Assembly (NCBI RefSeq): GCF_009002475.1
Contig: NZ_AP019860.1
Location: 6,090,501 to 6,154,500, forward strand
Length of the DNA stretch: 64,000 nt
Source of the DNA: Candidatus Uabimicrobium amorphum
Lineage (GTDB): Bacteria; Planctomycetota; Uabimicrobiia; Uabimicrobiales; Uabimicrobiaceae
Direction: 5' to 3'
The translations under genes and the position numbers were made by a program. The notes under the pieces are model-generated. The model was given only the letters and a program-made list of their open reading frames with translations. It was not told where the DNA came from and searched no databases. Numbering within the stretch: position 1 is the stretch's first letter; each line of letters starts with the position of its first letter. Below are positions 1-64,000 of the stretch, one piece after another.

Positions 1-2230
1 TTAGGTATATTTTGGTGACAATGGCGTTTTTCGCAAGCGCAATATCAAACCAACCTTTGGCTTTTTTTATGTTTTGTTTTGCCTCTTGGGGGGAAATCAT
101 CGCTCTTTGTAAATAAATGAGTACCATTTCCAGTAAACCGTATACATCGTTTGACACAATCGATTTTTGGGCAATGTAATAGCGACCTAATTTCCGCAAT
201 ACAAAGCTTTTTTCTATGTGAGCTGTTTTTAACGCTGGCTGTTTTTTTATGACCTTGTTTAAATATTTCAAACTTTCTTCATAGTATTTTTCGTTGTTTT
301 CTTCTTGCCCAAGCATTTTATATTGCAACGCTTTGAAGAGAAAAAAGTAAGCGTTTTTTCCTTGTTTGGGGAAATGTTTCACAAACTCTTTTACTGTAGC
401 GCGTGATTTTGTTTGATCGCTGAGCAAAAGGGCACTCTGGTAGCCCATAAGTATCGCTTCGTGTGCTTTTGGGTTGAGTTTGACAGCTTGGCGAAATTTG
501 TCGATGGCCGTTTGTAGGTGCTTCTCGTTTTGTTCTTTTTGGAAAAATAATAAATATGCTTTGCCCCACACAACATATGGTCTACTATCTCTAGAAGCGA
601 TAATCATGAGGTTGCCGAAAAGAAAATCGATTTCTTTAATCGAGTCCATCTCTTCTGGTAAAACCCCCGATTGAATGTGGTAAGGAAGAGACCATACCTT
701 CATACGAATATCAGAATAATCGTTGCCACCCCTCCGATTTTGCCATTTCCTCATATTTTCTTGCCAATTTTGCCCCCAATTTTGCCCAAACGGTTGCTTT
801 GTGTTTCCGTCTTTTGTCTTGAGTTCTTTTATTTTGTTTTGAGCCTCTTTTAGTTCCTTGCGTGACTTGGCAAGTAGCTTATTTTCCATGGCGGCTCTGT
901 CTCGATCCCTTTGTTCGATAACTAAAGCTTTTTTTTCGGCCTTTTCCCTTTTCTCATCGGCCTTTTTTCTTTCCTCATCAGCCGTTTTTTTGGCAAGGGT
1001 TATTTTTTCTATTTTTGCTAGGGCATCGCGCTTTTCTTTTTCTATTTTTGTAATGAGTGAGCTTTGATGCCATATATAAACTAACATAGAGACAATGGTA
1101 ATGGCAAAAAAACTAGCGATAGATACCTGTTTATTTTGACGGATCCATTTTGTTCGCGAGGTTTTTACACTTGCTTTAATTGCCGCTCCTTCGAGATAGC
1201 GTTCTAAATCTTGCGCCATCTCTAAAGCACTACTGTAGCGATCTTTTTTCTTTTTCTGTAGACACTTTAGGGCGATATTCTCTAAGTCTTGCGGAATATT
1301 CTTATTGATTTCTCGTGGGTGTGTTGGCTGAACGTTTGTTACGCGATATAGAACGTCCATAGTGTTGTTGCCGGGAAAAGGAACTTGTCCGGTAATCATT
1401 TCATATAGTGTGGCCCCTAAACTGTATATATCCGCTTTTTCGTCAATACGGCTATTTTTCCCTGAAATTTGTTCAGGAGCCATGTACGCCGGTGTCCCAT
1501 TGATTTGTCCTGTTTTGGAAAGCCGTGTTCCTCCGCGAATGGCTTTGGCCAAACCAAAGTCCGTTAAAAAGGGTTCGGATATTTGGTTGAGCATGATATT
1601 GTCTGGTTTGATGTCGCGGTGAATAATATTGTGTTCGTGGGCATAGTGCACTGCCTGGGCTACTTTAGTCATAATGCGCGCGGCTTTGCGTGAGTTGATG
1701 CGTTTCTCTTTGTCGAGTACATCTGCCAAAGACCAGCCACCGATGTAGTCCATGGTGTAAAAGTGATTGTTTTTGTCTCTTCCCACTTCGTAAATACCAA
1801 CAATATTTGGGTGGTTTAATTGCGAAATTGCCTGTGCTTCGCGATAAAAGCGTTTAATGGTGAGATCATTTGCCATTGTCCCTGCCGAGAGAACTTTTAA
1901 GGCAAGTTCACGGTCCCATTCCAGGTCTCGAACTAAAAATACCTGCCCAAAATTTCCTTCGCCCAACTTGCGCATGATTTGGTAACGTCCTATGCGGTGT
2001 GCTGTGATCGGCCTTTTCTGTGTTTCTTTTAATAGGTCATTCGTTTCGCTGAGAATTCTAGTTTTATCATCTTTCCCAGCTTTTAAATGCGCATTACTTT
2101 GTCCAAATGTCTCATTACCATTGCCGCGATTGCGGTGTTGCGTTTTTTCTGTTTTCAAGAGGGCTTTTTGTGTAATGGACAGCGTTTTATCGTCTTTGCC
2201 AATGCCTTGCGGTTTACCTGAGTTATCCAT
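1..2230 (-). CDS. Transmembrane Ser/Thr protein kinase with TPR-like C-terminus (3' end outside window)
   Basis: Frame is open from ATG at 2230 to the window edge with no stop, so the gene is partial (at least 743 residues). A Thr/Lys/Asp-rich disordered leader (1-80) repeats a KDDKT motif. The kinase domain (about 83-345) has the glycine loop LGEGNFGQVF, catalytic HRDIKPDN near residue 202, a DFG-type metal site (DFGLAK) and APE (MAPEQ), so it looks active. One membrane segment lies near 363-382. It is followed by a charged K/E coiled coil (385-450) and an alpha-helical, TPR-like region that probably lies outside the cytoplasm. Architecture is that of planctomycete PknB-type receptor kinases. 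The start is supported by AGGAGAG just upstream. The 3' part and the ligand are unknown. Confidence 0.93.
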   Translation of the reverse strand, partial: MDNSGKPQGIGKDDKTLSITQKALLKTEKTQHRNRGNGNETFGQSNAHLKAGKDDKTRILSETNDLLKETQKRPITAHRIGRYQIMRKLGEGNFGQVFLVRDLEWDRELALKVLSAGTMANDLTIKRFYREAQAISQLNHPNIVGIYEVGRDKNNHFYTMDYIGGWSLADVLDKEKRINSRKAARIMTKVAQAVHYAHEHNIIHRDIKPDNIMLNQISEPFLTDFGLAKAIRGGTRLSKTGQINGTPAYMAPEQISGKNSRIDEKADIYSLGATLYEMITGQVPFPGNNTMDVLYRVTNVQPTHPREINKNIPQDLENIALKCLQKKKKDRYSSALEMAQDLERYLEGAAIKASVKTSRTKWIRQNKQVSIASFFAITIVSMLVYIWHQSSLITKIEKEKRDALAKIEKITLAKKTADEERKKADEKREKAEKKALVIEQRDRDRAAMENKLLAKSRKELKEAQNKIKELKTKDGNTKQPFGQNWGQNWQENMRKWQNRRGGNDYSDIRMKVWSLPYHIQSGVLPEEMDSIKEIDFLFGNLMIIASRDSRPYVVWGKAYLLFFQKEQNEKHLQTAIDKFRQAVKLNPKAHEAILMGYQSALLLSDQTKSRATVKEFVKHFPKQGKNAYFFLFKALQYKMLGQEENNEKYYEESLKYLNKVIKKQPALKTAHIEKSFVLRKLGRYYIAQKSIVSNDVYGLLEMVLIYLQRAMISPQEAKQNIKKAKGWFDIALAKNAIVTKIYL

Positions 2231-2268
2231 CTCTCTCTCCTGATTGCACACGAAAATTTTTAGTTCTT

Positions 2269-2404
2269 TGGAACTACATAACAAAATGGTTTTGTAATTT
2301 TGATCGTAAGTCGTAGTACTTCAAAATATTACACGACCAAATTGTACACTTGCAACTGCAAATTTGAAGTGGTTTTATTTTGATAAAACCACAGCCTGTT
2401 GTGG
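2269..2404 (+). repeat. Structured intergenic repeat, copy 1
   Basis: About 136 bp with a second copy at 26976-27109 (roughly 80% identical by eye, starting TGGAACTACA). Hairpins seen: ACAAAA-TGG-TTTTGT (2281-2295), TTGC-AACT-GCAA, a perfect 10-bp stem GTGGTTTTAT-TTTG-ATAAAACCAC (2369-2392), and an overlapping alternative stem CCACA/TGTGG. It lies between two minus-strand genes, just upstream of the kinase starting at 2230. It could be a small RNA, a leader/terminator element or a MITE remnant. Confidence 0.7.
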
Positions 2405-2421
2405 AATTTGTAAATTCTATA

Positions 2422-3102
2422 CTAACATAGTGATTGGATAAACTCAAATGCCGTCTCCGCCGCCTCATCGTAAATATTTTTTTCACTTTTACGCGAGCGT
2501 TTTAATATTTTAAAACTGTGGTCTGCCGTATCTAAAAGATGCAGAGAGATATATTGCGCGTGTTCAGCACAAACGGATTGCAATAGATCTAGTTGTGCGA
2601 GTTTGTCGCGTGTTCCGGAAAGAAATAACATCGGTTTTTGTATTTGGGCAAAATGCTGTGCTCTTTTCGTGTCTGGCTTTCCAGAAGGATGTAGAGGAAA
2701 TGAAAAAAATATTAGGCCACAAAGATCCTCGATACTTTTTTCTGCACAGTATAGAGATGTCATTCTTCCACCAAAAGAGTGGCCACCGGCAAATAAGGGA
2801 AGATTTTTTTGTAAACTTCGCGCTTTGTCGATTGCTGCCTGTACGGTTGCCAAAGAAACACTTTGTGCGTCGCGCCCACCGCCGCGCTCCATAAAAGGAA
2901 ATTGGTAGCGAAATGTGGCGATTTTGTTACTCTCAAGACTCTGGGCAATGTCCTCCATGTGTTTATGACGCATACCAGCTCCTGCACCGTGTCCCAAAAC
3001 AATCATTGCGATGGCGTCTTTGGGTACACACAACAAAAAAGAAACCTCACCTTTGTCTTTTGTCGCGAGAAACATACCTTCTGTATATTTTGCTTTTGTC
3101 AT
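2422..3102 (-). CDS. Alpha/beta hydrolase, KANL3/Tex30-like family
   Basis: A 226-residue cytoplasmic protein covering a single alpha/beta hydrolase domain. It has an oxyanion-strand motif GHGAGAGM near residue 35, nucleophile elbow GHSFGG near 108, an acid candidate in SGTRD near 172 and the histidine in ADHSF near 195, which together make a complete Ser-Asp-His triad. The HGAGAGMRH start is characteristic of the Tex30/KANL3-like hydrolases, whose bacterial members have no settled substrate. ATG at 3102 is preceded by AGGAG at a good distance. It is followed on the same strand by a repeat element and the kinase gene, and probably is an independent transcription unit. Esterase or dienelactone-hydrolase-type activity is only a family-level guess. 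Confidence 0.88.
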   Translation of the reverse strand: MTKAKYTEGMFLATKDKGEVSFLLCVPKDAIAMIVLGHGAGAGMRHKHMEDIAQSLESNKIATFRYQFPFMERGGGRDAQSVSLATVQAAIDKARSLQKNLPLFAGGHSFGGRMTSLYCAEKSIEDLCGLIFFSFPLHPSGKPDTKRAQHFAQIQKPMLFLSGTRDKLAQLDLLQSVCAEHAQYISLHLLDTADHSFKILKRSRKSEKNIYDEAAETAFEFIQSLC

Positions 3103-3173
3103 GTTGGACTCCTGGAGAAAATTTTCCTACGCAAATTATTGAGTAATAAGGATTTAAAATGTACACTGTTTCA

Positions 3174-3202
3174 TTGTAGTCATTTTTATTATAATGTATA
3201 AT
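3174..3202 (+). promoter_or_regulatory. Predicted sigma-70-type promoter for the PhoD-like gene
   Basis: TTGTAG (3174-3179), a 17-bp spacer, then a perfect TATAAT (3197-3202). It would give a leader of about 70 nt before the ATG at 3279. It sits in the divergent spacer between the hydrolase and phosphatase genes. Confidence 0.5.
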
Positions 3203-3278
3203 TATATTTTTCATAAAGCAATACTCACAAATAAATATGTTTGGTTACAATTACTATACAAAAAAAAGGAGAATAAAG

Positions 3279-4715
3279 ATGAGGACGCTGCTGTGCATTC
3301 TGATGAGTAGTGTTTTGATTTTTGGTGACGCAAAGCAAGAGCTTGTGATCAGTGGACCCGTTGTAGGTATTCCTTTGCCAATGGCGGTTGATGGAGACTT
3401 GTTTTCGTGCAAGGTATCCATTCACGTCGGTGAAAATGCGACGAAGAGAGCTTTACAGATAGACTACCGTGAAGAAAATAGTGATAGTGTTCGCCAAGTA
3501 ACAATGCAAAGATTATCACGTCCTAAGTTTTATACAACACCAGCCCCTTATATCTCTACCTTGACAGAGCTAAAACCTGCGACGAAATATATGTACGAAG
3601 TGAAAATCGATGGTAAGTCGGCAAGCGAACCTATCCAAGGAAGTTTTACGACTCCTCCTACTTCAAACAACGTGAAGCCTTTTGGTGTGGCAATGGTTTC
3701 CTGCGTAAAATACAAGCATGACTCTATCCAAACCGCTTGGAATGATGTTCTCGCGCAAAAGCCCGACTTTTCGATGATACTCGGCGACAGCGTTTACGCA
3801 GACACTACCGATCATGGAGAGTTGTGGAAGTATCATATTCAGCAACGTAGCGTGGCCAATTTCCGCAAATTTTTGGCGCAATCTCCCGTGGCCACATTGT
3901 GGGATGACCATGATTATGGTCCAAATAATTCCGATGGCTCTGCGATAGGTAAAGAACATTCGTTGGCTTCTTTCCGTGAAGTATGGTGGACAAATCCAGG
4001 ACACGGTACCAAAGACATTCTGGGTACTTTCTATCGTTTCACATGGGGAAATGTACATTTTTTTGTTTTAGATGGCCGTTACTACCGCAGCAAACCTTTT
4101 TCTGGCAAAACAATGTTGGGCGCTAAGCAATTGGAATGGATCACTAATGAGCTAAAAGCACAGCAAAAACAAGACGAAATGAATAATACCTCTTCGTTTA
4201 AAGTTCTTATTTCGGGTAGTGTGCTTGCCGAAAATCCTTTCGACGGTTGGTATGCCTACGAAGAAGAACGTGCGAAATTATTTCAAACCATTATGGAAAA
4301 CAACATTGGGGGAGTCATTTATTGCAGCGGTGATGTCCACAATTCTTTTATCACCAAACACAAAATCAAATACAATGGCTCATACCCTATCTACGAAGTT
4401 GTTTCCAGCGGTGTGGCCAACAAGCATTTTATCTATGGTGATACAAAAAGCTTTGCCATGTTGAATTTCGACACCTCAGACAGTAATTGGCAAAATCACA
4501 AATTACAGATTAAAATTCACGGAGACAAGGATTATTTACTGTTTATTAACAGCGAAGAAAATCTTGCCTTGACGCATTTACAAGTAAAACCAGGAATGAA
4601 AAATGAAGGGAAGGCAAAATTTTTGTACTCTAAGAAGAGTAAAGAGTACGAATGGCGTCAAAAAGTGAACAAACTAGACTCTGAATTTAGTGGAGTTATT
4701 GTCGAAGATAAATAG
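3279..4715 (+). CDS. Exported PhoD-like metallophosphatase (alkaline phosphatase D family)
   Basis: 478 residues. The ATG at 3279 is chosen over an in-frame upstream ATG (3237) because AAGGAGA lies 7 bases before it and it begins directly with a signal peptide (MRTLLCILMSSVLIFGDA). An N-terminal beta-sandwich of the PhoD_N/fibronectin type (about 20-125) is followed by a calcineurin-like phosphoesterase fold. That fold is marked by SCVKY, MILGDSVYAD, LWDDHDYGPN, LDGRYYR, ISGS and YCSGDVHNS, which supply the metal ligands expected in PhoD enzymes. The likely role is hydrolysis of phosphate mono- or diesters in the periplasm for phosphate supply; substrate is not deducible. A strong promoter lies upstream and a bidirectional stem-loop downstream, so it is probably monocistronic. 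Confidence 0.9.
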   Translation: MRTLLCILMSSVLIFGDAKQELVISGPVVGIPLPMAVDGDLFSCKVSIHVGENATKRALQIDYREENSDSVRQVTMQRLSRPKFYTTPAPYISTLTELKPATKYMYEVKIDGKSASEPIQGSFTTPPTSNNVKPFGVAMVSCVKYKHDSIQTAWNDVLAQKPDFSMILGDSVYADTTDHGELWKYHIQQRSVANFRKFLAQSPVATLWDDHDYGPNNSDGSAIGKEHSLASFREVWWTNPGHGTKDILGTFYRFTWGNVHFFVLDGRYYRSKPFSGKTMLGAKQLEWITNELKAQQKQDEMNNTSSFKVLISGSVLAENPFDGWYAYEEERAKLFQTIMENNIGGVIYCSGDVHNSFITKHKIKYNGSYPIYEVVSSGVANKHFIYGDTKSFAMLNFDTSDSNWQNHKLQIKIHGDKDYLLFINSEENLALTHLQVKPGMKNEGKAKFLYSKKSKEYEWRQKVNKLDSEFSGVIVEDK

Positions 4716-4725
4716 TGAAAAATGC

Positions 4726-4757
4726 CACGTTCGCGAAAGTAAATCTTCGCGAATGTG
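4726..4757. terminator. Stem-loop between convergent genes
   Basis: A 12-bp stem (one G-U) around TTCGCGAA with an 8-base loop. It lies 11 bases after the phosphatase stop and before the convergent stop at 4840. There is no U-tract on either strand, so it may be a weak or Rho-assisted terminator. Confidence 0.5.
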
Positions 4758-4839
4758 ACCTATAAGCGAGTGCTATGGAACATTAATTTGTGAAAGCTGC
4801 TTAGGTATGTGTTGATTTTTCGAGCGGCTAATGTGTATT

Positions 4840-6342
4840 TTATAATTTTGTCAATGGAAACACTACGCGAAAACCCGTTACCTCGTCGGTAGTCGAAGAC
4901 CAACGCCTCATTCTCATCGAAACACGACAATCTTTCACTTTGTCATTCCGCCAACTTCCGCCGCGAATTTCGCGATACGATCCGTCGCCAAACTTGGGAG
5001 CGGTGTCTGGCTTTCCCGAGTAGTGATAGTACTCTGTCTGGCACCATTCCTGAACATTCCCCAACATATCGTAAAGGCCATAAGCATTTGGTTTTTTTTG
5101 ACCAACCTTATGGAGTACTTGTTGGGGTTTTCCCTTGATGGTATGTAAGATATTATACCACACATAATCGTTTATATTGTGCGGATCTTCTCCCCAATAA
5201 AAAGAAGTCTGTGTACCTCCGCGACAGGCATATTCCCACTGCTTTGCTGTTGGCAAATCCAAGCCGACGGTGTCACAAAACTTTCGCGCATCGTCCCACG
5301 AAACTTGGTTGATGGGAAACAGTGGATTTTTATCTCGTGCTCGATTGACCATAAACTTTTCCCACACTTGCTGCGTTACTTCGTATTTGGACATGAGAAA
5401 AGGGGTAACTTCCACATAGTGTTGCGGAGCTTCATTGCTGTACCCTGTTTCGCTTCCCATCATAAAACTGCCACCTGGAATGAGAACAAACTGTAGTCCT
5501 GTTGGTTGATGTTCGTACTCTGCGATTTGGTGTTTGACCTCACCGCATGTATAGGTTGTACTTTTTACAAAAGTAAATTGCGCTGGAATCTCAAAGTGGT
5601 TACTTCGTTTGTTTGCCATCCATAACAAAGGTGCGAGTAACAAAAACAATACAAGAATGGCAATGTTTTGTCGTTTCGGCCGTTTGGAGTTTTGCAGTGA
5701 TTGCTTCAGTAATGTGTAGTCGTTACGATTGCAGGATATAATCACGGGTTTGTCGTGCTTTTGTGTTGTGATCTTAGCGAATACTTTTTGCGATAGAGGT
5801 ATCTTTATTGCGGCAATGTCTCTATCACACAATTCTTGGTAAAGAAGCTGTGCATCACATTTGTGGAGGACCAGTGCCAGCGCGTTATTTTTTACAGCGG
5901 CCAACCATTTGTGATACAGAGATTGTTTGGATAACGTTTCGTCCTCGTTGGTGACTTTTTCTAAAATCACATTTTGCAAAGCAAATTGCTTTTCTTGAGG
6001 CACAAGTGCGCAAGAGACAAAAATTTTTCCTGTAATTGTTGTAGGCGCTTTGTACAAAAAAGTGGCCAACAAACAGCAAAGTGCATCGGAATACCCAACG
6101 TCACACATATTCTTGGGAGTGCTCTCAGGTCCTGGGTGAGGGAGTATCTCAAACTGAAAACTATATTGATTTTGCATTTCGGGAGAAAGGCGTTCAAATA
6201 CATAAAAAGCACCGGAATTTTCGCGAAGCGCTGAAATGCCACCGTCTTTACAACTATGATGAGTCGCTTTTTGTAAAGTGACCATCACAACATAAAGATG
6301 CTCATCACTTCCTGTATCAATGGGAAAACCTATTTCCAACAT
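4840..6342 (-). CDS. Lon-protease-like domain / TM / FGE-like fusion protein
   Basis: 500 residues from ATG at 6342 (GAGAG upstream; a TTG at 6360 is also in frame but lacks a site). Residues 1-195 resemble the S16 Lon/ChlI-type proteolytic fold. A segment with [13 protein letters not shown] matches the Lon PKDGPSAG serine region, and [16 protein letters not shown] matches the Lon lysine helix, although the catalytic lysine position appears to be Tyr, so it may be inactive. A membrane segment (about 221-241) is followed by an FGE/SUMF1-fold domain (282-500) with [37 protein letters not shown] and RGGSW. The two copper-binding cysteines of true FGE are absent after RGGSW, so sulfatase activation is unlikely. 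Last gene of a three-gene operon, 4 bases after its neighbour. Confidence 0.82.
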
Positions 6343-6346
6343 GTTG

Positions 6347-7045
6347 TTATCTCTCTTCAAAATCTATAATAACAGAAGATATTCTCGCCACTTTCTCTAG
6401 CTCAATTTTCCAAGCGCCGGCCATGGCGACATCCTTGCCATATAAAACTTCCCGACGGTGATCCTGATACACCAACTCAATATGAATACGACTGCGTAGC
6501 GCAAAACTCCCTCCTTCTAGCGAAATTTCCATATGACCTTGTTTTGTCATCGTAAACTTAAAAGAAATCTCTCCGTATTTTTCTAATAGAAACGGTGGTA
6601 AATTTATTTGAGAAGGAAATCCTTGAGAAATTCCAGCGGCCTTTATTTGAGGAATTTGGCGCTCTTCCCAAGCTCCGCGGCGAAAGATAAAAGGAATACC
6701 CGAACGCATATAAAGTTTTTCGTAAAGCAATTTTTGGTAGGAAGGACTATCTGGAGGAAGTGTAAAATCACATTGCGAAATTCGCCAAAGATCGGGAGTT
6801 GTGTTTTCGCGAAGAATGGGACTTCTGGCTAAACAAAATGGACATGTGAGAAGATGAAATAAAGTTTGGTAGTATTGTGTTTCATATGATGTAGGTAGTT
6901 GCGCACAAAAATGTTGAAGAATCTTCTGGTGTCTATTCACGGGCGTCCACTCTTCGACAATAGAGAACACAAACATCTTTGCTTCAAAATGACGACAATC
7001 AGCACTTAAAATCTTCTCAATGTTCACTTTCACTTCCTTTGGCAA
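6347..7045 (-). CDS. Unknown protein with anti-sigma-type zinc motif (HX3CX2C)
   Basis: Up to 232 residues. The N-terminal half carries HLLTCPFC, the exact H-x3-C-x2-C spacing of zinc-binding anti-sigma (ZAS/zf-HC2) domains, with further upstream Cys/His ([16 protein letters not shown]). The C-terminal half is beta-rich with no recognised family. There is no membrane segment. The start is uncertain: the frame opens at TTG 7045, but AAGGA lies 7 bases before an in-frame GTG at 7027, which I think is more likely. It overlaps the upstream gene's end in either case and ends 4 bases before the Lon-like/FGE gene, so the three are translationally coupled. A cytoplasmic regulatory partner of the membrane protein is inference only. 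Confidence 0.72.
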
Positions 7046-7889
7046 GGATAAAACCTAGTAATCTATCCAATACTTTTTGACATGTTTCACTGTCGCTAGG
7101 CAAATTTTCGGCATCCAACACATCTTTGACGTAAGAGCTAGAGGAAGATGCCTGCAACATAGGCGTTAGAAATTTTTCGATCGTGATATCGAGCATCTTG
7201 TTAAAGGTCTCTTCGTTATAATCTTCGACAATTTCGATATTGTGTTCTTCGCCAATGTCTTCTACCCACTTGGGGTTCCAAACCTTTGTTCCTTTTTTGG
7301 GAGGACTTTTTTTCGCAGGAACAAATGCCATGACTCCATACACAGGTAAATCAGGAGTTGGTAGCAATTGGCGATCAATAAAGTAACAATCTTCCTCGAA
7401 GGTAAAATCAGCCTTTACATACACGGCAAAAGAATAGCTTTGTTTATAGTTAATCGCAGAAAATGTCTCTTTTAGATAATCATCTAACTTTTCCATAGTG
7501 TTGGGAGAAAGCGCGATTTTGCACAACATTTCTTTGAACTTTTGTTGTTTTTTGTAATCCCCAACGAACAAAGTTGTGTCTTTTTCACAAGAACGACACT
7601 TAAAAAAACCACCTTTGCTGACACCTAGTAATGGCTCTTGATTCACACGCAAGAAATCGGCTTTTTTATCAAAAAGTAGAGTTTGCTCCCGCGCAGGTGG
7701 ATCATGAAACTTTACCTGTATGCCTTTTTCATTTTCCTCATCGCAAACGACAATCAAATCCACACGCTCTGCTATGTTGACTTGTTGTGGCCAAATACAA
7801 ACGAAAAGCTCTTCTATATCTAGGCCTTGCGGTATAGAACTACCTATAATGGGTGTCGAAAAATGTATTCTTTTGGGTATTTTTTTCAT
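7017..7889 (-). CDS. Hypothetical cytoplasmic protein, first gene of operon
   Basis: 290 residues, not recognised. No signal peptide or membrane segment. A single CRSC pair (near residue 98) could be half of a metal site. A serine-rich patch (ASSSSS) lies in the last quarter. The sequence alternates beta-like and charged helical stretches, and the termini are acidic. It starts at ATG 7889 with only a weak GAG upstream, divergently from the 8004 gene, and overlaps the following zinc-motif gene. Operon position suggests it works with the HX3CX2C protein and the Lon-like/FGE membrane protein, but no function can be assigned. Confidence 0.7.
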   Translation of the reverse strand: MKKIPKRIHFSTPIIGSSIPQGLDIEELFVCIWPQQVNIAERVDLIVVCDEENEKGIQVKFHDPPAREQTLLFDKKADFLRVNQEPLLGVSKGGFFKCRSCEKDTTLFVGDYKKQQKFKEMLCKIALSPNTMEKLDDYLKETFSAINYKQSYSFAVYVKADFTFEEDCYFIDRQLLPTPDLPVYGVMAFVPAKKSPPKKGTKVWNPKWVEDIGEEHNIEIVEDYNEETFNKMLDITIEKFLTPMLQASSSSSYVKDVLDAENLPSDSETCQKVLDRLLGFILAKGSESEH

Positions 7890-8003
7890 CTCAACAAACT
7901 CTATAAAAATTTCTACTCAACCGTAGTTGAGAAAACCTTGTAGTGAACCAACATGTTTTACAAAATTTCAAAAATTTTTGCACATAGTTAAGGAAATGAC
8001 AAG

Positions 8004-9308
8004 ATGAAAATGAAAATACCCGTCTTTTGTTTTATGCTGGCGTGCGCTTTACACGCACAAGATTTACACCTAATGGTAAGGATAAAACTAGAAAAAGTAG
8101 AGAAGTATATCCAAAAAGCACAAAACTCTTATAACCTAAGTTCTAGCTACGACAATAAATACAAATTGCGCTACATGAAAAAATACGTAACCGAAGCCGA
8201 AAAACATTGGAAACAAATGTTCGAGTGGAACAAAGGACGTATCGACAAAAATCACCCAAAATTACAAAAAACAAAACATAAGATGGAAGACATTTATCGC
8301 AAGATGCAGACATTGCAAGCCCCTCCTGCAATCAAAAGTCAGACAACCGCGACAAACAACTACAAAGGAGAACAACAAGATTTGCAAAAGCTACGAAAGG
8401 TAGTGGAGCAATATCACAATCTTTTAAAGAAAGCATGGTCTTCTGCGAGTTATTTATCTGCCAGTAAACAGGATGTCGACTATGTACGCGAAGTAACAGA
8501 CAACATGAACCGCAGTTTGATAGACGCGCGGGAAATAGTCGCCCATATTCGCCAACAAGTTTCCCCGCAAGCGCTCTCTGGTTTGGGAGTGGGAGGTGAT
8601 ATTGAAACCTATTGTCGTCTAATCGAAGGGCTTTCGCAAGATTGGCAAAACCGTGTAAATGCCGTTAGCGCCGAACATTTTAACGACATACAAATATTCT
8701 TGTCCAGCGCAGATAACTACAAGAAATTGGTCGAAAAATCACGCGTATCATGGCAAAAAAAATCGTATGCGGGCAGTATAAAAGAACAAGCAACAAATAT
8801 CGAAAAACGTCTGGCAATTATCAAGGTTTTGTCTAGTAATAACGCGCATTTTAAAGCGCATTTAGACTTAGTTGCCAAGTACCAAGAACAGGCCTTTCAA
8901 CTACAAAAACTCGCGGCTAAATTACAAGACCAAGTCATTTCTGACGAACGACTGCGTTTACAAAATGCTAAAATCCCCGCTACGAAATACGCGGGAATGA
9001 AATGGTCCGGTATAGCGGAACAAATTTCACAAATATGCACGAAGCAATTTCCAGGACATCGCATAGAACGCGTCGTAATTCGCAGTGATTGGAGTGAAAA
9101 AACAGAGGCGCGATGGCGTCATCACCGCTGGGTTTATGGAACATATCGCTACATAGAAGCGTGGATGTGCAAAACTCATAACAACAAGACTTTAGTGTAT
9201 AGTATTACTCTACGTCGTACGAAGCAAAGCGATGGTGAATGGAGTGATTTGGCGTACTGGAGTATCGGTGATTCTTATCCGATTTTGTTAGAGAATGTAC
9301 ACAAGTGA
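8004..9308 (+). CDS. Exported coiled-coil protein of unknown function
   Basis: 434 residues. An N-terminal signal peptide (MKMKIPVFCFMLACALHA then QD) is followed by mostly alpha-helical, Lys/Gln/Glu-rich sequence with long predicted coiled coils (about 25-110 and 120-330). A C-terminal compact domain (about 335-434) is rich in Trp, Arg and Tyr (WSGIAEQ, HHRWVYGTYRYIE, YWSIGD). The lipobox is poor (MLAC), so cleavage by signal peptidase I is more likely than lipidation. AAGGA lies 10 bases before the ATG. The gene stands alone between a divergent operon and a convergent kinase gene, with a strong stem-loop after its stop. I do not recognise the family. Confidence 0.8.
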   Translation: MKMKIPVFCFMLACALHAQDLHLMVRIKLEKVEKYIQKAQNSYNLSSSYDNKYKLRYMKKYVTEAEKHWKQMFEWNKGRIDKNHPKLQKTKHKMEDIYRKMQTLQAPPAIKSQTTATNNYKGEQQDLQKLRKVVEQYHNLLKKAWSSASYLSASKQDVDYVREVTDNMNRSLIDAREIVAHIRQQVSPQALSGLGVGGDIETYCRLIEGLSQDWQNRVNAVSAEHFNDIQIFLSSADNYKKLVEKSRVSWQKKSYAGSIKEQATNIEKRLAIIKVLSSNNAHFKAHLDLVAKYQEQAFQLQKLAAKLQDQVISDERLRLQNAKIPATKYAGMKWSGIAEQISQICTKQFPGHRIERVVIRSDWSEKTEARWRHHRWVYGTYRYIEAWMCKTHNNKTLVYSITLRRTKQSDGEWSDLAYWSIGDSYPILLENVHK

Positions 9309-9325
9309 ATAGGATTTATTGGAAT

Positions 9326-9354
9326 GCCCACATCGCCTTACAAGCGATGTGGGC
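9326..9354. terminator. Bidirectional terminator-like hairpin
   Basis: A perfect 11-bp stem GCCCACATCGC / GCGATGTGGGC with a 7-base loop, located 17 bases after one stop and about 80 bases before the convergent stop at 9436. There is no long U-tract. Confidence 0.6.
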
Positions 9355-9435
9355 GTCAAAACGAAAGATTTAGCTTGGTAGATATGTCTACCTACAACCT
9401 AACGCGGAGCACTAATTTGTATCTCAAAAGGTGTC

Positions 9436-11820
9436 CTACCGTGGCGGTTTGTTGCGTACCGCAAACGTTTGGTGATTTGCTTCAGCATTGGCTCTGCCAA
9501 CAGTAAAATTTCCTAGATCCAAAAAGTGCGGAACACCGCCCTTTTCAATCCATGGTAGTCTGGCACTCGCGTTAAATATAGCAAATGGTTCTTTCTTTCC
9601 CGGACGACTCTTGGAATCTTTACTGATGGTTCGAAACTCTTCGACTGTTGGTAAACGCCAACCACCACCTGGTAAATCATTAATAAAACGTTTTGCACCA
9701 GAAAAATTTCTATCGCCAGAGGAAACATACCATTGTAGATTGGTCTTTTTATCCCAAATAACCCCTCCTGCAATCATCACAAAACGCTGTGCAGGAGAAA
9801 CTAGTTTGCAAACGCGAAAACCAAGATTTTCATAAAAATTGCTTGGTGGATTTGCACCGCGGTAAGCCACTGTAATATATTCTAAACCGCGTACTTCATA
9901 ATACTCTTCGCCGCGTCCATTGCGATAACCACCTCCGCGATATATACGTGAAGAGCCATTTCTACTACCTGTGGGATCTATTTCATATTTCGCGGGATAG
10001 TCTCCTAACCAATCGTTACACCACTCCCATACGTTACCGTTCATATCAAATAAGCCAAAAGCGTTCGGTTTTTTTTGTCCCACTTTATGTGTTTGCTGGT
10101 TAGAGTTCGCGTCATACCAACAATACTCGTTCGCATCGGCTTTTCCCCAATAGTAGGTTGTCGTCGTTCCCGCGCGACAGGCATATTCCCATTGTGCCTC
10201 TGTTGGTAAAGACAGTTGGGTTTTTTTGCAAAATTCTTTTGCCTGATGCCAGGTAACTTTTTCTACAGGTTTGTTCGTGCCTTTAAAATTAGAGAAATTA
10301 TGCCCCATGAAGCGTTGGTAAACCTCTTGCGTGACTTCATATTTGGACATCAAAAAAGATCCTAGCTCTACTTTGCGTGTAGGCTTATGTTTATTGTCTC
10401 CCATGGTAAAAACGCCACCGGGAAGTAACACGAATATCATATTTGTTTTCTGATGACGATACTCGTGCACCACATGAGTTTGACCACCGGCGGAATAACT
10501 TTTTTCCTCTAAAAAATCAAAACCTTCTATTTGTTGTACGGGTTTTTGTAAAGCTGTTTTGCTGTCGGTACTCTGCGGTGGTGTTCGCGTCAACCATGAA
10601 TAAAGAATGATGGTCGCGACGATCATTGCAATTGATAAAGCAATTAGAGCCAAATTACGCGAAGGTTTTTTGGGGGATGATGCCGGGCGCTTACGTCGCG
10701 GCCTCGATGTTTCTTTATGTGGAAATTTAGGCTTTGCGCGTCTCACATGGCGTTCACTTGCGGTTGCCGATTGTGAACCAGGAGTAGATTTGTTCGCTCC
10801 GATATAATTCGCGAAAAAATCCGCGCATTTCTTGGACGACGGTCGTTGCGCAGGATCTTTTTGTAGGCAAGCATCCACTAACTGGCAAACACCATCCGCA
10901 ACATTTAATTTACGTGTTTCGAATAAGGATACCGCTTCATCACAGCTGATTCGTTTCATCAACTGCACCATACTGTCCCCGGTAAACGGAAAATGACCAC
11001 TAATTAAACGGTACAATATGACTGCAAAAGACCACATATCTGTCGCGGGATAGGCCTTGCCATTTAAGGCTTCAGGAGCAGCATATTTAGGTGTGTAACC
11101 TCCCTCTAGTGAACGCAATGACTCGGACTCATATGTCATTTTCGCGGTTCCAAAATCAGAAACCTTAATCACGCCATCACTGAGTAAAATGTTTTGTGGT
11201 TTTAAATCGCGATGGATCATATTGTCAGGTGTTAGGCTGTGGGCAGCCAACAATGCACTGGCAATTTCATACGCCCATTTATAAACGTCTTCGGTCGTAT
11301 ATGGTTTCGTCATTCGCTCTGCCAAAGAACCACCATTGCAAAATTCCAACACCATGTACGGTACAGATACATCATGATCTAGAACTTTGACAACATAGGG
11401 ATTTAACGCCAATCGTGCAGTTAGCAGTGCTTCTTGCGAAAACGCTTGTCCAATGGCCATCCGTGAAAACATTTGTCCCTCTGTTCCGTGTTTTCCGGCT
11501 TGGCGTGCATATTGATCCAGTACATTCTTTGTCGGTCTTTTTATGGCCACCAGTCGACCCGTTTTACCACTTTTGGTCTGTCTAGCATCAAAGGCCAGAT
11601 AAACCTTACCAAAAGCACCCTGTCCGAGCTCTTTTAATATGCCGTAGCGACCAATAATCGAAAACCTCACCTTCAACGGTTGCCAATCATCTTTTTCACT
11701 GCGGCACATAACCGATGTGTCTATTTCATTTGCCAGGATCTTTGCGAAAATTTGACGCGTATCTAGCACACTACCGTCTTGTAATTGCCATTTTTTGAAG
11801 TCTGTAAAGTCATTCATCAT
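9436..11820 (-). CDS. Ser/Thr kinase - TM - FGE-like - Lcl (DUF1566) fusion
   Basis: 794 residues. A short leader (1-55) resembles an adaptor helix. The kinase domain (about 57-340) has LGQGAFGKVYLAF, VAIKRP, HRDLKPQN (near 206), DFGTAK and APEALNG, all catalytic residues being present. A basic Pro/Lys/Arg-rich linker leads to one membrane segment (about 387-410). An FGE-fold domain (460-672) follows with LPGGVFTMGD, SKYEVTQ, LPTEAQWEYACRAG, GNVWEWC and YRGGGY. Then comes an Lcl/DUF1566 module (680-794: GGVIWDKKTNLQW, GGGWRLPTVEEF). The cysteines needed for FGE catalysis are missing, so the extracellular part is more likely a binding or sensor module. AGAGG precedes the ATG. Topology predicts a cytoplasmic kinase and external FGE-Lcl. 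Confidence 0.92.
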   Translation of the reverse strand: MMNDFTDFKKWQLQDGSVLDTRQIFAKILANEIDTSVMCRSEKDDWQPLKVRFSIIGRYGILKELGQGAFGKVYLAFDARQTKSGKTGRLVAIKRPTKNVLDQYARQAGKHGTEGQMFSRMAIGQAFSQEALLTARLALNPYVVKVLDHDVSVPYMVLEFCNGGSLAERMTKPYTTEDVYKWAYEIASALLAAHSLTPDNMIHRDLKPQNILLSDGVIKVSDFGTAKMTYESESLRSLEGGYTPKYAAPEALNGKAYPATDMWSFAVILYRLISGHFPFTGDSMVQLMKRISCDEAVSLFETRKLNVADGVCQLVDACLQKDPAQRPSSKKCADFFANYIGANKSTPGSQSATASERHVRRAKPKFPHKETSRPRRKRPASSPKKPSRNLALIALSIAMIVATIILYSWLTRTPPQSTDSKTALQKPVQQIEGFDFLEEKSYSAGGQTHVVHEYRHQKTNMIFVLLPGGVFTMGDNKHKPTRKVELGSFLMSKYEVTQEVYQRFMGHNFSNFKGTNKPVEKVTWHQAKEFCKKTQLSLPTEAQWEYACRAGTTTTYYWGKADANEYCWYDANSNQQTHKVGQKKPNAFGLFDMNGNVWEWCNDWLGDYPAKYEIDPTGSRNGSSRIYRGGGYRNGRGEEYYEVRGLEYITVAYRGANPPSNFYENLGFRVCKLVSPAQRFVMIAGGVIWDKKTNLQWYVSSGDRNFSGAKRFINDLPGGGWRLPTVEEFRTISKDSKSRPGKKEPFAIFNASARLPWIEKGGVPHFLDLGNFTVGRANAEANHQTFAVRNKPPR

Positions 11821-12101
11821 TGCCTCTATAAAACAAATTTATCGTAAATCTTTTTGCTTGGTATGCTTTCCGATTCTTTATCTTTCCATAATTATTTTTT
11901 ATCTCCTGAACTTTATCATATCACTTTTGAGTGTTTTTACTAAGAGCACCAGGCATAAACAGTGATTGTAAAAATCTTTTAGAATGATTACTATATAAAA
12001 TTACAAAAAGCTAATCTTAACCTCTATGTCATCAAAAAACGATTTGATATTTTCGCATAAAAAAACAGGAACAAATATTTTCTAGAGAGGGAAACAACAC
12101 A

Positions 12102-13790
12102 ATGAAAATATCTTCTATTGGTATTGCGATCATTGTAATGATTATTGCAATAGGTTTTCACTTTTCGCAGTTAGGGCAATTAACCTCTGCACATGCGGCG
12201 ATTCACAATGGTGAGCAAAGTTGTCATGCGTGTCACACCCAACAAAAGAATCCACGGGGCGACGCATTACAGTGTATTGTGTGCCACGAACAAGCCGATC
12301 GCGGGACGAAACTAAATGTTCACGGACTGCCAAATGAGTACTTTCGCACGATTGCGAAACGCAATTACGGTCCTTTTGCGCAAAGAGCGAATGATTTCCC
12401 CCAAGCGGCGTGCGCCACATGTCATCAGGAACATCAAGGACGTAATTTTGACCTAACCAAGTTAAATGACCGCAAATGCCAAACGTGCCACCAACAAAAA
12501 TTCGCAAACTTTTCTTCAGCTCATCCTGAATTCGCGCGATATCCTTATAAACGACGCACAAACATTATGTTTGATCACGCAACGCATTTTGAAGACTATT
12601 TTACACATAAAAAAGACGAGGGGGTAGAAAACATACCTGACAAGTGCAATGCATGCCATGTACTTAACAATGACGGACAGTTGATGAAGACAAAAACGTT
12701 TGAGCAAACGTGCGCACAGTGTCACGACAATGACATTTTAAAGTACGAACAAGATATTGATGTGATACGCTTTCCCGGCTTTCTCATCGAAGATTTTTAC
12801 GCGTACTCCAAAGAGCTTAAAATGCGTCCCAAATTTAAAAAATGGCCGTCTATAGATGAAGAGGAAATGGGAGAGGCTACCGATTTTATGCGTCTGTTGT
12901 TGTCAAAAGACAAAGAACTTGACAACAACGACATCAATGAATATTTAGAGACATATCTTTTCGATCTTATTGCCGAGTCTCCGGAGGAGGAAGACAGGAA
13001 TGAAATACAGGCAATAAATGCATATGTCATGATGATCAAACGTCTTTGCGACGAAATTGCGGACGAAGATAATTCGGCTTTAAAAAAGCGTTTGCAGAAA
13101 GTTCTTAAAGTGTCAATGAGTGATGAACTTTTGCATGATTTATTTCCTGATGCGTCCAATATGCTGCAAGTCATTCGATCTCGTATTCTTCCGCCAATTC
13201 ATCCGAAACACAAAGAACGATTTCGCGCTTTTGAGTTTGAAGAGAAAGAGCTACCCACCGGCTGGTACTTTAGTGATTATACCTTGAGATATCGCCCCAG
13301 AAAACACCGCGATTCGATGATGAAGGCATGGTTAGATTTAATGGCAAAAACTTATAACATGGATAAAGTAGGTCCCGGAAACAACTTTGACGGCAATACT
13401 CACTATGTGATGAACGCATTAAATCGCTGTTTGAAGTGCCACAGTGTGGAGAAATCGGAAGATCGCAATTCCGTGTTGAAAATCAATTGGAAATCCAGCT
13501 TGCCGAAGTATTCACCAAAATTTACACGTTTTTCACATCGACCACACATTTTGGCGCAAATGGATTGTTCTTCATGTCATATTTTGAACAAAAAAGATTT
13601 TGATAAATCTACCTATGACATGTCTTATGAGAATAAAGACCCCAAAAAATTCATGAATGAATTTCAATTTATAGAGAAAGATTTATGTAGCAAATGCCAT
13701 AATCACAATGTTGTGGGGGAAAATTGTACATCTTGCCATAATTACCATGCCATTCCATTTGTAAACAAATTTACCGATAATGGAAAGTGA
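12102..13790 (+). CDS. Decahaem c-type cytochrome, membrane-anchored or periplasmic
   Basis: 562 residues. The N-terminal hydrophobic segment (5-23) is an uncleaved anchor or signal peptide. Ten CxxCH haem-binding motifs are visible: CHACH (41), CIVCH (58), CATCH (104), CQTCH (127), CNACH (182), CAQCH (205), CLKCH (445), CSSCH (489), CSKCH (529) and CTSCH (543). The six N-terminal and four C-terminal haems are separated by about 240 residues with no haem motif, rich in Asp/Glu and predicted helical. Additional histidines could supply distal ligands. It should carry electrons in the periplasm, but no partner oxidoreductase is adjacent. GAGGGA precedes the ATG. It is divergent from the kinase at 11820 across 281 bp in which I see no clear promoter. 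Confidence 0.93.
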   Translation: MKISSIGIAIIVMIIAIGFHFSQLGQLTSAHAAIHNGEQSCHACHTQQKNPRGDALQCIVCHEQADRGTKLNVHGLPNEYFRTIAKRNYGPFAQRANDFPQAACATCHQEHQGRNFDLTKLNDRKCQTCHQQKFANFSSAHPEFARYPYKRRTNIMFDHATHFEDYFTHKKDEGVENIPDKCNACHVLNNDGQLMKTKTFEQTCAQCHDNDILKYEQDIDVIRFPGFLIEDFYAYSKELKMRPKFKKWPSIDEEEMGEATDFMRLLLSKDKELDNNDINEYLETYLFDLIAESPEEEDRNEIQAINAYVMMIKRLCDEIADEDNSALKKRLQKVLKVSMSDELLHDLFPDASNMLQVIRSRILPPIHPKHKERFRAFEFEEKELPTGWYFSDYTLRYRPRKHRDSMMKAWLDLMAKTYNMDKVGPGNNFDGNTHYVMNALNRCLKCHSVEKSEDRNSVLKINWKSSLPKYSPKFTRFSHRPHILAQMDCSSCHILNKKDFDKSTYDMSYENKDPKKFMNEFQFIEKDLCSKCHNHNVVGENCTSCHNYHAIPFVNKFTDNGK

Positions 13791-14013
13791 GTAGAACGGT
13801 GGTCGTATAGATATATGCTAGTGTGCGATGCCCTCTCCAGCGGCTAATCGCCGCTGACTCTGACGTTGATGTGAATTATGAAAATCGTAATCGTCACCGT
13901 AGCCATAATCGTCGCCGTGACCGTGACCTTCAATGCCATTGACTTAAGCGTAAATACTTTTTAATGATAAGCTTACCTTACCGTGTTCTCTGGAACTAGA
14001 AGTTCCCTCAGGG

Positions 14014-14095
14014 TGTCATCCCTTACTTGATAAGGGATCCAGGCGTTTACAAGTCAACTTTACATTGCTGGATTCCTGCGTTCGCAGGAATGACA
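14014..14095 (+). repeat. Dispersed palindromic element (TGTCAT family), copy A
   Basis: 82 bp from TGTCATCCC to GGAATGACA. It contains two hairpins, one on CCCTTACTTGATAAGGG and one on TTCCTGCGTTCGCAGGAA. It is followed by a third stem CTGAGG-CTTA-CCTCAG at 14123-14138, also present beside copies E and F. Confidence 0.85.
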
Positions 14096-14143
14096 CCTTG
14101 TGGTAGTTCCGGCTCAATAAAACTGAGGCTTACCTCAGCGGGC

Positions 14144-14246
14144 GTTCATCCCTGACTTGATCAGGGATCCACGAACAGAAGTCGACTTTATATTGCTGGA
14201 TCCCGTATCTTTCCAAAAAACTTTGTTTTTTGGGTACGGGATGACA
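14144..14246 (+). repeat. Dispersed palindromic element (TGTCAT family), copy B
   Basis: Same left hairpin (CCCTGACTTGATCAGGG). Its right hairpin is enlarged by CCAAAAAAC-TTT-GTTTTTTGG inside CCCGTA/TACGGG. It lies head-to-tail with copy A. Confidence 0.75.
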
Positions 14247-14336
14247 AGTATTGTAAACCTTTTTGGGTTTTACACTTACCTCTTAAGTCAATGGCATTGG
14301 ACCGTGACCTTGACCGAAAAAATCGGTTACGACTAC

Positions 14337-14428
14337 GGTAACGATTACGACTACGGACTACGGTAACGATTACGACTACGGACTACGGTAACGATTACGA
14401 CTACGGACTACGGTAACGATCACGACTA
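14337..14428 (+). repeat. 25-bp tandem repeat, three full units plus a partial unit
   Basis: Units start at 14337, 14362, 14387 and 14412, with consensus beginning GGTAACGATTACGACTACGG. The three full units are identical and contiguous with no unique spacers, so this is not a CRISPR array. Confidence 0.9.
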
Positions 14429-14510
14429 CGGTCAAGGTCACGGTCACGGTCACGAAAAATCGGTGCAACACTTGAATGTAAAAGCTTTGTTTTAAGAGAA
14501 TTACATGACT

Positions 14511-15281
14511 TTACACTTCATTCAAATCATCACAGTATACGACAATGGCTTCGTACAAGAACTGCGCTAGCCCGCTTTGCATATCTTCAAAATACGCGGT
14601 GAAGCGTGGGTCACTTATATACATTTCTCCCAATCCACGAAAGATTTCCGGAGTGCAGTTGTAAAAGTACTGACAGAAACTTTCCCGTAGCGCGGCAACG
14701 GCCTCTTGTACATTGTTGTCTTTCGCACCTTGCGGCATATGAGCGATTACCTTTTGATAAATTCCCGACATTTGCTCTTGGATATTTTGCCAGTCTTGCG
14801 CTGTGTATTGCGAAGTTTTGCGTTCGCTGTCTTTGTAAGCGTTCGTTTTTCCCCATCTTTTTTTCACCTCTTTGGCGTATAGCGCTTTGTGTTTACGAAT
14901 AGTCTCCATTTCTAAACCTCCAAAAAGATCTTGTTTTTCTAACTTGGTATTGTTGTGAATCGCCGATAGCGTTTGCTCTATGGTACCCAGTATTTTCTCC
15001 AGGCGCTTTTTCTTTTGCAGGAGAAAATTTTTGTGCATCTTTAACGCTTGTTCGCGATCAAAATTCGGAGAATGCAAAATATCTTTGATCTCTTGTAAAC
15101 GAAAATCTATTTCGCGAAAAAACAGAATTTGTTGCAATTTTTCGAGATTGTCTTCGCTGTAAAGTCTATATCCTGCTTGCGAAGTTTGTGCGGGTGTCAA
15201 CAGACCAATGCGATCGTAATGGTGTAAGGTTCGTACGGTGACTCCTGTTATCTCCGCCACTTCTTTTACTTTATAAAACAT
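14511..15281 (-). CDS. MerR-family regulator with TipAS-like effector domain
   Basis: 256 residues. The N-terminal winged helix-turn-helix is of MerR type (KVKEVAEITGVTVRTLHHYDRIGL at the very start, then GYRLYSEDNLEKL). A dimerisation coiled coil follows (about 78-115), then a C-terminal helical domain (about 125-256) of TipA/Mta type, which in known members binds thiopeptides or other drugs. No metal-binding cysteine cluster is seen, which argues against the metal-sensing MerR subgroups. GGAGG precedes the ATG. An upstream promoter with the diagnostic 19-bp spacer suggests autoactivation; no drug efflux gene is adjacent, so the target may be only itself or may lie elsewhere. Confidence 0.93.
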   Translation of the reverse strand: MFYKVKEVAEITGVTVRTLHHYDRIGLLTPAQTSQAGYRLYSEDNLEKLQQILFFREIDFRLQEIKDILHSPNFDREQALKMHKNFLLQKKKRLEKILGTIEQTLSAIHNNTKLEKQDLFGGLEMETIRKHKALYAKEVKKRWGKTNAYKDSERKTSQYTAQDWQNIQEQMSGIYQKVIAHMPQGAKDNNVQEAVAALRESFCQYFYNCTPEIFRGLGEMYISDPRFTAYFEDMQSGLAQFLYEAIVVYCDDLNEV

Positions 15282-15301
15282 ATTTTTTCCTCCACAAACG
15301 A

Positions 15302-15332
15302 ACTATACGCTATGACGTAACGTCAGGGTCAA
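15302..15332 (-). promoter_or_regulatory. MerR-type autoregulatory promoter and operator
   Basis: On the minus strand, TTGACC (15332-15327), a 19-bp spacer, then TATAGT (15307-15302). The spacer holds the perfect inverted repeat TGACGT-A-ACGTCA (15313-15325). Overlong 19-bp spacers with a central dyad are the hallmark of promoters untwisted by MerR-family activators. The start codon is about 20 bases downstream of the -10 box. Confidence 0.82.
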
Positions 15333-15380
15333 GGCGAAAAAATTTTTTTGTTCAAAAAATTTCGTGTATATCGCTGCGAT

Positions 15381-16736
15381 CTACTTTGTCGAAAAAGTGA
15401 AAAATATGGGAGCAAGAGGTACACCTTCTTTACTAATGAAGCCCCGTTGTCCTTGAGAATTTAGGGCGAAACCGTATTTCTGACCACTTTGCAGTTGAAC
15501 GGGCATGGTGAAAATCGTATGGTTTTCATTGTAATAGACATTACCTGTGAGTGGAGGAAAGGGAAGTGTGGTTTTCATAACCGACCATGAAAAATTGCGC
15601 ATGGGCCGATCGAAGACAATGACTATTTTGTCTAAAGTGGCAGAAACGTCTTTGCTACCATTTACAGGAGAAGTACGAATGATTTTAGGGGTTTTTTGTT
15701 GCAGTTCATCTATTTTCAGTGACCATTTGTGAAAAAAGGCCACGATTTGCGGGAAAAATTGCGCAAAATTTTGGTACTGTTTTCGGTCGTATTTGTGGAG
15801 AAGGGTGACTAGATCTTCTATCCATAGAAAACCTCTGTTTCTTTCCTGGTGAATGAGCAGTTGTGCGTTGCCACTATTGTCGTGAACATAACGAATCACA
15901 CACGCGCGTACAATAGATTCATAGATCATGTATTGCCATTCACTGTATGCTTGACGACGCATGGCTTGTGCTGTGTAACTGAATAACTTTTGCGCGGGTT
16001 TTTGCAATTGTTTTTGATGTTCGTCGACCAAGGGATTTACATATGTGTGACAAAATTCATGGATAATAAACGGTACCACCGTGGCAGGAAAGATCGCGTC
16101 GCCGTTTTTGTCGATGTTCCACACTCCCATGATACTGTATACATGTAGAGTTGTTTTGTCTTTGTAACGCGTGGCATAGTTCATTGGCCCACCAATAATA
16201 TTGACCACAACGTGAAATGGCGTGGCTTTGGTGGCAAAAAACTCCGTCACCCAGTTGTGTTTACAGTAAGTGTCGAGTGTTTGTTGTAATCGTGCGCAAA
16301 CTTTGGAGTATAGACCTTGGTTTTTTTGGAAAAACTTCGTGAAATTTGTGTGTTGCGCAAATTCTTGGAGTGCTTTTGTGAAGGTATGAATGATTTTACT
16401 ATTCCAGCGTTTGTCCATTTGCGCGTTGGGCAAAGTGGTATTTGAAACGGTAAAATCCATATTCATATGTGCCGCGATATCCATAGGCGCGTTGTAGGAA
16501 ATCCCAAAATTTTGACGCAATTGTCGCGCGAGTTGTATGGCGCTGTGGTTGCGAAAATTTTTAAAATAGTCGTTCACCTTCGCGGCATATGTTTTGTGAA
16601 ACACACGGTTGTATTCCGGATAATCGGCAAGATGACATACGATGGAGCACAATTCTACGCGCGGATCTACCTTTACTTTGAGATTTTGTGCACAAAGAGG
16701 TAACAACAGCAACATAAATAAACATGAGATCTTCAT
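15381..16736 (-). CDS. Exported DUF4932 metalloprotease-like protein with Ig-like C-terminal domain
   Basis: 451 residues. It has a signal peptide (MKISCLFMLLLLPLCA). The central domain matches DUF4932, including HEFCHTYVNP (near residue 227), an HExxH zinc-metalloprotease motif, and a downstream acidic helix (YESIVRACVIRY) that could give the third ligand. The C-terminal 95 residues form a Big_5/SbsA-type Ig-like domain (TSPVNGSKDVS, VFDRPM). The likely location is the periplasm or cell surface, and the protease activity is inferred. AGGAG precedes the ATG, and it begins 26 bases after the MglA-like GTPase gene, forming the end of a three-gene minus-strand operon. Confidence 0.85.
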   Translation of the reverse strand: MKISCLFMLLLLPLCAQNLKVKVDPRVELCSIVCHLADYPEYNRVFHKTYAAKVNDYFKNFRNHSAIQLARQLRQNFGISYNAPMDIAAHMNMDFTVSNTTLPNAQMDKRWNSKIIHTFTKALQEFAQHTNFTKFFQKNQGLYSKVCARLQQTLDTYCKHNWVTEFFATKATPFHVVVNIIGGPMNYATRYKDKTTLHVYSIMGVWNIDKNGDAIFPATVVPFIIHEFCHTYVNPLVDEHQKQLQKPAQKLFSYTAQAMRRQAYSEWQYMIYESIVRACVIRYVHDNSGNAQLLIHQERNRGFLWIEDLVTLLHKYDRKQYQNFAQFFPQIVAFFHKWSLKIDELQQKTPKIIRTSPVNGSKDVSATLDKIVIVFDRPMRNFSWSVMKTTLPFPPLTGNVYYNENHTIFTMPVQLQSGQKYGFALNSQGQRGFISKEGVPLAPIFFTFSTK

Positions 16737-16762
16737 AGATAACTCCTAGTGTTGGAAACCAA

Positions 16763-17848
16763 CTAAAAATGAATTTCACAGTTAGGTAACTGTGAAGTAA
16801 GCCAGTTTTTATGTTGTTTATCTATGCTGTTTTCTGTCAGGTTCATAAACTGGAGATTTTGTAATCTTTTTATAGAGGCGGGTAGATGACACAGAAAGTT
16901 TTTACTGAGGTCTAGGTGGGTAAGGTTGCGTAATCTACCTATCTCAATGGGAATATCCCTAATTCTGTTGTGCGACAAGACCATACTATTGAGAAAAGTG
17001 GCATCAAACATCCATGGTGGGGCGCATAGCAATCTTTCTTGCCGAAAATTCACTTCGTAGTCTCCCGAGAAGTCGCAATTGGTGAGTTCGCAACGTCCGA
17101 AAAACGCGATCTGTGCTTTATTGCCGTAGAAACTACAGTTGTGAAATTCGCCATTTTCAAATCTTACTTTGTTTTCAAGATGAAACGTACACCCTTCGTA
17201 TCGTGTTTGTTGATCTATTTGTTGTAGTGTTTTTCCTTGCTGTTGATCGCGTATATCGCGTCGCACTTCGTTCATGATTTTTCCATATAGGCGCTTTAAA
17301 CACATTTTCATCGTATCAAAAACACCGTATGCCGTTGTGGCGTTGGCAAGCGTTGAATAAAAACCATAATAGTTGATCGCTCTTTGCAGTTCCTCTATTT
17401 CACAAGCGTCTTTGAGGTCTCGCTTATTCCACTGGATGACCTTCAAAATATCGAGAATGTCTTCTCCGTAGAGGTCCAGTTCCTGTTCTAACTTTTGTAA
17501 CGCTGCGAAATTTTTTCGTAGTTGACTTTTACGGCTGTCTGCGACAAATATGACACCATCTACTGTTTGCAAGACTTTCTTTCGCAGAGATTCTTCCATA
17601 TCTGGTTGCAAAACGAAAAGTTGTAACTTGGTGTCGATGATGTCCATGGCGTGGATGGCCTCTATGATCTCCATCGGATAACGAACGCATACACTTGGTA
17701 CGCCATGCACATCATGCCAATCCGTACGTTCTTCTATCGGTGTATGGTCATATAATGATTGTAAATTGGTCGTCTTTCCCGATGACGCGGGTCCACAATA
17801 AGCAATACGAACCCATATTTCGCGTTTTTCGCGATCGAAGTACGCCAT
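16763..17848 (-). CDS. MglA-like small GTPase fused to leucine-rich repeats
   Basis: 361 residues. Residues 1-200 resemble bacterial MglA-type GTPases: P-loop GPASSGKTTNL near 19, VDGVIFVADS, and an NKRDL (G4) motif near 145. The G3 region, normally PGQ in MglA, reads LQPDM here, so hydrolysis may be altered. Residues 215-275 contain pentapeptide-like strands (CTFHLENK, CSFYGNK, CDFSG). The C-terminus has about three LRR units (LVLSHNRIRDIP-type, LTHLDLSKNFLCHLP, LQFMNLTENSI). MglA homologues control cell polarity; LRR fusion suggests protein scaffolding, as in Roco proteins. AAGGG precedes the ATG, 12 bases after the membrane-protein gene. Confidence 0.87.
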   Translation of the reverse strand: MAYFDREKREIWVRIAYCGPASSGKTTNLQSLYDHTPIEERTDWHDVHGVPSVCVRYPMEIIEAIHAMDIIDTKLQLFVLQPDMEESLRKKVLQTVDGVIFVADSRKSQLRKNFAALQKLEQELDLYGEDILDILKVIQWNKRDLKDACEIEELQRAINYYGFYSTLANATTAYGVFDTMKMCLKRLYGKIMNEVRRDIRDQQQGKTLQQIDQQTRYEGCTFHLENKVRFENGEFHNCSFYGNKAQIAFFGRCELTNCDFSGDYEVNFRQERLLCAPPWMFDATFLNSMVLSHNRIRDIPIEIGRLRNLTHLDLSKNFLCHLPASIKRLQNLQFMNLTENSIDKQHKNWLTSQLPNCEIHF

Positions 17849-17860
17849 AAAAAAGTACCC

Positions 17861-18655
17861 TTATGAGCGCAGCGCACGACGACAGTGCAAGGCGATGTCT
17901 TTGATATAGATATTACCTATGCCGGAAATGACAATATTCAATTCGATCGCACTCGGACTTTGTTTGCGGCTAAGGAAAAACGGAATGGAAAATCTTTGCC
18001 AATCCTGCGTTCCGCGAATGGGACTATTCACACCGCGTGAAAAATATTTTTGGCCGTTGTCAAACACGGCCCACATTTCCAGGTATGCTTCTTCGACGTT
18101 TTCGCTTTTGATATAAGCTTCGTAAATGATCATACTGTCGGCAAGTGATGTCGCACAATCGTAGTGAAATAAGGAGAAGGTTTTTTTGTGTTGTTGGGTT
18201 TGCTGGATGGCAATCATCTGATTTTCACAACGTGCGTCTTTGTCTAAGGGCTCATCGGTGAATTTGCACAATAGCTCGCGTTTTTTGGCAAAAGGACCGT
18301 AGTTTCCGACATAGGCAAATTGCACAAATAAAAAGGAAAACGCAAACAACATCGACCAATAATACTGGTGGAGAATACCCAGTTCACTAGTACTTCTGAG
18401 TACCAGCAAACACAATGTCGCCGGAAAAAGAGCCAACACAAACAAGCGCATCGCTTGGCTAACCGAAAGATTGGTACGCCAACGCCATAGTAAAATTCCC
18501 AGAGCTGTTACACAAAGAGCGATGTTAAATCCAATAATAGGGTGCAAGTATGTCTGGCCACTCCACAGCATTTCCGCGGCGAGAAGGTACATCCATAGAC
18601 TACTCCCAATCACCCCTCCAAACCATCCCCATTTATTCCAACCGTTTTCGTTCAT
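17861..18655 (-). CDS. Membrane protein with C-terminal beta-rich domain
   Basis: 264 residues. Four hydrophobic segments (about 12-30, 38-57, 68-86, 92-112) are followed by a soluble C-terminal domain (125-264) with alternating beta-strand pattern resembling a carbohydrate-binding-type sandwich (LEMWAVFDNGQKYFSRG, WQRFSIPFFL). No catalytic motif is seen and the family is not recognised. AGGAGAG precedes the ATG. It is first in an operon with the MglA-like GTPase and the DUF4932 protein, which makes a membrane partner for the GTPase plausible but unproven. Confidence 0.78.
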   Translation of the reverse strand: MNENGWNKWGWFGGVIGSSLWMYLLAAEMLWSGQTYLHPIIGFNIALCVTALGILLWRWRTNLSVSQAMRLFVLALFPATLCLLVLRSTSELGILHQYYWSMLFAFSFLFVQFAYVGNYGPFAKKRELLCKFTDEPLDKDARCENQMIAIQQTQQHKKTFSLFHYDCATSLADSMIIYEAYIKSENVEEAYLEMWAVFDNGQKYFSRGVNSPIRGTQDWQRFSIPFFLSRKQSPSAIELNIVISGIGNIYIKDIALHCRRALRS

Positions 18656-18677
18656 GGTCTCTCCTAGTTATCCCAGG

Positions 18678-18758
18678 TGTCATTCCTGCGAAAGCAGGAA
18701 TCCATGACTCAAAGTCGACTTGAAAACGTCTGGATCCCTGGTCAAGCCAGGGATGACA
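18678..18758 (-). repeat. Dispersed palindromic element (TGTCAT family), copy C
   Basis: 81 bp, inverted relative to copies A, D and F. Hairpins are TTCCTGCGAAAGCAGGAA and CCCTGGTCAAGCCAGGG. It lies between the stop of the M1 peptidase gene and the next minus-strand operon. Confidence 0.88.
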
Positions 18759-18834
18759 ACCTGAATGAGTTGTAATTACTGGTTGTCTTATCTCTTTTTT
18801 CTATGTATTTTACAAAAAAACAACCCTTATGAGT

Positions 18835-20472
18835 TTAGTTATCTTCTAAAATATTTTGCGTGGAAATGTAAAAGTTTTTATCGGCCTTTAGCTGGCGAAA
18901 TGACTTTGGCAATGCCATACTACGCCATGAGGTGATGGGATCTAACCATAGTGATTTTCCATCACCGAAAGAAACACGCAGTGGCATATTGAACATGGCA
19001 ATGGTATTTGCCCAACGATAGAATAGTCTTCCATCGCGAACATAGTATTCGAAATTAGGAATGCGTATATCGCGTAGGTATTGATCAAAAATATAGCGTA
19101 AATCCATTTTGGTGCGCTTGTTGATATAGTCTTCTATTTGCTCGGTGCGAACCGTTTGGTGATAAAAATCGCGATTGAGCCCGCGCAAGATCTCACGCCA
19201 TACCTTGTCGTCATCGATGATTTGGCGAATGGTATGCAAGAAATTTGCTCCCTTGAAGTAAATGTCATCACCGGTTTTATAAACATTGTATGGACCGATG
19301 ATGGTTTTTTGATTGCGAATTCTGGTTCGTGAGCCAATTACATATTCGCTACCAGCTTTTTTGCCATAATGATAGTCGACAAATAGGCTTTCCGAATAGT
19401 TGGTAAAACTTTCGTGAATCCACAAATCCGCGACATCTTGCGAAGTGATATTATTGGCAAACCACTCATGGCCACTTTCATGTATGATGATAAAGTCGAA
19501 CTTCAATCCCCAGCCAGATCCGCTAAAATCTCTGCCTTTGTAGCCCTTTAGGTAGCCATTGCCATAGGTGACCGAACTTTGGTGTTCCATTCCCAGATAC
19601 GGAACCTCTACCAATTTATAGCCATCTTCATAGAAAGGATATGGTCCAAACCAGTGTTCAAATGCCTCTAACATTCGCGGCACATCTTTAAAGTGCTCTT
19701 TGGCTTTTTCTAAGTTATAGGAAAGTACATAATAATCGCAATCAAGTTGTCCTTTTTCTCCGTTGTACTTTTCGTGGAAATGCACATAGTCGCCAATATT
19801 GATATTGACGCCATAACTATTGATCGGATTCTGGACAACCCAATGAAAGGTCTTGGTTTTGGCTTTTTTGTCGTGATCGATTTTTTGCAAACGGCCGTTG
19901 GAGACGTTCATTAGATCATCCGGTACGGTAACGCTCATCGCCAAACTCTCGGCCTCGTCGTAAGGATGATCTTTGTTCGGCCACCACAAACTCGGTCCTT
20001 CGGTTTGGCATGAACTCGCGACAAAGTGCTTGCCGTTGAGATCTCTGCCCCAGGTGATTCCGCCCTCCCACGGTGGCATCTTACTCTCTTGGGGATAGCC
20101 CGAATATTCGATCAAAATCTCATTCACCGCATCGACAGTTTGTGGTTTTTTTAGCGCAATAAAATGCGAAAATCCCTCTTGACGTATACTCAGTTCCTCT
20201 CCGTCTTGTAAGACGCGTGTTATTTTCATCGGTTGCTGCATTTCTATTTGCAGTTCGTGGTACGGAGACAAAACTTTGTAACGCATGAGATTTGAACCAG
20301 AGATATACTTCTTTTCGGGATCAACGACTATTTGTAAATGATAATGCTGTACATCCCACCACTTTCGCGCGGCGGTGATACTTCCTCGTAAATAGTCCTG
20401 ACGCGTAAACTCTTGGCCACACAAACTGGTAACTACAAGGGATAACATGACAAATGACATGAGTGATTTCAT
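18835..20472 (-). CDS. Exported M1-family zinc aminopeptidase
   Basis: 545 residues. It has a signal peptide (MKSLMSFVMLSLVVTSLCG). M1 gluzincin features are a GMEHQSS variant of the GxMEN exopeptidase motif and the zinc site HESGH, followed exactly 18 residues later by the third ligand Glu in WIHESF. The N-terminal beta saddle (about 30-220) and thermolysin-like domain (220-470) are present. The large C-terminal HEAT-like domain of PepN is absent, giving a short form common in environmental bacteria. It probably trims peptides in the periplasm. AAGGAAAG precedes the ATG, 39 bases after the LptF/G-like gene, as the last gene of a five-gene minus-strand run. Confidence 0.92.
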   Translation of the reverse strand: MKSLMSFVMLSLVVTSLCGQEFTRQDYLRGSITAARKWWDVQHYHLQIVVDPEKKYISGSNLMRYKVLSPYHELQIEMQQPMKITRVLQDGEELSIRQEGFSHFIALKKPQTVDAVNEILIEYSGYPQESKMPPWEGGITWGRDLNGKHFVASSCQTEGPSLWWPNKDHPYDEAESLAMSVTVPDDLMNVSNGRLQKIDHDKKAKTKTFHWVVQNPINSYGVNINIGDYVHFHEKYNGEKGQLDCDYYVLSYNLEKAKEHFKDVPRMLEAFEHWFGPYPFYEDGYKLVEVPYLGMEHQSSVTYGNGYLKGYKGRDFSGSGWGLKFDFIIIHESGHEWFANNITSQDVADLWIHESFTNYSESLFVDYHYGKKAGSEYVIGSRTRIRNQKTIIGPYNVYKTGDDIYFKGANFLHTIRQIIDDDKVWREILRGLNRDFYHQTVRTEQIEDYINKRTKMDLRYIFDQYLRDIRIPNFEYYVRDGRLFYRWANTIAMFNMPLRVSFGDGKSLWLDPITSWRSMALPKSFRQLKADKNFYISTQNILEDN

Positions 20473-20511
20473 ATACTTTCCTTCATAAAAATACCCTTCT
20501 CTGCTGCGAAT

Positions 20512-21603
20512 TTAATTGGCAGTGATAATGGTTGCTACGCCAGCAGAACCTAGCAATATGATGGGAAAACTCGCGGCAAATAACGGGGTGAGCAGCTCTT
20601 TTTTCCCCATACCCAAACACAAAAAATTAATGCAGTAAAATATCAGCGTTAATATGATGCACACAATGATTTTCTGTGGGAAATTTTCAATGGCACTGTG
20701 CAGGATGACGGCGACGGTTAGTAGCACTAAAAAAATAATACTAATCGGTGTTGTCCAACGATTGTACATGGTCACCAGTGCTCCGGGGTTTCGATAGGAT
20801 TTGTAAAGATCTCTGAGTTGTGCGTAACGCAAAACATCGAGATTTTTATCCGGGGTGAGCAATTTATAGAGAGTTAAATCGGTGTCTAGTTTGTATCCAT
20901 CTTTGGTGATGATCGACTCTTCATTTGTTTCATAGTTGACGATCGTTCCTTTGTACAATACCAGGGTATCGTTTTCCCACTGTCCGATTTTCGCTTCGAT
21001 GACTTTTTCGGGAATATAGTTTTCTTTTTGGAACTGCGTGACGCGAACATCGTATATTTTTTGCGTGAGAGGATTGATAATCGCAATGTAAAACACGCGC
21101 TGTTTATTGTCTTTGTATTGAGAAGCAGAACGAACTCTTCGCCCTTTGCGAATTTTGTTTGTCGAGATGATTTCATCGCCGATTGCGGGGAGCAAATATT
21201 CTTGGGTGTAGACCATTCCCCCGGCAATAAGGATCGCGAACACCACAAAGGGAAGCGCGATACGATAGTTGGAAAGACTCGTTGTTTGCAAGATAACGAG
21301 TTCCCTACTGCGCATCATGCGCAATAAGGTAAATACCGTTGCAATCACTGTAATTAGCGGGGTGAAATAGTACAAAATCATCGGAGACAAGTACATGTAG
21401 TGGCTGACAATGATCGATATGAGACTTTGTTGCTGTTTTCCTGTCTCCTGCGCCGCTTCGTTGGTTCTTTCTACATATGTGGAAAATCGATGAAAATTTT
21501 CAAATAAATCTACGACGATAAAAAAGCACATAATCGTCATCATACAAATACAAAAAGACAATAGCATGGAAGAGATGACATAGCGATCAAGTATTTTCGT
21601 CAT
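20512..21603 (-). CDS. LptF/LptG-family permease (YjgP/YjgQ), LPS export
   Basis: 363 residues from ATG at 21603 (CGGAGA upstream; an in-frame TTG at 21624 lacks a site). Topology is typical of LptF/G: two N-terminal membrane helices (about 9-30 and 55-85), a third near 97-120, a large periplasmic beta-jellyroll (about 125-265), and three C-terminal helices. It should form the inner-membrane ABC exporter LptB2FG that moves lipopolysaccharide to the outer membrane, implying a Gram-negative envelope. Whether it is the F or G subunit cannot be decided, and no partner permease or LptB is in the window. It overlaps the end of mutY by 17 bases. Confidence 0.9.
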   Translation of the reverse strand: MTKILDRYVISSMLLSFCICMMTIMCFFIVVDLFENFHRFSTYVERTNEAAQETGKQQQSLISIIVSHYMYLSPMILYYFTPLITVIATVFTLLRMMRSRELVILQTTSLSNYRIALPFVVFAILIAGGMVYTQEYLLPAIGDEIISTNKIRKGRRVRSASQYKDNKQRVFYIAIINPLTQKIYDVRVTQFQKENYIPEKVIEAKIGQWENDTLVLYKGTIVNYETNEESIITKDGYKLDTDLTLYKLLTPDKNLDVLRYAQLRDLYKSYRNPGALVTMYNRWTTPISIIFLVLLTVAVILHSAIENFPQKIIVCIILTLIFYCINFLCLGMGKKELLTPLFAASFPIILLGSAGVATIITAN

Positions 21604-22693
21604 GTAAATTCTCCGAATTTGCAAAAGACTTCCAAATTTTATTCAGTGCTGAAGAAACCAAATATTCCGGTACTTGTTGTTGCGGAGTCCACAGCAATGT
21701 ATTTTTGTTGGTATTCTTTTCCCATGTTTTACTAGAAATGACATGCGGGAAAATGGAAATACGATGCTTGGTAATACCGTGCTTCAGCGTTTTTAGTGGT
21801 TGCGCCTCGTATTTCTTGATCAACTGCGATACCGAGTGTTTGCTGTCACTCCACGAACACTTTTGCATACCGTCTTGCGGAAACTCCAGTAACGAAGGAA
21901 ATGCCACTTGCTTTTTTAAAAAGTAAAAGTCATTCCAGCGTTGCAGTAGAATGTCTTCCCCTCTTTTGACAATAAAGATATGCCAATTGACATCTACCTT
22001 GGGCGGCTTTTGCGCTTTCATGGGATAGTCATTGACCACATCCTCAGCATAAGCCTTGCAGTACTCACTGATTGGACAATCGCCACATTTTGGTTTACTG
22101 CGCGTACAGATTTTTTGACCCAACTCCATGATGGCTTCGTTGGTATCTCCGGCAGGTAAACCTTTGTATAATTTTTGCAATTGCTGTATACACTTTTTGT
22201 CCGTTTGCGGATCACGAGGAACTAAAGGCCATTTATTCACACGTAGCAAAACGCGCTTTACGTTGCCATCGCACACAGGGTGTGGCAAATCAAAACAAAT
22301 GGATGCAATTGCCGCTGCTGTGTAGGGGCCTATAGACGGTACTTGTAGCAATTCATCATAGGTTTTGGGAAGTTTTCCAGAGAAGTTTTCCGTTAAATAC
22401 AAAGCACCTTTGCGTAAATTTCGCGCACGTGAATAGTATCCCAGACCGCGAAATTCATACACCACTTTCTCTTCTGAGGCATTTGCCAACGATGCCACAT
22501 CGGGAAAGTGGTGAAAAAAACGCTGTAACGGTTTGAGAGCCGCCTGTATACGCGTTTGTTGCAAAACGACTTCGGACACCCACACGCGGTATGGATTGCG
22601 TTCTTCACGGAAAAAATACTCTTCGCGAACTTCCCAAAACCACGCCAATAATTTTTTTAGCGTTTGTTTACTGATACGCTTACTCAAAAGCAC
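21587..22693 (-). CDS. mutY: A/G-specific adenine DNA glycosylase
   Basis: 368 residues. It has the HhH-GPD glycosylase core with the catalytic-region motif VVLQQTR, helix-hairpin-helix VPSIGPYTAAAIAS, catalytic Asp in VCDGNVKR, and the iron-sulphur loop C-x6-C-x2-C-x5-C (CTRSKPKCGDCPISEYC). A C-terminal NUDIX-like domain (about 225-368) recognises 8-oxoguanine in known MutY. It removes adenine mispaired with 8-oxoG. The start is GTG at 22693, overlapping the preceding gene by 14 bases; TTG at 22687 has better spacing from GGAG and is an alternative. The length is normal for the family. Confidence 0.96.
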   Translation of the reverse strand: MLLSKRISKQTLKKLLAWFWEVREEYFFREERNPYRVWVSEVVLQQTRIQAALKPLQRFFHHFPDVASLANASEEKVVYEFRGLGYYSRARNLRKGALYLTENFSGKLPKTYDELLQVPSIGPYTAAAIASICFDLPHPVCDGNVKRVLLRVNKWPLVPRDPQTDKKCIQQLQKLYKGLPAGDTNEAIMELGQKICTRSKPKCGDCPISEYCKAYAEDVVNDYPMKAQKPPKVDVNWHIFIVKRGEDILLQRWNDFYFLKKQVAFPSLLEFPQDGMQKCSWSDSKHSVSQLIKKYEAQPLKTLKHGITKHRISIFPHVISSKTWEKNTNKNTLLWTPQQQVPEYLVSSALNKIWKSFANSENLHDENT

Positions 22694-23843
22694 TTACTCC
22701 TGTGAGATGTTGCCCTAAAATTAATGTGTGTACTTCGTGAGTTCCTTCGTAGGTAATCACAGTCTCTAGATTCATCATATGACGCATAATGGGATATTCG
22801 TCGACAATACCGTTTGCCGCAAGTATGTTACGTGCGGTGCGGGCGGTGTTAAGGGCCATGCGAACATTATTGCGCTTTGCAAGAGAAATCATCGCCGGAC
22901 GAACTTGCTTTTGGTCTTTGAGTTCGGCAAGACGAAATGCAAGGAGCTGCGCGTGCGTAATGTCAGAAGCCATTTCCACAAGTTGCTGCTGGATCAATTG
23001 GAAGCTAGCGATGGGTTTGTCGAATTGGATACGCGTTTTGGAATAGTCCAGTGCGCAGTGGTAGGTCGCTAAAGCGGAACCGATCGCTCCCCAAGCAATT
23101 CCATATCTTGCTTGCGACAAACACGACAGCGGAGCTTTTAAACCTTGCGCTTCCGGCAGCATATTTTCCTTAGGGATAAAGCAATCATTGAAGCTCAATT
23201 CCGAGGTGATCGAGGCGCGAAGAGAAAATTTGCCCTTGATCTCGGTAGCGGTAAACCCCGGAGTATCCTTGGGAACGAGAAATCCATGGACTTTTCCATC
23301 TAATTTTGCCCATACCACCGCAACATCGGCAATGTTACCGTTGGTGATCCACATTTTGCTACCGTTGAGCAAAAAACCATCTTTGTGCGGCTTGGCGTTG
23401 GTGAGCATTCCCGCAGGATTCGAACCAAAGTCAGGCTCCGTTAAACCAAAACAACCTACTTTTTCCCCCGCAGCAAGTTGCGGAAGCCAGTGCTCTTTTT
23501 GTTGCTGCGAACCATAACGCCAAATGGGGTACATGACAAGTGCACCTTGGACACTGGCAACACTGCGTAAAGCACTGTCTCCGCGTTCGAGTTCTTGCAT
23601 GATAAGTCCATAGGCGCGGTTGTTGATTCCCGCACAACCATATTCTTCAGGAAGTTGCGAGCCTAAAAAGCCCAGCTTTCCCAATTTGGGAATAAGCTCA
23701 ACGGGAAATGTGGCGTCGCGATGGTGTGCAGAAATGATTGGCATAAACTCTTTGTCGACAAAATTCTGCGCCGCTTGCCAAATCTGCTGTTCTTCGGTTG
23801 TTAAAGTCTCATACATTTTATATAGATCTAATGTAGCAGGCAT
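22680..23843 (-). CDS. gcdH: Acyl-CoA dehydrogenase, glutaryl-CoA dehydrogenase type
   Basis: 387 residues, full length for the FAD-dependent acyl-CoA dehydrogenase fold. Signatures seen are GCFGLTEPDFGSNP (FAD/substrate region), KMWITNG, and the C-terminal TYEGTHEVHTLILG. The last is close to the glutaryl-CoA dehydrogenase motif, with the catalytic base Glu in YEGTH and a terminal LTGVSAF. The expected reaction is oxidative decarboxylation of glutaryl-CoA to crotonyl-CoA in lysine/tryptophan breakdown; a short-chain acyl-CoA dehydrogenase is the alternative. It is cytoplasmic. It lies between lgt and mutY on the minus strand, and its stop overlaps mutY. No electron-transfer flavoprotein gene is in the window. 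Confidence 0.88.
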   Translation of the reverse strand: MPATLDLYKMYETLTTEEQQIWQAAQNFVDKEFMPIISAHHRDATFPVELIPKLGKLGFLGSQLPEEYGCAGINNRAYGLIMQELERGDSALRSVASVQGALVMYPIWRYGSQQQKEHWLPQLAAGEKVGCFGLTEPDFGSNPAGMLTNAKPHKDGFLLNGSKMWITNGNIADVAVVWAKLDGKVHGFLVPKDTPGFTATEIKGKFSLRASITSELSFNDCFIPKENMLPEAQGLKAPLSCLSQARYGIAWGAIGSALATYHCALDYSKTRIQFDKPIASFQLIQQQLVEMASDITHAQLLAFRLAELKDQKQVRPAMISLAKRNNVRMALNTARTARNILAANGIVDEYPIMRHMMNLETVITYEGTHEVHTLILGQHLTGVSAFE

Positions 23844-23901
23844 TTTGTGACTTTCTATAAATAGTGATAGGGTATGCTACAACACACCCTAATTTTGTTC
23901 T

Positions 23902-24813
23902 CTACGATTTGTTCTTCTTTTTATTTTTGTTTTTGTTTTTCTTTTTTTTGCTGTTGTCTTTGGTGTCTTTTTGTTCTTTCTTTTCCTCTTTGGGAAGTTT
24001 TTTCTCTGCGTATTCTGGAGCGGTGATTACGTTTAGCAACATGTATAAACCGGCAATCACAAACGGTACGCTCAACCATTGTCCCATGGTTAACCCCGAG
24101 GTAAGAACCTGGTACTCTTTAAAATACTCGACAATAAAGCGTCCAATAAAGTACACGAGAAAGAAGGCACTGATGAGTAAACCACGAGGACGTTTGCCCT
24201 TGTTTTTGTAACGTTGGTCTATCAAAAGTAAGGTTATGTATACGATCACCCCCAAAAGTACTTCGTATAGCTGCGAAGGATGGCGCGCTTCTAAAGGAAC
24301 GTTCATCATTTCGGCATGTATGGGAAACTTTATTCCCCAAGGAGCATCGGTAACACGACCGACTAACTCGCTATTCATAAAATTACCAAGGCGAATCGTG
24401 ATACCACAAATTCCCGCAGAAAGTGTCAGCGAATCGAGAACATCGCGAAATGGTATTTTGTAGACCCTATGATGGCGAAATAGGACTAAAATCAGTGCCA
24501 GTGTCGCCCCATGGCTTGCCAATCCCCCTTTGTATATTTTTAAAATTTCGAGAGGGTTCGATAAGAAGTATACGGGATCATAAAACAGACAGTGCCCTAA
24601 ACGCGCTCCGATGAGTATGGCGAAAAAACCCCACATAACAAAATCTTCGGCCACATCTTCTTCATAACCCAAACGCGTCATCATTTGCTGCCGCCAATGC
24701 AAATAACCAATAAAAATGCCCGAGGCAAATAAAAGACCATAGTAGCGTATTTGAAATGGACCAGCTTGAAAAATAATGGGGTCTACATTCCAAATAATAT
24801 CTAAAAAATACAT
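23902..24813 (-). CDS. lgt: Prolipoprotein diacylglyceryl transferase
   Basis: 303 residues, seven membrane segments. Lgt signatures present are the RYYGLLFA N-terminal helix, GARLGHCLFYDP, GLASHG (essential His region) and RLGNFMNSE (essential Arg/Asn signature), followed by HPSQLYE. The enzyme transfers diacylglycerol from phosphatidylglycerol to the lipobox cysteine of prolipoproteins in the inner membrane, the first step of lipoprotein maturation. The C-terminal tail (about 270-303) is unusual: a very basic Lys/Asn-rich stretch beyond the conserved enzyme. Two lipoprotein-type genes occur in this window (37668-39632 and the decayed 41809-43193). Confidence 0.96.
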   Translation of the reverse strand: MYFLDIIWNVDPIIFQAGPFQIRYYGLLFASGIFIGYLHWRQQMMTRLGYEEDVAEDFVMWGFFAILIGARLGHCLFYDPVYFLSNPLEILKIYKGGLASHGATLALILVLFRHHRVYKIPFRDVLDSLTLSAGICGITIRLGNFMNSELVGRVTDAPWGIKFPIHAEMMNVPLEARHPSQLYEVLLGVIVYITLLLIDQRYKNKGKRPRGLLISAFFLVYFIGRFIVEYFKEYQVLTSGLTMGQWLSVPFVIAGLYMLLNVITAPEYAEKKLPKEEKKEQKDTKDNSKKKKNKNKNKKKNKS

Positions 24814-25199
24814 GTTGTACTCCTAGTGGAATTTTTGGGTAGTAGTAATAGAATGCGCAGCAAAAATGTATACAATATTACAGTTGTATAGCAAATATTT
24901 TACTATTATTTCAAAGGCAAAGAAAGCCTTGATTATTTATTTCGTGGATAAGGTGACGGATATTAACTTATTTTGTTTGGTTTGTCACGACAAAAACTTG
25001 TCAAATTCACTTGCAATGTGGGAAAGTAAGGTTATACTTTGAAGTTTACCATTAGAGCATGTCATCAAACTTCATTCGCTGTCAAGCCCTCACAAACACT
25101 AAGCGTTACTTATTTTCATTTGCAATTTGTTTCGCGTAGTTTGAGTGTACGATGATGAGGTAGACATGACCTAAATGGCTTGATGAGCATTTGTATGCT
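24814..25199. other. Intergenic spacer between lgt and folD
   Basis: Divergent AT-rich spacer of about 385 bp before the predicted folD promoter. A second possible promoter, TTGCAA (25011-25016), 16 bp, TATACT (25033-25038), reads towards folD. No RNA gene, repeat or coding frame is convincing here. Confidence 0.5.
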
Positions 25200-25229
25200 T
25201 TGACAGTTACCTGAAAAATTACGTAAATT
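25200..25229 (+). promoter_or_regulatory. Predicted promoter for the FolD-like gene
   Basis: Consensus TTGACA (25200-25205), 18-bp spacer, TAAATT (25224-25229), about 25 bases before the ATG at 25254. Confidence 0.45.
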
Positions 25230-25253
25230 TAAAGTGTGGAAGGAAACAAAGGA

Positions 25254-26138
25254 ATGGTAGCAAAACAGTTGGAAGGTAAATTTTTGTCCGCTAGTATTAT
25301 GCAACAGGTCAAAAAAGATATTTCCTGTTTTCCTTCTCCTCCTAGACTTGTATCGCTTCTTATAGGTTCTGATAGCGGAGCATTATCGTACGCCAAAATT
25401 CAGGAGTCTGCTTGCAAAGCGGTGGGTATTTTATTTGAATTGGTTAAGTTTCCCGCTTCGACTTCTCAGGAAGAAGCCATCGACTATATCGTCAAATTAA
25501 ACAACGACCCAAATGTCACGGGTATTATGGTTTTTGTACCTGTCCCCGATCATATTGACAAAAATAGCTTAATAGCAAGTATCTCACATCTAAAAGATGT
25601 CGAAGGTATCTCTCCGACAAATATGGGAAAACTATTCTATGATAATTCCTCTATCGTTCCTTGCACACCCAAAGCGGTGATGCTTCTTATTAAGAGCATT
25701 GATTACGACCTTGCCGGAAAAGAAGTTGTTGTTATTTCACGAAGTCCTATTATTGGACAACCTTTGCTTCTTATGTTGCTTGAATCGACGAACAAGTCTC
25801 CAACACCTACCTGCTGTCACATCGCAACACAAAACTTAGCCCTGCACACCAAACGAGCAGACGTGGTTATTGTTGCTGCCGGAAAAGCAAACCTAATTCA
25901 CGGTGAAATGCTAAAAGAAGGTGCTGTTGTTATTGATGTGGGTATTAACCTGGTAGAAAAAGAACAAAACGGAAAAAAATCGCGTTTGATTGTTGGGGAT
26001 GTGCACTACGATTCGGCGATGAATGTCGCATCATGGTTAACCCCTGTCCCCGGTGGTGTTGGTTTGGTAACGACAGCTGTGCTATTGCAAAATGTATCTT
26101 TGTTGGCGAAACAACACTTTGCGAGACTCGAAAGTTAA
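25254..26138 (+). CDS. folD: FolD-like methylene-tetrahydrofolate dehydrogenase/cyclohydrolase, divergent active site
   Basis: 294 residues. ATG at 25254 is preceded by AAGGA and chosen over an in-frame GTG at 25236. It has the whole FolD fold: an N-terminal catalytic half, PCTPKAV, the Rossmann half with SRSPIIGQP, ADVVIVAAGKA, VIDVGIN and the C-terminal TPVPGGVG. By eye-alignment to E. coli FolD, Tyr50 is kept (Y46), but Lys54 is Gln (Q50), Gln98 is Phe (F94) and Asp121 is Glu (E117). Lys54 is needed for cyclohydrolase activity in known enzymes, so this copy may have only dehydrogenase activity or a different role. If a second folD exists elsewhere, this one would be a paralogue. It is followed by ndk after 74 bases. 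Confidence 0.88.
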   Translation: MVAKQLEGKFLSASIMQQVKKDISCFPSPPRLVSLLIGSDSGALSYAKIQESACKAVGILFELVKFPASTSQEEAIDYIVKLNNDPNVTGIMVFVPVPDHIDKNSLIASISHLKDVEGISPTNMGKLFYDNSSIVPCTPKAVMLLIKSIDYDLAGKEVVVISRSPIIGQPLLLMLLESTNKSPTPTCCHIATQNLALHTKRADVVIVAAGKANLIHGEMLKEGAVVIDVGINLVEKEQNGKKSRLIVGDVHYDSAMNVASWLTPVPGGVGLVTTAVLLQNVSLLAKQHFARLES

Positions 26139-26212
26139 TCTTTATAAAGACGTGACGAAACAAAACTTAACAGTCTCCACAATCTCAAACATGATATTTA
26201 GAAAGGTTAAAA

Positions 26213-26683
26213 ATGGAAAGAACTCTAATTCTAATTAAACCAGATGCTATTCAAAGACAATTAGTGGGAACTATATTACAGCGATTTGAAAATAAGGGAA
26301 TGAAAATCGCAGGATTAAAAATGATGCAGATGACCGAAGACATGGCGAAAGAACACTATAAAGACTTAGTCGACAAGCCTTTCTTCCCGTCTTTGAGTGA
26401 ATTCATGACCTCTCACCCGATTATTGCGATTGCAATGGAAGGTGCGGGAGCTGTTGGTATTTGCCGCAAAATGACAGGAGCTACTTTCGGAATGAAAGCG
26501 GAGCCAGGTACGATCCGTGGAGATTATGGTGTATCTACCAGCTACAACTTAATACACAGTTCTGAAGACAAAAGTGCTGCAGAACGCGAATTGAAAATTT
26601 TCTTCAAAGACGAAGATTTCTTTTCTTACAACGCAGTAATTTCTCAGTGGATTGCAACAGAAGAAGATGCTCAAAAAGCATAG
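26213..26683 (+). CDS. ndk: Nucleoside diphosphate kinase
   Basis: 156 residues, slightly longer than the usual 140-150 because of a short C-terminal extension. It starts MERTLILIKPDA, the classic Ndk N-terminus. The active-site histidine lies in NLIHSSE, the family NxxHxSD signature with Glu for Asp. PGTIRGDYG is also present. It exchanges the gamma-phosphate between nucleoside triphosphates and diphosphates through a phosphohistidine, in the cytoplasm. AGAAAGG precedes the ATG. A strong hairpin follows the stop. Confidence 0.97.
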   Translation: MERTLILIKPDAIQRQLVGTILQRFENKGMKIAGLKMMQMTEDMAKEHYKDLVDKPFFPSLSEFMTSHPIIAIAMEGAGAVGICRKMTGATFGMKAEPGTIRGDYGVSTSYNLIHSSEDKSAAERELKIFFKDEDFFSYNAVISQWIATEEDAQKA

Positions 26684-26704
26684 TTTGTATGTAGTCAACT
26701 GCAA

Positions 26705-26726
26705 GGACGTATCGCACGATACGTCC
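26705..26726 (+). terminator. Hairpin after ndk
   Basis: GGACGTATCG / CGATACGTCC with only two intervening bases (an effective 9-bp stem with a 4-base loop), 21 bases after the ndk stop. A T-run (CCTTTTCT) follows about 8 bases later. Confidence 0.6.
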
Positions 26727-26975
26727 ACAAACACCTTTTCTCACAAGTCGTCATTTTACAAATAGTACAAATTATCTCACAATACCGCTACTTGTTCCGA
26801 TAATATATTTTGTCGTAGTGGCGTAGCGATAAAACTCATCGACATAGCAGTAAAGTTACTTTTTTGAACATCCCTTACTAGACGACCACATAGAATATTT
26901 GGTAAAATGTCTATAATACTCGTTGTATAAATATCATAGCGAAGTTTGAGAGACAGTATTCCTTCCTGGATTATC
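26727..26975. other. Gene-free spacer after ndk
   Basis: About 250 AT-rich bases between the ndk hairpin and the structured repeat. It contains TATAAT (near 26914) and TATAAA (near 26930) sequences but no paired -35 box at normal spacing. A start-less open frame on the minus strand (26777-26980) is not accepted as a gene. Confidence 0.5.
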
Positions 26976-27109
26976 TGGAACTACAATAACAAAATGGTTT
27001 TGTAATTTTGACCGTGTAGTAACACTTCAAAAAAATTACACGACCAAATTGTACACTTGCAACGGCAAGTTTGAGGTTTCATTTAAATAAAACAACAGCG
27101 AACTGTTGG
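26976..27109 (+). repeat. Structured intergenic repeat, copy 2
   Basis: Second copy of the element at 2269-2404, same + strand orientation. Conserved stems are ACAAAA/TTTTGT, CTTGC-AACG-GCAAG and a terminal CAACAG-CGAA-CTGTTG. The terminal stem differs in sequence from copy 1 but keeps pairing. It ends 69 bases before the kinase start at 27178. Confidence 0.7.
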
Positions 27110-27177
27110 GCGGTCATTTATCTCTTGAACAATTATTGAATTCCCCAAAAATTTTGCCTACTACTAGGGTTAATATT

Positions 27178-28140
27178 ATGGAAGATTTAAAGTATTTATC
27201 TCATTATAAAATCATCAAAAAAATAGCCAGTGGTGGTATGGGAAATATTTATCTTGCTGAGCAACTAGGGGCGCGTGGATTCTCAAAAACCGTGGCAATC
27301 AAAACAATACGTTCTTCGCTACTCAGTGACATGGAAACACTTGACATGTTCATTGGCGAGGCAAAACTTGTTGCCAATTTGATTCACGCAAATATTGTAC
27401 AGGTATATCATTTTGAAAAAGTAGATAATTTTTACTACTTAATCATGGAGTATGTCGAAGGAGTGAACCTTGAAAATTTACTCAAACGCCATAACTTTAT
27501 GAAAAACACGATTCCCGTTGATATTACCGCATACATTGTCAGCCAAATATGTCGTGGTTTGGATTACGCTCATCGCAAACGCGATCATCATGGCAAACGT
27601 TTAAAAATAGTACACCGCGATATCTCGCCATCTAATGTAATTCTCACCACGGGTGGAATTGCGAAACTCACGGACTTTGGTATTGCCAAAGCGATGACCA
27701 TGAAAACGCCCGACGAACGGCTGGTGATTATGGGAAAATATCCCTATATGTCTCCAGAACAAGCACAATTCGAAGGGACAGATCCACGTAGCGACATCTA
27801 TTCTCTGGGAATTGTTGCCTACGAACTTTTCACCGGTCAAATGGTGTTTAATGTGAGAGATGATATTGAGCTTATCGAAGCAATGAGAGTGCCTGTCACA
27901 CCACTGCACGAAGTTAATACGGCAATTCCGCCTGAATTGAGTAATATCATTATGAAAGCCATTTCGTTGTCACCAAAAGAGCGGTTTCAATCGGCAAAGA
28001 AAATGGGAGAGAGTATAGATAAATTTTTGCATGACCATCGTTGTCAGGTTTCGAATAGTAAACTTGCGAAGTACTTAGAGTTGTTATTTCCAGAAAATAA
28101 AACCGCACGTTTGAAACTTCATGAAAAACCTAAAATTTAA
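27178..28140 (+). CDS. Soluble Ser/Thr protein kinase
   Basis: 320 residues, essentially a single kinase domain (about 10-280) with a short tail and no membrane segment. It has the glycine loop IASGGMGNIYLAEQ, VAIKTIR (the ATP Lys), HRDISPSN with the catalytic Asp (Lys of HRDLKPxN replaced by Ser, as in many myxobacterial/planctomycete kinases), DFGIAK and SPEQAQ. ATG 27178 is used; an in-frame TTG at 27106 would start inside the repeat element and is rejected. It is followed after 39 bases by a PHB-regulator-type gene, likely co-transcribed, so phosphorylation of that protein is a testable idea. Confidence 0.93.
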   Translation: MEDLKYLSHYKIIKKIASGGMGNIYLAEQLGARGFSKTVAIKTIRSSLLSDMETLDMFIGEAKLVANLIHANIVQVYHFEKVDNFYYLIMEYVEGVNLENLLKRHNFMKNTIPVDITAYIVSQICRGLDYAHRKRDHHGKRLKIVHRDISPSNVILTTGGIAKLTDFGIAKAMTMKTPDERLVIMGKYPYMSPEQAQFEGTDPRSDIYSLGIVAYELFTGQMVFNVRDDIELIEAMRVPVTPLHEVNTAIPPELSNIIMKAISLSPKERFQSAKKMGESIDKFLHDHRCQVSNSKLAKYLELLFPENKTARLKLHEKPKI

Positions 28141-28179
28141 GAATACGCTGTTTTGTTTACCGTCTATAGGGAGAACATA

Positions 28180-28749
28180 ATGAGGTTAATTAAGCGCTAC
28201 GCCAATCGCAAATTGTACGATACAATCGACAAAAAATACGTTACGCTCGAAAATATCGAGGCTCTGATCAAACAAGGTGAATCTGTCAGTATCCTTGACA
28301 ACGACAGTAACCAAGATATCACCACCGGCGTTTTATCGCAAATTATTGCGGAGCAGGCCAAAAAAGAAAATCAATTCTCTCCGTCACTGTTCACACAAAT
28401 TATTCGCAAAGGCAAGGGGAACATGTATTCCTATGCGAGTAAAATTGTGCAGTCTATCGGAGAAACCACTTACTTCATTGAAGAAGAAGTGCGCGGCAAG
28501 GTAAAACAACTTGTCTCTTCGGGAGAAATTACCCAAGAAGAAGGTGATGCCCTACAACAAGATTTGACAAATAACGCGCCTTCGACCATTGAGAAATTGG
28601 AAAAACATCTTGAATTACTATATTCGACTGTCTTAAATAAACTAAATATACCAGAAAAAAGCGAAGTAAAACGCCTGCGCAAAACCATTGATCGGCTAGA
28701 AGCCAAGGTCAAAGAAATCGAAAATTCTTATGATAAGGAAGGACTGTAG
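28180..28749 (+). CDS. Polyhydroxyalkanoate-synthesis-regulator-type DNA-binding protein (PHB_acc_N)
   Basis: 189 residues. The first 60 residues match the PHB/PHA accumulation regulator DNA-binding domain (starting MRLIKRYANRKLYDT, followed by YVTLENIEALI and SQDITT-like NQDITT). The remainder is helical with a coiled coil (about 150-185), resembling phasin-like or regulator tails. ATG at 28180 has GGGAG 6 bases upstream; an in-frame ATG at 28153 is rejected. In known systems PhaR represses phasin genes and binds PHB granules. No PHA synthase gene is in the window, so the target is unknown. The next gene starts 1 base after the stop, giving a tight operon. Confidence 0.87.
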   Translation: MRLIKRYANRKLYDTIDKKYVTLENIEALIKQGESVSILDNDSNQDITTGVLSQIIAEQAKKENQFSPSLFTQIIRKGKGNMYSYASKIVQSIGETTYFIEEEVRGKVKQLVSSGEITQEEGDALQQDLTNNAPSTIEKLEKHLELLYSTVLNKLNIPEKSEVKRLRKTIDRLEAKVKEIENSYDKEGL

Positions 28750-28750
28750 G

Positions 28751-29920
28751 ATGAAGTGGCAAATAGTCATTTTATTATTTCTCACCGTTGTTCTACAAGC
28801 CGAAACGACCATTTGGTTTCGCGAAGATATTGGAAGCCCTATATACAAAAAATGCGTTTTCAAAAAAAAGAAAAATCAGGAACAAATTACCGAGAGCTAC
28901 TACCTATTGGCAGATAAAAGTACCAACACCTGTATTTTGCTTTACGAACACCGCGTTTTATTAAAAGACGGTAACGCGTACAAGCAAATTCTATACAACC
29001 ACAACAACAAACAAAAAATCAGTTTGCAGTTGGCCAAAGACAAAATCAATGTCCAGGTGGTGGTGGGAAAAAACAAAAATACCAACACGATGAATCGCCC
29101 ACAGGGAAACGTTTACTTTCCGCTATCAGGGCGTATTTACAATCATCCGGATATTTTTACGCAGGGCAAGAAATTTTACATTCAAGTGATTCCTGTTCCC
29201 ATACGCGAAATCACCGTTCTCAAATTACTAGTGGAAGTTTTGCCCAAAGCCAGAATACCCAATTCGCGAAGCGATAAATTGTACTTTGTCGCCGAAACAA
29301 AAGAATCCGGAGCCGTTGCCAATAGACGTGTTTTGTACTATGACAAAAGTGGTACCATTGTGTACTCCATCAACAAGTCACAAAGAGACTTTGTGAGAAA
29401 ACGCATTTCCAAACCCAATATCTCGATACAAAAGATTCCCAAAAGTACAGAAGAGGTTTCGGACAAAGTAAAACCCATCGCACCGATTGCCAGCGTACTG
29501 TGTCGCGAAATTTACTACTCACATGCGTACCCACGTAACTGGGAGCGCACAGACATTTCTCCGTTCTCTACCGCGTACAAAGGAAAAGGTGGTACCATCG
29601 GTGCCTGGACATCGACAAATAAATTTTCGAATAACAACGCCCTAATTTCGTCACTTCTAGAAAAGTTAGGATCGAGCACATTTCCCTTTTCCAAAATAGA
29701 ATCTCGCGAAGATCGCAAAGTTTTTATGGGTAGAAGCCTCTTTACCGAGAGCCTGATCAAATGCGAATCAGATTCGGGAACCAAATATATCTTAATGCTA
29801 ACCGTCCTAAGAGGCGGACGCAATTTTGCCATGGTTGTTTTTGGCAATGAACGTCAATACAAAGCCAATTGGCCGACGTGGATAAACACTCTACATTCGT
29901 TTGTTCCCAATTTTAATTAA
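28751..29920 (+). CDS. Exported protein of unknown function
   Basis: 389 residues from ATG at 28751 (AAGGA upstream, 1 base after the previous stop). It has a signal peptide (MKWQIVILLFLTVVLQA). The mature protein is basic and beta-rich, with long Lys-rich stretches near residues 30-45 (KKKKNQEQ). A C-terminal region resembles small periplasmic folds (GGRNFAMVVFG, near 355) but no known domain is recognised. It lies in a compact plus-strand operon: kinase, PHB-type regulator, this gene, glyoxalase II. Confidence 0.78.
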   Translation: MKWQIVILLFLTVVLQAETTIWFREDIGSPIYKKCVFKKKKNQEQITESYYLLADKSTNTCILLYEHRVLLKDGNAYKQILYNHNNKQKISLQLAKDKINVQVVVGKNKNTNTMNRPQGNVYFPLSGRIYNHPDIFTQGKKFYIQVIPVPIREITVLKLLVEVLPKARIPNSRSDKLYFVAETKESGAVANRRVLYYDKSGTIVYSINKSQRDFVRKRISKPNISIQKIPKSTEEVSDKVKPIAPIASVLCREIYYSHAYPRNWERTDISPFSTAYKGKGGTIGAWTSTNKFSNNNALISSLLEKLGSSTFPFSKIESREDRKVFMGRSLFTESLIKCESDSGTKYILMLTVLRGGRNFAMVVFGNERQYKANWPTWINTLHSFVPNFN

Positions 29921-29930
29921 AGGAAATACT

Positions 29931-30692
29931 ATGGGACTTTCTGTTCATATGTTGCCCATTCTCGGTGATAACTATACATATATTCTGGTAAGTGACAATG
30001 AAGTTGCCGTGGTAGATCCCGGAGTAGCGCAACCGGTATGGGACTATTTGCAACAGCACAATTTAAAACTAACGTCCATACTATGCACACATCATCACGG
30101 AGATCACATCGCCGGTAACGCCGAGCTTAAGAAAAAAAGTGGTTGTAAAATTTACGGGGCACTAAAAGACAAAAACAAAATTCCCGACATCGACCACACC
30201 CTAGAAGAGGGTGATGTTGTGACAGTAGGTAGCGCAAAAGCACAAGTCATCGCAACCCCAGGACATACCCTAGGGCACATAAGCTATTACTTTGCCGCAG
30301 ACAAAAAACTCTTCTGCGGCGACACGGTTTTTGCCGCCGGTTGTGGCCGCCTATTCGAAGGCTCCCCACAACAAATGTCGGACTCTTTTGACAAGATCGC
30401 CGCTCTACCCGACGACGTAGAAGTATATTGTGGTCACGAATACACCGCAAGCAACGTGCGTTTTGCGCGTAGCGTAGACCGCGAAAATGCGGATCTGATC
30501 GCCTTTGAAAAAACGGTAAGTGAAAAACGCAGCAATAACGAGGCCACCATTCCGACAACCATCGGTCTGGAAAAACAAGTAAATCCCTTTATGCGTTGCA
30601 GTGATAAATTGATACGCGAACATTTAAATATGGAAAATGCGACCAACGCCGAAGTATTTGGCAAGATTCGCGGTTTAAAAGACAGCTTTTAA
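29931..30692 (+). CDS. gloB: Hydroxyacylglutathione hydrolase (glyoxalase II)
   Basis: 253 residues from ATG at 29931 (AAAGGA upstream). It is a metallo-beta-lactamase fold with the dinuclear metal motif THHHGDH (near 54), distal His in TPGHTLGH, bridging Asp in FCGDTVF, and GHEYT near 167. The C-terminal substrate-binding helical domain ends NAEVFGKIRGLKD, as in true GloB enzymes. It hydrolyses S-lactoylglutathione to lactate and glutathione in methylglyoxal detoxification. It begins 10 bases after the exported-protein gene. A dispersed palindromic element follows the stop and may act as a terminator. Confidence 0.95.
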   Translation: MGLSVHMLPILGDNYTYILVSDNEVAVVDPGVAQPVWDYLQQHNLKLTSILCTHHHGDHIAGNAELKKKSGCKIYGALKDKNKIPDIDHTLEEGDVVTVGSAKAQVIATPGHTLGHISYYFAADKKLFCGDTVFAAGCGRLFEGSPQQMSDSFDKIAALPDDVEVYCGHEYTASNVRFARSVDRENADLIAFEKTVSEKRSNNEATIPTTIGLEKQVNPFMRCSDKLIREHLNMENATNAEVFGKIRGLKDSF

Positions 30693-30703
30693 TAAAATCC
30701 GAT

Positions 30704-30784
30704 TGTCATCCCTGACTTGATCAGGGATCCAGGCGTTTACAAGTGAACTTTATATTGTGGATTCCTGCTTTCGCAGGAATGACA
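30704..30784 (+). repeat. Dispersed palindromic element (TGTCAT family), copy D
   Basis: 81 bp, 12 bases after the gloB stop. CCCTGACTTGATCAGGG and TTCCTGCTTTCGCAGGAA hairpins, ends TGTCAT / ATGACA. Confidence 0.88.
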
Positions 30785-30960
30785 CCCCCGGGGAAAGTTC
30801 CGTTTCCATAAAGCTATCTTTAGAGGCGGTCGTCCCATTCTAACTTTTTTGACGTACTTCAGAGATAAAAAAACTTTCTCTGTGTACTCTGTGGTTTCAC
30901 TCTTTATGACCGCTCAAATCCGTTAGAGCAAGTAAAATTCAAATTATTGTGGAATAAAAC

Positions 30961-32139
30961 ATGACAAATGATACAAAACTCCCTGACTCCATCACCCATG
31001 TTACGTTGGGAGATCGAGATATTTATCTTTTAGGAACAGCACACGTTTCTAAAGAAAGCGTAGAAGATGTTCACCAAAGTGTAGAACAACTCTCTCCCGA
31101 CACCATTTGCGTCGAACTATGCGATGCGCGCTTTAAAACACTGCGCAATCCGGAAAATTGGAAAAACATGGACGTTTTCCAAATCATCAAGGAAAAAAAA
31201 GCCTTATTACTTCTAGCACAGCTAGTCATGACCTCTTTTTACAAACAAATAGGGGAAGAACTAGGCGTAAAACCAGGTGCCGAGATGATGGCAGGCTGCG
31301 ACCTAGCAGACGAACACAAAATCACTCTAGTTCTTGCCGACCGCGATATCCAAATCACCATGAAAAGAGTATGGGGAAACCTACGCTTTCGCGACAAACT
31401 CAAAATCATGACGCAGATGGGGGCAAGTTTGTTTGTCAGCGAAACCATCGACGAAAAAACCATCAATGAAATGAAAGAAAAGGGAAATATCGAAAACGTA
31501 CTAGAAGCTTTTTCCAAAGAATTTCCCACCATAAAACGCGTACTAATCGACGAAAGAGACATTTATCTCTCGCAAAAAATACGCAACTGCGAAGGCGACA
31601 AAGTCGTTGCCGTAGTAGGCGCCGGTCACGTTCCCGGGATCACCAAAAAAATCCAAGAAGACATCGCCCTAGATCCCTACCGTGAAATCCCAAAAACCTC
31701 ATGGGCCACCACGTTTGCCAAATGGTTTATCCCCCTAGCCATCATCGGAGTCTTCATCTACTTCTTCACCTATGCCGACACCGAAAAGTTTAAAGACGCT
31801 GTATACATATGGGTTGTCGTAAACGGTGTACTCTCTGCCATAGGAGCCGCCATTGCCCTAGGACACCCACTAACCATTATCTCGGCATTCGTCGCCGCCC
31901 CCCTAACCAGCCTCAACCCCCTAATCGCTGCCGGTTGGGTTTCTGGCTTAGTACAGGCATGGCTAAAACGACCAACAGTCGCCGACTTAGAAAGTCTACC
32001 CCAAGATATCAGCTCCGCCAAAGGCTTTTGGAAAAACTCCGCCTCGCGCATTTTACTAGTGGTTGTATTTTCTAACATAGGCAGCGCCATAGGCTCCCTA
32101 GTTGCCTTTCCATGGATTCTCTCAACGTTTTTTAAGTAA
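30961..32139 (+). CDS. TraB/PrgY-family membrane protein
   Basis: 392 residues. The N-terminal TraB domain (about 10-235) has the signature GTAHVSKES, a VELCDAR motif and the terminal VVGAGHVPG, features of the TraB/GumN/PrgY superfamily, members of which are putative metal-dependent proteases; PrgY reduces activity of secreted sex pheromone in Enterococcus. The C-terminal part has about four membrane helices (260-390). The start ATG has only a weak upstream site. Function in this organism is unknown. It is followed 11 bases later by the coiled-coil membrane protein, probably in one operon. Confidence 0.9.
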   Translation: MTNDTKLPDSITHVTLGDRDIYLLGTAHVSKESVEDVHQSVEQLSPDTICVELCDARFKTLRNPENWKNMDVFQIIKEKKALLLLAQLVMTSFYKQIGEELGVKPGAEMMAGCDLADEHKITLVLADRDIQITMKRVWGNLRFRDKLKIMTQMGASLFVSETIDEKTINEMKEKGNIENVLEAFSKEFPTIKRVLIDERDIYLSQKIRNCEGDKVVAVVGAGHVPGITKKIQEDIALDPYREIPKTSWATTFAKWFIPLAIIGVFIYFFTYADTEKFKDAVYIWVVVNGVLSAIGAAIALGHPLTIISAFVAAPLTSLNPLIAAGWVSGLVQAWLKRPTVADLESLPQDISSAKGFWKNSASRILLVVVFSNIGSAIGSLVAFPWILSTFFK

Positions 32140-32150
32140 AAGGGATTATT

Positions 32151-34151
32151 ATGACACAGTCAAACCAAAACAATCCATCACCCGAAGAAGGTGAAAAATC
32201 TGCATTGACAAATGTCTTAGAAAAATTTAATGCTTTAGATGCACAACTACCATCTCAAAAACATAAAATTTTACCCGCAGAATGGGTTTCTCTCGTCGTG
32301 CTAGTCGCAGCAGGAGCCGCTGCCATTTTTATATTCAATTGGCAAATATTCCTACTAGGAATCGGACTCGTCGTGTTGTGGAACATCACCGCAACTCTCA
32401 CCGCCGAAGATCCAAAAATCATCCGTGTTCCCCACTGGGATGAACAACAGATAAAAGCGTGGTTTCACTTCACCGCCAAATCCAAAAGAGTGATATTTCT
32501 AGCAGTACCCTGTTTTCTAGCGGCCTTCGCCATACCAGCCTACGGCAACCCGTTTTTTGCCATGACCGTAACCCTGGTGCTACTAATACCACTAAAAATG
32601 CTACTACAATTCAGCAAATGGCCCGACTCCGCAAAATACGACAAAGACTACATCGCCCTATGCTCCTCATGTGTGGTAGGAATCCTATGCATGGTCCTAA
32701 CTCTGCCTTTCGTAAAAGGCGAACTGGTACCAACAAACAATAATCAAATTGTGGACAACAATACCGAAAATAACACCGAAAACAACACGCAAAATACCGA
32801 AAACAACACCGAGAATAACACCACCGCAAAAAACAACACCGAGAACAACACAGCAGCGAACAATACCGATAAAACAGAAAACAACACAACCACACAAAAA
32901 CAGCCCACAAAAGCAGTGAGCAGCAACTTCGAGAAAGACCTTCTCAAAAGACTAGTGGCCATAGACGACAAGCTGTCCTCTCTATCTCTAGACAACAGCA
33001 AAGACGTAAAAGTCGCACAAGACAAATACAAAAAAACACTACGCGAAAAACAAGACCTAAGCAACAAACTCGCCAGCAGTCTACAAAAGCTAGACACCCT
33101 AAAAAAAGAACAACAACAACTACAGCAACAAATTCAAAACAACAAAAACGCCACACAACAGATCAGCGAACTGCAACAAGAAATCAAAGCCCTAAAACTA
33201 ATGGAAAAAGCGCAACAAGTTCGCATCAACACCCTGCAACGCGAAAACAAAGACCACAAAGCAAATAAAAGTTCTAGTGAAAGCCTACAAAAGAGAATTT
33301 CCGTTCTAGAAAAAGAAAACAACGCCCTAAGACTTCTAGCCGACTCACAAGACAACGCCGACCAAACCATCAAAAGACTAGAAACACAATTAAAACAACT
33401 AGAACAATCCAAAACAGACCTACAAGGCCAAGTGCAAGAGCTTACCAAGCAAAACAATGCGCTAACCAGCAACCTTCCCGAAGAACAAAACGCAAAACTA
33501 CGCGAATTAGAAACCGCAAAACAAGAACTACAACAACAAGTAGACACGCTAACCACCCTAAACACAAGTCTACAACAAAAACAAAAAATTTATGACGACG
33601 TAGTCAAAGCAAAAGACAGCCTACAACGCAAGTTCAACAATCTAAATATCGAGAACCAAGCGCTAAAGCTCAACCAACAAAACGCCGACGACCTAAACGG
33701 CAAAATCAAAAACGTAGAAGCCAAGGTGGTAGAAGTCTCCAACGAGAAAAAGAAGCTAGAACAAAAGATAAAAAGCCTGACACGAGAAAACCTAACCCTA
33801 AAACTAGCACAACAAAACCTAGAAGACCTCAACGATCAGGTAAAAAGTCTACAACAACAACTCTCTGACGCAAAAGCGCAAGGCTCCAACGAAGCCGACG
33901 TAGCAAAAACACAACTAGCCACAGCGAAACAAGAGCAAGAAAAAGCACAAGAAGCTATTGCCGATTTGCAAAAACAACTAGAAGAACTAAAAGTAAAAGA
34001 ACAACAAGCACAAAAACAAGCCAGCGACATGGAAAACGACATAGTCAAAGCCGCAGAGAAAATAAGCGAGATGGAACAAAGACTAACAAACGCACAACAA
34101 GAGAACGAAGCGCTCAAGCAAAAGATCGCTGAACTAGAGAAGCAAGAATAA
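32151..34151 (+). CDS. Membrane-anchored long coiled-coil protein
   Basis: 666 residues. The N-terminal module has hydrophobic pairs near 47-82, 118-145 and 163-185. Next comes a low-complexity linker (about 197-250) made of repeated NNTEN units, then an almost continuous coiled coil (about 260-666) rich in Gln, Lys, Glu and Leu with clear heptads. No enzymatic motif is present. AAAAGG precedes the ATG, and it is 11 bases after the TraB-family gene. A tethering or structural role at the membrane is plausible. Long frames on the opposite strand (32.6-34.2 kb) are composition artefacts. Confidence 0.85.
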   Translation: MTQSNQNNPSPEEGEKSALTNVLEKFNALDAQLPSQKHKILPAEWVSLVVLVAAGAAAIFIFNWQIFLLGIGLVVLWNITATLTAEDPKIIRVPHWDEQQIKAWFHFTAKSKRVIFLAVPCFLAAFAIPAYGNPFFAMTVTLVLLIPLKMLLQFSKWPDSAKYDKDYIALCSSCVVGILCMVLTLPFVKGELVPTNNNQIVDNNTENNTENNTQNTENNTENNTTAKNNTENNTAANNTDKTENNTTTQKQPTKAVSSNFEKDLLKRLVAIDDKLSSLSLDNSKDVKVAQDKYKKTLREKQDLSNKLASSLQKLDTLKKEQQQLQQQIQNNKNATQQISELQQEIKALKLMEKAQQVRINTLQRENKDHKANKSSSESLQKRISVLEKENNALRLLADSQDNADQTIKRLETQLKQLEQSKTDLQGQVQELTKQNNALTSNLPEEQNAKLRELETAKQELQQQVDTLTTLNTSLQQKQKIYDDVVKAKDSLQRKFNNLNIENQALKLNQQNADDLNGKIKNVEAKVVEVSNEKKKLEQKIKSLTRENLTLKLAQQNLEDLNDQVKSLQQQLSDAKAQGSNEADVAKTQLATAKQEQEKAQEAIADLQKQLEELKVKEQQAQKQASDMENDIVKAAEKISEMEQRLTNAQQENEALKQKIAELEKQE

Positions 34152-34172
34152 ACCAAATCATTACGAAAAAAC

Positions 34173-34215
34173 GTCCCCCTTACTTAGGTAAGAGATTCTA
34201 TTACCGAGGGGGGAC
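34173..34215 (+). terminator. Nested hairpin after the coiled-coil gene
   Basis: Outer stem GTCCCCCT/AGGGGGGAC (one extra G) and inner stem GGTAA/TTACC. It lies 21 bases after the stop and immediately precedes the partial palindromic element, of which it may be a part. Confidence 0.55.
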
Positions 34216-34220
34216 AGCCC

Positions 34221-34311
34221 CTGAAGTAACTTCAGTTTGATTAACGAAATTTCCCCCACGTGTCATTCCTGCGTACGCAGGAATCCACAACACAAAGTTG
34301 ACTTGTAAACG
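34221..34311 (-). repeat. Dispersed palindromic element (TGTCAT family), copy E, truncated
   Basis: Inverted copy. The TGTCAT end and TTCCTGCGTACGCAGGAA hairpin are present from 34261, and the accessory stem CTGAAG-TAA-CTTCAG at 34221-34235. The CCCTGACTTGATCAGGG half is missing. Confidence 0.75.
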
Positions 34312-34366
34312 TAAGTAAAACACCACGTTTCAGGAACCACATACGAGTTTACATGGAGTAAAGGTT

Positions 34367-36262
34367 ATGACAGCAAAGCACATAGGTCGTTACCGTTTAG
34401 TACGTGAAATAGGTAGTGGAGGTATGGGAAAAGTATACGAAGTATACGACCCTGTTCTTCGACGTAAAGTTGCCCTAAAGTTGCTGTTAAAATCCAACTC
34501 CAACCTAAGTATATCCAGATTTCTACGCGAAGCACAAAGCACCGCAAAACTAGACCACAAAAACATCATCAAACTACACGAAATCGAAAAACAAGACGAC
34601 GGCCAAGTCTTCTACACCATGGACTTCATCGAAGGTGAATCCCTAAGCGAACTATTAAAAACAAAAAAACTAAGCATGCGCGACGGCATAAAAATCATGG
34701 AAAAAATATCCCGCGCCGTCTACTACGCCCATGTAAAAGGCATCATCCACCGCGATATAAAACCCGGCAACATAATGATCGACCGCTACGGTGAACCATG
34801 CCTAATGGACTTTGGCCTAGCAAAAGAACTAGAAGGTGACGCCACAAAATTTTCACAAACAGGTGTCATCATGGGAACCGTAGGCTACATGCCCCCCGAA
34901 CAAGTCGAAGGCAAAGTACAAACAACTAGCGACATCTACGCCTTAGGCGCTGTTCTCTACAAGATACTCACCGGCAAAGTGCCCTTCGAATCCGAAAACT
35001 CCGTCACCATGATCTACCGCATACTGCAAGAAGAACCCAAACGCCCCAGAGAATGGAATCGCAAAGTACCCAAAGACTTGGAAGCAATTTGTTTAAAAGC
35101 AATCGCCAAAGACCCGCAACAACGCTACGAAAATGCCGGAGCCCTTGCCGATGATCTAAAAAGTTTCCTAAAAGGAAATCCCGTAAACGCCCGCCAAAGA
35201 TTCCTGCCTCTAAAGCTTGCCAAATGGCTGCGGCACAACAAAAACCTTGCGATTATTTACGCTTTAACTACAGTAATCTTAATCTTAACGAGTATGATGA
35301 GCGTACTACTATTCTTCCCCCACAGCAGTACCAAACGTGTGTTACTACTTTTCAGTTACGAGCAAGATCTCGTCTGGGATACGCAAATCAAAGACTCCAT
35401 CATAAAGTCATTCGAAGACCATTTCGTAAATGTAGACAAACACCTAAAAATAGATGAACACTACATGAACACAAAAAAACTCAGCTCTCCACAGCAAATT
35501 CAGGAGCAGGTAAAAAAGGCTATCGCCAAAATAAAAAAATACAAACCACACCTGGTAATCACCGCCGATGACAACGCCTCGGGAAAGGTCATACCCGCAT
35601 TTTTCGATACCGACATACAGTTTGTATTCTGCGGCGTAAACAACGACCCCAAACAGTACAACTTCCCTCAAAAAAATGTCACTGGGGTGAAAGAGAAGTT
35701 GCTGATAGACCAAACCTTCAACATGCTACCGTATTTCTTGCCCAAGGCGAAAAACTACATTGTAGTTGTCGAAGACAGTGTATCTGCGAAGATCGTCGCG
35801 AAAGATATCGACCAAGATTTTCCGAACTACGACAAAAAAGCTACCTTGCGATCATCGAGTTTTGAGGAATGGAAAAGCTTTTTGAAGCTATATGAAGATG
35901 ACATTGACTTTGTTTTGGTACCTATTTATTTAAACCTAAAGGACAAAGAAGGCAAGCTCGTTCCCGCAAAGGCCGTGATGAAATGGATACTCAAAAACAT
36001 CAGCAAGCCACCTATTGGCGCGTTGGGATTTAACATTGAAGACGGTGCGTTATTGGGTGTTGTCGATACCGGAAGCAAGCAAGGTAAAACAGCTGCGAAG
36101 TACGCAATTAAGCTGTTGACCGAATCGATTGACGCAGAGAAACTTCCGTTGACAGACATCGGTAAAGGCGAGTTGTACATCAACACGGCAACAGCGAAAC
36201 AATTTGGCGTAAAGATACCGAATTGGGTTTATCAATACGCCAAATTGATTGACGGAAATTAG
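34367..36262 (+). CDS. Receptor-type Ser/Thr kinase with extracytoplasmic ABC_sub_bind-like domain
   Basis: 631 residues. The kinase domain (about 8-268) has IGSGGMGKVYEVY, VALKLL, HRDIKPGN (near 128), DFGLAK and PPEQ. A single membrane segment (about 293-318) is followed by a Rossmann-like two-lobed domain (322-631) resembling ABC_sub_bind-type periplasmic substrate-binding proteins (KRVLLLFSY, LVITADDNASG, IQFVFCGVNNDP, NVTGVKE, ALLGVVDTGSKQG). Such domains bind amino acids or sugars in transporters, so here a ligand probably regulates the kinase. AAAGG precedes the ATG. Degenerate copies of the 3' end occur at 37580-37655 and 43367-43585. Confidence 0.92.
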   Translation: MTAKHIGRYRLVREIGSGGMGKVYEVYDPVLRRKVALKLLLKSNSNLSISRFLREAQSTAKLDHKNIIKLHEIEKQDDGQVFYTMDFIEGESLSELLKTKKLSMRDGIKIMEKISRAVYYAHVKGIIHRDIKPGNIMIDRYGEPCLMDFGLAKELEGDATKFSQTGVIMGTVGYMPPEQVEGKVQTTSDIYALGAVLYKILTGKVPFESENSVTMIYRILQEEPKRPREWNRKVPKDLEAICLKAIAKDPQQRYENAGALADDLKSFLKGNPVNARQRFLPLKLAKWLRHNKNLAIIYALTTVILILTSMMSVLLFFPHSSTKRVLLLFSYEQDLVWDTQIKDSIIKSFEDHFVNVDKHLKIDEHYMNTKKLSSPQQIQEQVKKAIAKIKKYKPHLVITADDNASGKVIPAFFDTDIQFVFCGVNNDPKQYNFPQKNVTGVKEKLLIDQTFNMLPYFLPKAKNYIVVVEDSVSAKIVAKDIDQDFPNYDKKATLRSSSFEEWKSFLKLYEDDIDFVLVPIYLNLKDKEGKLVPAKAVMKWILKNISKPPIGALGFNIEDGALLGVVDTGSKQGKTAAKYAIKLLTESIDAEKLPLTDIGKGELYINTATAKQFGVKIPNWVYQYAKLIDGN

Positions 36263-36436
36263 TACGGGTTTTGGCGTAGGTTGTTTTGGGTTCTGTTTTT
36301 ATTGGCTTCCAATACATTTGATGTTTTTGGGGGATTTTTGGTGATTTTTGTCACGTTTTCGCCTCGCGAATTTTGCTTGTTTGGTAACAAGAAACCTTCT
36401 ATGGGTGTTCTCTGGAACTACAAAACTACCGCGGGC

Positions 36437-36518
36437 TGTCATCCCTGACTTGATCAGGGACCCAGACGCTTACAAGTTAGCTTTTCATTGCTGGTTTCCC
36501 GCTTACGCGGGAATGACA
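36437..36518 (+). repeat. Dispersed palindromic element (TGTCAT family), copy F
   Basis: 82 bp with CCCTGACTTGATCAGGG and TTCCCGCTTACGCGGGAA hairpins. The right stem has covaried to C/G pairs relative to other copies. The accessory palindrome CTGAAGCTAGCTTCAG is at 36546-36561. Flanks (GTGTTCTCTGGAACTA on the left) match copy A. Confidence 0.85.
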
Positions 36519-36822
36519 CTTCGTGGTAGTTTCGTCTCAATAAAACTGAAGCTAGCTTCAGCAGGTGGTTCTCTGAAACTACTCTCAAACGCTTGTTTTT
36601 AGGTTGTTTTAGAGACACCGCAAAGGAAATATTTTTTAAATTGATGACAGCCCCTACGTCAAAATAGAGACTTTGCCTTATCGCAAAAACCTCTTTGTCA
36701 TGTTTCCTGCTTCTACTACAGTTAAAATTGTGACATATCTTAGACAAAGACCTTTTATTGCTTTTTTACAGAACCAGTTGCTACTTTCTGCGCAATTCGT
36801 TGTATAATGTAAGGAAACCTTT

Positions 36823-37009
36823 ATGGACGAACAAATATTGCAGCGTATGTTAGAACTTGAAAAGCGTATGAATGAATTGCAAACTGAATCAAACGTTGCG
36901 TCAAGATATGAATGTTTTACGTGGTGAATTAGAAATGCTTTGGGATGAACAGAACGAAACAATGGAAATTGTAAAGTTGGTTTTACAACAATTAAGCGAA
37001 GGACGTTAA
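36823..37009 (+). pseudogene. Small coiled-coil ORF with an apparent frameshift
   Basis: ATG 36823 is preceded by AAGGAAA and a TATAAT (36803-36808). It reads a Glu/Leu/Arg-rich helix for 34 codons, then stops at 36927. A +1 frame resumes the same character (LNQTLRQDMNVLRGELEM) to TAA at 37009, giving about 61 residues if joined. This is either one base lost or gained recently, or two overlapping tiny ORFs (the second could start at ATG 36908). It is coupled to the next ORF, with 1 base between. Confidence 0.4.
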
Positions 37010-37010
37010 C

Positions 37011-37184
37011 ATGGACAAAAACAAAACACTCATCGAAAAACGAGAGAAAGCTCAAAAGACAAAGCAAGAAGTAAAAGATATGCTCAAAAAATTACCACGA
37101 GAATTCCACATTATTGAGAAAATGACCACTTCCGAGATAGAAGATTATCTACAAAATCGTAAACAAAAGAGCGAAAAAATATAG
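37011..37184 (+). CDS. Small basic helical protein
   Basis: 57 residues, starting MDKNKTLIEKREKAQ and rich in Lys/Glu, predicted all-helical. AAGGA lies 8 bases before the ATG, within the 3' end of the preceding small ORF. The arrangement of two tiny, closely coupled genes resembles a toxin-antitoxin or regulatory pair, but neither sequence matches a family I know. It is immediately followed by the MITE-like element at 37196. Confidence 0.45.
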   Translation: MDKNKTLIEKREKAQKTKQEVKDMLKKLPREFHIIEKMTTSEIEDYLQNRKQKSEKI

Positions 37185-37195
37185 CCATTAAATAT

Positions 37196-37434
37196 CTAGG
37201 GCCTGTCATCATTCAGTGCATTCAATTAATCTTTGGTAAAACTGTTTAATATTATGATAGTACATATAGCTTCGAGCCCGCTTGCGAGCCCGAGCCCGTT
37301 TCCGAAAATATTCTAAATTGTGAATTTCTTTTGCGATTTTTTGCAATGCTTACTCGTTTGATCAAAGTCAAAATTGAAATAAAAACTTCGGGCTCGAAAA
37401 ACTAGTTCATACTTTGAATGATGACACGCCCTAG
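37196..37434. mobile_element. MITE-like element, 16-bp terminal inverted repeats, CTAG flanks
   Basis: About 231 bp between CTAG tetranucleotides. The ends GGCCTGTCATCATTCA and (reverse complement) GGCGTGTCATCATTCA match at 15 of 16 positions. Subterminal inverted segments TTCGAGCCCG / CGGGCTCGAA lie inside. There is no coding capacity, so it would need a transposase in trans. CTAG flanks fit a 4-bp target duplication such as the YTAR preference of IS5-group elements, though CTAG is itself palindromic. Confidence 0.75.
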
Positions 37435-37579
37435 AATTCGATATACTTTGCCGTATTTTGCTATATCGCAAAAAAACCTCTTTGTCACGTTTTCGCCTCG
37501 TGGTTGAATTGGTTGAAATGCAGATGCGCTATAGCACTTGAAATATATAGCCTACAAGGCGATGGCGGAGTCAAGTTTG

Positions 37580-37655
37580 CCAATATGCGAAATTAATTGA
37601 TGGGAATTGATACGGGTTTTGGCGTAGATTGTTTTAGGTCATAGATTTATTGGCT
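37580..37655 (+). pseudogene. Remnant of the receptor-kinase 3' end and its downstream sequence
   Basis: About 76 bp matching 36233-36308 at roughly 80% by eye. It covers the codons for QYAKLIDGN, the stop region and the following ACGGGTTTTGGCGTAG. A nearby 20-bp direct repeat (36347-36366 and 37481-37500) starting TTTGTCACG and other short matches suggest a degraded duplicate of this locus. Confidence 0.65.
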
Positions 37656-37667
37656 AGGACTGTCTAT

Positions 37668-39632
37668 TTACTTACTTCTCAAATTTACATATAAGTGAAA
37701 TTCATCTCCATTCTTAATCGCACCAAAAAATGCTGAATACGGGGTAATTCCAAAATCAGTAAATTTTAATTTGCCTACTGTCTCAATACGTAAAGCACCT
37801 TTTTCAAAATAGATTCGTGTTGGCATATCACGTACGACAGTTTTGTCTTTAATTGTTACGGCCACCCGGGCTAAAAATGGGAACTTTACGCTTCCGACAT
37901 CACTGTTCTTTAGAACAATTTTTTGTACCTTCGCAGTAACGGCCGCATATTTTTTAGAATCTAACTGAGAACTAGATAACATATTTGTGCGAATCTTCTC
38001 ACGATCAGACTTAGAAACTTCTGAGAAACTCGACGTTTGAACAGCCAATGTTTTCAGACGTGGATACCAAGTTTTTTGCAAGCTGAACAAGTCATTGTAC
38101 AGTTTATCCACTGGGATTTTTACGGAGAATTGTACGCTATTTACAAAATTAGGATTACATTTTAGAGTAGATTCAAATGCGGTGGCATAAATCATATGAT
38201 CATGTGCCAGATACGCAGCCACACCGGCTTTGTGAGTGATAATAGACAGCAAAGATTTATCCTGATCAGCGATATATTCTTGGATAAACCGATCATCAAA
38301 CAAACTGTTGTTTAATGCCCAATTATAGTCGATGTACTCTACTTGATATTGGCGCGCATTTTTTGTTAACAATCCTTCGTTCATCAGCCACTGTTTATCA
38401 TCGCCAGCAAAATCCTCTTTAAACCACGAAAATATTTGAGACAAATAAACAGTATTGTTTGCTACGCGCATCCCCTTTTTGTCATTCTGTAAATATCGAA
38501 TCAACTGCTCTTGTAGTTGCTTCTCTAGCTTTTTACTTGTGTATGGCTCATTACGCAGATCAGGACAACCAAGTGCTGCACACACTAAGGCAAAATGGAT
38601 ACGTGGTTCCTGAAATTTTTTACGAATAACTTCATGCTCAATTTCATCCAATGTATATGTATTTCCAGCAACTTTCCCTGCTGGTTGTTTCCACACATTT
38701 TTTTCTCCTTGTTGCAAATCGTTAAACGTTTTGATCGCTGGATTCTTCGCCACACGAAATATTGTCAAAAAGTTATAAGCATTAATCCACATCGCCAAAC
38801 GCATATCTTGTTCTTCATTAGAAAAAGACGGTAGAGCACCCAATTCACGATAAAGTTCATCCAAAGAAGGATCAGAACTAATACGTTGGTAGTCAACAAG
38901 TACAGTACGTATATTTTGTGCTCTACCTTCTGCAACATTTCCTTGTAGAAGTTTGCCATACTTGTTTGTCCATCTTACATACGCATTCTCTTGGGGAACA
39001 TCGACAGCAGGGGTCTCGTCTTTTTCTTCGGCTTGGTCAGAAGTATCTTCTTCCAGCTCGTTGTTGTTGCCACTAAAATCAGGATCGTTACCCGATATAG
39101 GATTTTCAACCGTTGTATTTTCTGCCAAATCTTCATCACTAGCTAAAACTTCGTCTTCTAGACTTGTTTCATTTTTCGAAAGTTCCCCTAGATTGGTTTC
39201 ATCTTCCGAAAATTCCTCTACATTGCTTTCATTCAATTGTGTTTCTTCTAACGCATCATTATCCTCTAAAGCATCATCAGGCTGTGGTAAATTGTTATCA
39301 GTGTTATCATCACTTATAGAATTTGAGCTTTGGTCTTCCTTTAAAATCTCTTCAACAACAGTTGCATTTTGTAAATTATCAGGTACTTTATTTTCATCTT
39401 CTTGTTGCCTTGGAGTCTTTTGTTCTGACAAATTTATTTGATCTGAACTAGGCACATCACCTTCCATTTTGTTTTCTGGCAACATTTCATCTTCGACCTC
39501 TTTTGTTACAACATTTGGTGAAGATTCCTTTCCTACAGAGGGCGTTTGCACAATATCTGTTGTATCTTTTGGCGTTTTATTAGAACATGCTAGCAAAAAA
39601 CAAACGCCAATAATTATAATTATATTTCTCAT
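37668..39632 (-). CDS. Lipoprotein with DUF547 and YceI-like domains
   Basis: 654 residues from ATG at 39632 (AGGA upstream); a 10-residue in-frame extension is rejected because the lipoprotein signal (MRNIIIIIGVCFLLAC) starts here. Cys16 is the expected lipidation site. A long acidic, Asn/Glu/Ser-rich linker (about 20-215) follows. The DUF547 domain (about 225-425) shows WINAYNFLTIF, HFALVCAALGCPDLR and FSWFKEDF, and has a papain-like fold proposal in the literature. The C-terminal domain (about 460-654) is YceI-like (AAYLAHDHMI, GKLKFTDFGI), a lipocalin-type fold that binds isoprenoids. It lies downstream of the kinase-TPR gene on the same strand. Confidence 0.86.
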   Translation of the reverse strand: MRNIIIIIGVCFLLACSNKTPKDTTDIVQTPSVGKESSPNVVTKEVEDEMLPENKMEGDVPSSDQINLSEQKTPRQQEDENKVPDNLQNATVVEEILKEDQSSNSISDDNTDNNLPQPDDALEDNDALEETQLNESNVEEFSEDETNLGELSKNETSLEDEVLASDEDLAENTTVENPISGNDPDFSGNNNELEEDTSDQAEEKDETPAVDVPQENAYVRWTNKYGKLLQGNVAEGRAQNIRTVLVDYQRISSDPSLDELYRELGALPSFSNEEQDMRLAMWINAYNFLTIFRVAKNPAIKTFNDLQQGEKNVWKQPAGKVAGNTYTLDEIEHEVIRKKFQEPRIHFALVCAALGCPDLRNEPYTSKKLEKQLQEQLIRYLQNDKKGMRVANNTVYLSQIFSWFKEDFAGDDKQWLMNEGLLTKNARQYQVEYIDYNWALNNSLFDDRFIQEYIADQDKSLLSIITHKAGVAAYLAHDHMIYATAFESTLKCNPNFVNSVQFSVKIPVDKLYNDLFSLQKTWYPRLKTLAVQTSSFSEVSKSDREKIRTNMLSSSQLDSKKYAAVTAKVQKIVLKNSDVGSVKFPFLARVAVTIKDKTVVRDMPTRIYFEKGALRIETVGKLKFTDFGITPYSAFFGAIKNGDEFHLYVNLRSK

Positions 39633-39712
39633 TACACATCCTATTCTTTGTGGTGTTGTCAATGTACAGCCGTACCATCAGCAACAAGAAAATTTCGAAG
39701 CTGGTTTATGAT

Positions 39713-41719
39713 TTATCTTTCAAAATTTTTTTCGCTATATCCATCAACCTCTGATCTCGGGAAAAAACGCCACATCCGTTCGTTACTGTCATTCAGCTTA
39801 CTATTTTTATGAACTTTGTAACGTTTTTGCAATTCGCTATGAGACATTGATTTCGCTGCTCGCTGGAAATACTCTAGCGCTTTATTACGCTTACCTAGTT
39901 GATAGTTACTAACAGCTTTATGCAGGTATGCGATCGCATTGTTCGGATTTATTTTAAGACTTATCTCTACTTCCTGTGTCGCTCTTTCGTAAAAGCCCAG
40001 GTTATTATAAATAAAAGCCAAGCTATTATGAAATTGTTGTTGTGCGGAATCTATGTATATTGCCTTATGGCAATCAACCAACGCTTTCTCATATTGCCCA
40101 AGAGTAGCGTACAAATAACCGCGATTATTATAATTTTCTGCACGATCGGGGTTTGCCTCAATCGCTTTATTGTAATAGCTCAACGCTTGCGTGTACCTAG
40201 CAAGTGAAAAATAGCAAAGACCTTGTAAACCATATGCATTACGGTCATCTTGAGGTTTTAATTGTATAAAATTTTTGATGCTAATAATGGCTTGTTTATA
40301 TTGGCGCAGACGATAATGCAATTGAGCTTTTGCATAATAAGTATCTATAGCTTTCGGGTATAAAGAAACGACCTCTTGTAAAAGAGCAAGGGACTCACCA
40401 TATTTTTTTTGTGTACCGTAATCAATCGCTTGGTCAAACAATTTTCTCGCTTTTTGAATATCATTATAAGAAGTTTTCTGCGAATCTTTATAGATGACAA
40501 AAAATGCAACTTCTGTAGCTATTTCTAAGTCTTCTTTCATCGCCAGATTTGTTTCTAAACTTAGAGCAGATTGCCAGTTCTCTATTGCTCGAGCATAATT
40601 TCTACTCTCCAAATAGCAATCACCGATTTTTTTATACACATGCGAAGAGGACTTCATCTCTAGTAGTTTCGTGTACTCTTCGATGGCTTTTGCAAAATCT
40701 TTTTGCTCTTCGTAGATAATGGCTTTTTTGTATTGCGCCTCATACAACTTGTTATGCTGTACAGTCGGATACACTTGATAAAAATAATGATACAGGCCAA
40801 AGGAAATGACGAAAACAATCAAGGCAACGATAACCCCCATATAGTTTTTCGCCACAACAGGCTCATCCTTTGTTTGTTCACCATCTATTTCAGCAGAACC
40901 ACGAAGCATTTCCAACATAGTATCGGCAGAATCGAGACGATCCTCACAAGATTTACGCAGCGCGAGGGAAATCATTCCCGAAACACGCAGATACTGTATG
41001 TCCGAAGTATCCGAAAATAGAGGTGGTAGCTCTAAATGCACAATTTTGTCTAACGTAGCAATTGCACTTCCCGCATAAAAAGGAGACTGTGGTAACCACG
41101 AAAAAAATTGATAGAGCACCACACCCAGACAAAACACATCGGTGTTTTTCTCTACTTTTAAACGATGATCTATTTGCTCCGGACTCATATACGATGGTGT
41201 ACCCACAATACTTTCCATATTGGTGATTGTTGCAAGTTCTCTGTTGATCGACTTTGCAATGCCTAAATCTAAAAGCCTTGGTGTCAAATTGTCACCTTGC
41301 AAAATAATATTAGACGGCTTGAGGTCACGGTGAATAACCCCTTGTTGATTGATCGCCGCAACAACGCTACATAACTGCTTGGCTATTTCGAGCTGTTTTG
41401 TAAAGTCAATTGAATTTGGTTTCTCTCGAATAAATTGCGACAAAGTAATTCCTGCGATGCACTCCATCACAAGATAATAGTTATTTCGCCAGCAAAAAAT
41501 ATCTAGCGCCTTCACTAGATTAGGATGCTCTAGTTTGGTTAAGAAGAAATATTCACGTTGAATTCGCCGTATAGTCTGTTCGGGGTCTTTGCCATGTACA
41601 ATACACTCTTTTACCGCAACCATTTCCTGCGTTTGAATATCTTCAGCAAGATAAACTCTTCCCATTCCGCCTTGCCCGAAAACTTTTTGTATTTTGTATC
41701 TTTTATTTAAAAGCTTCAT
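39713..41719 (-). CDS. Transmembrane Ser/Thr kinase with TPR repeats
   Basis: 668 residues. The kinase domain (about 8-262) has FGQGGMGRVYLAE, VAVKE, HRDLKPSN (near 133), DLGIAK (Phe of DFG replaced by Leu) and SPEQ. The membrane segment is about 291-313. Seven or so TPR units (about 325-610) are marked by AIEEYTKLLEM, YYNKAIEANPDRAENYNNRG and CHKAIYIDSAQQ, and are predicted extracytoplasmic. The upstream site is weak (GAGTAAAT before ATG). It is followed after 80 bases by the DUF547-YceI lipoprotein gene. TPRs probably bind partner proteins; the ligand is unknown. Confidence 0.92.
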   Translation of the reverse strand: MKLLNKRYKIQKVFGQGGMGRVYLAEDIQTQEMVAVKECIVHGKDPEQTIRRIQREYFFLTKLEHPNLVKALDIFCWRNNYYLVMECIAGITLSQFIREKPNSIDFTKQLEIAKQLCSVVAAINQQGVIHRDLKPSNIILQGDNLTPRLLDLGIAKSINRELATITNMESIVGTPSYMSPEQIDHRLKVEKNTDVFCLGVVLYQFFSWLPQSPFYAGSAIATLDKIVHLELPPLFSDTSDIQYLRVSGMISLALRKSCEDRLDSADTMLEMLRGSAEIDGEQTKDEPVVAKNYMGVIVALIVFVISFGLYHYFYQVYPTVQHNKLYEAQYKKAIIYEEQKDFAKAIEEYTKLLEMKSSSHVYKKIGDCYLESRNYARAIENWQSALSLETNLAMKEDLEIATEVAFFVIYKDSQKTSYNDIQKARKLFDQAIDYGTQKKYGESLALLQEVVSLYPKAIDTYYAKAQLHYRLRQYKQAIISIKNFIQLKPQDDRNAYGLQGLCYFSLARYTQALSYYNKAIEANPDRAENYNNRGYLYATLGQYEKALVDCHKAIYIDSAQQQFHNSLAFIYNNLGFYERATQEVEISLKINPNNAIAYLHKAVSNYQLGKRNKALEYFQRAAKSMSHSELQKRYKVHKNSKLNDSNERMWRFFPRSEVDGYSEKNFER

Positions 41720-41808
41720 ATTTACTCACAAATTCGAGATTTATCCTTGAGGATCTAGTTGCCCTACCACTCGGAACTAAAAAGTTAGAGCTCGTCTTTA
41801 CAAAGCGA

Positions 41809-43193
41809 TTATTCATGTAATCCTGGTAACAATATCTGTTGATGGAGATTATTGCGATCGATTGTGGGATGTTGTTTGTCAGAAGTTTGTTCTGCTACCC
41901 TAGACTCAATGCGCGTTTGTAACTCGGCGATAGAAATCATGTAGTCGCGATTTTTATCTGTGCCAGAGAGATCTGATAAGGCATTTATAATCTTTTCGGT
42001 AAAAAAACCGTTTTCAATGGCGTTACTTTCGTACGAAAACTCTCCTCCGCGACACGATGAAAAAACAACAGCTCCAGATCTGCGCGTTAAATTATTAAAA
42101 ATATAACGGTTGCGATTGTAAATAAAAGGCCTATATTGTATAACTTGCGCTACTTTGGGTTTATTCTTTGTCATTTTTTTCTTCAATCCTCGTGTCGTAC
42201 GAGCATAGATTCCTCGTGTATTTGCCATGGTAAAATAGTCCTGTGTTGTCTCTTCATCTACCTCCCCAGACTCACAGGTATCCATGAGAAATAGCTTTCT
42301 ACGGGGGGCTATATTTTGCAACTATTTTGTTAGAGCCATTTGCCAACTCTATTTTTTCCGTGGCAAGCATTTTTTTCCCGTAAATCGCTTTTCCTTTGGC
42401 ACCAAACACCGGAACATCGTTGATATAAATCTGGTAACTTTACATTTTTATTTTTAGGGTTATAAAATCTTCCTGTTTCTCGATAGAAATAATCTCACAA
42501 TGCGGATAATGTAAATCTAAATTTAGCTCGTCAACGCTAAGTCCCATTTTCCGCAATCGTTTGTGATATTGTGCTTTGTAAAAATGGATCATGTCTTTTG
42601 AACCCAGTCCCATATTCGCAATGGGCGATTGTAGCGTACCGCAAACTGGTCCATTCCAAATTCAACATCTCAACACCAGAAGAATAGCTCAAAAGTAAAT
42701 TGCCATCCTCGCTAATATGCGACCAGGCCTCAGGAAAGTCATACAGCAATTTTTCAGAGACAACGTCTCAAACTTGTGTTTGTAGATCATTCGCAACCGT
42801 TAAATATTTGTCGTTTTTCGTAACGGTTGTTCCTCTATAATTCTCTGTTGATACTGTCTACGTGGATATTCTTTTATAAAAGAGTGGTTGCTCATCTCCT
42901 TTGAGATTTGCACATGTAAAAATTCAGAAAACTCTGCCGGGGTATTCGTGCCTTTTTGCACAATATTGTCAATAGCAACAGCATAGTTTTGTTTCGGAAG
43001 TCTGCTCTTATAAAATTCAATAAGTTGCGCTGCCAACGCTTTTTTAGACGTATTCGCCACTTGTTGATTTGCAGGTGGATTTGTAATTGCCGGCACAGTT
43101 GATATCCTGTACTACATTTGTTTGTGGCTTGTTATCCTGACAAGAAATGCAAATGAGCATTGCCGTAATAAAAATGAATACACATCTTTTCAT
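41809..43193 (-). pseudogene. Decayed WD40-caspase lipoprotein gene
   Basis: From ATG 43193 a lipoprotein signal (MKRCVFIFITAMLICISC) leads into a frame broken after about 30 codons. The sequence continues in other frames: a helical stretch (43096-42800), a WD40-like stretch (SEDGNLLLSYSSGVEMLN, 42749-42537), a DVPVFGAKGK linker, and finally the caspase C-terminal half (42321-41809) with the catalytic-cysteine motif LMDTCESGE. At least one in-frame stop (before DVVSEKLL) and several frameshifts are visible. The segment that should hold the catalytic His (GHG) is missing. A functional relative lies at 50618. The 3' fragment alone is an open frame of 170 codons, but lacks half the active site. 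Confidence 0.8.
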
Positions 43194-43366
43194 TCTACAC
43201 TCTCCCACTATTTTGTAAAATTATATGTAGATAATTTTGTAGATGTAGATCATTTTATATTCTACAAAAACGATAAAAACCGTTCGATGCTAAAATGAGA
43301 AACTTTTGTTTTCCGTCATGTATTCATCGCAACCACAAAAATACACGGAGTCTACACCAATTTTTA

Positions 43367-43585
43367 GAACACGGTGTGATATTGGGTGTTGTGACACCGG
43401 TACTGAGCAAGGCAAAGCTGCTGTGAAATATGCAATTGAGTACCGAATCAATCGTTGCGCAAAAGCTCCCATTGAGAGACATTGGCAAGGGCGAGTTGTA
43501 CATCAATACAGCAATGGCTAAACGGTTTGGTATCTTTACACCAAACTGGGTATATCAATATGCAAAATTGATTGACGGTAATTAG
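43367..43585 (+). pseudogene. 3' fragment of a receptor-kinase paralogue
   Basis: About 73 codons matching the C-terminus of the 34367-36262 kinase (GVVDTG, KYAIE, IGKGELYINTAMAK, NWVYQYAKLIDGN, stop). Frame is lost twice, near 43393 and 43441. No upstream kinase domain is present. Confidence 0.85.
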
Positions 43586-43768
43586 TGGACGTTCGCTGTT
43601 TTAGTATATGTAAGTGTTTGACTGGTTAATCAGAAAAAATAATTAAGAAGTTGCGACCTTCCGATATTAATCTGTTATTATGGAATTAGAAGAGATAAAA
43701 AAGTTAGGATCATTTGCTTATTTTTACTGTGAAATACATTGTTAACTGTACACTAATACGGAGGGAAA

Positions 43769-45463
43769 ATGAATTCAAAGTCAGAGCTTCACTATTCTAT
43801 GGGAACTTATTCGCTACTTGATGATTGTAAAATGTTTATCAAAAAGGCAATATTAGGTTTTCTTTCCTTACTTTTTCTGTTCTTAGTATCCCAAGAATGG
43901 CAAAATCCACTTTTTAGGTGTACATTTTTCTTCGCTTGTGTTTTCTGTTTTGCAAAAACTTTGCTTGTTACTTCGAAAAATACTATAAAAAATGTTACTT
44001 TTGACAATACTAAACAGCAAATTATTTTTCGTCATAACAAAGTACCCGATAATAGATACGTTATTCCTTATTTTGATATTTCTCATATTGAAATAAAACT
44101 AGTTGATGCAACAGAGGATGAGGTTGTATTCGATTTTTGTGCTATAAAAAAAAATAAAGGCGTTTTTTGGTTTCACGAGGCAAGATTTTCATCGAGTTTT
44201 TATAAACAAAGACTTGAAGAACAAACCGCTGAACTACATGCTAATACCGGCTTTCATATTCAAGTAGAAAGAGAGGGATTTTCTTATCCTCAGATAAAGC
44301 AATACCAAAAACTATCAAGAAATATATCTAAAATTGAATCTCTAGAATACGCGGTACATAGTGAACTTCAACGTTGGGTTGCAAACTTTGCTCTTTTTAT
44401 TCTATGGGCATGCTACTTTATTTTTGTTTGCCAAATCAACGATATTTCCTATTTAATGAGAATACTTTTATTTATTTTTTTTGTCGTGACTTGTATGCTT
44501 AGTGTTCCGCTTCTTGCTCCAATTCACAGCATAAAGATAAAAAAAGGAAAAAAAACTAAAATTATTCCTCGTGATAAACTATATCTTTTAGCATATCTAC
44601 CCATTAGCTTTCCTCCTTCTTTTGTAAAACGAATATCATTAAATCATAATAAACAACAAGACTTTTTTTTTGAAGTACTTTTGGAAGATTCTCTCAATGA
44701 AGTTCAAAGGAAAGGGGTGAAAAATATTGGGGCTTTTTACAGTGAATTTGCAATCAACTCATATAAGTTAACTATTTATGCAAAAACAATAGCTAAAGGT
44801 GACTTTTTACTGAATGAATTACAAAGTATGGAGGAATTTTTTCTAAAAATCGATGAAGATATTGCTAATAACAGGAATGAGGAGAATCTCTTTTCCACAG
44901 AATTAGAGAACAAAAAACTTTCAAAGCTAGGTTCATGCAATTATGCTAATAAGTTTACTGCAAAAATACCAGACGAAGATCGTCTCTCATTACAATTTGC
45001 CCGTTATAAACTATATGGTTTTTTCGGAAAGATAAATTTTACTTTTCTCGATGAGGGAGTAGTAATACAAGGACAAAAATTATTGCAAAGTAGATCATTT
45101 TTGTTACTAGACTTTCTAATTCTGCTTGCAAGTTTTTCCTTATTTCTCAGTGAATCTATTGGAAGTTTTTGGATTTTTTTATTTGTTAGTTTTGCGTTAA
45201 GCGCAAGTAAGATTTTACGAAATAGTAACTCCGAAATAACCGTCCCATTGGCTTCATTTGCCAAAATAAACACTCCTCGAAAAGAATTATTAGGAAATAA
45301 CGCAGAAATAGTGATTGAGGTTCAAGTTAACAAAGAGAAAATAAAACAAACCCTTGTTTTTGAAGATCTCACCCAAGCGGAAGAATTTTACAAGACTTTT
45401 TATTTTTTCTATACAAATGAAAATGGAAAAGATATATCCATGATAGATTCCCCCAGCAGTTAG
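43769..45463 (+). CDS. Multi-spanning membrane protein of unknown function
   Basis: 564 residues. Pairs of membrane helices lie near 25-66, 210-255 and 450-485. Each is followed by a soluble segment of beta-rich character (for example VTFDNTKQQIIFRHN and INFTFLDEGVVIQGQ), suggesting repeated PH-like or similar small domains. The gene is more AT-rich in appearance than the housekeeping block. GGAGGG precedes the ATG. I recognise no family. It stands between a remnant-filled spacer and a convergent zinc-ribbon gene. Confidence 0.78.
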   Translation: MNSKSELHYSMGTYSLLDDCKMFIKKAILGFLSLLFLFLVSQEWQNPLFRCTFFFACVFCFAKTLLVTSKNTIKNVTFDNTKQQIIFRHNKVPDNRYVIPYFDISHIEIKLVDATEDEVVFDFCAIKKNKGVFWFHEARFSSSFYKQRLEEQTAELHANTGFHIQVEREGFSYPQIKQYQKLSRNISKIESLEYAVHSELQRWVANFALFILWACYFIFVCQINDISYLMRILLFIFFVVTCMLSVPLLAPIHSIKIKKGKKTKIIPRDKLYLLAYLPISFPPSFVKRISLNHNKQQDFFFEVLLEDSLNEVQRKGVKNIGAFYSEFAINSYKLTIYAKTIAKGDFLLNELQSMEEFFLKIDEDIANNRNEENLFSTELENKKLSKLGSCNYANKFTAKIPDEDRLSLQFARYKLYGFFGKINFTFLDEGVVIQGQKLLQSRSFLLLDFLILLASFSLFLSESIGSFWIFLFVSFALSASKILRNSNSEITVPLASFAKINTPRKELLGNNAEIVIEVQVNKEKIKQTLVFEDLTQAEEFYKTFYFFYTNENGKDISMIDSPSS

Positions 45464-45618
45464 TCATTATTTTCCGGACTGCTATAGTAATTTAATGTCA
45501 CAGTTCGTAGCACAACTGTACCGCAATTGTAAGCTCTATACTATCGTACTTATTAACTTAACACCTACTCTTTTTTCGAAGGGACATGATAAAATTTCTC
45601 GTTTCTTGTAGAAAAATT

Positions 45619-45918
45619 TTACATTGTGTAAGCTATTATGTAAGGTAGAAGTGGTTCTGTTATTTGTGCGGTCATATATAAACCAATTAGAATGCCAATA
45701 AAAATACTATTTGAGTGTAACCAAAAAATAACAAAGTTAATGACAAAAAGAACTGCAATAGTCGAAATCACTGTCGATTTTGGGCTACGCTTTTTCTTTG
45801 TTGTTTTTGTTGTTTTTAAGGTAAAAGGTTTGTCACACTTGGGACAATTTCCTTTAAAAATGCCTGTAGCACGAATGAGGCTACGACACCCTGAACATCG
45901 GAATATAAACTTTTTCAT
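45619..45918 (-). CDS. Small zinc-ribbon membrane protein
   Basis: 99 residues from ATG at 45918 (GGGAG upstream); an in-frame extension to 45969 is unlikely. The N-terminal ribbon CSGC...CPKC (residues 8-28) should bind zinc. A basic Lys/Thr linker is followed by a hydrophobic region (about 52-90) with two membrane helices. Similar zinc-ribbon-TM proteins are common in planctomycetes without known function. It is divergent from the kinase cluster and abuts the kinase remnant. Confidence 0.65.
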   Translation of the reverse strand: MKKFIFRCSGCRSLIRATGIFKGNCPKCDKPFTLKTTKTTKKKRSPKSTVISTIAVLFVINFVIFWLHSNSIFIGILIGLYMTAQITEPLLPYIIAYTM

Positions 45919-45930
45919 AACTACTCCCAT

Positions 45931-46218
45931 CGTGCATTGTTTATTTTTCAATACGACGCACAAATACATATTGATGCGCTGAAAAAAGTTGATCCGAGCA
46001 GCGAAAAAGTACTATACCAAAAGTTGCATTAAATCGAAATAGAACAAAAAGTAGATAATTTTATCAAAGCTTTTACCAAAATGTGTGGTGTGATTTTGTT
46101 TTATGTGTTTTTGCTACCATTTACCTTTCTACTCTTGTCGATTTTGTTTTGTCAGAAAGTGCTTGAATTGGGTAGAAATTTGATAGGTGGCCAGAAAAGT
46201 AAATACAAGGAAATTTGT
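45931..46218 (+). pseudogene. 3' remnant of a third tandem kinase paralogue
   Basis: The frame reads RALFIFQYDAQIHIDALKKVD, then a TAA at 46030, then IEIEQKVDNFIKAF and a hydrophobic segment, running without a stop into the ATG at 46219. By eye it aligns with the end of the TPR-like region and first membrane helix of the 46219 kinase (NDLHLAADQLAKLD and following helix). It is best read as the tail of a lost upstream copy. Confidence 0.6.
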
Positions 46219-48105
46219 ATGAAAGACAATTTTAGATATATATGGCAAAAATTAGCCAACGATGACAATTTGGAAGACGTAAAAGAAATTTACCATACGT
46301 ATAGACCACCACAAGAAACATATAGTAATTTTTCGACGCTAAAACATACTTTTTCACAAGAAGCAACGTTACACTCGGAAAGTACGTTCTCTGAGGGAGA
46401 AACCCTGGCGCCAGAGACATTTTCACAAGAAGAAACGCAGGCCTCAACGAGCACCTTCTCAGAGAATGCAACTATTGCGTCGCAAAAATCTTTGAATGTA
46501 GATGAGCCGTCCGCGAACAAAAATAAAGAGTATGATGATTTAGAAAAAATCAATCAAGGGGGAATGGGAGTTATTTTCAAGGCATGTCAGACGATACTCA
46601 ATCGCGATGTTGCAATTAAAAAGGTACTTGGTAAGGCACAGCAAGAAAAGTTTATGGCCGAAGCGTTGGTAACAGCCTATCTTGAACATCCAAATATTGT
46701 TAGTGTATACGATTTGGACTATGATGAACAAGGTGAGATGTTTATCGCAATGAAGCTCGTTGAAGGAGTTTCTTGGCGAGAGTTATTGTACAAGGAAAAT
46801 CAAAAAGCCTTTTGTTACAAACATATCGAAAGGCATTTACAAATTCTCATTGATCTTTGTAACGCTGTTGCTTACGCTCATAGCAAAAATATTGTACACT
46901 GCGATTTAAAACCTGAAAATGTGATGATTGGAGATTTTGGCGAAGTTTTATTAATGGATTGGGGAATTGCTGTCAATATAAGTGAATCAAAAACGGCATG
47001 GGCTCTTCACAAATCGCATGTCAAGTCTCCGATGGGAACTCCATGTTATATTCCACCAGAACTTGCTGAAGGTCAGGGGGACAAGATTTGTCCAGCAACA
47101 GATATTTATTTACTAGGTGGTATTCTATACGAAATTTTACACCAAAGACCACCACATATGGAAAAAAGCACTTGGTTAACTCTTCTTGCAGCAAAACAGG
47201 GAAAGATGGCGACTTTTAATGAAGATCTGCCTCAAGAACTTAAAAATATTTGTATGAAAGCTCTCTGTAAAAATCCAGAAGATCGCTACCAAAACGTTCA
47301 GGAGTTTCAACAAAACCTACAGTCTTTTCTGGTGCATCACGAGAGTATCCTTCAAACAGAGAGTGCGATAAATATTTTACAACAGTGTTATTTTCGGATA
47401 GAAAGCGATACCGAAATGGGAGGTCTCGATGAGAATTTGGTACAGCGTAGTTACCAAAAGATTCCACAAGCCATTGAAAAGTTGCAAAGTGCTCTCGATA
47501 TGTGGCCAGAGAATTCTCGGGCGTATATCGAGATGCAAAACAGCTATTCGCGTTATGCAACAGTTGCTTTGTACAATAATGACCTTCATCTCGCAGCAGA
47601 TCAACTTGCAAAATTAGATAGCGAAACCTCGAACTATGATGAACTGCGGGAAAAACTGCGAAATATCCAAAAAGTGAAAAAAACAATCCGAAGAATTACG
47701 ATAATGTTTATCATTTTAGCAATGACAAATACGATTCCGATGTTGTTGCTCCTCGTTTCTATACTAGTTCCATATACATTGGCAAACATGCATAAATACA
47801 GACCTCTTAATCGCAAGATTTTAAATACCAGTATTTTTTTTACCTTACTAATAGGCATACCGTTTCTTTATGCGGAACTATATATGCCAAGATCTATTCA
47901 TTTATATCGATTTTTTGGGATAATTTCCAATTGTGTATTTATTGTATTTATTATTGTGTATCCAATGTTTCTATATTTTGTCAACAGGAAACAGAAGTCT
48001 TTCCGAAGAGACGTTGAGTACGTATTTTCGCACTGCCTACCGAATTTTTTATACAGTTTTTTATTTCTGTTTTACTATTTCATAATAGCTTTGATGCATG
48101 GATAA
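46219..48105 (+). CDS. Transmembrane Ser/Thr kinase, HCD/DWG type (tandem copy 1)
   Basis: 628 residues. ATG 46219 is chosen (AAGGAA upstream and alignment with the next gene's N-terminus) over an in-frame ATG at 46081 that lies in remnant sequence. The N-terminal leader holds a repeated Thr motif (TFSQEAT, TFSEGET, TFSQEET, TFSENAT) that could be phosphorylated or bound by FHA-type domains. The kinase domain (about 107-375) has INQGGMGVIFKA, VAIKKV, HCDLKPEN (Arg of HRD replaced by Cys) and MDWGIAV (DFG to DWG), variants common in planctomycete kinases. A TPR-like stretch and about four membrane helices (about 494-625) follow. Its stop overlaps the start of the next kinase. Confidence 0.9.
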   Translation: MKDNFRYIWQKLANDDNLEDVKEIYHTYRPPQETYSNFSTLKHTFSQEATLHSESTFSEGETLAPETFSQEETQASTSTFSENATIASQKSLNVDEPSANKNKEYDDLEKINQGGMGVIFKACQTILNRDVAIKKVLGKAQQEKFMAEALVTAYLEHPNIVSVYDLDYDEQGEMFIAMKLVEGVSWRELLYKENQKAFCYKHIERHLQILIDLCNAVAYAHSKNIVHCDLKPENVMIGDFGEVLLMDWGIAVNISESKTAWALHKSHVKSPMGTPCYIPPELAEGQGDKICPATDIYLLGGILYEILHQRPPHMEKSTWLTLLAAKQGKMATFNEDLPQELKNICMKALCKNPEDRYQNVQEFQQNLQSFLVHHESILQTESAINILQQCYFRIESDTEMGGLDENLVQRSYQKIPQAIEKLQSALDMWPENSRAYIEMQNSYSRYATVALYNNDLHLAADQLAKLDSETSNYDELREKLRNIQKVKKTIRRITIMFIILAMTNTIPMLLLLVSILVPYTLANMHKYRPLNRKILNTSIFFTLLIGIPFLYAELYMPRSIHLYRFFGIISNCVFIVFIIVYPMFLYFVNRKQKSFRRDVEYVFSHCLPNFLYSFLFLFYYFIIALMHG

Positions 48106-50428
48106 AATAATGAATGAAACTGAGTTTAGAGAATTGTGGACAAAAACTGTTGGTGACAATTTAAGTAACTGCGAGATAAAAAAAACATATAAGCCCACAG
48201 ACATAGACAAAAATTTTTCTCATCAGACACAAACATTTTCAGACGGGCAAACTTATAGTCGTAAAACCATCGTAAATGCATGCGACATTCATGATGTGGA
48301 TTACAATAATATTCAAGAGATCAATCGCGGTGGCATGGGGATCATTTATAAAGCTTTTCAGAGAAAACTACATCGCGAAGTAGCGCTAAAAAAAATCTTG
48401 GATGCGCGGCAGGGAAAACAGTTTGTTGCCGAAGCTTTGGTTACAGCTTACCTTGATCATCCGAATATTGTCCCTATATACCAGCTGAAAAAAGATATGA
48501 ATGGTAATATCTTTTTTGCAATGAAACTTGTCAATGGAATACCATGGCGCGAATCTATTTATTCTAAAACAGAGGATATGGATTTAAACAAAAACTTACA
48601 AATTTTATTAAATGTATGTAAGGCTGTAGAGTATGCTCATAGCAAAAACATTATCCACTGCGACCTCAAGCCTGAAAATGTTATGTTGGGAGACTTTAAC
48701 GAAGTCCTGGTGATGGATTGGGGGATCGCCGTTAGCATGGAAGAGAATGAACATGCCATTTATAAGGGGGATATCAATAAACCGTTGGGAACACCTACAT
48801 ACATGCCTCCAGAATTGGCGACGGGTAGTGGGTTAGATATTTGTCCGGCAACGGACACGTATCTTTTAGGAGGTATTTTATACCAAATTTTACATCAAAA
48901 ACCGCTTCGTAATGGAAGTAATCTTTGGAGTATTATTTGTCAAGCAAAGGAAGGAATATTTTCCGAAATAGACAAATCACTTGCGCCATATCTGCAAACG
49001 ATTTGTAAAAAAGCATTGCATAAAGACATTTCTCAGCGTTATCAAAATGTAACAGACTTCAAGGACGATATTGAAATGTTTTTACGTCACCAAGAGAGTT
49101 TTGCGCTGGTACAAAAAGCGCGAAAAATAGACGTTCTATCCTACAATAAAACGCAGGCTACAGTAGTCGCACGTTATTTACCAATCATAACGGCGTTTTT
49201 GAGCAAATTCCTTCACCTATGGAGAGAGTTTACCAATTACCGTACAAATACTTCCAAATCCATTTACGAAAATTTCCAGAAAGTCATTTCTCTTTATAAA
49301 AATTCTCTAAGGATATGGGACGGTAACAAAGACGCTTATCAAGAATTACAGAATACGTATCTTCGTTATGCACAAACGGCGTTCGATATGGGAGACGTAA
49401 AACTTGCCCAGTTGCAGTTAAAAGAAATTGATCGCAGTGTTGTGTCTCCCAAACGATTAGAAGAAAAGATTCATCAGCAAATGGCGTTAAATAAAAGAAA
49501 CCATGGTCATTGGTTTACTCTGGCTCTATTGTTGCTATTGTTGCCAATGGGAATAAATTACTTGCCAATGTTCGTCTTGTTTTTTGTGATATGTTACCGT
49601 ATTGAAAAACTCATTGCGCGAAAAATCGAAAACAGTGCTCCATTGCGAAATACCGTAGTAGCCGCTTTTCTGACGATCGTAATGTTTAGCATTACGATGT
49701 ACTCAAAATGGAACCCGTATTGGTCATACTTACTTTATTTTACGGTGATGCTTTGTTATTCGTGGTTGTGGTTGCCACAAGCTAAGTTTTTCCAGCGAAT
49801 GCAAGTTTCCATGCAACAAACACTCCCGTATTTGGCTTGGTGGTTTATGTTTTCTCTCACGATGACGTCAAAATTTATACTACCAGCTATCATTTGTTGT
49901 AATCTATTTTGGGAAAAAATTTATTTTTACTTTTTGCGAATACCCTTCGATCACAAATATGCGTTTTATAGGTATTTATTGGTGTATTTTATATTTTCGT
50001 ACGTTCGAGATTTTATTTTGATTTTTTCTCGAGGAATAACACCTGCCGCGGCTGCATTTATTATTATGTGTTTTGTTTATGGATTTATGCTGTGTAAGTG
50101 GTATCAAAAAAAGTATTCTATCTCAAAAAAGAAGTCTTTACTCTTCACAATCGTGTTGTTTTTGTTACACATAGTATCTTACGGCTCTGCATCTTTTCTT
50201 CTCCGATATTACATCGATATGTCTTACACCGTGTTAGTTGTCATTTCTTGCGTGTGGCTGTGTAAGGTGGTTCTCGAAATAGAACAGAATATCCTATTTC
50301 ATTGTGGAATGCTTATCCTTCTACTCGCGTACTTTCCTGGTTGGTATTGTGTGTGCTGTTACTTATTATTGCTTTCTATTGAGGACTTTTGGCGAAGCCG
50401 GAAAGCTGTTAACCATACCCTTTTATAA
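48098..50428 (+). CDS. Polytopic Ser/Thr kinase, HCD/DWG type (tandem copy 2)
   Basis: 776 residues from ATG 48098, which overlaps the previous gene by 8 bases; ATG 48110 is an alternative. It is a paralogue of the upstream kinase: a similar acidic/Thr leader (FSHQTQTFSDGQTY), a kinase domain (about 65-335) with INRGGMGIIYKAF, VALKKI, HCDLKPEN, MDWGIAV and PPEL, then a helical TPR-like region. The membrane part is much larger, with about nine or ten helices (about 471-765), unusual for this kinase class and reminiscent of a sensor or transporter-like module. The two kinases are presumably co-translated and may heterodimerise. Confidence 0.9.
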   Translation: MDKIMNETEFRELWTKTVGDNLSNCEIKKTYKPTDIDKNFSHQTQTFSDGQTYSRKTIVNACDIHDVDYNNIQEINRGGMGIIYKAFQRKLHREVALKKILDARQGKQFVAEALVTAYLDHPNIVPIYQLKKDMNGNIFFAMKLVNGIPWRESIYSKTEDMDLNKNLQILLNVCKAVEYAHSKNIIHCDLKPENVMLGDFNEVLVMDWGIAVSMEENEHAIYKGDINKPLGTPTYMPPELATGSGLDICPATDTYLLGGILYQILHQKPLRNGSNLWSIICQAKEGIFSEIDKSLAPYLQTICKKALHKDISQRYQNVTDFKDDIEMFLRHQESFALVQKARKIDVLSYNKTQATVVARYLPIITAFLSKFLHLWREFTNYRTNTSKSIYENFQKVISLYKNSLRIWDGNKDAYQELQNTYLRYAQTAFDMGDVKLAQLQLKEIDRSVVSPKRLEEKIHQQMALNKRNHGHWFTLALLLLLLPMGINYLPMFVLFFVICYRIEKLIARKIENSAPLRNTVVAAFLTIVMFSITMYSKWNPYWSYLLYFTVMLCYSWLWLPQAKFFQRMQVSMQQTLPYLAWWFMFSLTMTSKFILPAIICCNLFWEKIYFYFLRIPFDHKYAFYRYLLVYFIFSYVRDFILIFSRGITPAAAAFIIMCFVYGFMLCKWYQKKYSISKKKSLLFTIVLFLLHIVSYGSASFLLRYYIDMSYTVLVVISCVWLCKVVLEIEQNILFHCGMLILLLAYFPGWYCVCCYLLLLSIEDFWRSRKAVNHTLL

Positions 50429-50617
50429 ATTTCCTAGAGTTTAAATGCATTTGTTTTTCTCTTAAATAAAATTGTATTTACTTACGGATAAGTTGTTCGT
50501 GCCGGATTTACTCTAATATTTTCTTGTGAAGATGATATATCTTGCTTTTTGTTATTTTTATTCTTTTGTATGTATATCTCGGCATTATATCCCTCAAAAT
50601 TTTACAGAGAGGTCACA

Positions 50618-53600
50618 GTGAGAGCGATTATTCTTTTTTGGCTCGTCTTAACTTTTGCGACAGCACAACATAACATGCAGCATGTGCCACACCGAAAAGC
50701 AAAAGATAAACACCATATAGTTAAGTACACCAAAAATTTAGGTGGAATAAGTATTTTGGGACACAGTCATGATTTTGGAACACGTCTAAAATATAATAAA
50801 TATCACGCCTTGGTTTTGGGTATTAACCGCTACGATAACTTTACCAATCTTACAGCACCTAATTTTGATGCCGCAGAAGTGGCATCTGTTCTCGATTTAC
50901 GCTATAAGTTTGATAATATCGTCTTGTTGGTCGATCAACCGCCGCGTGTTTTTTTGGGAAATGTAAAACGCAAAGTCTTGCCGCGTATAAACAGACAAGT
51001 AATAGTTGATGAATTGCAAAAACTTAAGAGAAAAGTACAACCTGGTGATGCCTTATTGTTCTATTACGCGGGACATGGAATTCCTGGGTATTTGGTCGCT
51101 GCTGATAGCAAAGATTCAACAACAACGATGTTTTCTCTCTCAAAAATAGCCCAAGAGTTGGAGTCAATGTCCGCACGCCATACTTTGATGATACTAGATA
51201 GTTGTTTTAGCGGGTCTATGTTCGAGGCAAAGTATCGTCCCAGTTTTTCTCACTTAACTAATAAGTCTTTTTTTTCCCCGGGAGGCAATAACCTTAGTCG
51301 TCTATTCAAACGCCGTGTATTTCAAGTAATTACCAGTGGTTCTAGTGACGAGGCCGTTGCGGATAAAATACAAGCTTCGACCGAGTATGCCCAAAAGTTT
51401 AAAAATAGTCGTGGACACTCACCATTTACCGCTGTTCTCTTGCAAGCGCTATATGGATTTATTGGAAGAAGTGATGGCATAATTCTTACCTCACAGCTTG
51501 GTTATTACATGGCGGATGTACTTGTAAATGATGAAGATGTGGCGGCATCACAAGTACCGCGTTATGCGAACTTAGGGGGGGAGGGGGATTTTTTGTTTAT
51601 TCCCGCTTACAAAGTAATAAATCCAAAGCTGATAGCTCCACTATATCAAGAGGGAAAAGTTTACGAACAGTTACGGATGTCGGCATGCTACGCCTTGCGA
51701 GATTTTATCGAGGCTAGTTCTTCTCAAGAACAAGCTTTTTTCATGCGTAGTGTCATCGTTCATCTTACTCAACTATTGGAAGATATGCAGAGCAGTCCTC
51801 GGTTAGCGGCTTGCGAAGTTTTGGCGGATTGGGCTAGTATCCATGGAAATCAAATAGAGGAATTTAGCAAAGTAGTTGTGCCTATGACAAAGCTCCTAGG
51901 GGCACAAAGTAGCTCAGAGTTTTTAAAATCTGCTGCCGCACGTTGTTTAGGAAAGTTACCCAAATATAGCACCAAACAATCTTTGTTGGCAATACATGAG
52001 TATAACGAAGCGCTACTACAAAAATGGACAAAGATTAGCAGAGGGCGGTTTCTTCCTGTAAAAGTCAAAGCACGACGTACATCCATTGAAAATACGCGTG
52101 GAAATCTAACTATTGAAAATCTGGAGTTGACAAGAGAAACATGTGAATGGCTATTGACCACAGGTATTAAATTAATTGAAGAAGACGAACGGCAAGCGGA
52201 TAAAAACCATGAAATGGGAAAAGCTCTTCTTGAAAAGTCGCAAAGCTTGGCAAAGGAAAAAAGATTTTTTGAATCAAAGCTTCTCGCTGCGCGAACCATC
52301 CGTTCTAAAAATAATCAGCGTCCCCTATTGAAGAAAAATACACCGTCATGGCGTACAGCACAAAACTTAATTGCTCGTGGCCCGAATTTACAGCTTATGA
52401 TGCAAATTCCCGTCGATCTAGATATTAAAATGTCTCATGGAACTGTGGAAGAAAGTGGTAGCTATATAGATGAAAATACGCAATACGAGGCGTTTCGACA
52501 CAAAGGCAGCATCTTAGCTACTTGCTTTGGAAGATACGGAAATACGTTTCTCTCCGGAGGAGAAGATGCAACGATAAAACTGTGGAATATTAATAGCTTA
52601 GGCTTTCAAGATCAAAGACGTTTACAAACATTTACTGGACACAGTGCAGTGGTGAACAGCGTTGTTTATAGCCCAGATAACAAAACGTTTGTTTCGGGAA
52701 GTGACGACCGTTCTATCAAACTTTGGGATATAAAAACGAACCATGAAATTTTCACGTGTACCTCACACCATGGGGCGGTGAATAGCGTCGCATACAGTCC
52801 GGATGGCAAAACGTTTGTTTCGGGAAGCGACGACCATTCTATCAAAATTTGGGATGCTGCAACAGGAGAAGAAATACTTTCGTGTATAGCGCACAGTGCG
52901 GCAGTGAATAGTGTTGCGTATAGTCCAGATGGCAAGATGCTTATTTCAGGAAGCGATGATCACTCTATCAAAATTTGGGATGCTGCAACAGGAGAAGAAA
53001 TACGCTCATGTATCGCGCACCGTGGGGCGGTGAACAGCGTCGCATACAGTCCGGATGGCAAAACTTTTGTTTCAGGAAGTGATGACCGCTCTATCAAAAT
53101 TTGGAACGCCAAAACCGGTAAAGAAATTCTATCGTGTACCGAACACAGTGCCGTAAACAGTATAGCATACAGTCCTGATGGCAAAACTTTTGTTTCAGGA
53201 AGTGATGATTATTCTGTCAAGCTCTGGGATATAACAAATGGTATTAGTATAAAAACTATGTATGGACACTACAGTAAAGTGCTTAGTACGAATTTTTCCG
53301 CAGATGGTGGCAAATTAATTTCCGCCAGCGAACAAGGGAACATCAAATTATGGAATATTACGACTTACCAAATGAATAACCCTAGCACTGATGGTATCAC
53401 CTATATAAATTTTGTTCCGAGCGGAGAACACTTTCTATTTCAAGCAGCAAACGGCACAATACAAAGACAGAACTTCACGCCAAAAAGAAATTTACAACAA
53501 CTGTTGATCGATTCGCAAATGCTAGTATCAACTTGTAGTTATGATGGACGTCTTTTAGCTGTAGGAAAAAAGAACGCACTTGATCTATGGGAGATCGGCG

Positions 53601-56600
53601 AACAAAAATGTACTTTGCGCAATAGATCTTCGCAAAGCGGTAAAATAAACGCTGTGGAGTTTAGTCGCGATGGAGAAATGCTAGCTTACGCGAGTTCTAA
53701 CACCATAAAAATACGGGATGTTGTACTGGGTTCTATAATGGCAGCCCTAAAAGGGCATAGTGCTCCTATACATCATGTAAGATTTGATCCCAGTGGCCAT
53801 GCATTGGCTTCCGCGAGTATGGACAAAACTATTCGTCTATGGAATACGAAAAACGGACATGAAATTGCGACCTTGTGGGGCCATTCTGGTTATATACATG
53901 CTCTTGTATATAGTGCTGACGGAAAATGGCTTGTCTCCGCAGATAGCGAGGGAAAAGTTTTCATTTGGAATCCACTGACAGGTCAAAAAATTGCTGATTT
54001 TAGCGCAAACTCCGAGAACGTATTGTGTTTGGCCTTTAGTCCCGACAGTAAAATATTGGCGTGTGGTGGTAAAGACAAAAGTATCAAGATGTGGGATGTG
54101 AACACTCAACGTCTAGTTGCAGTGGTCATGGATGAAGCACCAGTAACAAGTATCGCATTTAGCCCAGATGGAACATTGCTCGCTTCGGGAACAAGTACTC
54201 ATAGTGTAAGACTGTGGGATGCGCGCATTAGTAAAAAAGTCATGACCCTAAAAGCACACGATGCAAATATACAAAAAGTGTTTTGTGGTGAAAACAACAC
54301 TTTCTTTTCGGTTGCCAATGACGGCTCAATCGCGATGTGGAACAAGTTGCGAAAAGAAAAATCGCTGCCTGCTGTCGACCATAGTGCAATCACAATCGCC
54401 CCTAATGCAAAAAGTATTGCTATGGCACAACACAAAACCGTTCGCCTGATGGATGTATCTGGAAATACAACATCCACATTCGAAACAGACAATATTGTGT
54501 GTAGCATGGCTTTTTCCAAAAATGGCCAAAACTTGGCCGTAGCACAGTACAATTCCATTCATGTATGGAGCACTTTCAACAACAAGAAGATAGCCGTTTT
54601 TGAGGGGCACGACCGAGAAATAACTACATTGGCTTTCGGTGATAAATTCTTAGTTTCCGCAGGTTTAGATAACATTATAAAGTTGTGGGATGTAGAGAAT
54701 AACACTCTAGTGGCAAATTTGTTGGGGCATACACGCAATATCCATCACCTTGTTTTTGACCAAGCGGAGAAACTACTCGCTTCCGCTAGCGCAGACAAGA
54801 CGATCATTGTCTGGGATACTTCTACTTTTAAGAAAGTTTTTACTCTAGCTGGGCATACTTCTGGTGTTAATAGTGTTATTTTTTCGCCGCAAAATCACTT
54901 TTTAATATCAGCGAGTAATGACAAAACCATTAAGGTATGGGATGTAGAAAGTGGTCATGAAATAGAAACATTACATGGACATCAAAGCTATGTTAGCGAT
55001 TTAGGGTTTAGTGACGATGGTAAAAATTTGATCTCCGGAAGTTGGGATCGAACAATAAAAATATGGGACTTTGCGACGTTGTCTTTTGACAAATACCTGG
55101 AGCTATATGATCTTGAATCTACACACCGAAGCAATCAACAATTATTTTTCGATGGCCATAGCTATGCACAAAATAACAAAACGCGATGTAGGAAATTAAT
55201 AAATTGCGGGAATCTTGATGCTGCAGTATTTGTTTTCTCTCATCTAACTGTAGAAGATAAAAAGGCTCTACGAGCCTATTTGATATACGAGCTTGCCAAA
55301 ACACAAATGGAAACTGCTAACATCGGCAGGAAAAGTTTATCAGCAAAGCGCAATAAACAGATTCACACAGTGACTACCGCAAGTTTCGATGCGCAAAACA
55401 TGAACGCGACTTTATGCGTTGCGAGCGTAGACGCCGAGAATTTTCATTTGGCATTAGATTATTACGACAAGATTCGCTCTACACAAAAAAAACAAAAATT
55501 ACGTAAACATATTGTCGATCATCTGATACGAAAAATTACCGATTGTATTGAATCGCAAGCAGTTCCCTTAGATAAATATTTAAAATATGTAGATACATTG
55601 CAAATAGATTTATTCAACTACCTACATGTACAGCACTTTTTTGCGATTGGAATTTCTTATTTACACCAAGGCAATTTTGTCAAAGCATGGCCATATTTAA
55701 AAAAATCCAGTCCATTGCACCAAGCATATCGCTATTTGCTACTAATTGGCTACGCTAAACGGGCCAAAAAAGAACAATTATTACCTGAGATGATTGCAAA
55801 AGCACAGCAAGAAAGGCAAAATTCTTTTTCGTGGAATCTTCTTGATTTTTACACCGAGAACATTTCGGAACAACAATTATTTGCAATGGCAGATATAGAA
55901 AATGCCGATAAACAAGTCCGATTATGTGAGTTTTACTATTATGTGGGTCTTCACCATTTAAATCGTGGAGATGTAAAGCGCGCACAATTGTATTTTGAAA
56001 ATTGTGTGAAATACACAGTGGGAAAGCATATCGAGCCGCACCTTGCCAGTATAGAATTGCAAAGGTTAAAGCAGCAAAAGCGACAGAGAAATACCCGTTT
56101 AACGCCATACATAAATCGTGCTAAACGCTATATTGAACAAAATGAAATTAACAAAGCGATAACCGAATATACATTGGCGCTACAACTATTTCCAGACAAT
56201 CCGCACTTGTACGTTAAACGCGCTGCAATGTACAAAAAACAATCCAACAACGACGCATGTATCGTTGATTACCTACATGCGATTGCCCATGGTGCGCCGC
56301 AAGAGGCCGATCAAATAAAACAGCTATCCCCTTCGCTGTTACAAAAAATACTCCGTGGTCGAGATACGCAAATAAAAATGATCGCACTTAACATTGTTGC
56401 GCAAAAATCTTTCGGCAACCTCGCGGAAGTCATCGCACAAAATATAGATCAACAAGAAAAAAACGTTCAAGTCGCGGCAATTCATTGTCTCGGAAAAATA
56501 GGTAACGCCGACACGCTAAAATTTTTAGCCAAGTATGTCACGAGCGAAGACGCATGGATTCGTAATGTCACGCTAGATTCTTTAAAGAGTATCCATCCAT

Positions 56601-59329
56601 ATTGGGTATATCTACCGCAAGCAAAAAGTATGGTTTCGGAAATCCTACAAGGTTTAGCCCATAAAAGTTTACCAGTTCATGTAATATCGCTGAAGCTTTT
56701 AGAAAATATCGACAAAAGTTGGATAGACACTCCTCAAGTAAAAAAGATCGCAACGCAGTTTATTGGTTATTTATCCTCCGAAGACCTGGAATTTCTCAAA
56801 ATTGTCCAAAAAGTTTTGCAAAATTCCGTGGTTGAAACAACCGTTCCCATATTAATTGAACAAGCAGCAAATAATTCCGCTATGCGCCAACAAGTTTACA
56901 AGATGATATACCGTATATATCAAAATGCCTCTACACAAAAAAGTCCACAAACAGTAGAAACAATTCATGCGATACTCGTAAAGTCTCTGCAAAGCCCACA
57001 GTGGCAAATTCGTCTAACCGCCATACAAATTGTAAAAGAGCTCAATTACGACACCCCGGAATTGATGAAACTCGTAAAAGACAAAAATGCCAAAATTCGT
57101 CTGGAAAGTGTTCAAGCTTTAATCAAACTAAGATGTAAAATGCTTGCCAATGAGTATCGCCGACTTTTAGATGACAATCAACAAATTCAGCTACAGGTAC
57201 TAAAGATTTTACCACAAATAGCAGATAAATCCATTGTTCCTAAAGTGATTACATTTCTTGAACGCCGCAATTTTACATTACAAATAGAGGCCATACGAGC
57301 TCTAAAAAGTATAGCGAAGTCTCCCGTACCACAGCTCGAACCACTTCTAAGTAGTCATAATAATTTACTTGTGTTAGAGACGATCAAAGCGTTGCAAAGG
57401 CTAGGCACAAAATCCACTGTTCCTAAATTGTTTCCACTCCTTGCCCATCGCAATGAGTCCATTCGTATAGAAGCAAGAAAAGCCATTGAGATAATCGGAG
57501 CCAGACCTTTTGTTACCGATTTGGTTGCTCTTGTCGATGTTTCTAGTCAAGAAACACAGCTGGAAATCACCAAAATTCTAAAAAGAGTTGGTGACAAGAA
57601 CCTACAACCATTGTTATTAAAACTTCTCAAAAACAGCAGCGGAAAACTGAAAGCGGAAGTTATCTACACTCTGCGACGATACGGAAATGCGCGTCTTGCT
57701 CCCGAGTTGGTAAAAATGTTTGATGACCATAGCAAAGAAGTAAAAATCGCGGCGATAAAAGCTCTGCAAAAATTTGGTAATAACTCCTATATTCCCGACT
57801 TTGCTGCAATGCTGGGCGATAACAATATCTCCGTAAAAATGGCTGCGATAAGCGCTTTAGAAAATTTGAATACAAAACAAACGATAACTCCGCTATTTCA
57901 GGTTGTCACAAACCAAAAAGAACCTTCAGAAGTCCGTGTTGAGGCGCTGTACGCTTTAGAAAATCATGTGCCAGAGGTTATTCTCGAACTCATTAACATA
58001 CACACAAAAGAACGAGACTCGGAGGTGGCGACAACCATTAGATCAATTATTGAAAATGCCTTGTATGAATACCAGCACGAAATTAGCACGAAATTATTAC
58101 AAAGCCTTAAAAGCAAAAACAAAGAGCAGCGCACCACCGCCATATTTGGCCTGCGTATGATTGGTCAAATAAACCCGGCGCGATTGACACAACTTTTGCG
58201 AGACAGCGCGCCACAAATACGAGCGTTAGCTGCGAAATTGTCTGGCGAGATAGGGGGCGTTTCCGATATAAATCTAATAAAAGCTCTCAAGGACAATGAA
58301 CCAATAATTGGTATCGCGGCAACCATCGCTTTAGCAAAAATAGGCGAGTTATCTGCGATGCGACGACTGGTGGATTTGCTTTCCAAGACAAACGATAAAA
58401 AAATGCGTCGTACCATTATCAAAGTCTTGGGAAATACAAAAAACAAAATCGTTGTCCCCATACTTGAGAAACACTTACAGGATCACGACGACGCCACACG
58501 AAAATCTGCGGCGTTGTTGTTAGGAGAGATTGGAAACGCACGTACTGTTCGCCAACTATTAGAACTTTTGCAAGATCCAAATCAGGAAGTGCAGAATTGC
58601 GCGGTGAAATCTATTGTGCAAATAAGCCAACGCCTACCACAAAAACTGACATACATTATCCCAAAAATCTTAAGTGACGTAAAAGACAAATACCAAGTCA
58701 ATGCAATATTTACCAATCTTTGCCCTGCTTTAAAAAATCGCTACTCCACACCTTTTGATAATTTATATTCACGCCACGAATATATAAAAGAACTATTGAT
58801 GGACAAAGAGGAGCTGAATATCCACGAATTGCTTGTCGATTTACGCGAAGGAAAAAAATATGCAAAGGAAGTCGCAGCTTATTCCATCGCAAAATTTGCT
58901 ATCGATTCTGCACCATTCTTAGAAAATTTACTACAAGACAATGATCCAGGAGTCCGATTGATCGCCGCATATACCCTAAATAAAACTATGCCAAACCAAA
59001 AATATGTTGATGCAATGAATACATCCAAACTACAAGCGACACAAACATTGGAAATATTCAACAATATATTTGCTTGTCAAGTCTGGCAAGCGTATCAAGC
59101 TCAAAGAATTGAGGACATCGATGAAGTAACACTTTCGCTACTAGCCACATCGCAACATATATACCAAAAAAATATAGCGATTATCGCATATGCGTGGATC
59201 GGCAAAACCGAGTTGGCAAAGTCAGTGTTTGAAGAATCGAAAAAACAAAAGGGGTACTATTTTGAAAAGGCGATAGAGAAGGCATTCACTAACCAAAAAA
59301 GCTTGAGTGATTTTTTGACGAATCTTTAA
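50618..59329 (+). CDS. Giant exported caspase - WD40 (21 units) - TPR/helical - HEAT protein
   Basis: 2903 residues. GTG 50618 is chosen: GAGAGG 6 bases upstream and it opens directly into a signal peptide (RAIILFWLVLTFATAQ); an in-frame ATG at 50549 lacks both. A caspase-like C14 domain (about 58-330) has catalytic His153 in YYAGHG and Cys196 in DSCFSG. A helical linker (330-625) precedes 21 WD40 units (627-1493), exactly three times seven, so three propellers are likely; units 2-6 are near-identical at DNA level. A helical/TPR-like region (1500-1905) and about 25 HEAT-type repeats (1905-2895) complete it. It probably acts as a protease on a large protein-binding scaffold outside the cytoplasm; targets are unknown. 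It follows two kinases by 190 bases. Confidence 0.92.
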   Translation: MRAIILFWLVLTFATAQHNMQHVPHRKAKDKHHIVKYTKNLGGISILGHSHDFGTRLKYNKYHALVLGINRYDNFTNLTAPNFDAAEVASVLDLRYKFDNIVLLVDQPPRVFLGNVKRKVLPRINRQVIVDELQKLKRKVQPGDALLFYYAGHGIPGYLVAADSKDSTTTMFSLSKIAQELESMSARHTLMILDSCFSGSMFEAKYRPSFSHLTNKSFFSPGGNNLSRLFKRRVFQVITSGSSDEAVADKIQASTEYAQKFKNSRGHSPFTAVLLQALYGFIGRSDGIILTSQLGYYMADVLVNDEDVAASQVPRYANLGGEGDFLFIPAYKVINPKLIAPLYQEGKVYEQLRMSACYALRDFIEASSSQEQAFFMRSVIVHLTQLLEDMQSSPRLAACEVLADWASIHGNQIEEFSKVVVPMTKLLGAQSSSEFLKSAAARCLGKLPKYSTKQSLLAIHEYNEALLQKWTKISRGRFLPVKVKARRTSIENTRGNLTIENLELTRETCEWLLTTGIKLIEEDERQADKNHEMGKALLEKSQSLAKEKRFFESKLLAARTIRSKNNQRPLLKKNTPSWRTAQNLIARGPNLQLMMQIPVDLDIKMSHGTVEESGSYIDENTQYEAFRHKGSILATCFGRYGNTFLSGGEDATIKLWNINSLGFQDQRRLQTFTGHSAVVNSVVYSPDNKTFVSGSDDRSIKLWDIKTNHEIFTCTSHHGAVNSVAYSPDGKTFVSGSDDHSIKIWDAATGEEILSCIAHSAAVNSVAYSPDGKMLISGSDDHSIKIWDAATGEEIRSCIAHRGAVNSVAYSPDGKTFVSGSDDRSIKIWNAKTGKEILSCTEHSAVNSIAYSPDGKTFVSGSDDYSVKLWDITNGISIKTMYGHYSKVLSTNFSADGGKLISASEQGNIKLWNITTYQMNNPSTDGITYINFVPSGEHFLFQAANGTIQRQNFTPKRNLQQLLIDSQMLVSTCSYDGRLLAVGKKNALDLWEIGEQKCTLRNRSSQSGKINAVEFSRDGEMLAYASSNTIKIRDVVLGSIMAALKGHSAPIHHVRFDPSGHALASASMDKTIRLWNTKNGHEIATLWGHSGYIHALVYSADGKWLVSADSEGKVFIWNPLTGQKIADFSANSENVLCLAFSPDSKILACGGKDKSIKMWDVNTQRLVAVVMDEAPVTSIAFSPDGTLLASGTSTHSVRLWDARISKKVMTLKAHDANIQKVFCGENNTFFSVANDGSIAMWNKLRKEKSLPAVDHSAITIAPNAKSIAMAQHKTVRLMDVSGNTTSTFETDNIVCSMAFSKNGQNLAVAQYNSIHVWSTFNNKKIAVFEGHDREITTLAFGDKFLVSAGLDNIIKLWDVENNTLVANLLGHTRNIHHLVFDQAEKLLASASADKTIIVWDTSTFKKVFTLAGHTSGVNSVIFSPQNHFLISASNDKTIKVWDVESGHEIETLHGHQSYVSDLGFSDDGKNLISGSWDRTIKIWDFATLSFDKYLELYDLESTHRSNQQLFFDGHSYAQNNKTRCRKLINCGNLDAAVFVFSHLTVEDKKALRAYLIYELAKTQMETANIGRKSLSAKRNKQIHTVTTASFDAQNMNATLCVASVDAENFHLALDYYDKIRSTQKKQKLRKHIVDHLIRKITDCIESQAVPLDKYLKYVDTLQIDLFNYLHVQHFFAIGISYLHQGNFVKAWPYLKKSSPLHQAYRYLLLIGYAKRAKKEQLLPEMIAKAQQERQNSFSWNLLDFYTENISEQQLFAMADIENADKQVRLCEFYYYVGLHHLNRGDVKRAQLYFENCVKYTVGKHIEPHLASIELQRLKQQKRQRNTRLTPYINRAKRYIEQNEINKAITEYTLALQLFPDNPHLYVKRAAMYKKQSNNDACIVDYLHAIAHGAPQEADQIKQLSPSLLQKILRGRDTQIKMIALNIVAQKSFGNLAEVIAQNIDQQEKNVQVAAIHCLGKIGNADTLKFLAKYVTSEDAWIRNVTLDSLKSIHPYWVYLPQAKSMVSEILQGLAHKSLPVHVISLKLLENIDKSWIDTPQVKKIATQFIGYLSSEDLEFLKIVQKVLQNSVVETTVPILIEQAANNSAMRQQVYKMIYRIYQNASTQKSPQTVETIHAILVKSLQSPQWQIRLTAIQIVKELNYDTPELMKLVKDKNAKIRLESVQALIKLRCKMLANEYRRLLDDNQQIQLQVLKILPQIADKSIVPKVITFLERRNFTLQIEAIRALKSIAKSPVPQLEPLLSSHNNLLVLETIKALQRLGTKSTVPKLFPLLAHRNESIRIEARKAIEIIGARPFVTDLVALVDVSSQETQLEITKILKRVGDKNLQPLLLKLLKNSSGKLKAEVIYTLRRYGNARLAPELVKMFDDHSKEVKIAAIKALQKFGNNSYIPDFAAMLGDNNISVKMAAISALENLNTKQTITPLFQVVTNQKEPSEVRVEALYALENHVPEVILELINIHTKERDSEVATTIRSIIENALYEYQHEISTKLLQSLKSKNKEQRTTAIFGLRMIGQINPARLTQLLRDSAPQIRALAAKLSGEIGGVSDINLIKALKDNEPIIGIAATIALAKIGELSAMRRLVDLLSKTNDKKMRRTIIKVLGNTKNKIVVPILEKHLQDHDDATRKSAALLLGEIGNARTVRQLLELLQDPNQEVQNCAVKSIVQISQRLPQKLTYIIPKILSDVKDKYQVNAIFTNLCPALKNRYSTPFDNLYSRHEYIKELLMDKEELNIHELLVDLREGKKYAKEVAAYSIAKFAIDSAPFLENLLQDNDPGVRLIAAYTLNKTMPNQKYVDAMNTSKLQATQTLEIFNNIFACQVWQAYQAQRIEDIDEVTLSLLATSQHIYQKNIAIIAYAWIGKTELAKSVFEESKKQKGYYFEKAIEKAFTNQKSLSDFLTNL
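51575..51587 (+). repeat. G7-A-G5 homopolymer tract inside the caspase gene
   Basis: Seven G, one A, five G, encoding GGEG at the end of the caspase domain (about residue 322). Such runs are rare in this AT-rich DNA. Loss or gain of one G would shift the frame and cut off all scaffold domains. Confidence 0.8.
52640..53268 (+). repeat. 126-bp tandem coding repeats (WD40 units 2-6)
   Basis: Units begin at 52640, 52766, 52892, 53018 and 53144, spaced exactly 126 bp (42 codons). They share near-identical stretches such as the codons for VNSVAYSPDGKTFVSGSDD. Units elsewhere in the same gene are far more diverged. Confidence 0.9.
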
Positions 59330-59705
59330 TATAGTGTAATGCTTTACTTTTGGATCGTACAAAACGAAGCATTACATATTGTAAGAGTTTCCTGTAATCT
59401 CAACGCAAAATAAGCGTACCCTATAGTTCTAAATAACAGCATCTTAGATAACTAGAGTTTTTTATCAGTAAAAATAAGGGAATCTCTTAGAATGTTCTTG
59501 GTTGAAAAATAGTGATTTTTTTAGTAATTTAAATAAAATCAATTTTGATTTTTTTAAAAAATAAAAGAATTTCCATTAAAAAAGAACTTACTTTAACGGA
59601 TTTTGTGGTTTTTTGTATAAAGAAAAAAATGAAACCAGCCATTAAAAACGTCAGAACGAGAAAAAGAACTATTTTCAATAATGTACCTCAACCGAAAGGG
59701 AAACA
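59330..59705. other. Intergenic spacer after the caspase giant
   Basis: About 375 very AT-rich bases. A weak promoter candidate for the next gene is TTTAAC near 59592, 18 bp, TATAAA. No hairpin terminator, RNA or coding frame is convincing. Confidence 0.5.
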
Positions 59706-62030
59706 ATGTACCGAATACTTTTAGTATTGTTTGTTATTTGTTCAACATTGATCGCACAAGATAGAAATGTAAATGGAAGTATCAATGACACGTCTAACAA
59801 TGGTAGCATAAACTTACGTGCGGACAATGGTGACATAGGCATACGTGGTAAATCCATCACCCTGGTGCCACTTTCAAAAGTGATCAATACTTATGGTCGG
59901 ATTATCATTCATCATGACAACTATCTTCAACTTGGTCAATCCACTATTCTACAAGAGAAAAATGGAGATGGAAGTATCTATAGTCCCAACAATTTAAGAG
60001 TAACTTCCGGAGATATTAACATCGATGTTAGAAAAGGAACTTTATATATCAATGCACCGAATATGGGTAGCAAAAGCGTAGGGACAACATCTATTGTTTT
60101 GCAAAACCACAAAGAAGGATTTGTATGGTCGATGGGAGCATACAAGGATGGTTATTATATCTATCGTTCTAACAATAAACGCTACGCTTTATTTGCCGAT
60201 AATAATTGCAATGTTGGAATTGGAACAACAAATCCTCAAGCCAAACTACACATTGGTGGCAGTAATCCCAAAATTGCCTTTGGCGAACAAAATGCTAGAT
60301 ATGCTATCGATATGTGGGAGGAAAAGCTAAAAGTAACTGTACCTGGTGTAGCCACATTGATGGAGTTTTTTGGAGATTCTACAGGAGCGTCCATTAAAGT
60401 TAATGGAACAAGCTATTTTACAGGTACATTGAACGTAAATACTGGCAATGGACGTTTGGGAGCACATTTTAAAAGTAGTCATGAACATGGGCCATTTGCT
60501 CAGTTTAGTGGTAAGTCCGACGAAAATTTATTTATTGGTTATGGTCCATCTTCTGGTGGAGGTTATGTTCAATCCACTAAATCATTGCACTTAAACTCAC
60601 CGAGGGTTCTAGTTAATGGTAGACTTGAAATTCAAAAGGGAAAGCACATTTTTGTTGGTGAATATACACACATTAGCGAAGGTGACAACCATGTTGGAAC
60701 AATTTTTAATGGACAAGGCGGTTTAAATCTAACAGGTAAGAAACTTGATTTGGTCTCACGCGATGGGATTGTAGGTGTTATATCGACGACTACCACGGCC
60801 AACATTAAGTTGACAAATAGCACAAATAACAATTGGCAAATGGGTGCTGGAGAAACAGGCTACTATGTTTATGATGTAAATAACAAAAACTATGCACTAT
60901 TTGCCAATAACAAAGGCGATTTAGGTCTTGGTACTACCAATCCCCGAGGAAAGTTACACATTGGTGGTAGTAATCCCAAAATTGTTTTTGGTGAACAAGC
61001 GGACTTTCAGAATGGTCGATATGCTATTGATATGTGGGAAGAAAAGCTAAAAATCACCGTACCTGGTGGAGGTGTATTTATGGAGTTTGCTGGTAATTCT
61101 GCAAAAAAATCTGTCAAAATTCCTGCAAATGTAGGATTGGAAGTTGCTGGCGATACTAAATTTATAGGGTCGGTAACAACAAACTCTATTAATATTAGTG
61201 GTGCTTCCGTTGGAACTTTTAGCGATAAGTTGATTTTAACCGCACCCCAGTCATCCGTTGGTGCTATGGCTGTCTCTAAAAATGACGTACGTCTTTCTCA
61301 AAACGTTGCTTTCATCGCAAATAACGCTCCCATAACCATCAATCACATCGAATCTAACAGTGTTACTCCCAAAGTGCACTTAACACAACAAGGCAATAGT
61401 TATTTTAATGGTGGTAATGTAGGTATTGGTACAACTTCTCCATCGGCAAAACTCCATGTCAATGCCACAAGCCAATATGGATTGCCCAGTGGTATTACCT
61501 CAGAGACAACAGGTAATCTTAACACCAGTGATGAATATCTGAGTTCTCTTTTTAAAGCAAAGTTTTCTGGCGAAAGTAAAAGTGGTTTTGCTTTTAGCGT
61601 TGTTGACTCTAAAAACGTTATGAAATACGGTGTTGATAGTGAGGGAAAAGCTGGATTTGGCTGTAAACCGCTACCAGGCTTTCAGCTTGCAGTCAATGGT
61701 GGAGTAAAAGCCAGAGAAGTCGAAATATCAATTGAAGGTTGGCCTGACTTTGTTTTTGATGAGGGCTATGAACTTGCGTCACTAGCACAGGTGGAAAAAC
61801 AAATCAAGCAAAACAGACACTTGCCGGATATTCCTTCGGAAGCAGAAGTCAAAAAGAATGGTATATCTATTGGTAAGATGCAAGCGAAATTGTTACAAAA
61901 AATCGAAGAGTTGACCTTGTATACGATAGATCAAGAAAAGCGTATTTCTACACAAAATCAACAAATTAAAGAAATGAAGCTATATATGGAAAAGATGCAA
62001 AAAATCATTAAAAAGTTATCAGATGAATAG
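59706..62030 (+). CDS. Exported tail-fibre-like repeat protein
   Basis: 774 residues. It has a signal peptide (MYRILLVLFVICSTLIA). The body has repeated beta-helix-like segments ending in GIGTTNPQAKLHIGG-type motifs (near 170, 415 and 580). Two long copies of LHIGGSNPKI...RYAIDMWEEKLK (near 178 and 420) reflect internal duplication. The C-terminus resembles the tail-fibre/chaperone-like ends frequent in Bacteroidota surface proteins (VFDEGYELASLAQVE, HLPDIPSEAEV, ISIGKMQAKLLQKIEEL), finishing in a coiled coil (about 720-774) likely to trimerise. A fibrous cell-surface adhesin is the likeliest role. AAAGGG precedes the ATG. Confidence 0.85.
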   Translation: MYRILLVLFVICSTLIAQDRNVNGSINDTSNNGSINLRADNGDIGIRGKSITLVPLSKVINTYGRIIIHHDNYLQLGQSTILQEKNGDGSIYSPNNLRVTSGDINIDVRKGTLYINAPNMGSKSVGTTSIVLQNHKEGFVWSMGAYKDGYYIYRSNNKRYALFADNNCNVGIGTTNPQAKLHIGGSNPKIAFGEQNARYAIDMWEEKLKVTVPGVATLMEFFGDSTGASIKVNGTSYFTGTLNVNTGNGRLGAHFKSSHEHGPFAQFSGKSDENLFIGYGPSSGGGYVQSTKSLHLNSPRVLVNGRLEIQKGKHIFVGEYTHISEGDNHVGTIFNGQGGLNLTGKKLDLVSRDGIVGVISTTTTANIKLTNSTNNNWQMGAGETGYYVYDVNNKNYALFANNKGDLGLGTTNPRGKLHIGGSNPKIVFGEQADFQNGRYAIDMWEEKLKITVPGGGVFMEFAGNSAKKSVKIPANVGLEVAGDTKFIGSVTTNSINISGASVGTFSDKLILTAPQSSVGAMAVSKNDVRLSQNVAFIANNAPITINHIESNSVTPKVHLTQQGNSYFNGGNVGIGTTSPSAKLHVNATSQYGLPSGITSETTGNLNTSDEYLSSLFKAKFSGESKSGFAFSVVDSKNVMKYGVDSEGKAGFGCKPLPGFQLAVNGGVKAREVEISIEGWPDFVFDEGYELASLAQVEKQIKQNRHLPDIPSEAEVKKNGISIGKMQAKLLQKIEELTLYTIDQEKRISTQNQQIKEMKLYMEKMQKIIKKLSDE

Positions 62031-62175
62031 TCTGTCGATTTGATGGAATGGACTCCTTTATTGGAGTTCATTCTATTGTATAGATTATGATTGCGTGTGA
62101 TAGAAACTGTTTACACCTTAAATTCTTATCATGCTTTGCCTTTAATTGTTGGATTTCATCAAAAAGGAAATACGA

Positions 62176-63963
62176 ATGAAGAAATTTGTACTACTTTGCG
62201 TTGTCTTTTTGACATCGTTTTGTATCGCCGAGTATCCATACTATGGCCCCATAAAAACAGTATCGAAAAAAACTTCTGGGGAAAGATACATTTTACGTAA
62301 ACCAGATCCGTTACTTAGCGACCCTATGCTCATCGCAGATGGTACAGTAGATATTATGCTAAAAAATAGCAAAACAAAAGTAAAAGCACAAAAAACTATT
62401 CGTTTGTTACCAGGTACTTCTTTCAAAGAGGGAGAAACCTTTCACGGTTCTATTTCAGATAAAATTCCTGATAGCATATCTGTCACCGGACGAAGCGCTG
62501 TCTATGCAGGAAAGCCCGCTGCTTATAAGGCATACGTTCATTTTCCCGATAAGCCGAAACAAGATGCTACAAAAACTTGTAAATGGATTATTTCTCATAA
62601 AGATTACGCGACCATGGCGGTGCCTGGCGTAATGGCTGTCAGTCCTAATATTCCACGTGACATCACTATTGAAATTATCGCTGCTTTTTCATTTGACGGT
62701 AACTATTTCGAAGTTGCTTTTGAAGTACAATTGCTGAAACTCGGTATTACAAGCTTACAGGTTGGGTTTTCTTACTCATCAAATGCGGCAGCGGTAGCCC
62801 ACGCAAAAAGAAACAGTCATATTGATGTAAAGGTTCTTGGTCTAGAAAATGGTTTTGCAAGTGGCTCTGGAGACCGTACACCATTTCAGGCTCTTGGCTA
62901 TAAAATGGAATTTTTACCTCCCGAGAGAAGAATTACAAGTATCGCTCTCGTCGCAGCTCCAACAAATCATGTTACTGCTCCAAAAGGGTATGATGAGTTT
63001 GTTGTCGATTTCAATAACGAGTATGGATATGATACGGCTAGGGTATGTTTGTATATTAAGCGTGGAGGTGTGAAGCCAATTGATGGTTTAATTGCTTCGC
63101 ATTGGCAAACCATTTCAGAACCAGACTATACAAGAATAGAACTAGATACCAACTTCGGTTCTAAGAGAATGACAGATCGAACTGTAGAGAAAGACGAGGA
63201 TCCTTATCATGGAGATACAGCATACCTTTTTGTCAGAGGTGGCGACGAAATTATTTCTAGTGCTCTCGGAAACGATGGTGATTATTTTCACAAAGATGTG
63301 CGTCATCCACTAAATCAAAAACTTGCTATCCTGAAGAAAGAATTCGAAAAAGCCGAAGCAAAGGTGAAAACTTTACGCAAAGAAATCGATAAAATTGCCA
63401 AGGCGGTAAGTACCGCTGTTGATTACGACACCAACAAGTGGGATGTAAGAGAGCGGATTTATAACCATAATCTTAACCATGAAGAGGGTAAAGGACGTTG
63501 GACTGTGGCTTGGGGGAGAGAGCTTACCGAAACAGATTTAGCTGAACTTTTAATTGCGATAGGAGCGGACATTTCTGGAGGAGGTGGCTCTGCGACTTTA
63601 ACAAAGCTAGAGACCGTTGGTATTGAATCTATGGAAAAAATTACACAAAACACCATTGAAGCTTTCTCAAATTACCTACAGCAACAAGCTAATGAAATCG
63701 CCAATGATCTACAAAACGACATTAAAAATCTTGCTTCTGACGTAATTGGTAAGTTTTTTGGTGCTTTAGTAAAAGGTAAAGATCCCATTGAGGCTATCCG
63801 TCAGCATTTTGATGGTAAAATAAAAGAATATACAAGCATTACCATCCATTTAAGAGCTGGTGTTGCGGAATATTCGGGCTCAAATAAATTATTTGGACAA
63901 ACAGTTACAAAAACATTTTCCTGGCAACCATTTGTTGCCATTCGTGTTGTACGTAAAAAATGA
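62176..63963 (+). CDS. Exported protein of unknown function
   Basis: 595 residues from ATG 62176 (AAGGAAA upstream; in-frame ATG 62146 rejected). It has a signal peptide (MKKFVLLCVVFLTSFCIA). The N-terminal two-thirds are beta-rich with an Ig-like or surface-domain feel (ISVTGRSAVYAGKPAAYKAY). A coiled coil lies near 385-415, then a Gly-rich patch (ADISGGGGSA) and an amphipathic helical stretch (about 490-555). No family is recognised. It follows the tail-fibre-like gene on the same strand and precedes another exported protein by 7 bases, so these form a surface-protein operon. Confidence 0.78.
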   Translation: MKKFVLLCVVFLTSFCIAEYPYYGPIKTVSKKTSGERYILRKPDPLLSDPMLIADGTVDIMLKNSKTKVKAQKTIRLLPGTSFKEGETFHGSISDKIPDSISVTGRSAVYAGKPAAYKAYVHFPDKPKQDATKTCKWIISHKDYATMAVPGVMAVSPNIPRDITIEIIAAFSFDGNYFEVAFEVQLLKLGITSLQVGFSYSSNAAAVAHAKRNSHIDVKVLGLENGFASGSGDRTPFQALGYKMEFLPPERRITSIALVAAPTNHVTAPKGYDEFVVDFNNEYGYDTARVCLYIKRGGVKPIDGLIASHWQTISEPDYTRIELDTNFGSKRMTDRTVEKDEDPYHGDTAYLFVRGGDEIISSALGNDGDYFHKDVRHPLNQKLAILKKEFEKAEAKVKTLRKEIDKIAKAVSTAVDYDTNKWDVRERIYNHNLNHEEGKGRWTVAWGRELTETDLAELLIAIGADISGGGGSATLTKLETVGIESMEKITQNTIEAFSNYLQQQANEIANDLQNDIKNLASDVIGKFFGALVKGKDPIEAIRQHFDGKIKEYTSITIHLRAGVAEYSGSNKLFGQTVTKTFSWQPFVAIRVVRKK

Positions 63964-63970
63964 GGTAATT

Positions 63971-64000
63971 ATGAAAATCCATGTGTTATTCTTTTTTATA
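63971..64000 (+). CDS. Start of another exported protein (3' end outside window)
   Basis: Only ten codons are visible (MKIHVLFFFI), the beginning of a signal peptide. GAGG lies 6 bases before the ATG, 7 bases after the previous stop. Product unknown. Confidence 0.55.
   Translation, partial: MKIHVLFFFI

Follow-up and report, generated by a model that had tools for sequence, protein, structure and literature searches.

Giant caspase-domain proteins with export signals and exchanged repeat scaffolds in Candidatus Uabimicrobium amorphum

Introduction

Candidatus Uabimicrobium amorphum is a planctomycete with phagocytosis-like engulfment of prey, a habit known from very few bacteria. Its genome consists of a single contig of 9,503,417 bp with a GC content of about 40%. 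In a stretch of 64,000 nucleotides of this contig (bases 6,090,501–6,154,500, hereafter the window), an earlier sequence-only reading had noticed two membrane kinases followed by an exported caspase on a very large repeat scaffold, and had proposed that the three genes form a kinase–caspase signalling or cell-death module whose scaffold could sense envelope, prey or phage proteins. The question raised by this locus is whether the kinases and the caspase belong together, and what an exported caspase on such a scaffold might do.

Results

Two membrane kinases precede an exported caspase giant

The proposed gene order, two membrane kinases and then a co-directional exported caspase on a WD40/TPR/HEAT scaffold, was confirmed by the open reading frames, the Pfam matches and the signal peptide. 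The ORF of kinase 1 is open from ATG 46081 (full span 46081–48105, plus strand). The ATG at 46219 is nevertheless probably the likelier start, giving a gene of 46219–48105, since it has its own Shine-Dalgarno-like AAGGA and the N-terminus read from there matches that of kinase 2; a hydrophobic N-terminal stretch encoded from ATG 46081 may hence go untranslated. Kinase 1 (PF00069, E 1.9e-38) possesses all of the catalytic motifs VAIKK, HCDLKPEN and DWG in an N-terminal kinase domain, which is followed by about four to five C-terminal hydrophobic segments. The ORF of kinase 2 (48098–50428, plus strand; PF00069, E 2.9e-35) overlaps that of kinase 1 by 8 bp and encodes intact catalytic residues (VALKK, HCDLKPEN, DWG) and a polytopic C-terminus. 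By their PF00069 matches and intact catalytic residues, both proteins are bacterial Ser/Thr kinases (Pkinase). A simple hydrophobicity scan, on which the kinase topology is based, detected no signal peptide on either protein when read from its likelier start, and the kinase domains should accordingly lie in the cytoplasm.

Between the end of kinase 2 and the start of the caspase gene lies a gap of 190 bp. Promoter and terminator scans of 45400–50800 remained at chance level, and nothing was seen at position 45931, where the proposed module had been taken to begin. Upstream of kinase 1, the region 43769–45463 encodes a 564-aa protein with several hydrophobic segments and without a match in Pfam, NCBIfam or PADLOC. 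The window also contains a caspase gene remnant on the minus strand (41809–42321; PF00656, E 2.5e-9), which corresponds to the C-terminal half of a caspase domain and is interrupted by one in-frame TAG stop. The defence systems catalogued in PADLOC were considered as candidates and dismissed, as only generic models were matched, PD-T4-6 and mad6 by the kinase domains and 'caspase' by the caspase, and all of these are domain-level matches.

The frame of the third ORF extends upstream to TTG 50549, but GTG 50618, which has the Shine-Dalgarno sequence GAGAGG in front of it, is the best start and gives a protein of 2,903 aa. It begins with MRAIILFWLVLTFATA (50618–50665, plus strand), which on inspection is a signal peptide of the standard type with cleavage before Q. 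On the same strand follow a metacaspase-type caspase domain (50804–51604) and a helical HEAT-like linker (51605–52483), which matches HEAT_2 weakly (E 0.003, below the Pfam cut-off) and forms an alpha solenoid in the predicted structure. The scaffold proper consists of a WD40 array of about 20 blades in three propellers (52484–55138; PF00400 in 15 stretches), a TPR-containing segment (55139–56398; PF07719, TPR_2, E 1.1e-11) and a C-terminal HEAT-repeat solenoid (56399–59326; PF13646, HEAT_2, E 7.6e-73 in 12 stretches). Within the WD40 array, 52651–53220 is a young run of near-identical repeats with a tandem period of 126. No NTPase domain is among the Pfam matches listed for this giant, for its segments or for proteins P0001–P0008.

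The caspase domain is of the metacaspase type

The caspase domain matches PF00656 with 54.8 bits (E 1.4e-14; cut-off 21.4 bits) and thereby falls into Peptidase C14 by profile. Its best sequence match in the PDB is metacaspase-1 (E 3.8e-10). A structure model of 621 aa, for which the window protein and the sequences of related loci served as input (19 rows), reached a mean pLDDT of 76.8 with a core above 90, and a Foldseek search with this model retrieved the MALT1 paracaspase, metacaspases and legumain (E 7e-7 to 1e-4). As judged by sequence and modelled fold, the domain is a clan CD caspase of the metacaspase type, with metacaspases as its nearest relatives by sequence.

Numbered from GTG 50618, the catalytic residues are His153 (codon 51074–51076) and Cys196 (codon 51203–51205), the latter as the sequence-only reading had correctly picked out. 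The Asp two residues before the Cys, in a D-x-C motif, is what we take to be the S1 residue of metacaspases. It predicts cleavage after Lys or Arg, and the giant is thus probably a protease of this specificity, both its activity and its P1 preference being inferred.

Giants form a family of 24 with a narrow range

A profile search recovered at least 36 PF00656 matches in the genome, among them 24 giants; the genome-wide counts derive from such searches and from about 780 kb of sequence read, in which the island ORFs are mechanical longest-first picks and not curated genes. The giants measure 1,381–3,099 aa and align with the window protein over the caspase domain and the linker, the one at 6362846 being divergent. 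None of the 24 paralogues deviates at the catalytic His or Cys or at the S1 Asp. Likewise, each of the 24 has a signal-peptide-like N-terminus, as assessed by a hydrophobicity scan and inspection rather than by a dedicated predictor. Eighteen giants lie at 6.13–6.61 Mb, three at 6.95–7.03 Mb, two at 3.87–3.88 Mb and one at 2.31 Mb, so that an island of about 0.5 Mb, which is also rich in the kinase-1 subfamily, houses most of them. A motif common to the upstream regions was not found: the best 7-mer is A+T-rich and occurs in 9 of 23 stretches, with shuffled sequences reaching a maximum of 5–8. One island giant, at 6233713 (1,409 aa), is followed after a gap of 8 bp by a 937-aa HEAT ORF (G000:C1 6230894–6237939 of the U. 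amorphum contig), and the two are probably one gene split by a frameshift.

Relatives were searched with a model of 561 positions. Full-length relatives are present in one of the five other genomes of the class (the family hence occurs in two of six), and a scan of 392 genomes of the phylum detected them in only that one other genome. Among about 85,000 species genomes, close relatives were found only in "Candidatus Brocadiia bacterium MAG_51" (loci L101–L103), which we treat as one organism with the class genome, G003, as their giant copies match. Other genomes have the caspase core alone in common, at 22–37% identity. In G003 the caspase half is intact in at least two giant copies and missing from several others, and the MAG_51/G003 copies read have signal-peptide-like N-termini. 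Some MAG_51 members have lost their catalytic half or are divided between two ORFs, one with the caspase and one with the WD40 repeats (L103:3928–7158, L102:9626–14057). A weak C2 match is located at the N-terminus of L101, and the U. amorphum paralogues 7021496 and 7027010 start alike. The main text of the genome papers on the genus consulted here (including PMC6906331 and PMC11032199) does not mention caspases, nor does it describe the giant family, its size, its narrow range or the cassette exchange reported below.

Kinases and giants are probably not fixed partners

Of the 49 kinases most similar to kinase 1, about 27 are located at 6.12–6.62 Mb. Since the island is rich in kinases as well as giants, neighbours have to be judged against that background, and adjoining kinases in U. 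amorphum say little about partnership because kinases are found everywhere in the island. We thus compared the 18 island giants with arrangements in which the caspase labels were shuffled among the non-kinase genes. A single co-directional kinase immediately upstream is present at 2 of the 18 giants versus 1.2 expected (P=0.35), and kinases within three genes of a giant are rarer than expected (7 of 18 versus 12.8).

The counts of kinase pairs are more favourable to a signalling or cell-death module, in which the exported caspase would be released by a signal that the two membrane kinases perceive or pass on. Co-directional pairs occur upstream of two of the 18 giants, namely the window giant and giant 6340684, versus 0.33 expected (P=0.03). 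A third pair lies upstream of giant 6233713 behind an IS21-like insertion, and removal of transposases from the gene order, a step chosen post hoc, raises the count to 3 versus 0.46 expected (P=0.005). The overlap of the two window kinases, 190 bp upstream of the GTG start, points in the same direction, and the two intact kinase–kinase–caspase loci carry sister caspase domains (support 90/91), so a shared ancestral arrangement is possible. However, the pair is absent at 21 of the 24 giants, the kinase tree resolves the pairs at the three loci as separate local duplications, and kinase and caspase domains would reside on opposite sides of the membrane. The arrangement is not conserved in the second genome either: at the MAG_51 loci L101–L103 no kinase adjoins the giants, and the incomplete MAG G003 contains no kinase like kinase 1 at E<=1e-60. 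G001, an incomplete MAG from the same family as U. amorphum, has one such kinase and no giant, so that neither of these genomes revealed a co-occurrence of kinase, kinase and caspase.

What stands of the proposed module is hence an exported and apparently intact caspase on a repeat scaffold. Its coupling to the paired kinases is not supported, given single adjacency at chance level, separate duplications and the missing conservation in the second genome. We regard the module as quite improbable, and the two kinases, which belong to an expansion of their own within the island, are probably not obligate partners.

Other exported families and mobile genes share the islands

Two genes for exported proteins lie directly downstream of the window giant. 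The first (59706–62030) encodes a tail-fibre-like protein with GIGTTNP repeats and has 17 paralogues in the islands; all 18 members possess signal-peptide-like N-termini. The second (62146–63963) belongs with eight paralogues to an exported YYGPIK-type family, whose nine members gave no Pfam match above cut-off. YYGPIK genes adjoin the GIGTTNP family somewhat often (4 of 17, P=0.05). The 18 and nine copies of these families in the islands, together with the two genes next to the window giant, would fit an envelope or surface housekeeping role in which the giants act as secreted proteases that process surface proteins of U. amorphum itself, these families for example, for maturation or shedding. 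Yet giants are no nearer to these families than expected by chance (2 of 18 versus 4.4), and we consider such a role rather unlikely.

Furthermore, three kinases at 6984675–6990872, 6995211–6999923 and 7032786–7038431 are built on HEAT or WD40 scaffolds like those of the giants, one of these fusions having kinase-domain matches at several places. This suggests that the scaffolds are common to the kinase and caspase families. Mobile genes of the islands include five copies of a 416-aa transposase-like gene (6201957, 6351460, 6486587, 6494447 and 6969503), two copies of a 413-aa transposase-like gene and an IS21-like IstA/IstB pair at 6238522–6240811.

Scaffolds are exchanged between caspase clades

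To describe the relation of protease and scaffold, we grouped 19 giants according to whether their scaffold is of the HEAT or the WD40 type and whether their caspase falls in clade A or clade B. The scaffolds of the HEAT-A and HEAT-B groups are 46% identical to each other, compared to 51% and 44% within the groups. Their caspases are 53% identical to each other and closer to the WD40-bearing caspases of their own clade (60% and 64%). In the caspase tree the HEAT giants fall in two places, and uniting them in one clade costs 102 log units (AU p=1.4e-6), whereas the linker sequences join the HEAT giants in one clade (94/95) and are incompatible with the caspase clades (p=2e-4); these p-values are somewhat optimistic, since the groups were defined after inspection of the first trees. 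HEAT and WD40 scaffolds have thus been exchanged between caspase clades, with the exchange point near the caspase–linker boundary.

The tandem giants at 3.87/3.88 Mb are 94–100% identical over aa 100–600 and about 62% identical in the scaffold. Identity at fourfold sites falls in step, and dS amounts to 0.16 in caspase plus linker versus 0.63 in the scaffold. A drop in dS in the protease segment only is expected from conversion of that segment, and this pair has undergone gene conversion confined to protease and linker (aa 100–800). A recent duplication of the caspase pair, which is about 99% identical, is ruled out by the synonymous divergence of the scaffolds.

In four pairs of giants, dN/dS is 0.03–0.11 for the caspase, 0.11–0.19 for the linker and 0.29–0.44 for the scaffold, with several of the dS values near saturation. 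The protease is under strong purifying selection and the scaffold under weaker constraint, with no indication of positive selection. Since dN/dS of the scaffold remains below 1, its faster change may reflect relaxed constraint rather than diversifying selection. A diversity-generating retroelement was discarded as a source of scaffold variation, as none of the five reverse transcriptases of the genome lies in the two islands. The selection on the protease also bears on the notion that the giants are a mostly inert expansion of little function, in which duplication and mobile elements maintain repeat genes that recombine. While the transposase-rich island, the pseudogene fragments and the split copies are in line with this notion, the strong purifying selection and the intact catalytic residues in 24 of 24 copies argue against it, and we hold it to be very improbable.

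Discussion

Our analysis identifies the giants as a paralogous family with export signals, intact catalytic residues, a restricted range and a protease domain that is constant where the scaffold changes. We give an even chance to the reading that they act outside the cytoplasm as proteases which exchangeable scaffolds direct to different targets, plausibly in the course of predation. In such a mechanism, the Sec pathway would export the giant to the periplasm, the prey vacuole or the cell surface, where it would fold outside the cytoplasm. The scaffold would bind a particular partner protein or a component of the prey, and the bound or a nearby protein would be cleaved by the protease, probably behind Lys or Arg. 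Local duplication would multiply the copies, selection and gene conversion would keep the protease constant, and divergence and swapping of the scaffolds would result in a repertoire that shares a single activity and covers many targets. WD40 and HEAT proteins are unusual in the periplasm, which counts against this reading. The idea that the scaffold senses envelope or prey proteins survives to the extent that an exported repeat scaffold, as indicated by the N-termini of all 24 giants and of those in the second genome, could bind such proteins.

A role in prey processing or recognition is made plausible by reports (PMC6906331) that U. amorphum engulfs prey into vacuoles and possesses genes of a type II secretion system (T2SS) as well as 179 putative peptidases. 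No feature of the sequences themselves points to prey. Of the two organisms that carry the family, U. amorphum is the one for which engulfment is known. More speculatively, and in our estimate on the unlikely side, the giants might constitute a receptor-like repertoire outside the cytoplasm, whose exchangeable WD40/HEAT recognition scaffolds serve to distinguish between prey, kin and self or to adapt the attack to different prey. The family provides concrete proteins to seek in the vacuoles that hold prey, and it is a clear example from nature of a constant effector domain with an exchanged scaffold.

The combination of a constant protease with an exchangeable, faster-evolving scaffold also resembles the conflict systems of Kaur et al. 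(PMC7159879), and would be compatible with an extracytoplasmic immunity or self/non-self recognition with scaffolds that detect proteins of phages, competitors or kin and a caspase that kills or disarms. On the other hand, the giants are exported, neither an NTPase nor a death-like adaptor was found in the window protein by Pfam, and the genome gave no match to EACC1 (PF19953), in a search that lacked a positive control as the control genomes were likewise without a match. We judge immunity to be improbable.

Caspase–repeat fusions and systems that pair a constant caspase with variable domains are already known (PMC3501461, PMC7159879). Prokaryotic metacaspases and orthocaspases include metacaspase-WD40, metacaspase-NACHT-WD40 and NACHT-HEAT-metacaspase proteins, some of them predicted to be extracellular (PMC3501461). 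The giants share with these the p20-type caspase, the His/Cys dyad and the joined WD40, TPR or HEAT repeats. They differ in that the window giant is exported and has no detected NACHT or other NTPase domain, in their size of 1,381–3,099 aa, in the presence of 24 paralogues in one genome and in the exchange between protease and scaffold. Moreover, the His/Cys dyad is intact in all giants, compared to 64% in Planctomycetes in that survey. The fact that no NTPase domain was found, also among P0001–P0008, likewise sets the window giant apart from the NTP-dependent caspase conflict systems (NACHT/STAND/MoxR-vWA). The EACC1–caspase two-gene conflict system (PMC7159879) is similar in its constant caspase and highly variable C-terminal domains, and the EACC1-associated caspase is the nearest NCBIfam model (57.5 bits, below the cut-off of 140), but the giants have a signal peptide and soluble export in place of a membrane pair. 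U. amorphum is also known for an expansion to 525 kinases, of which a large number possess WD40 or TPR arrays (PMC11032199); the window kinases belong to this expansion, whereas the giants have the same repeat types without a kinase domain. Finally, highly repetitive prokaryotic WD40 proteins are enriched in Planctomycetes and have kinases or, in cyanobacteria, caspases as neighbours (PMC5587647). The window giant also carries young, near-identical WD40 repeats, and its caspase, rather than being encoded next to the repeats, sits inside the same exported protein.
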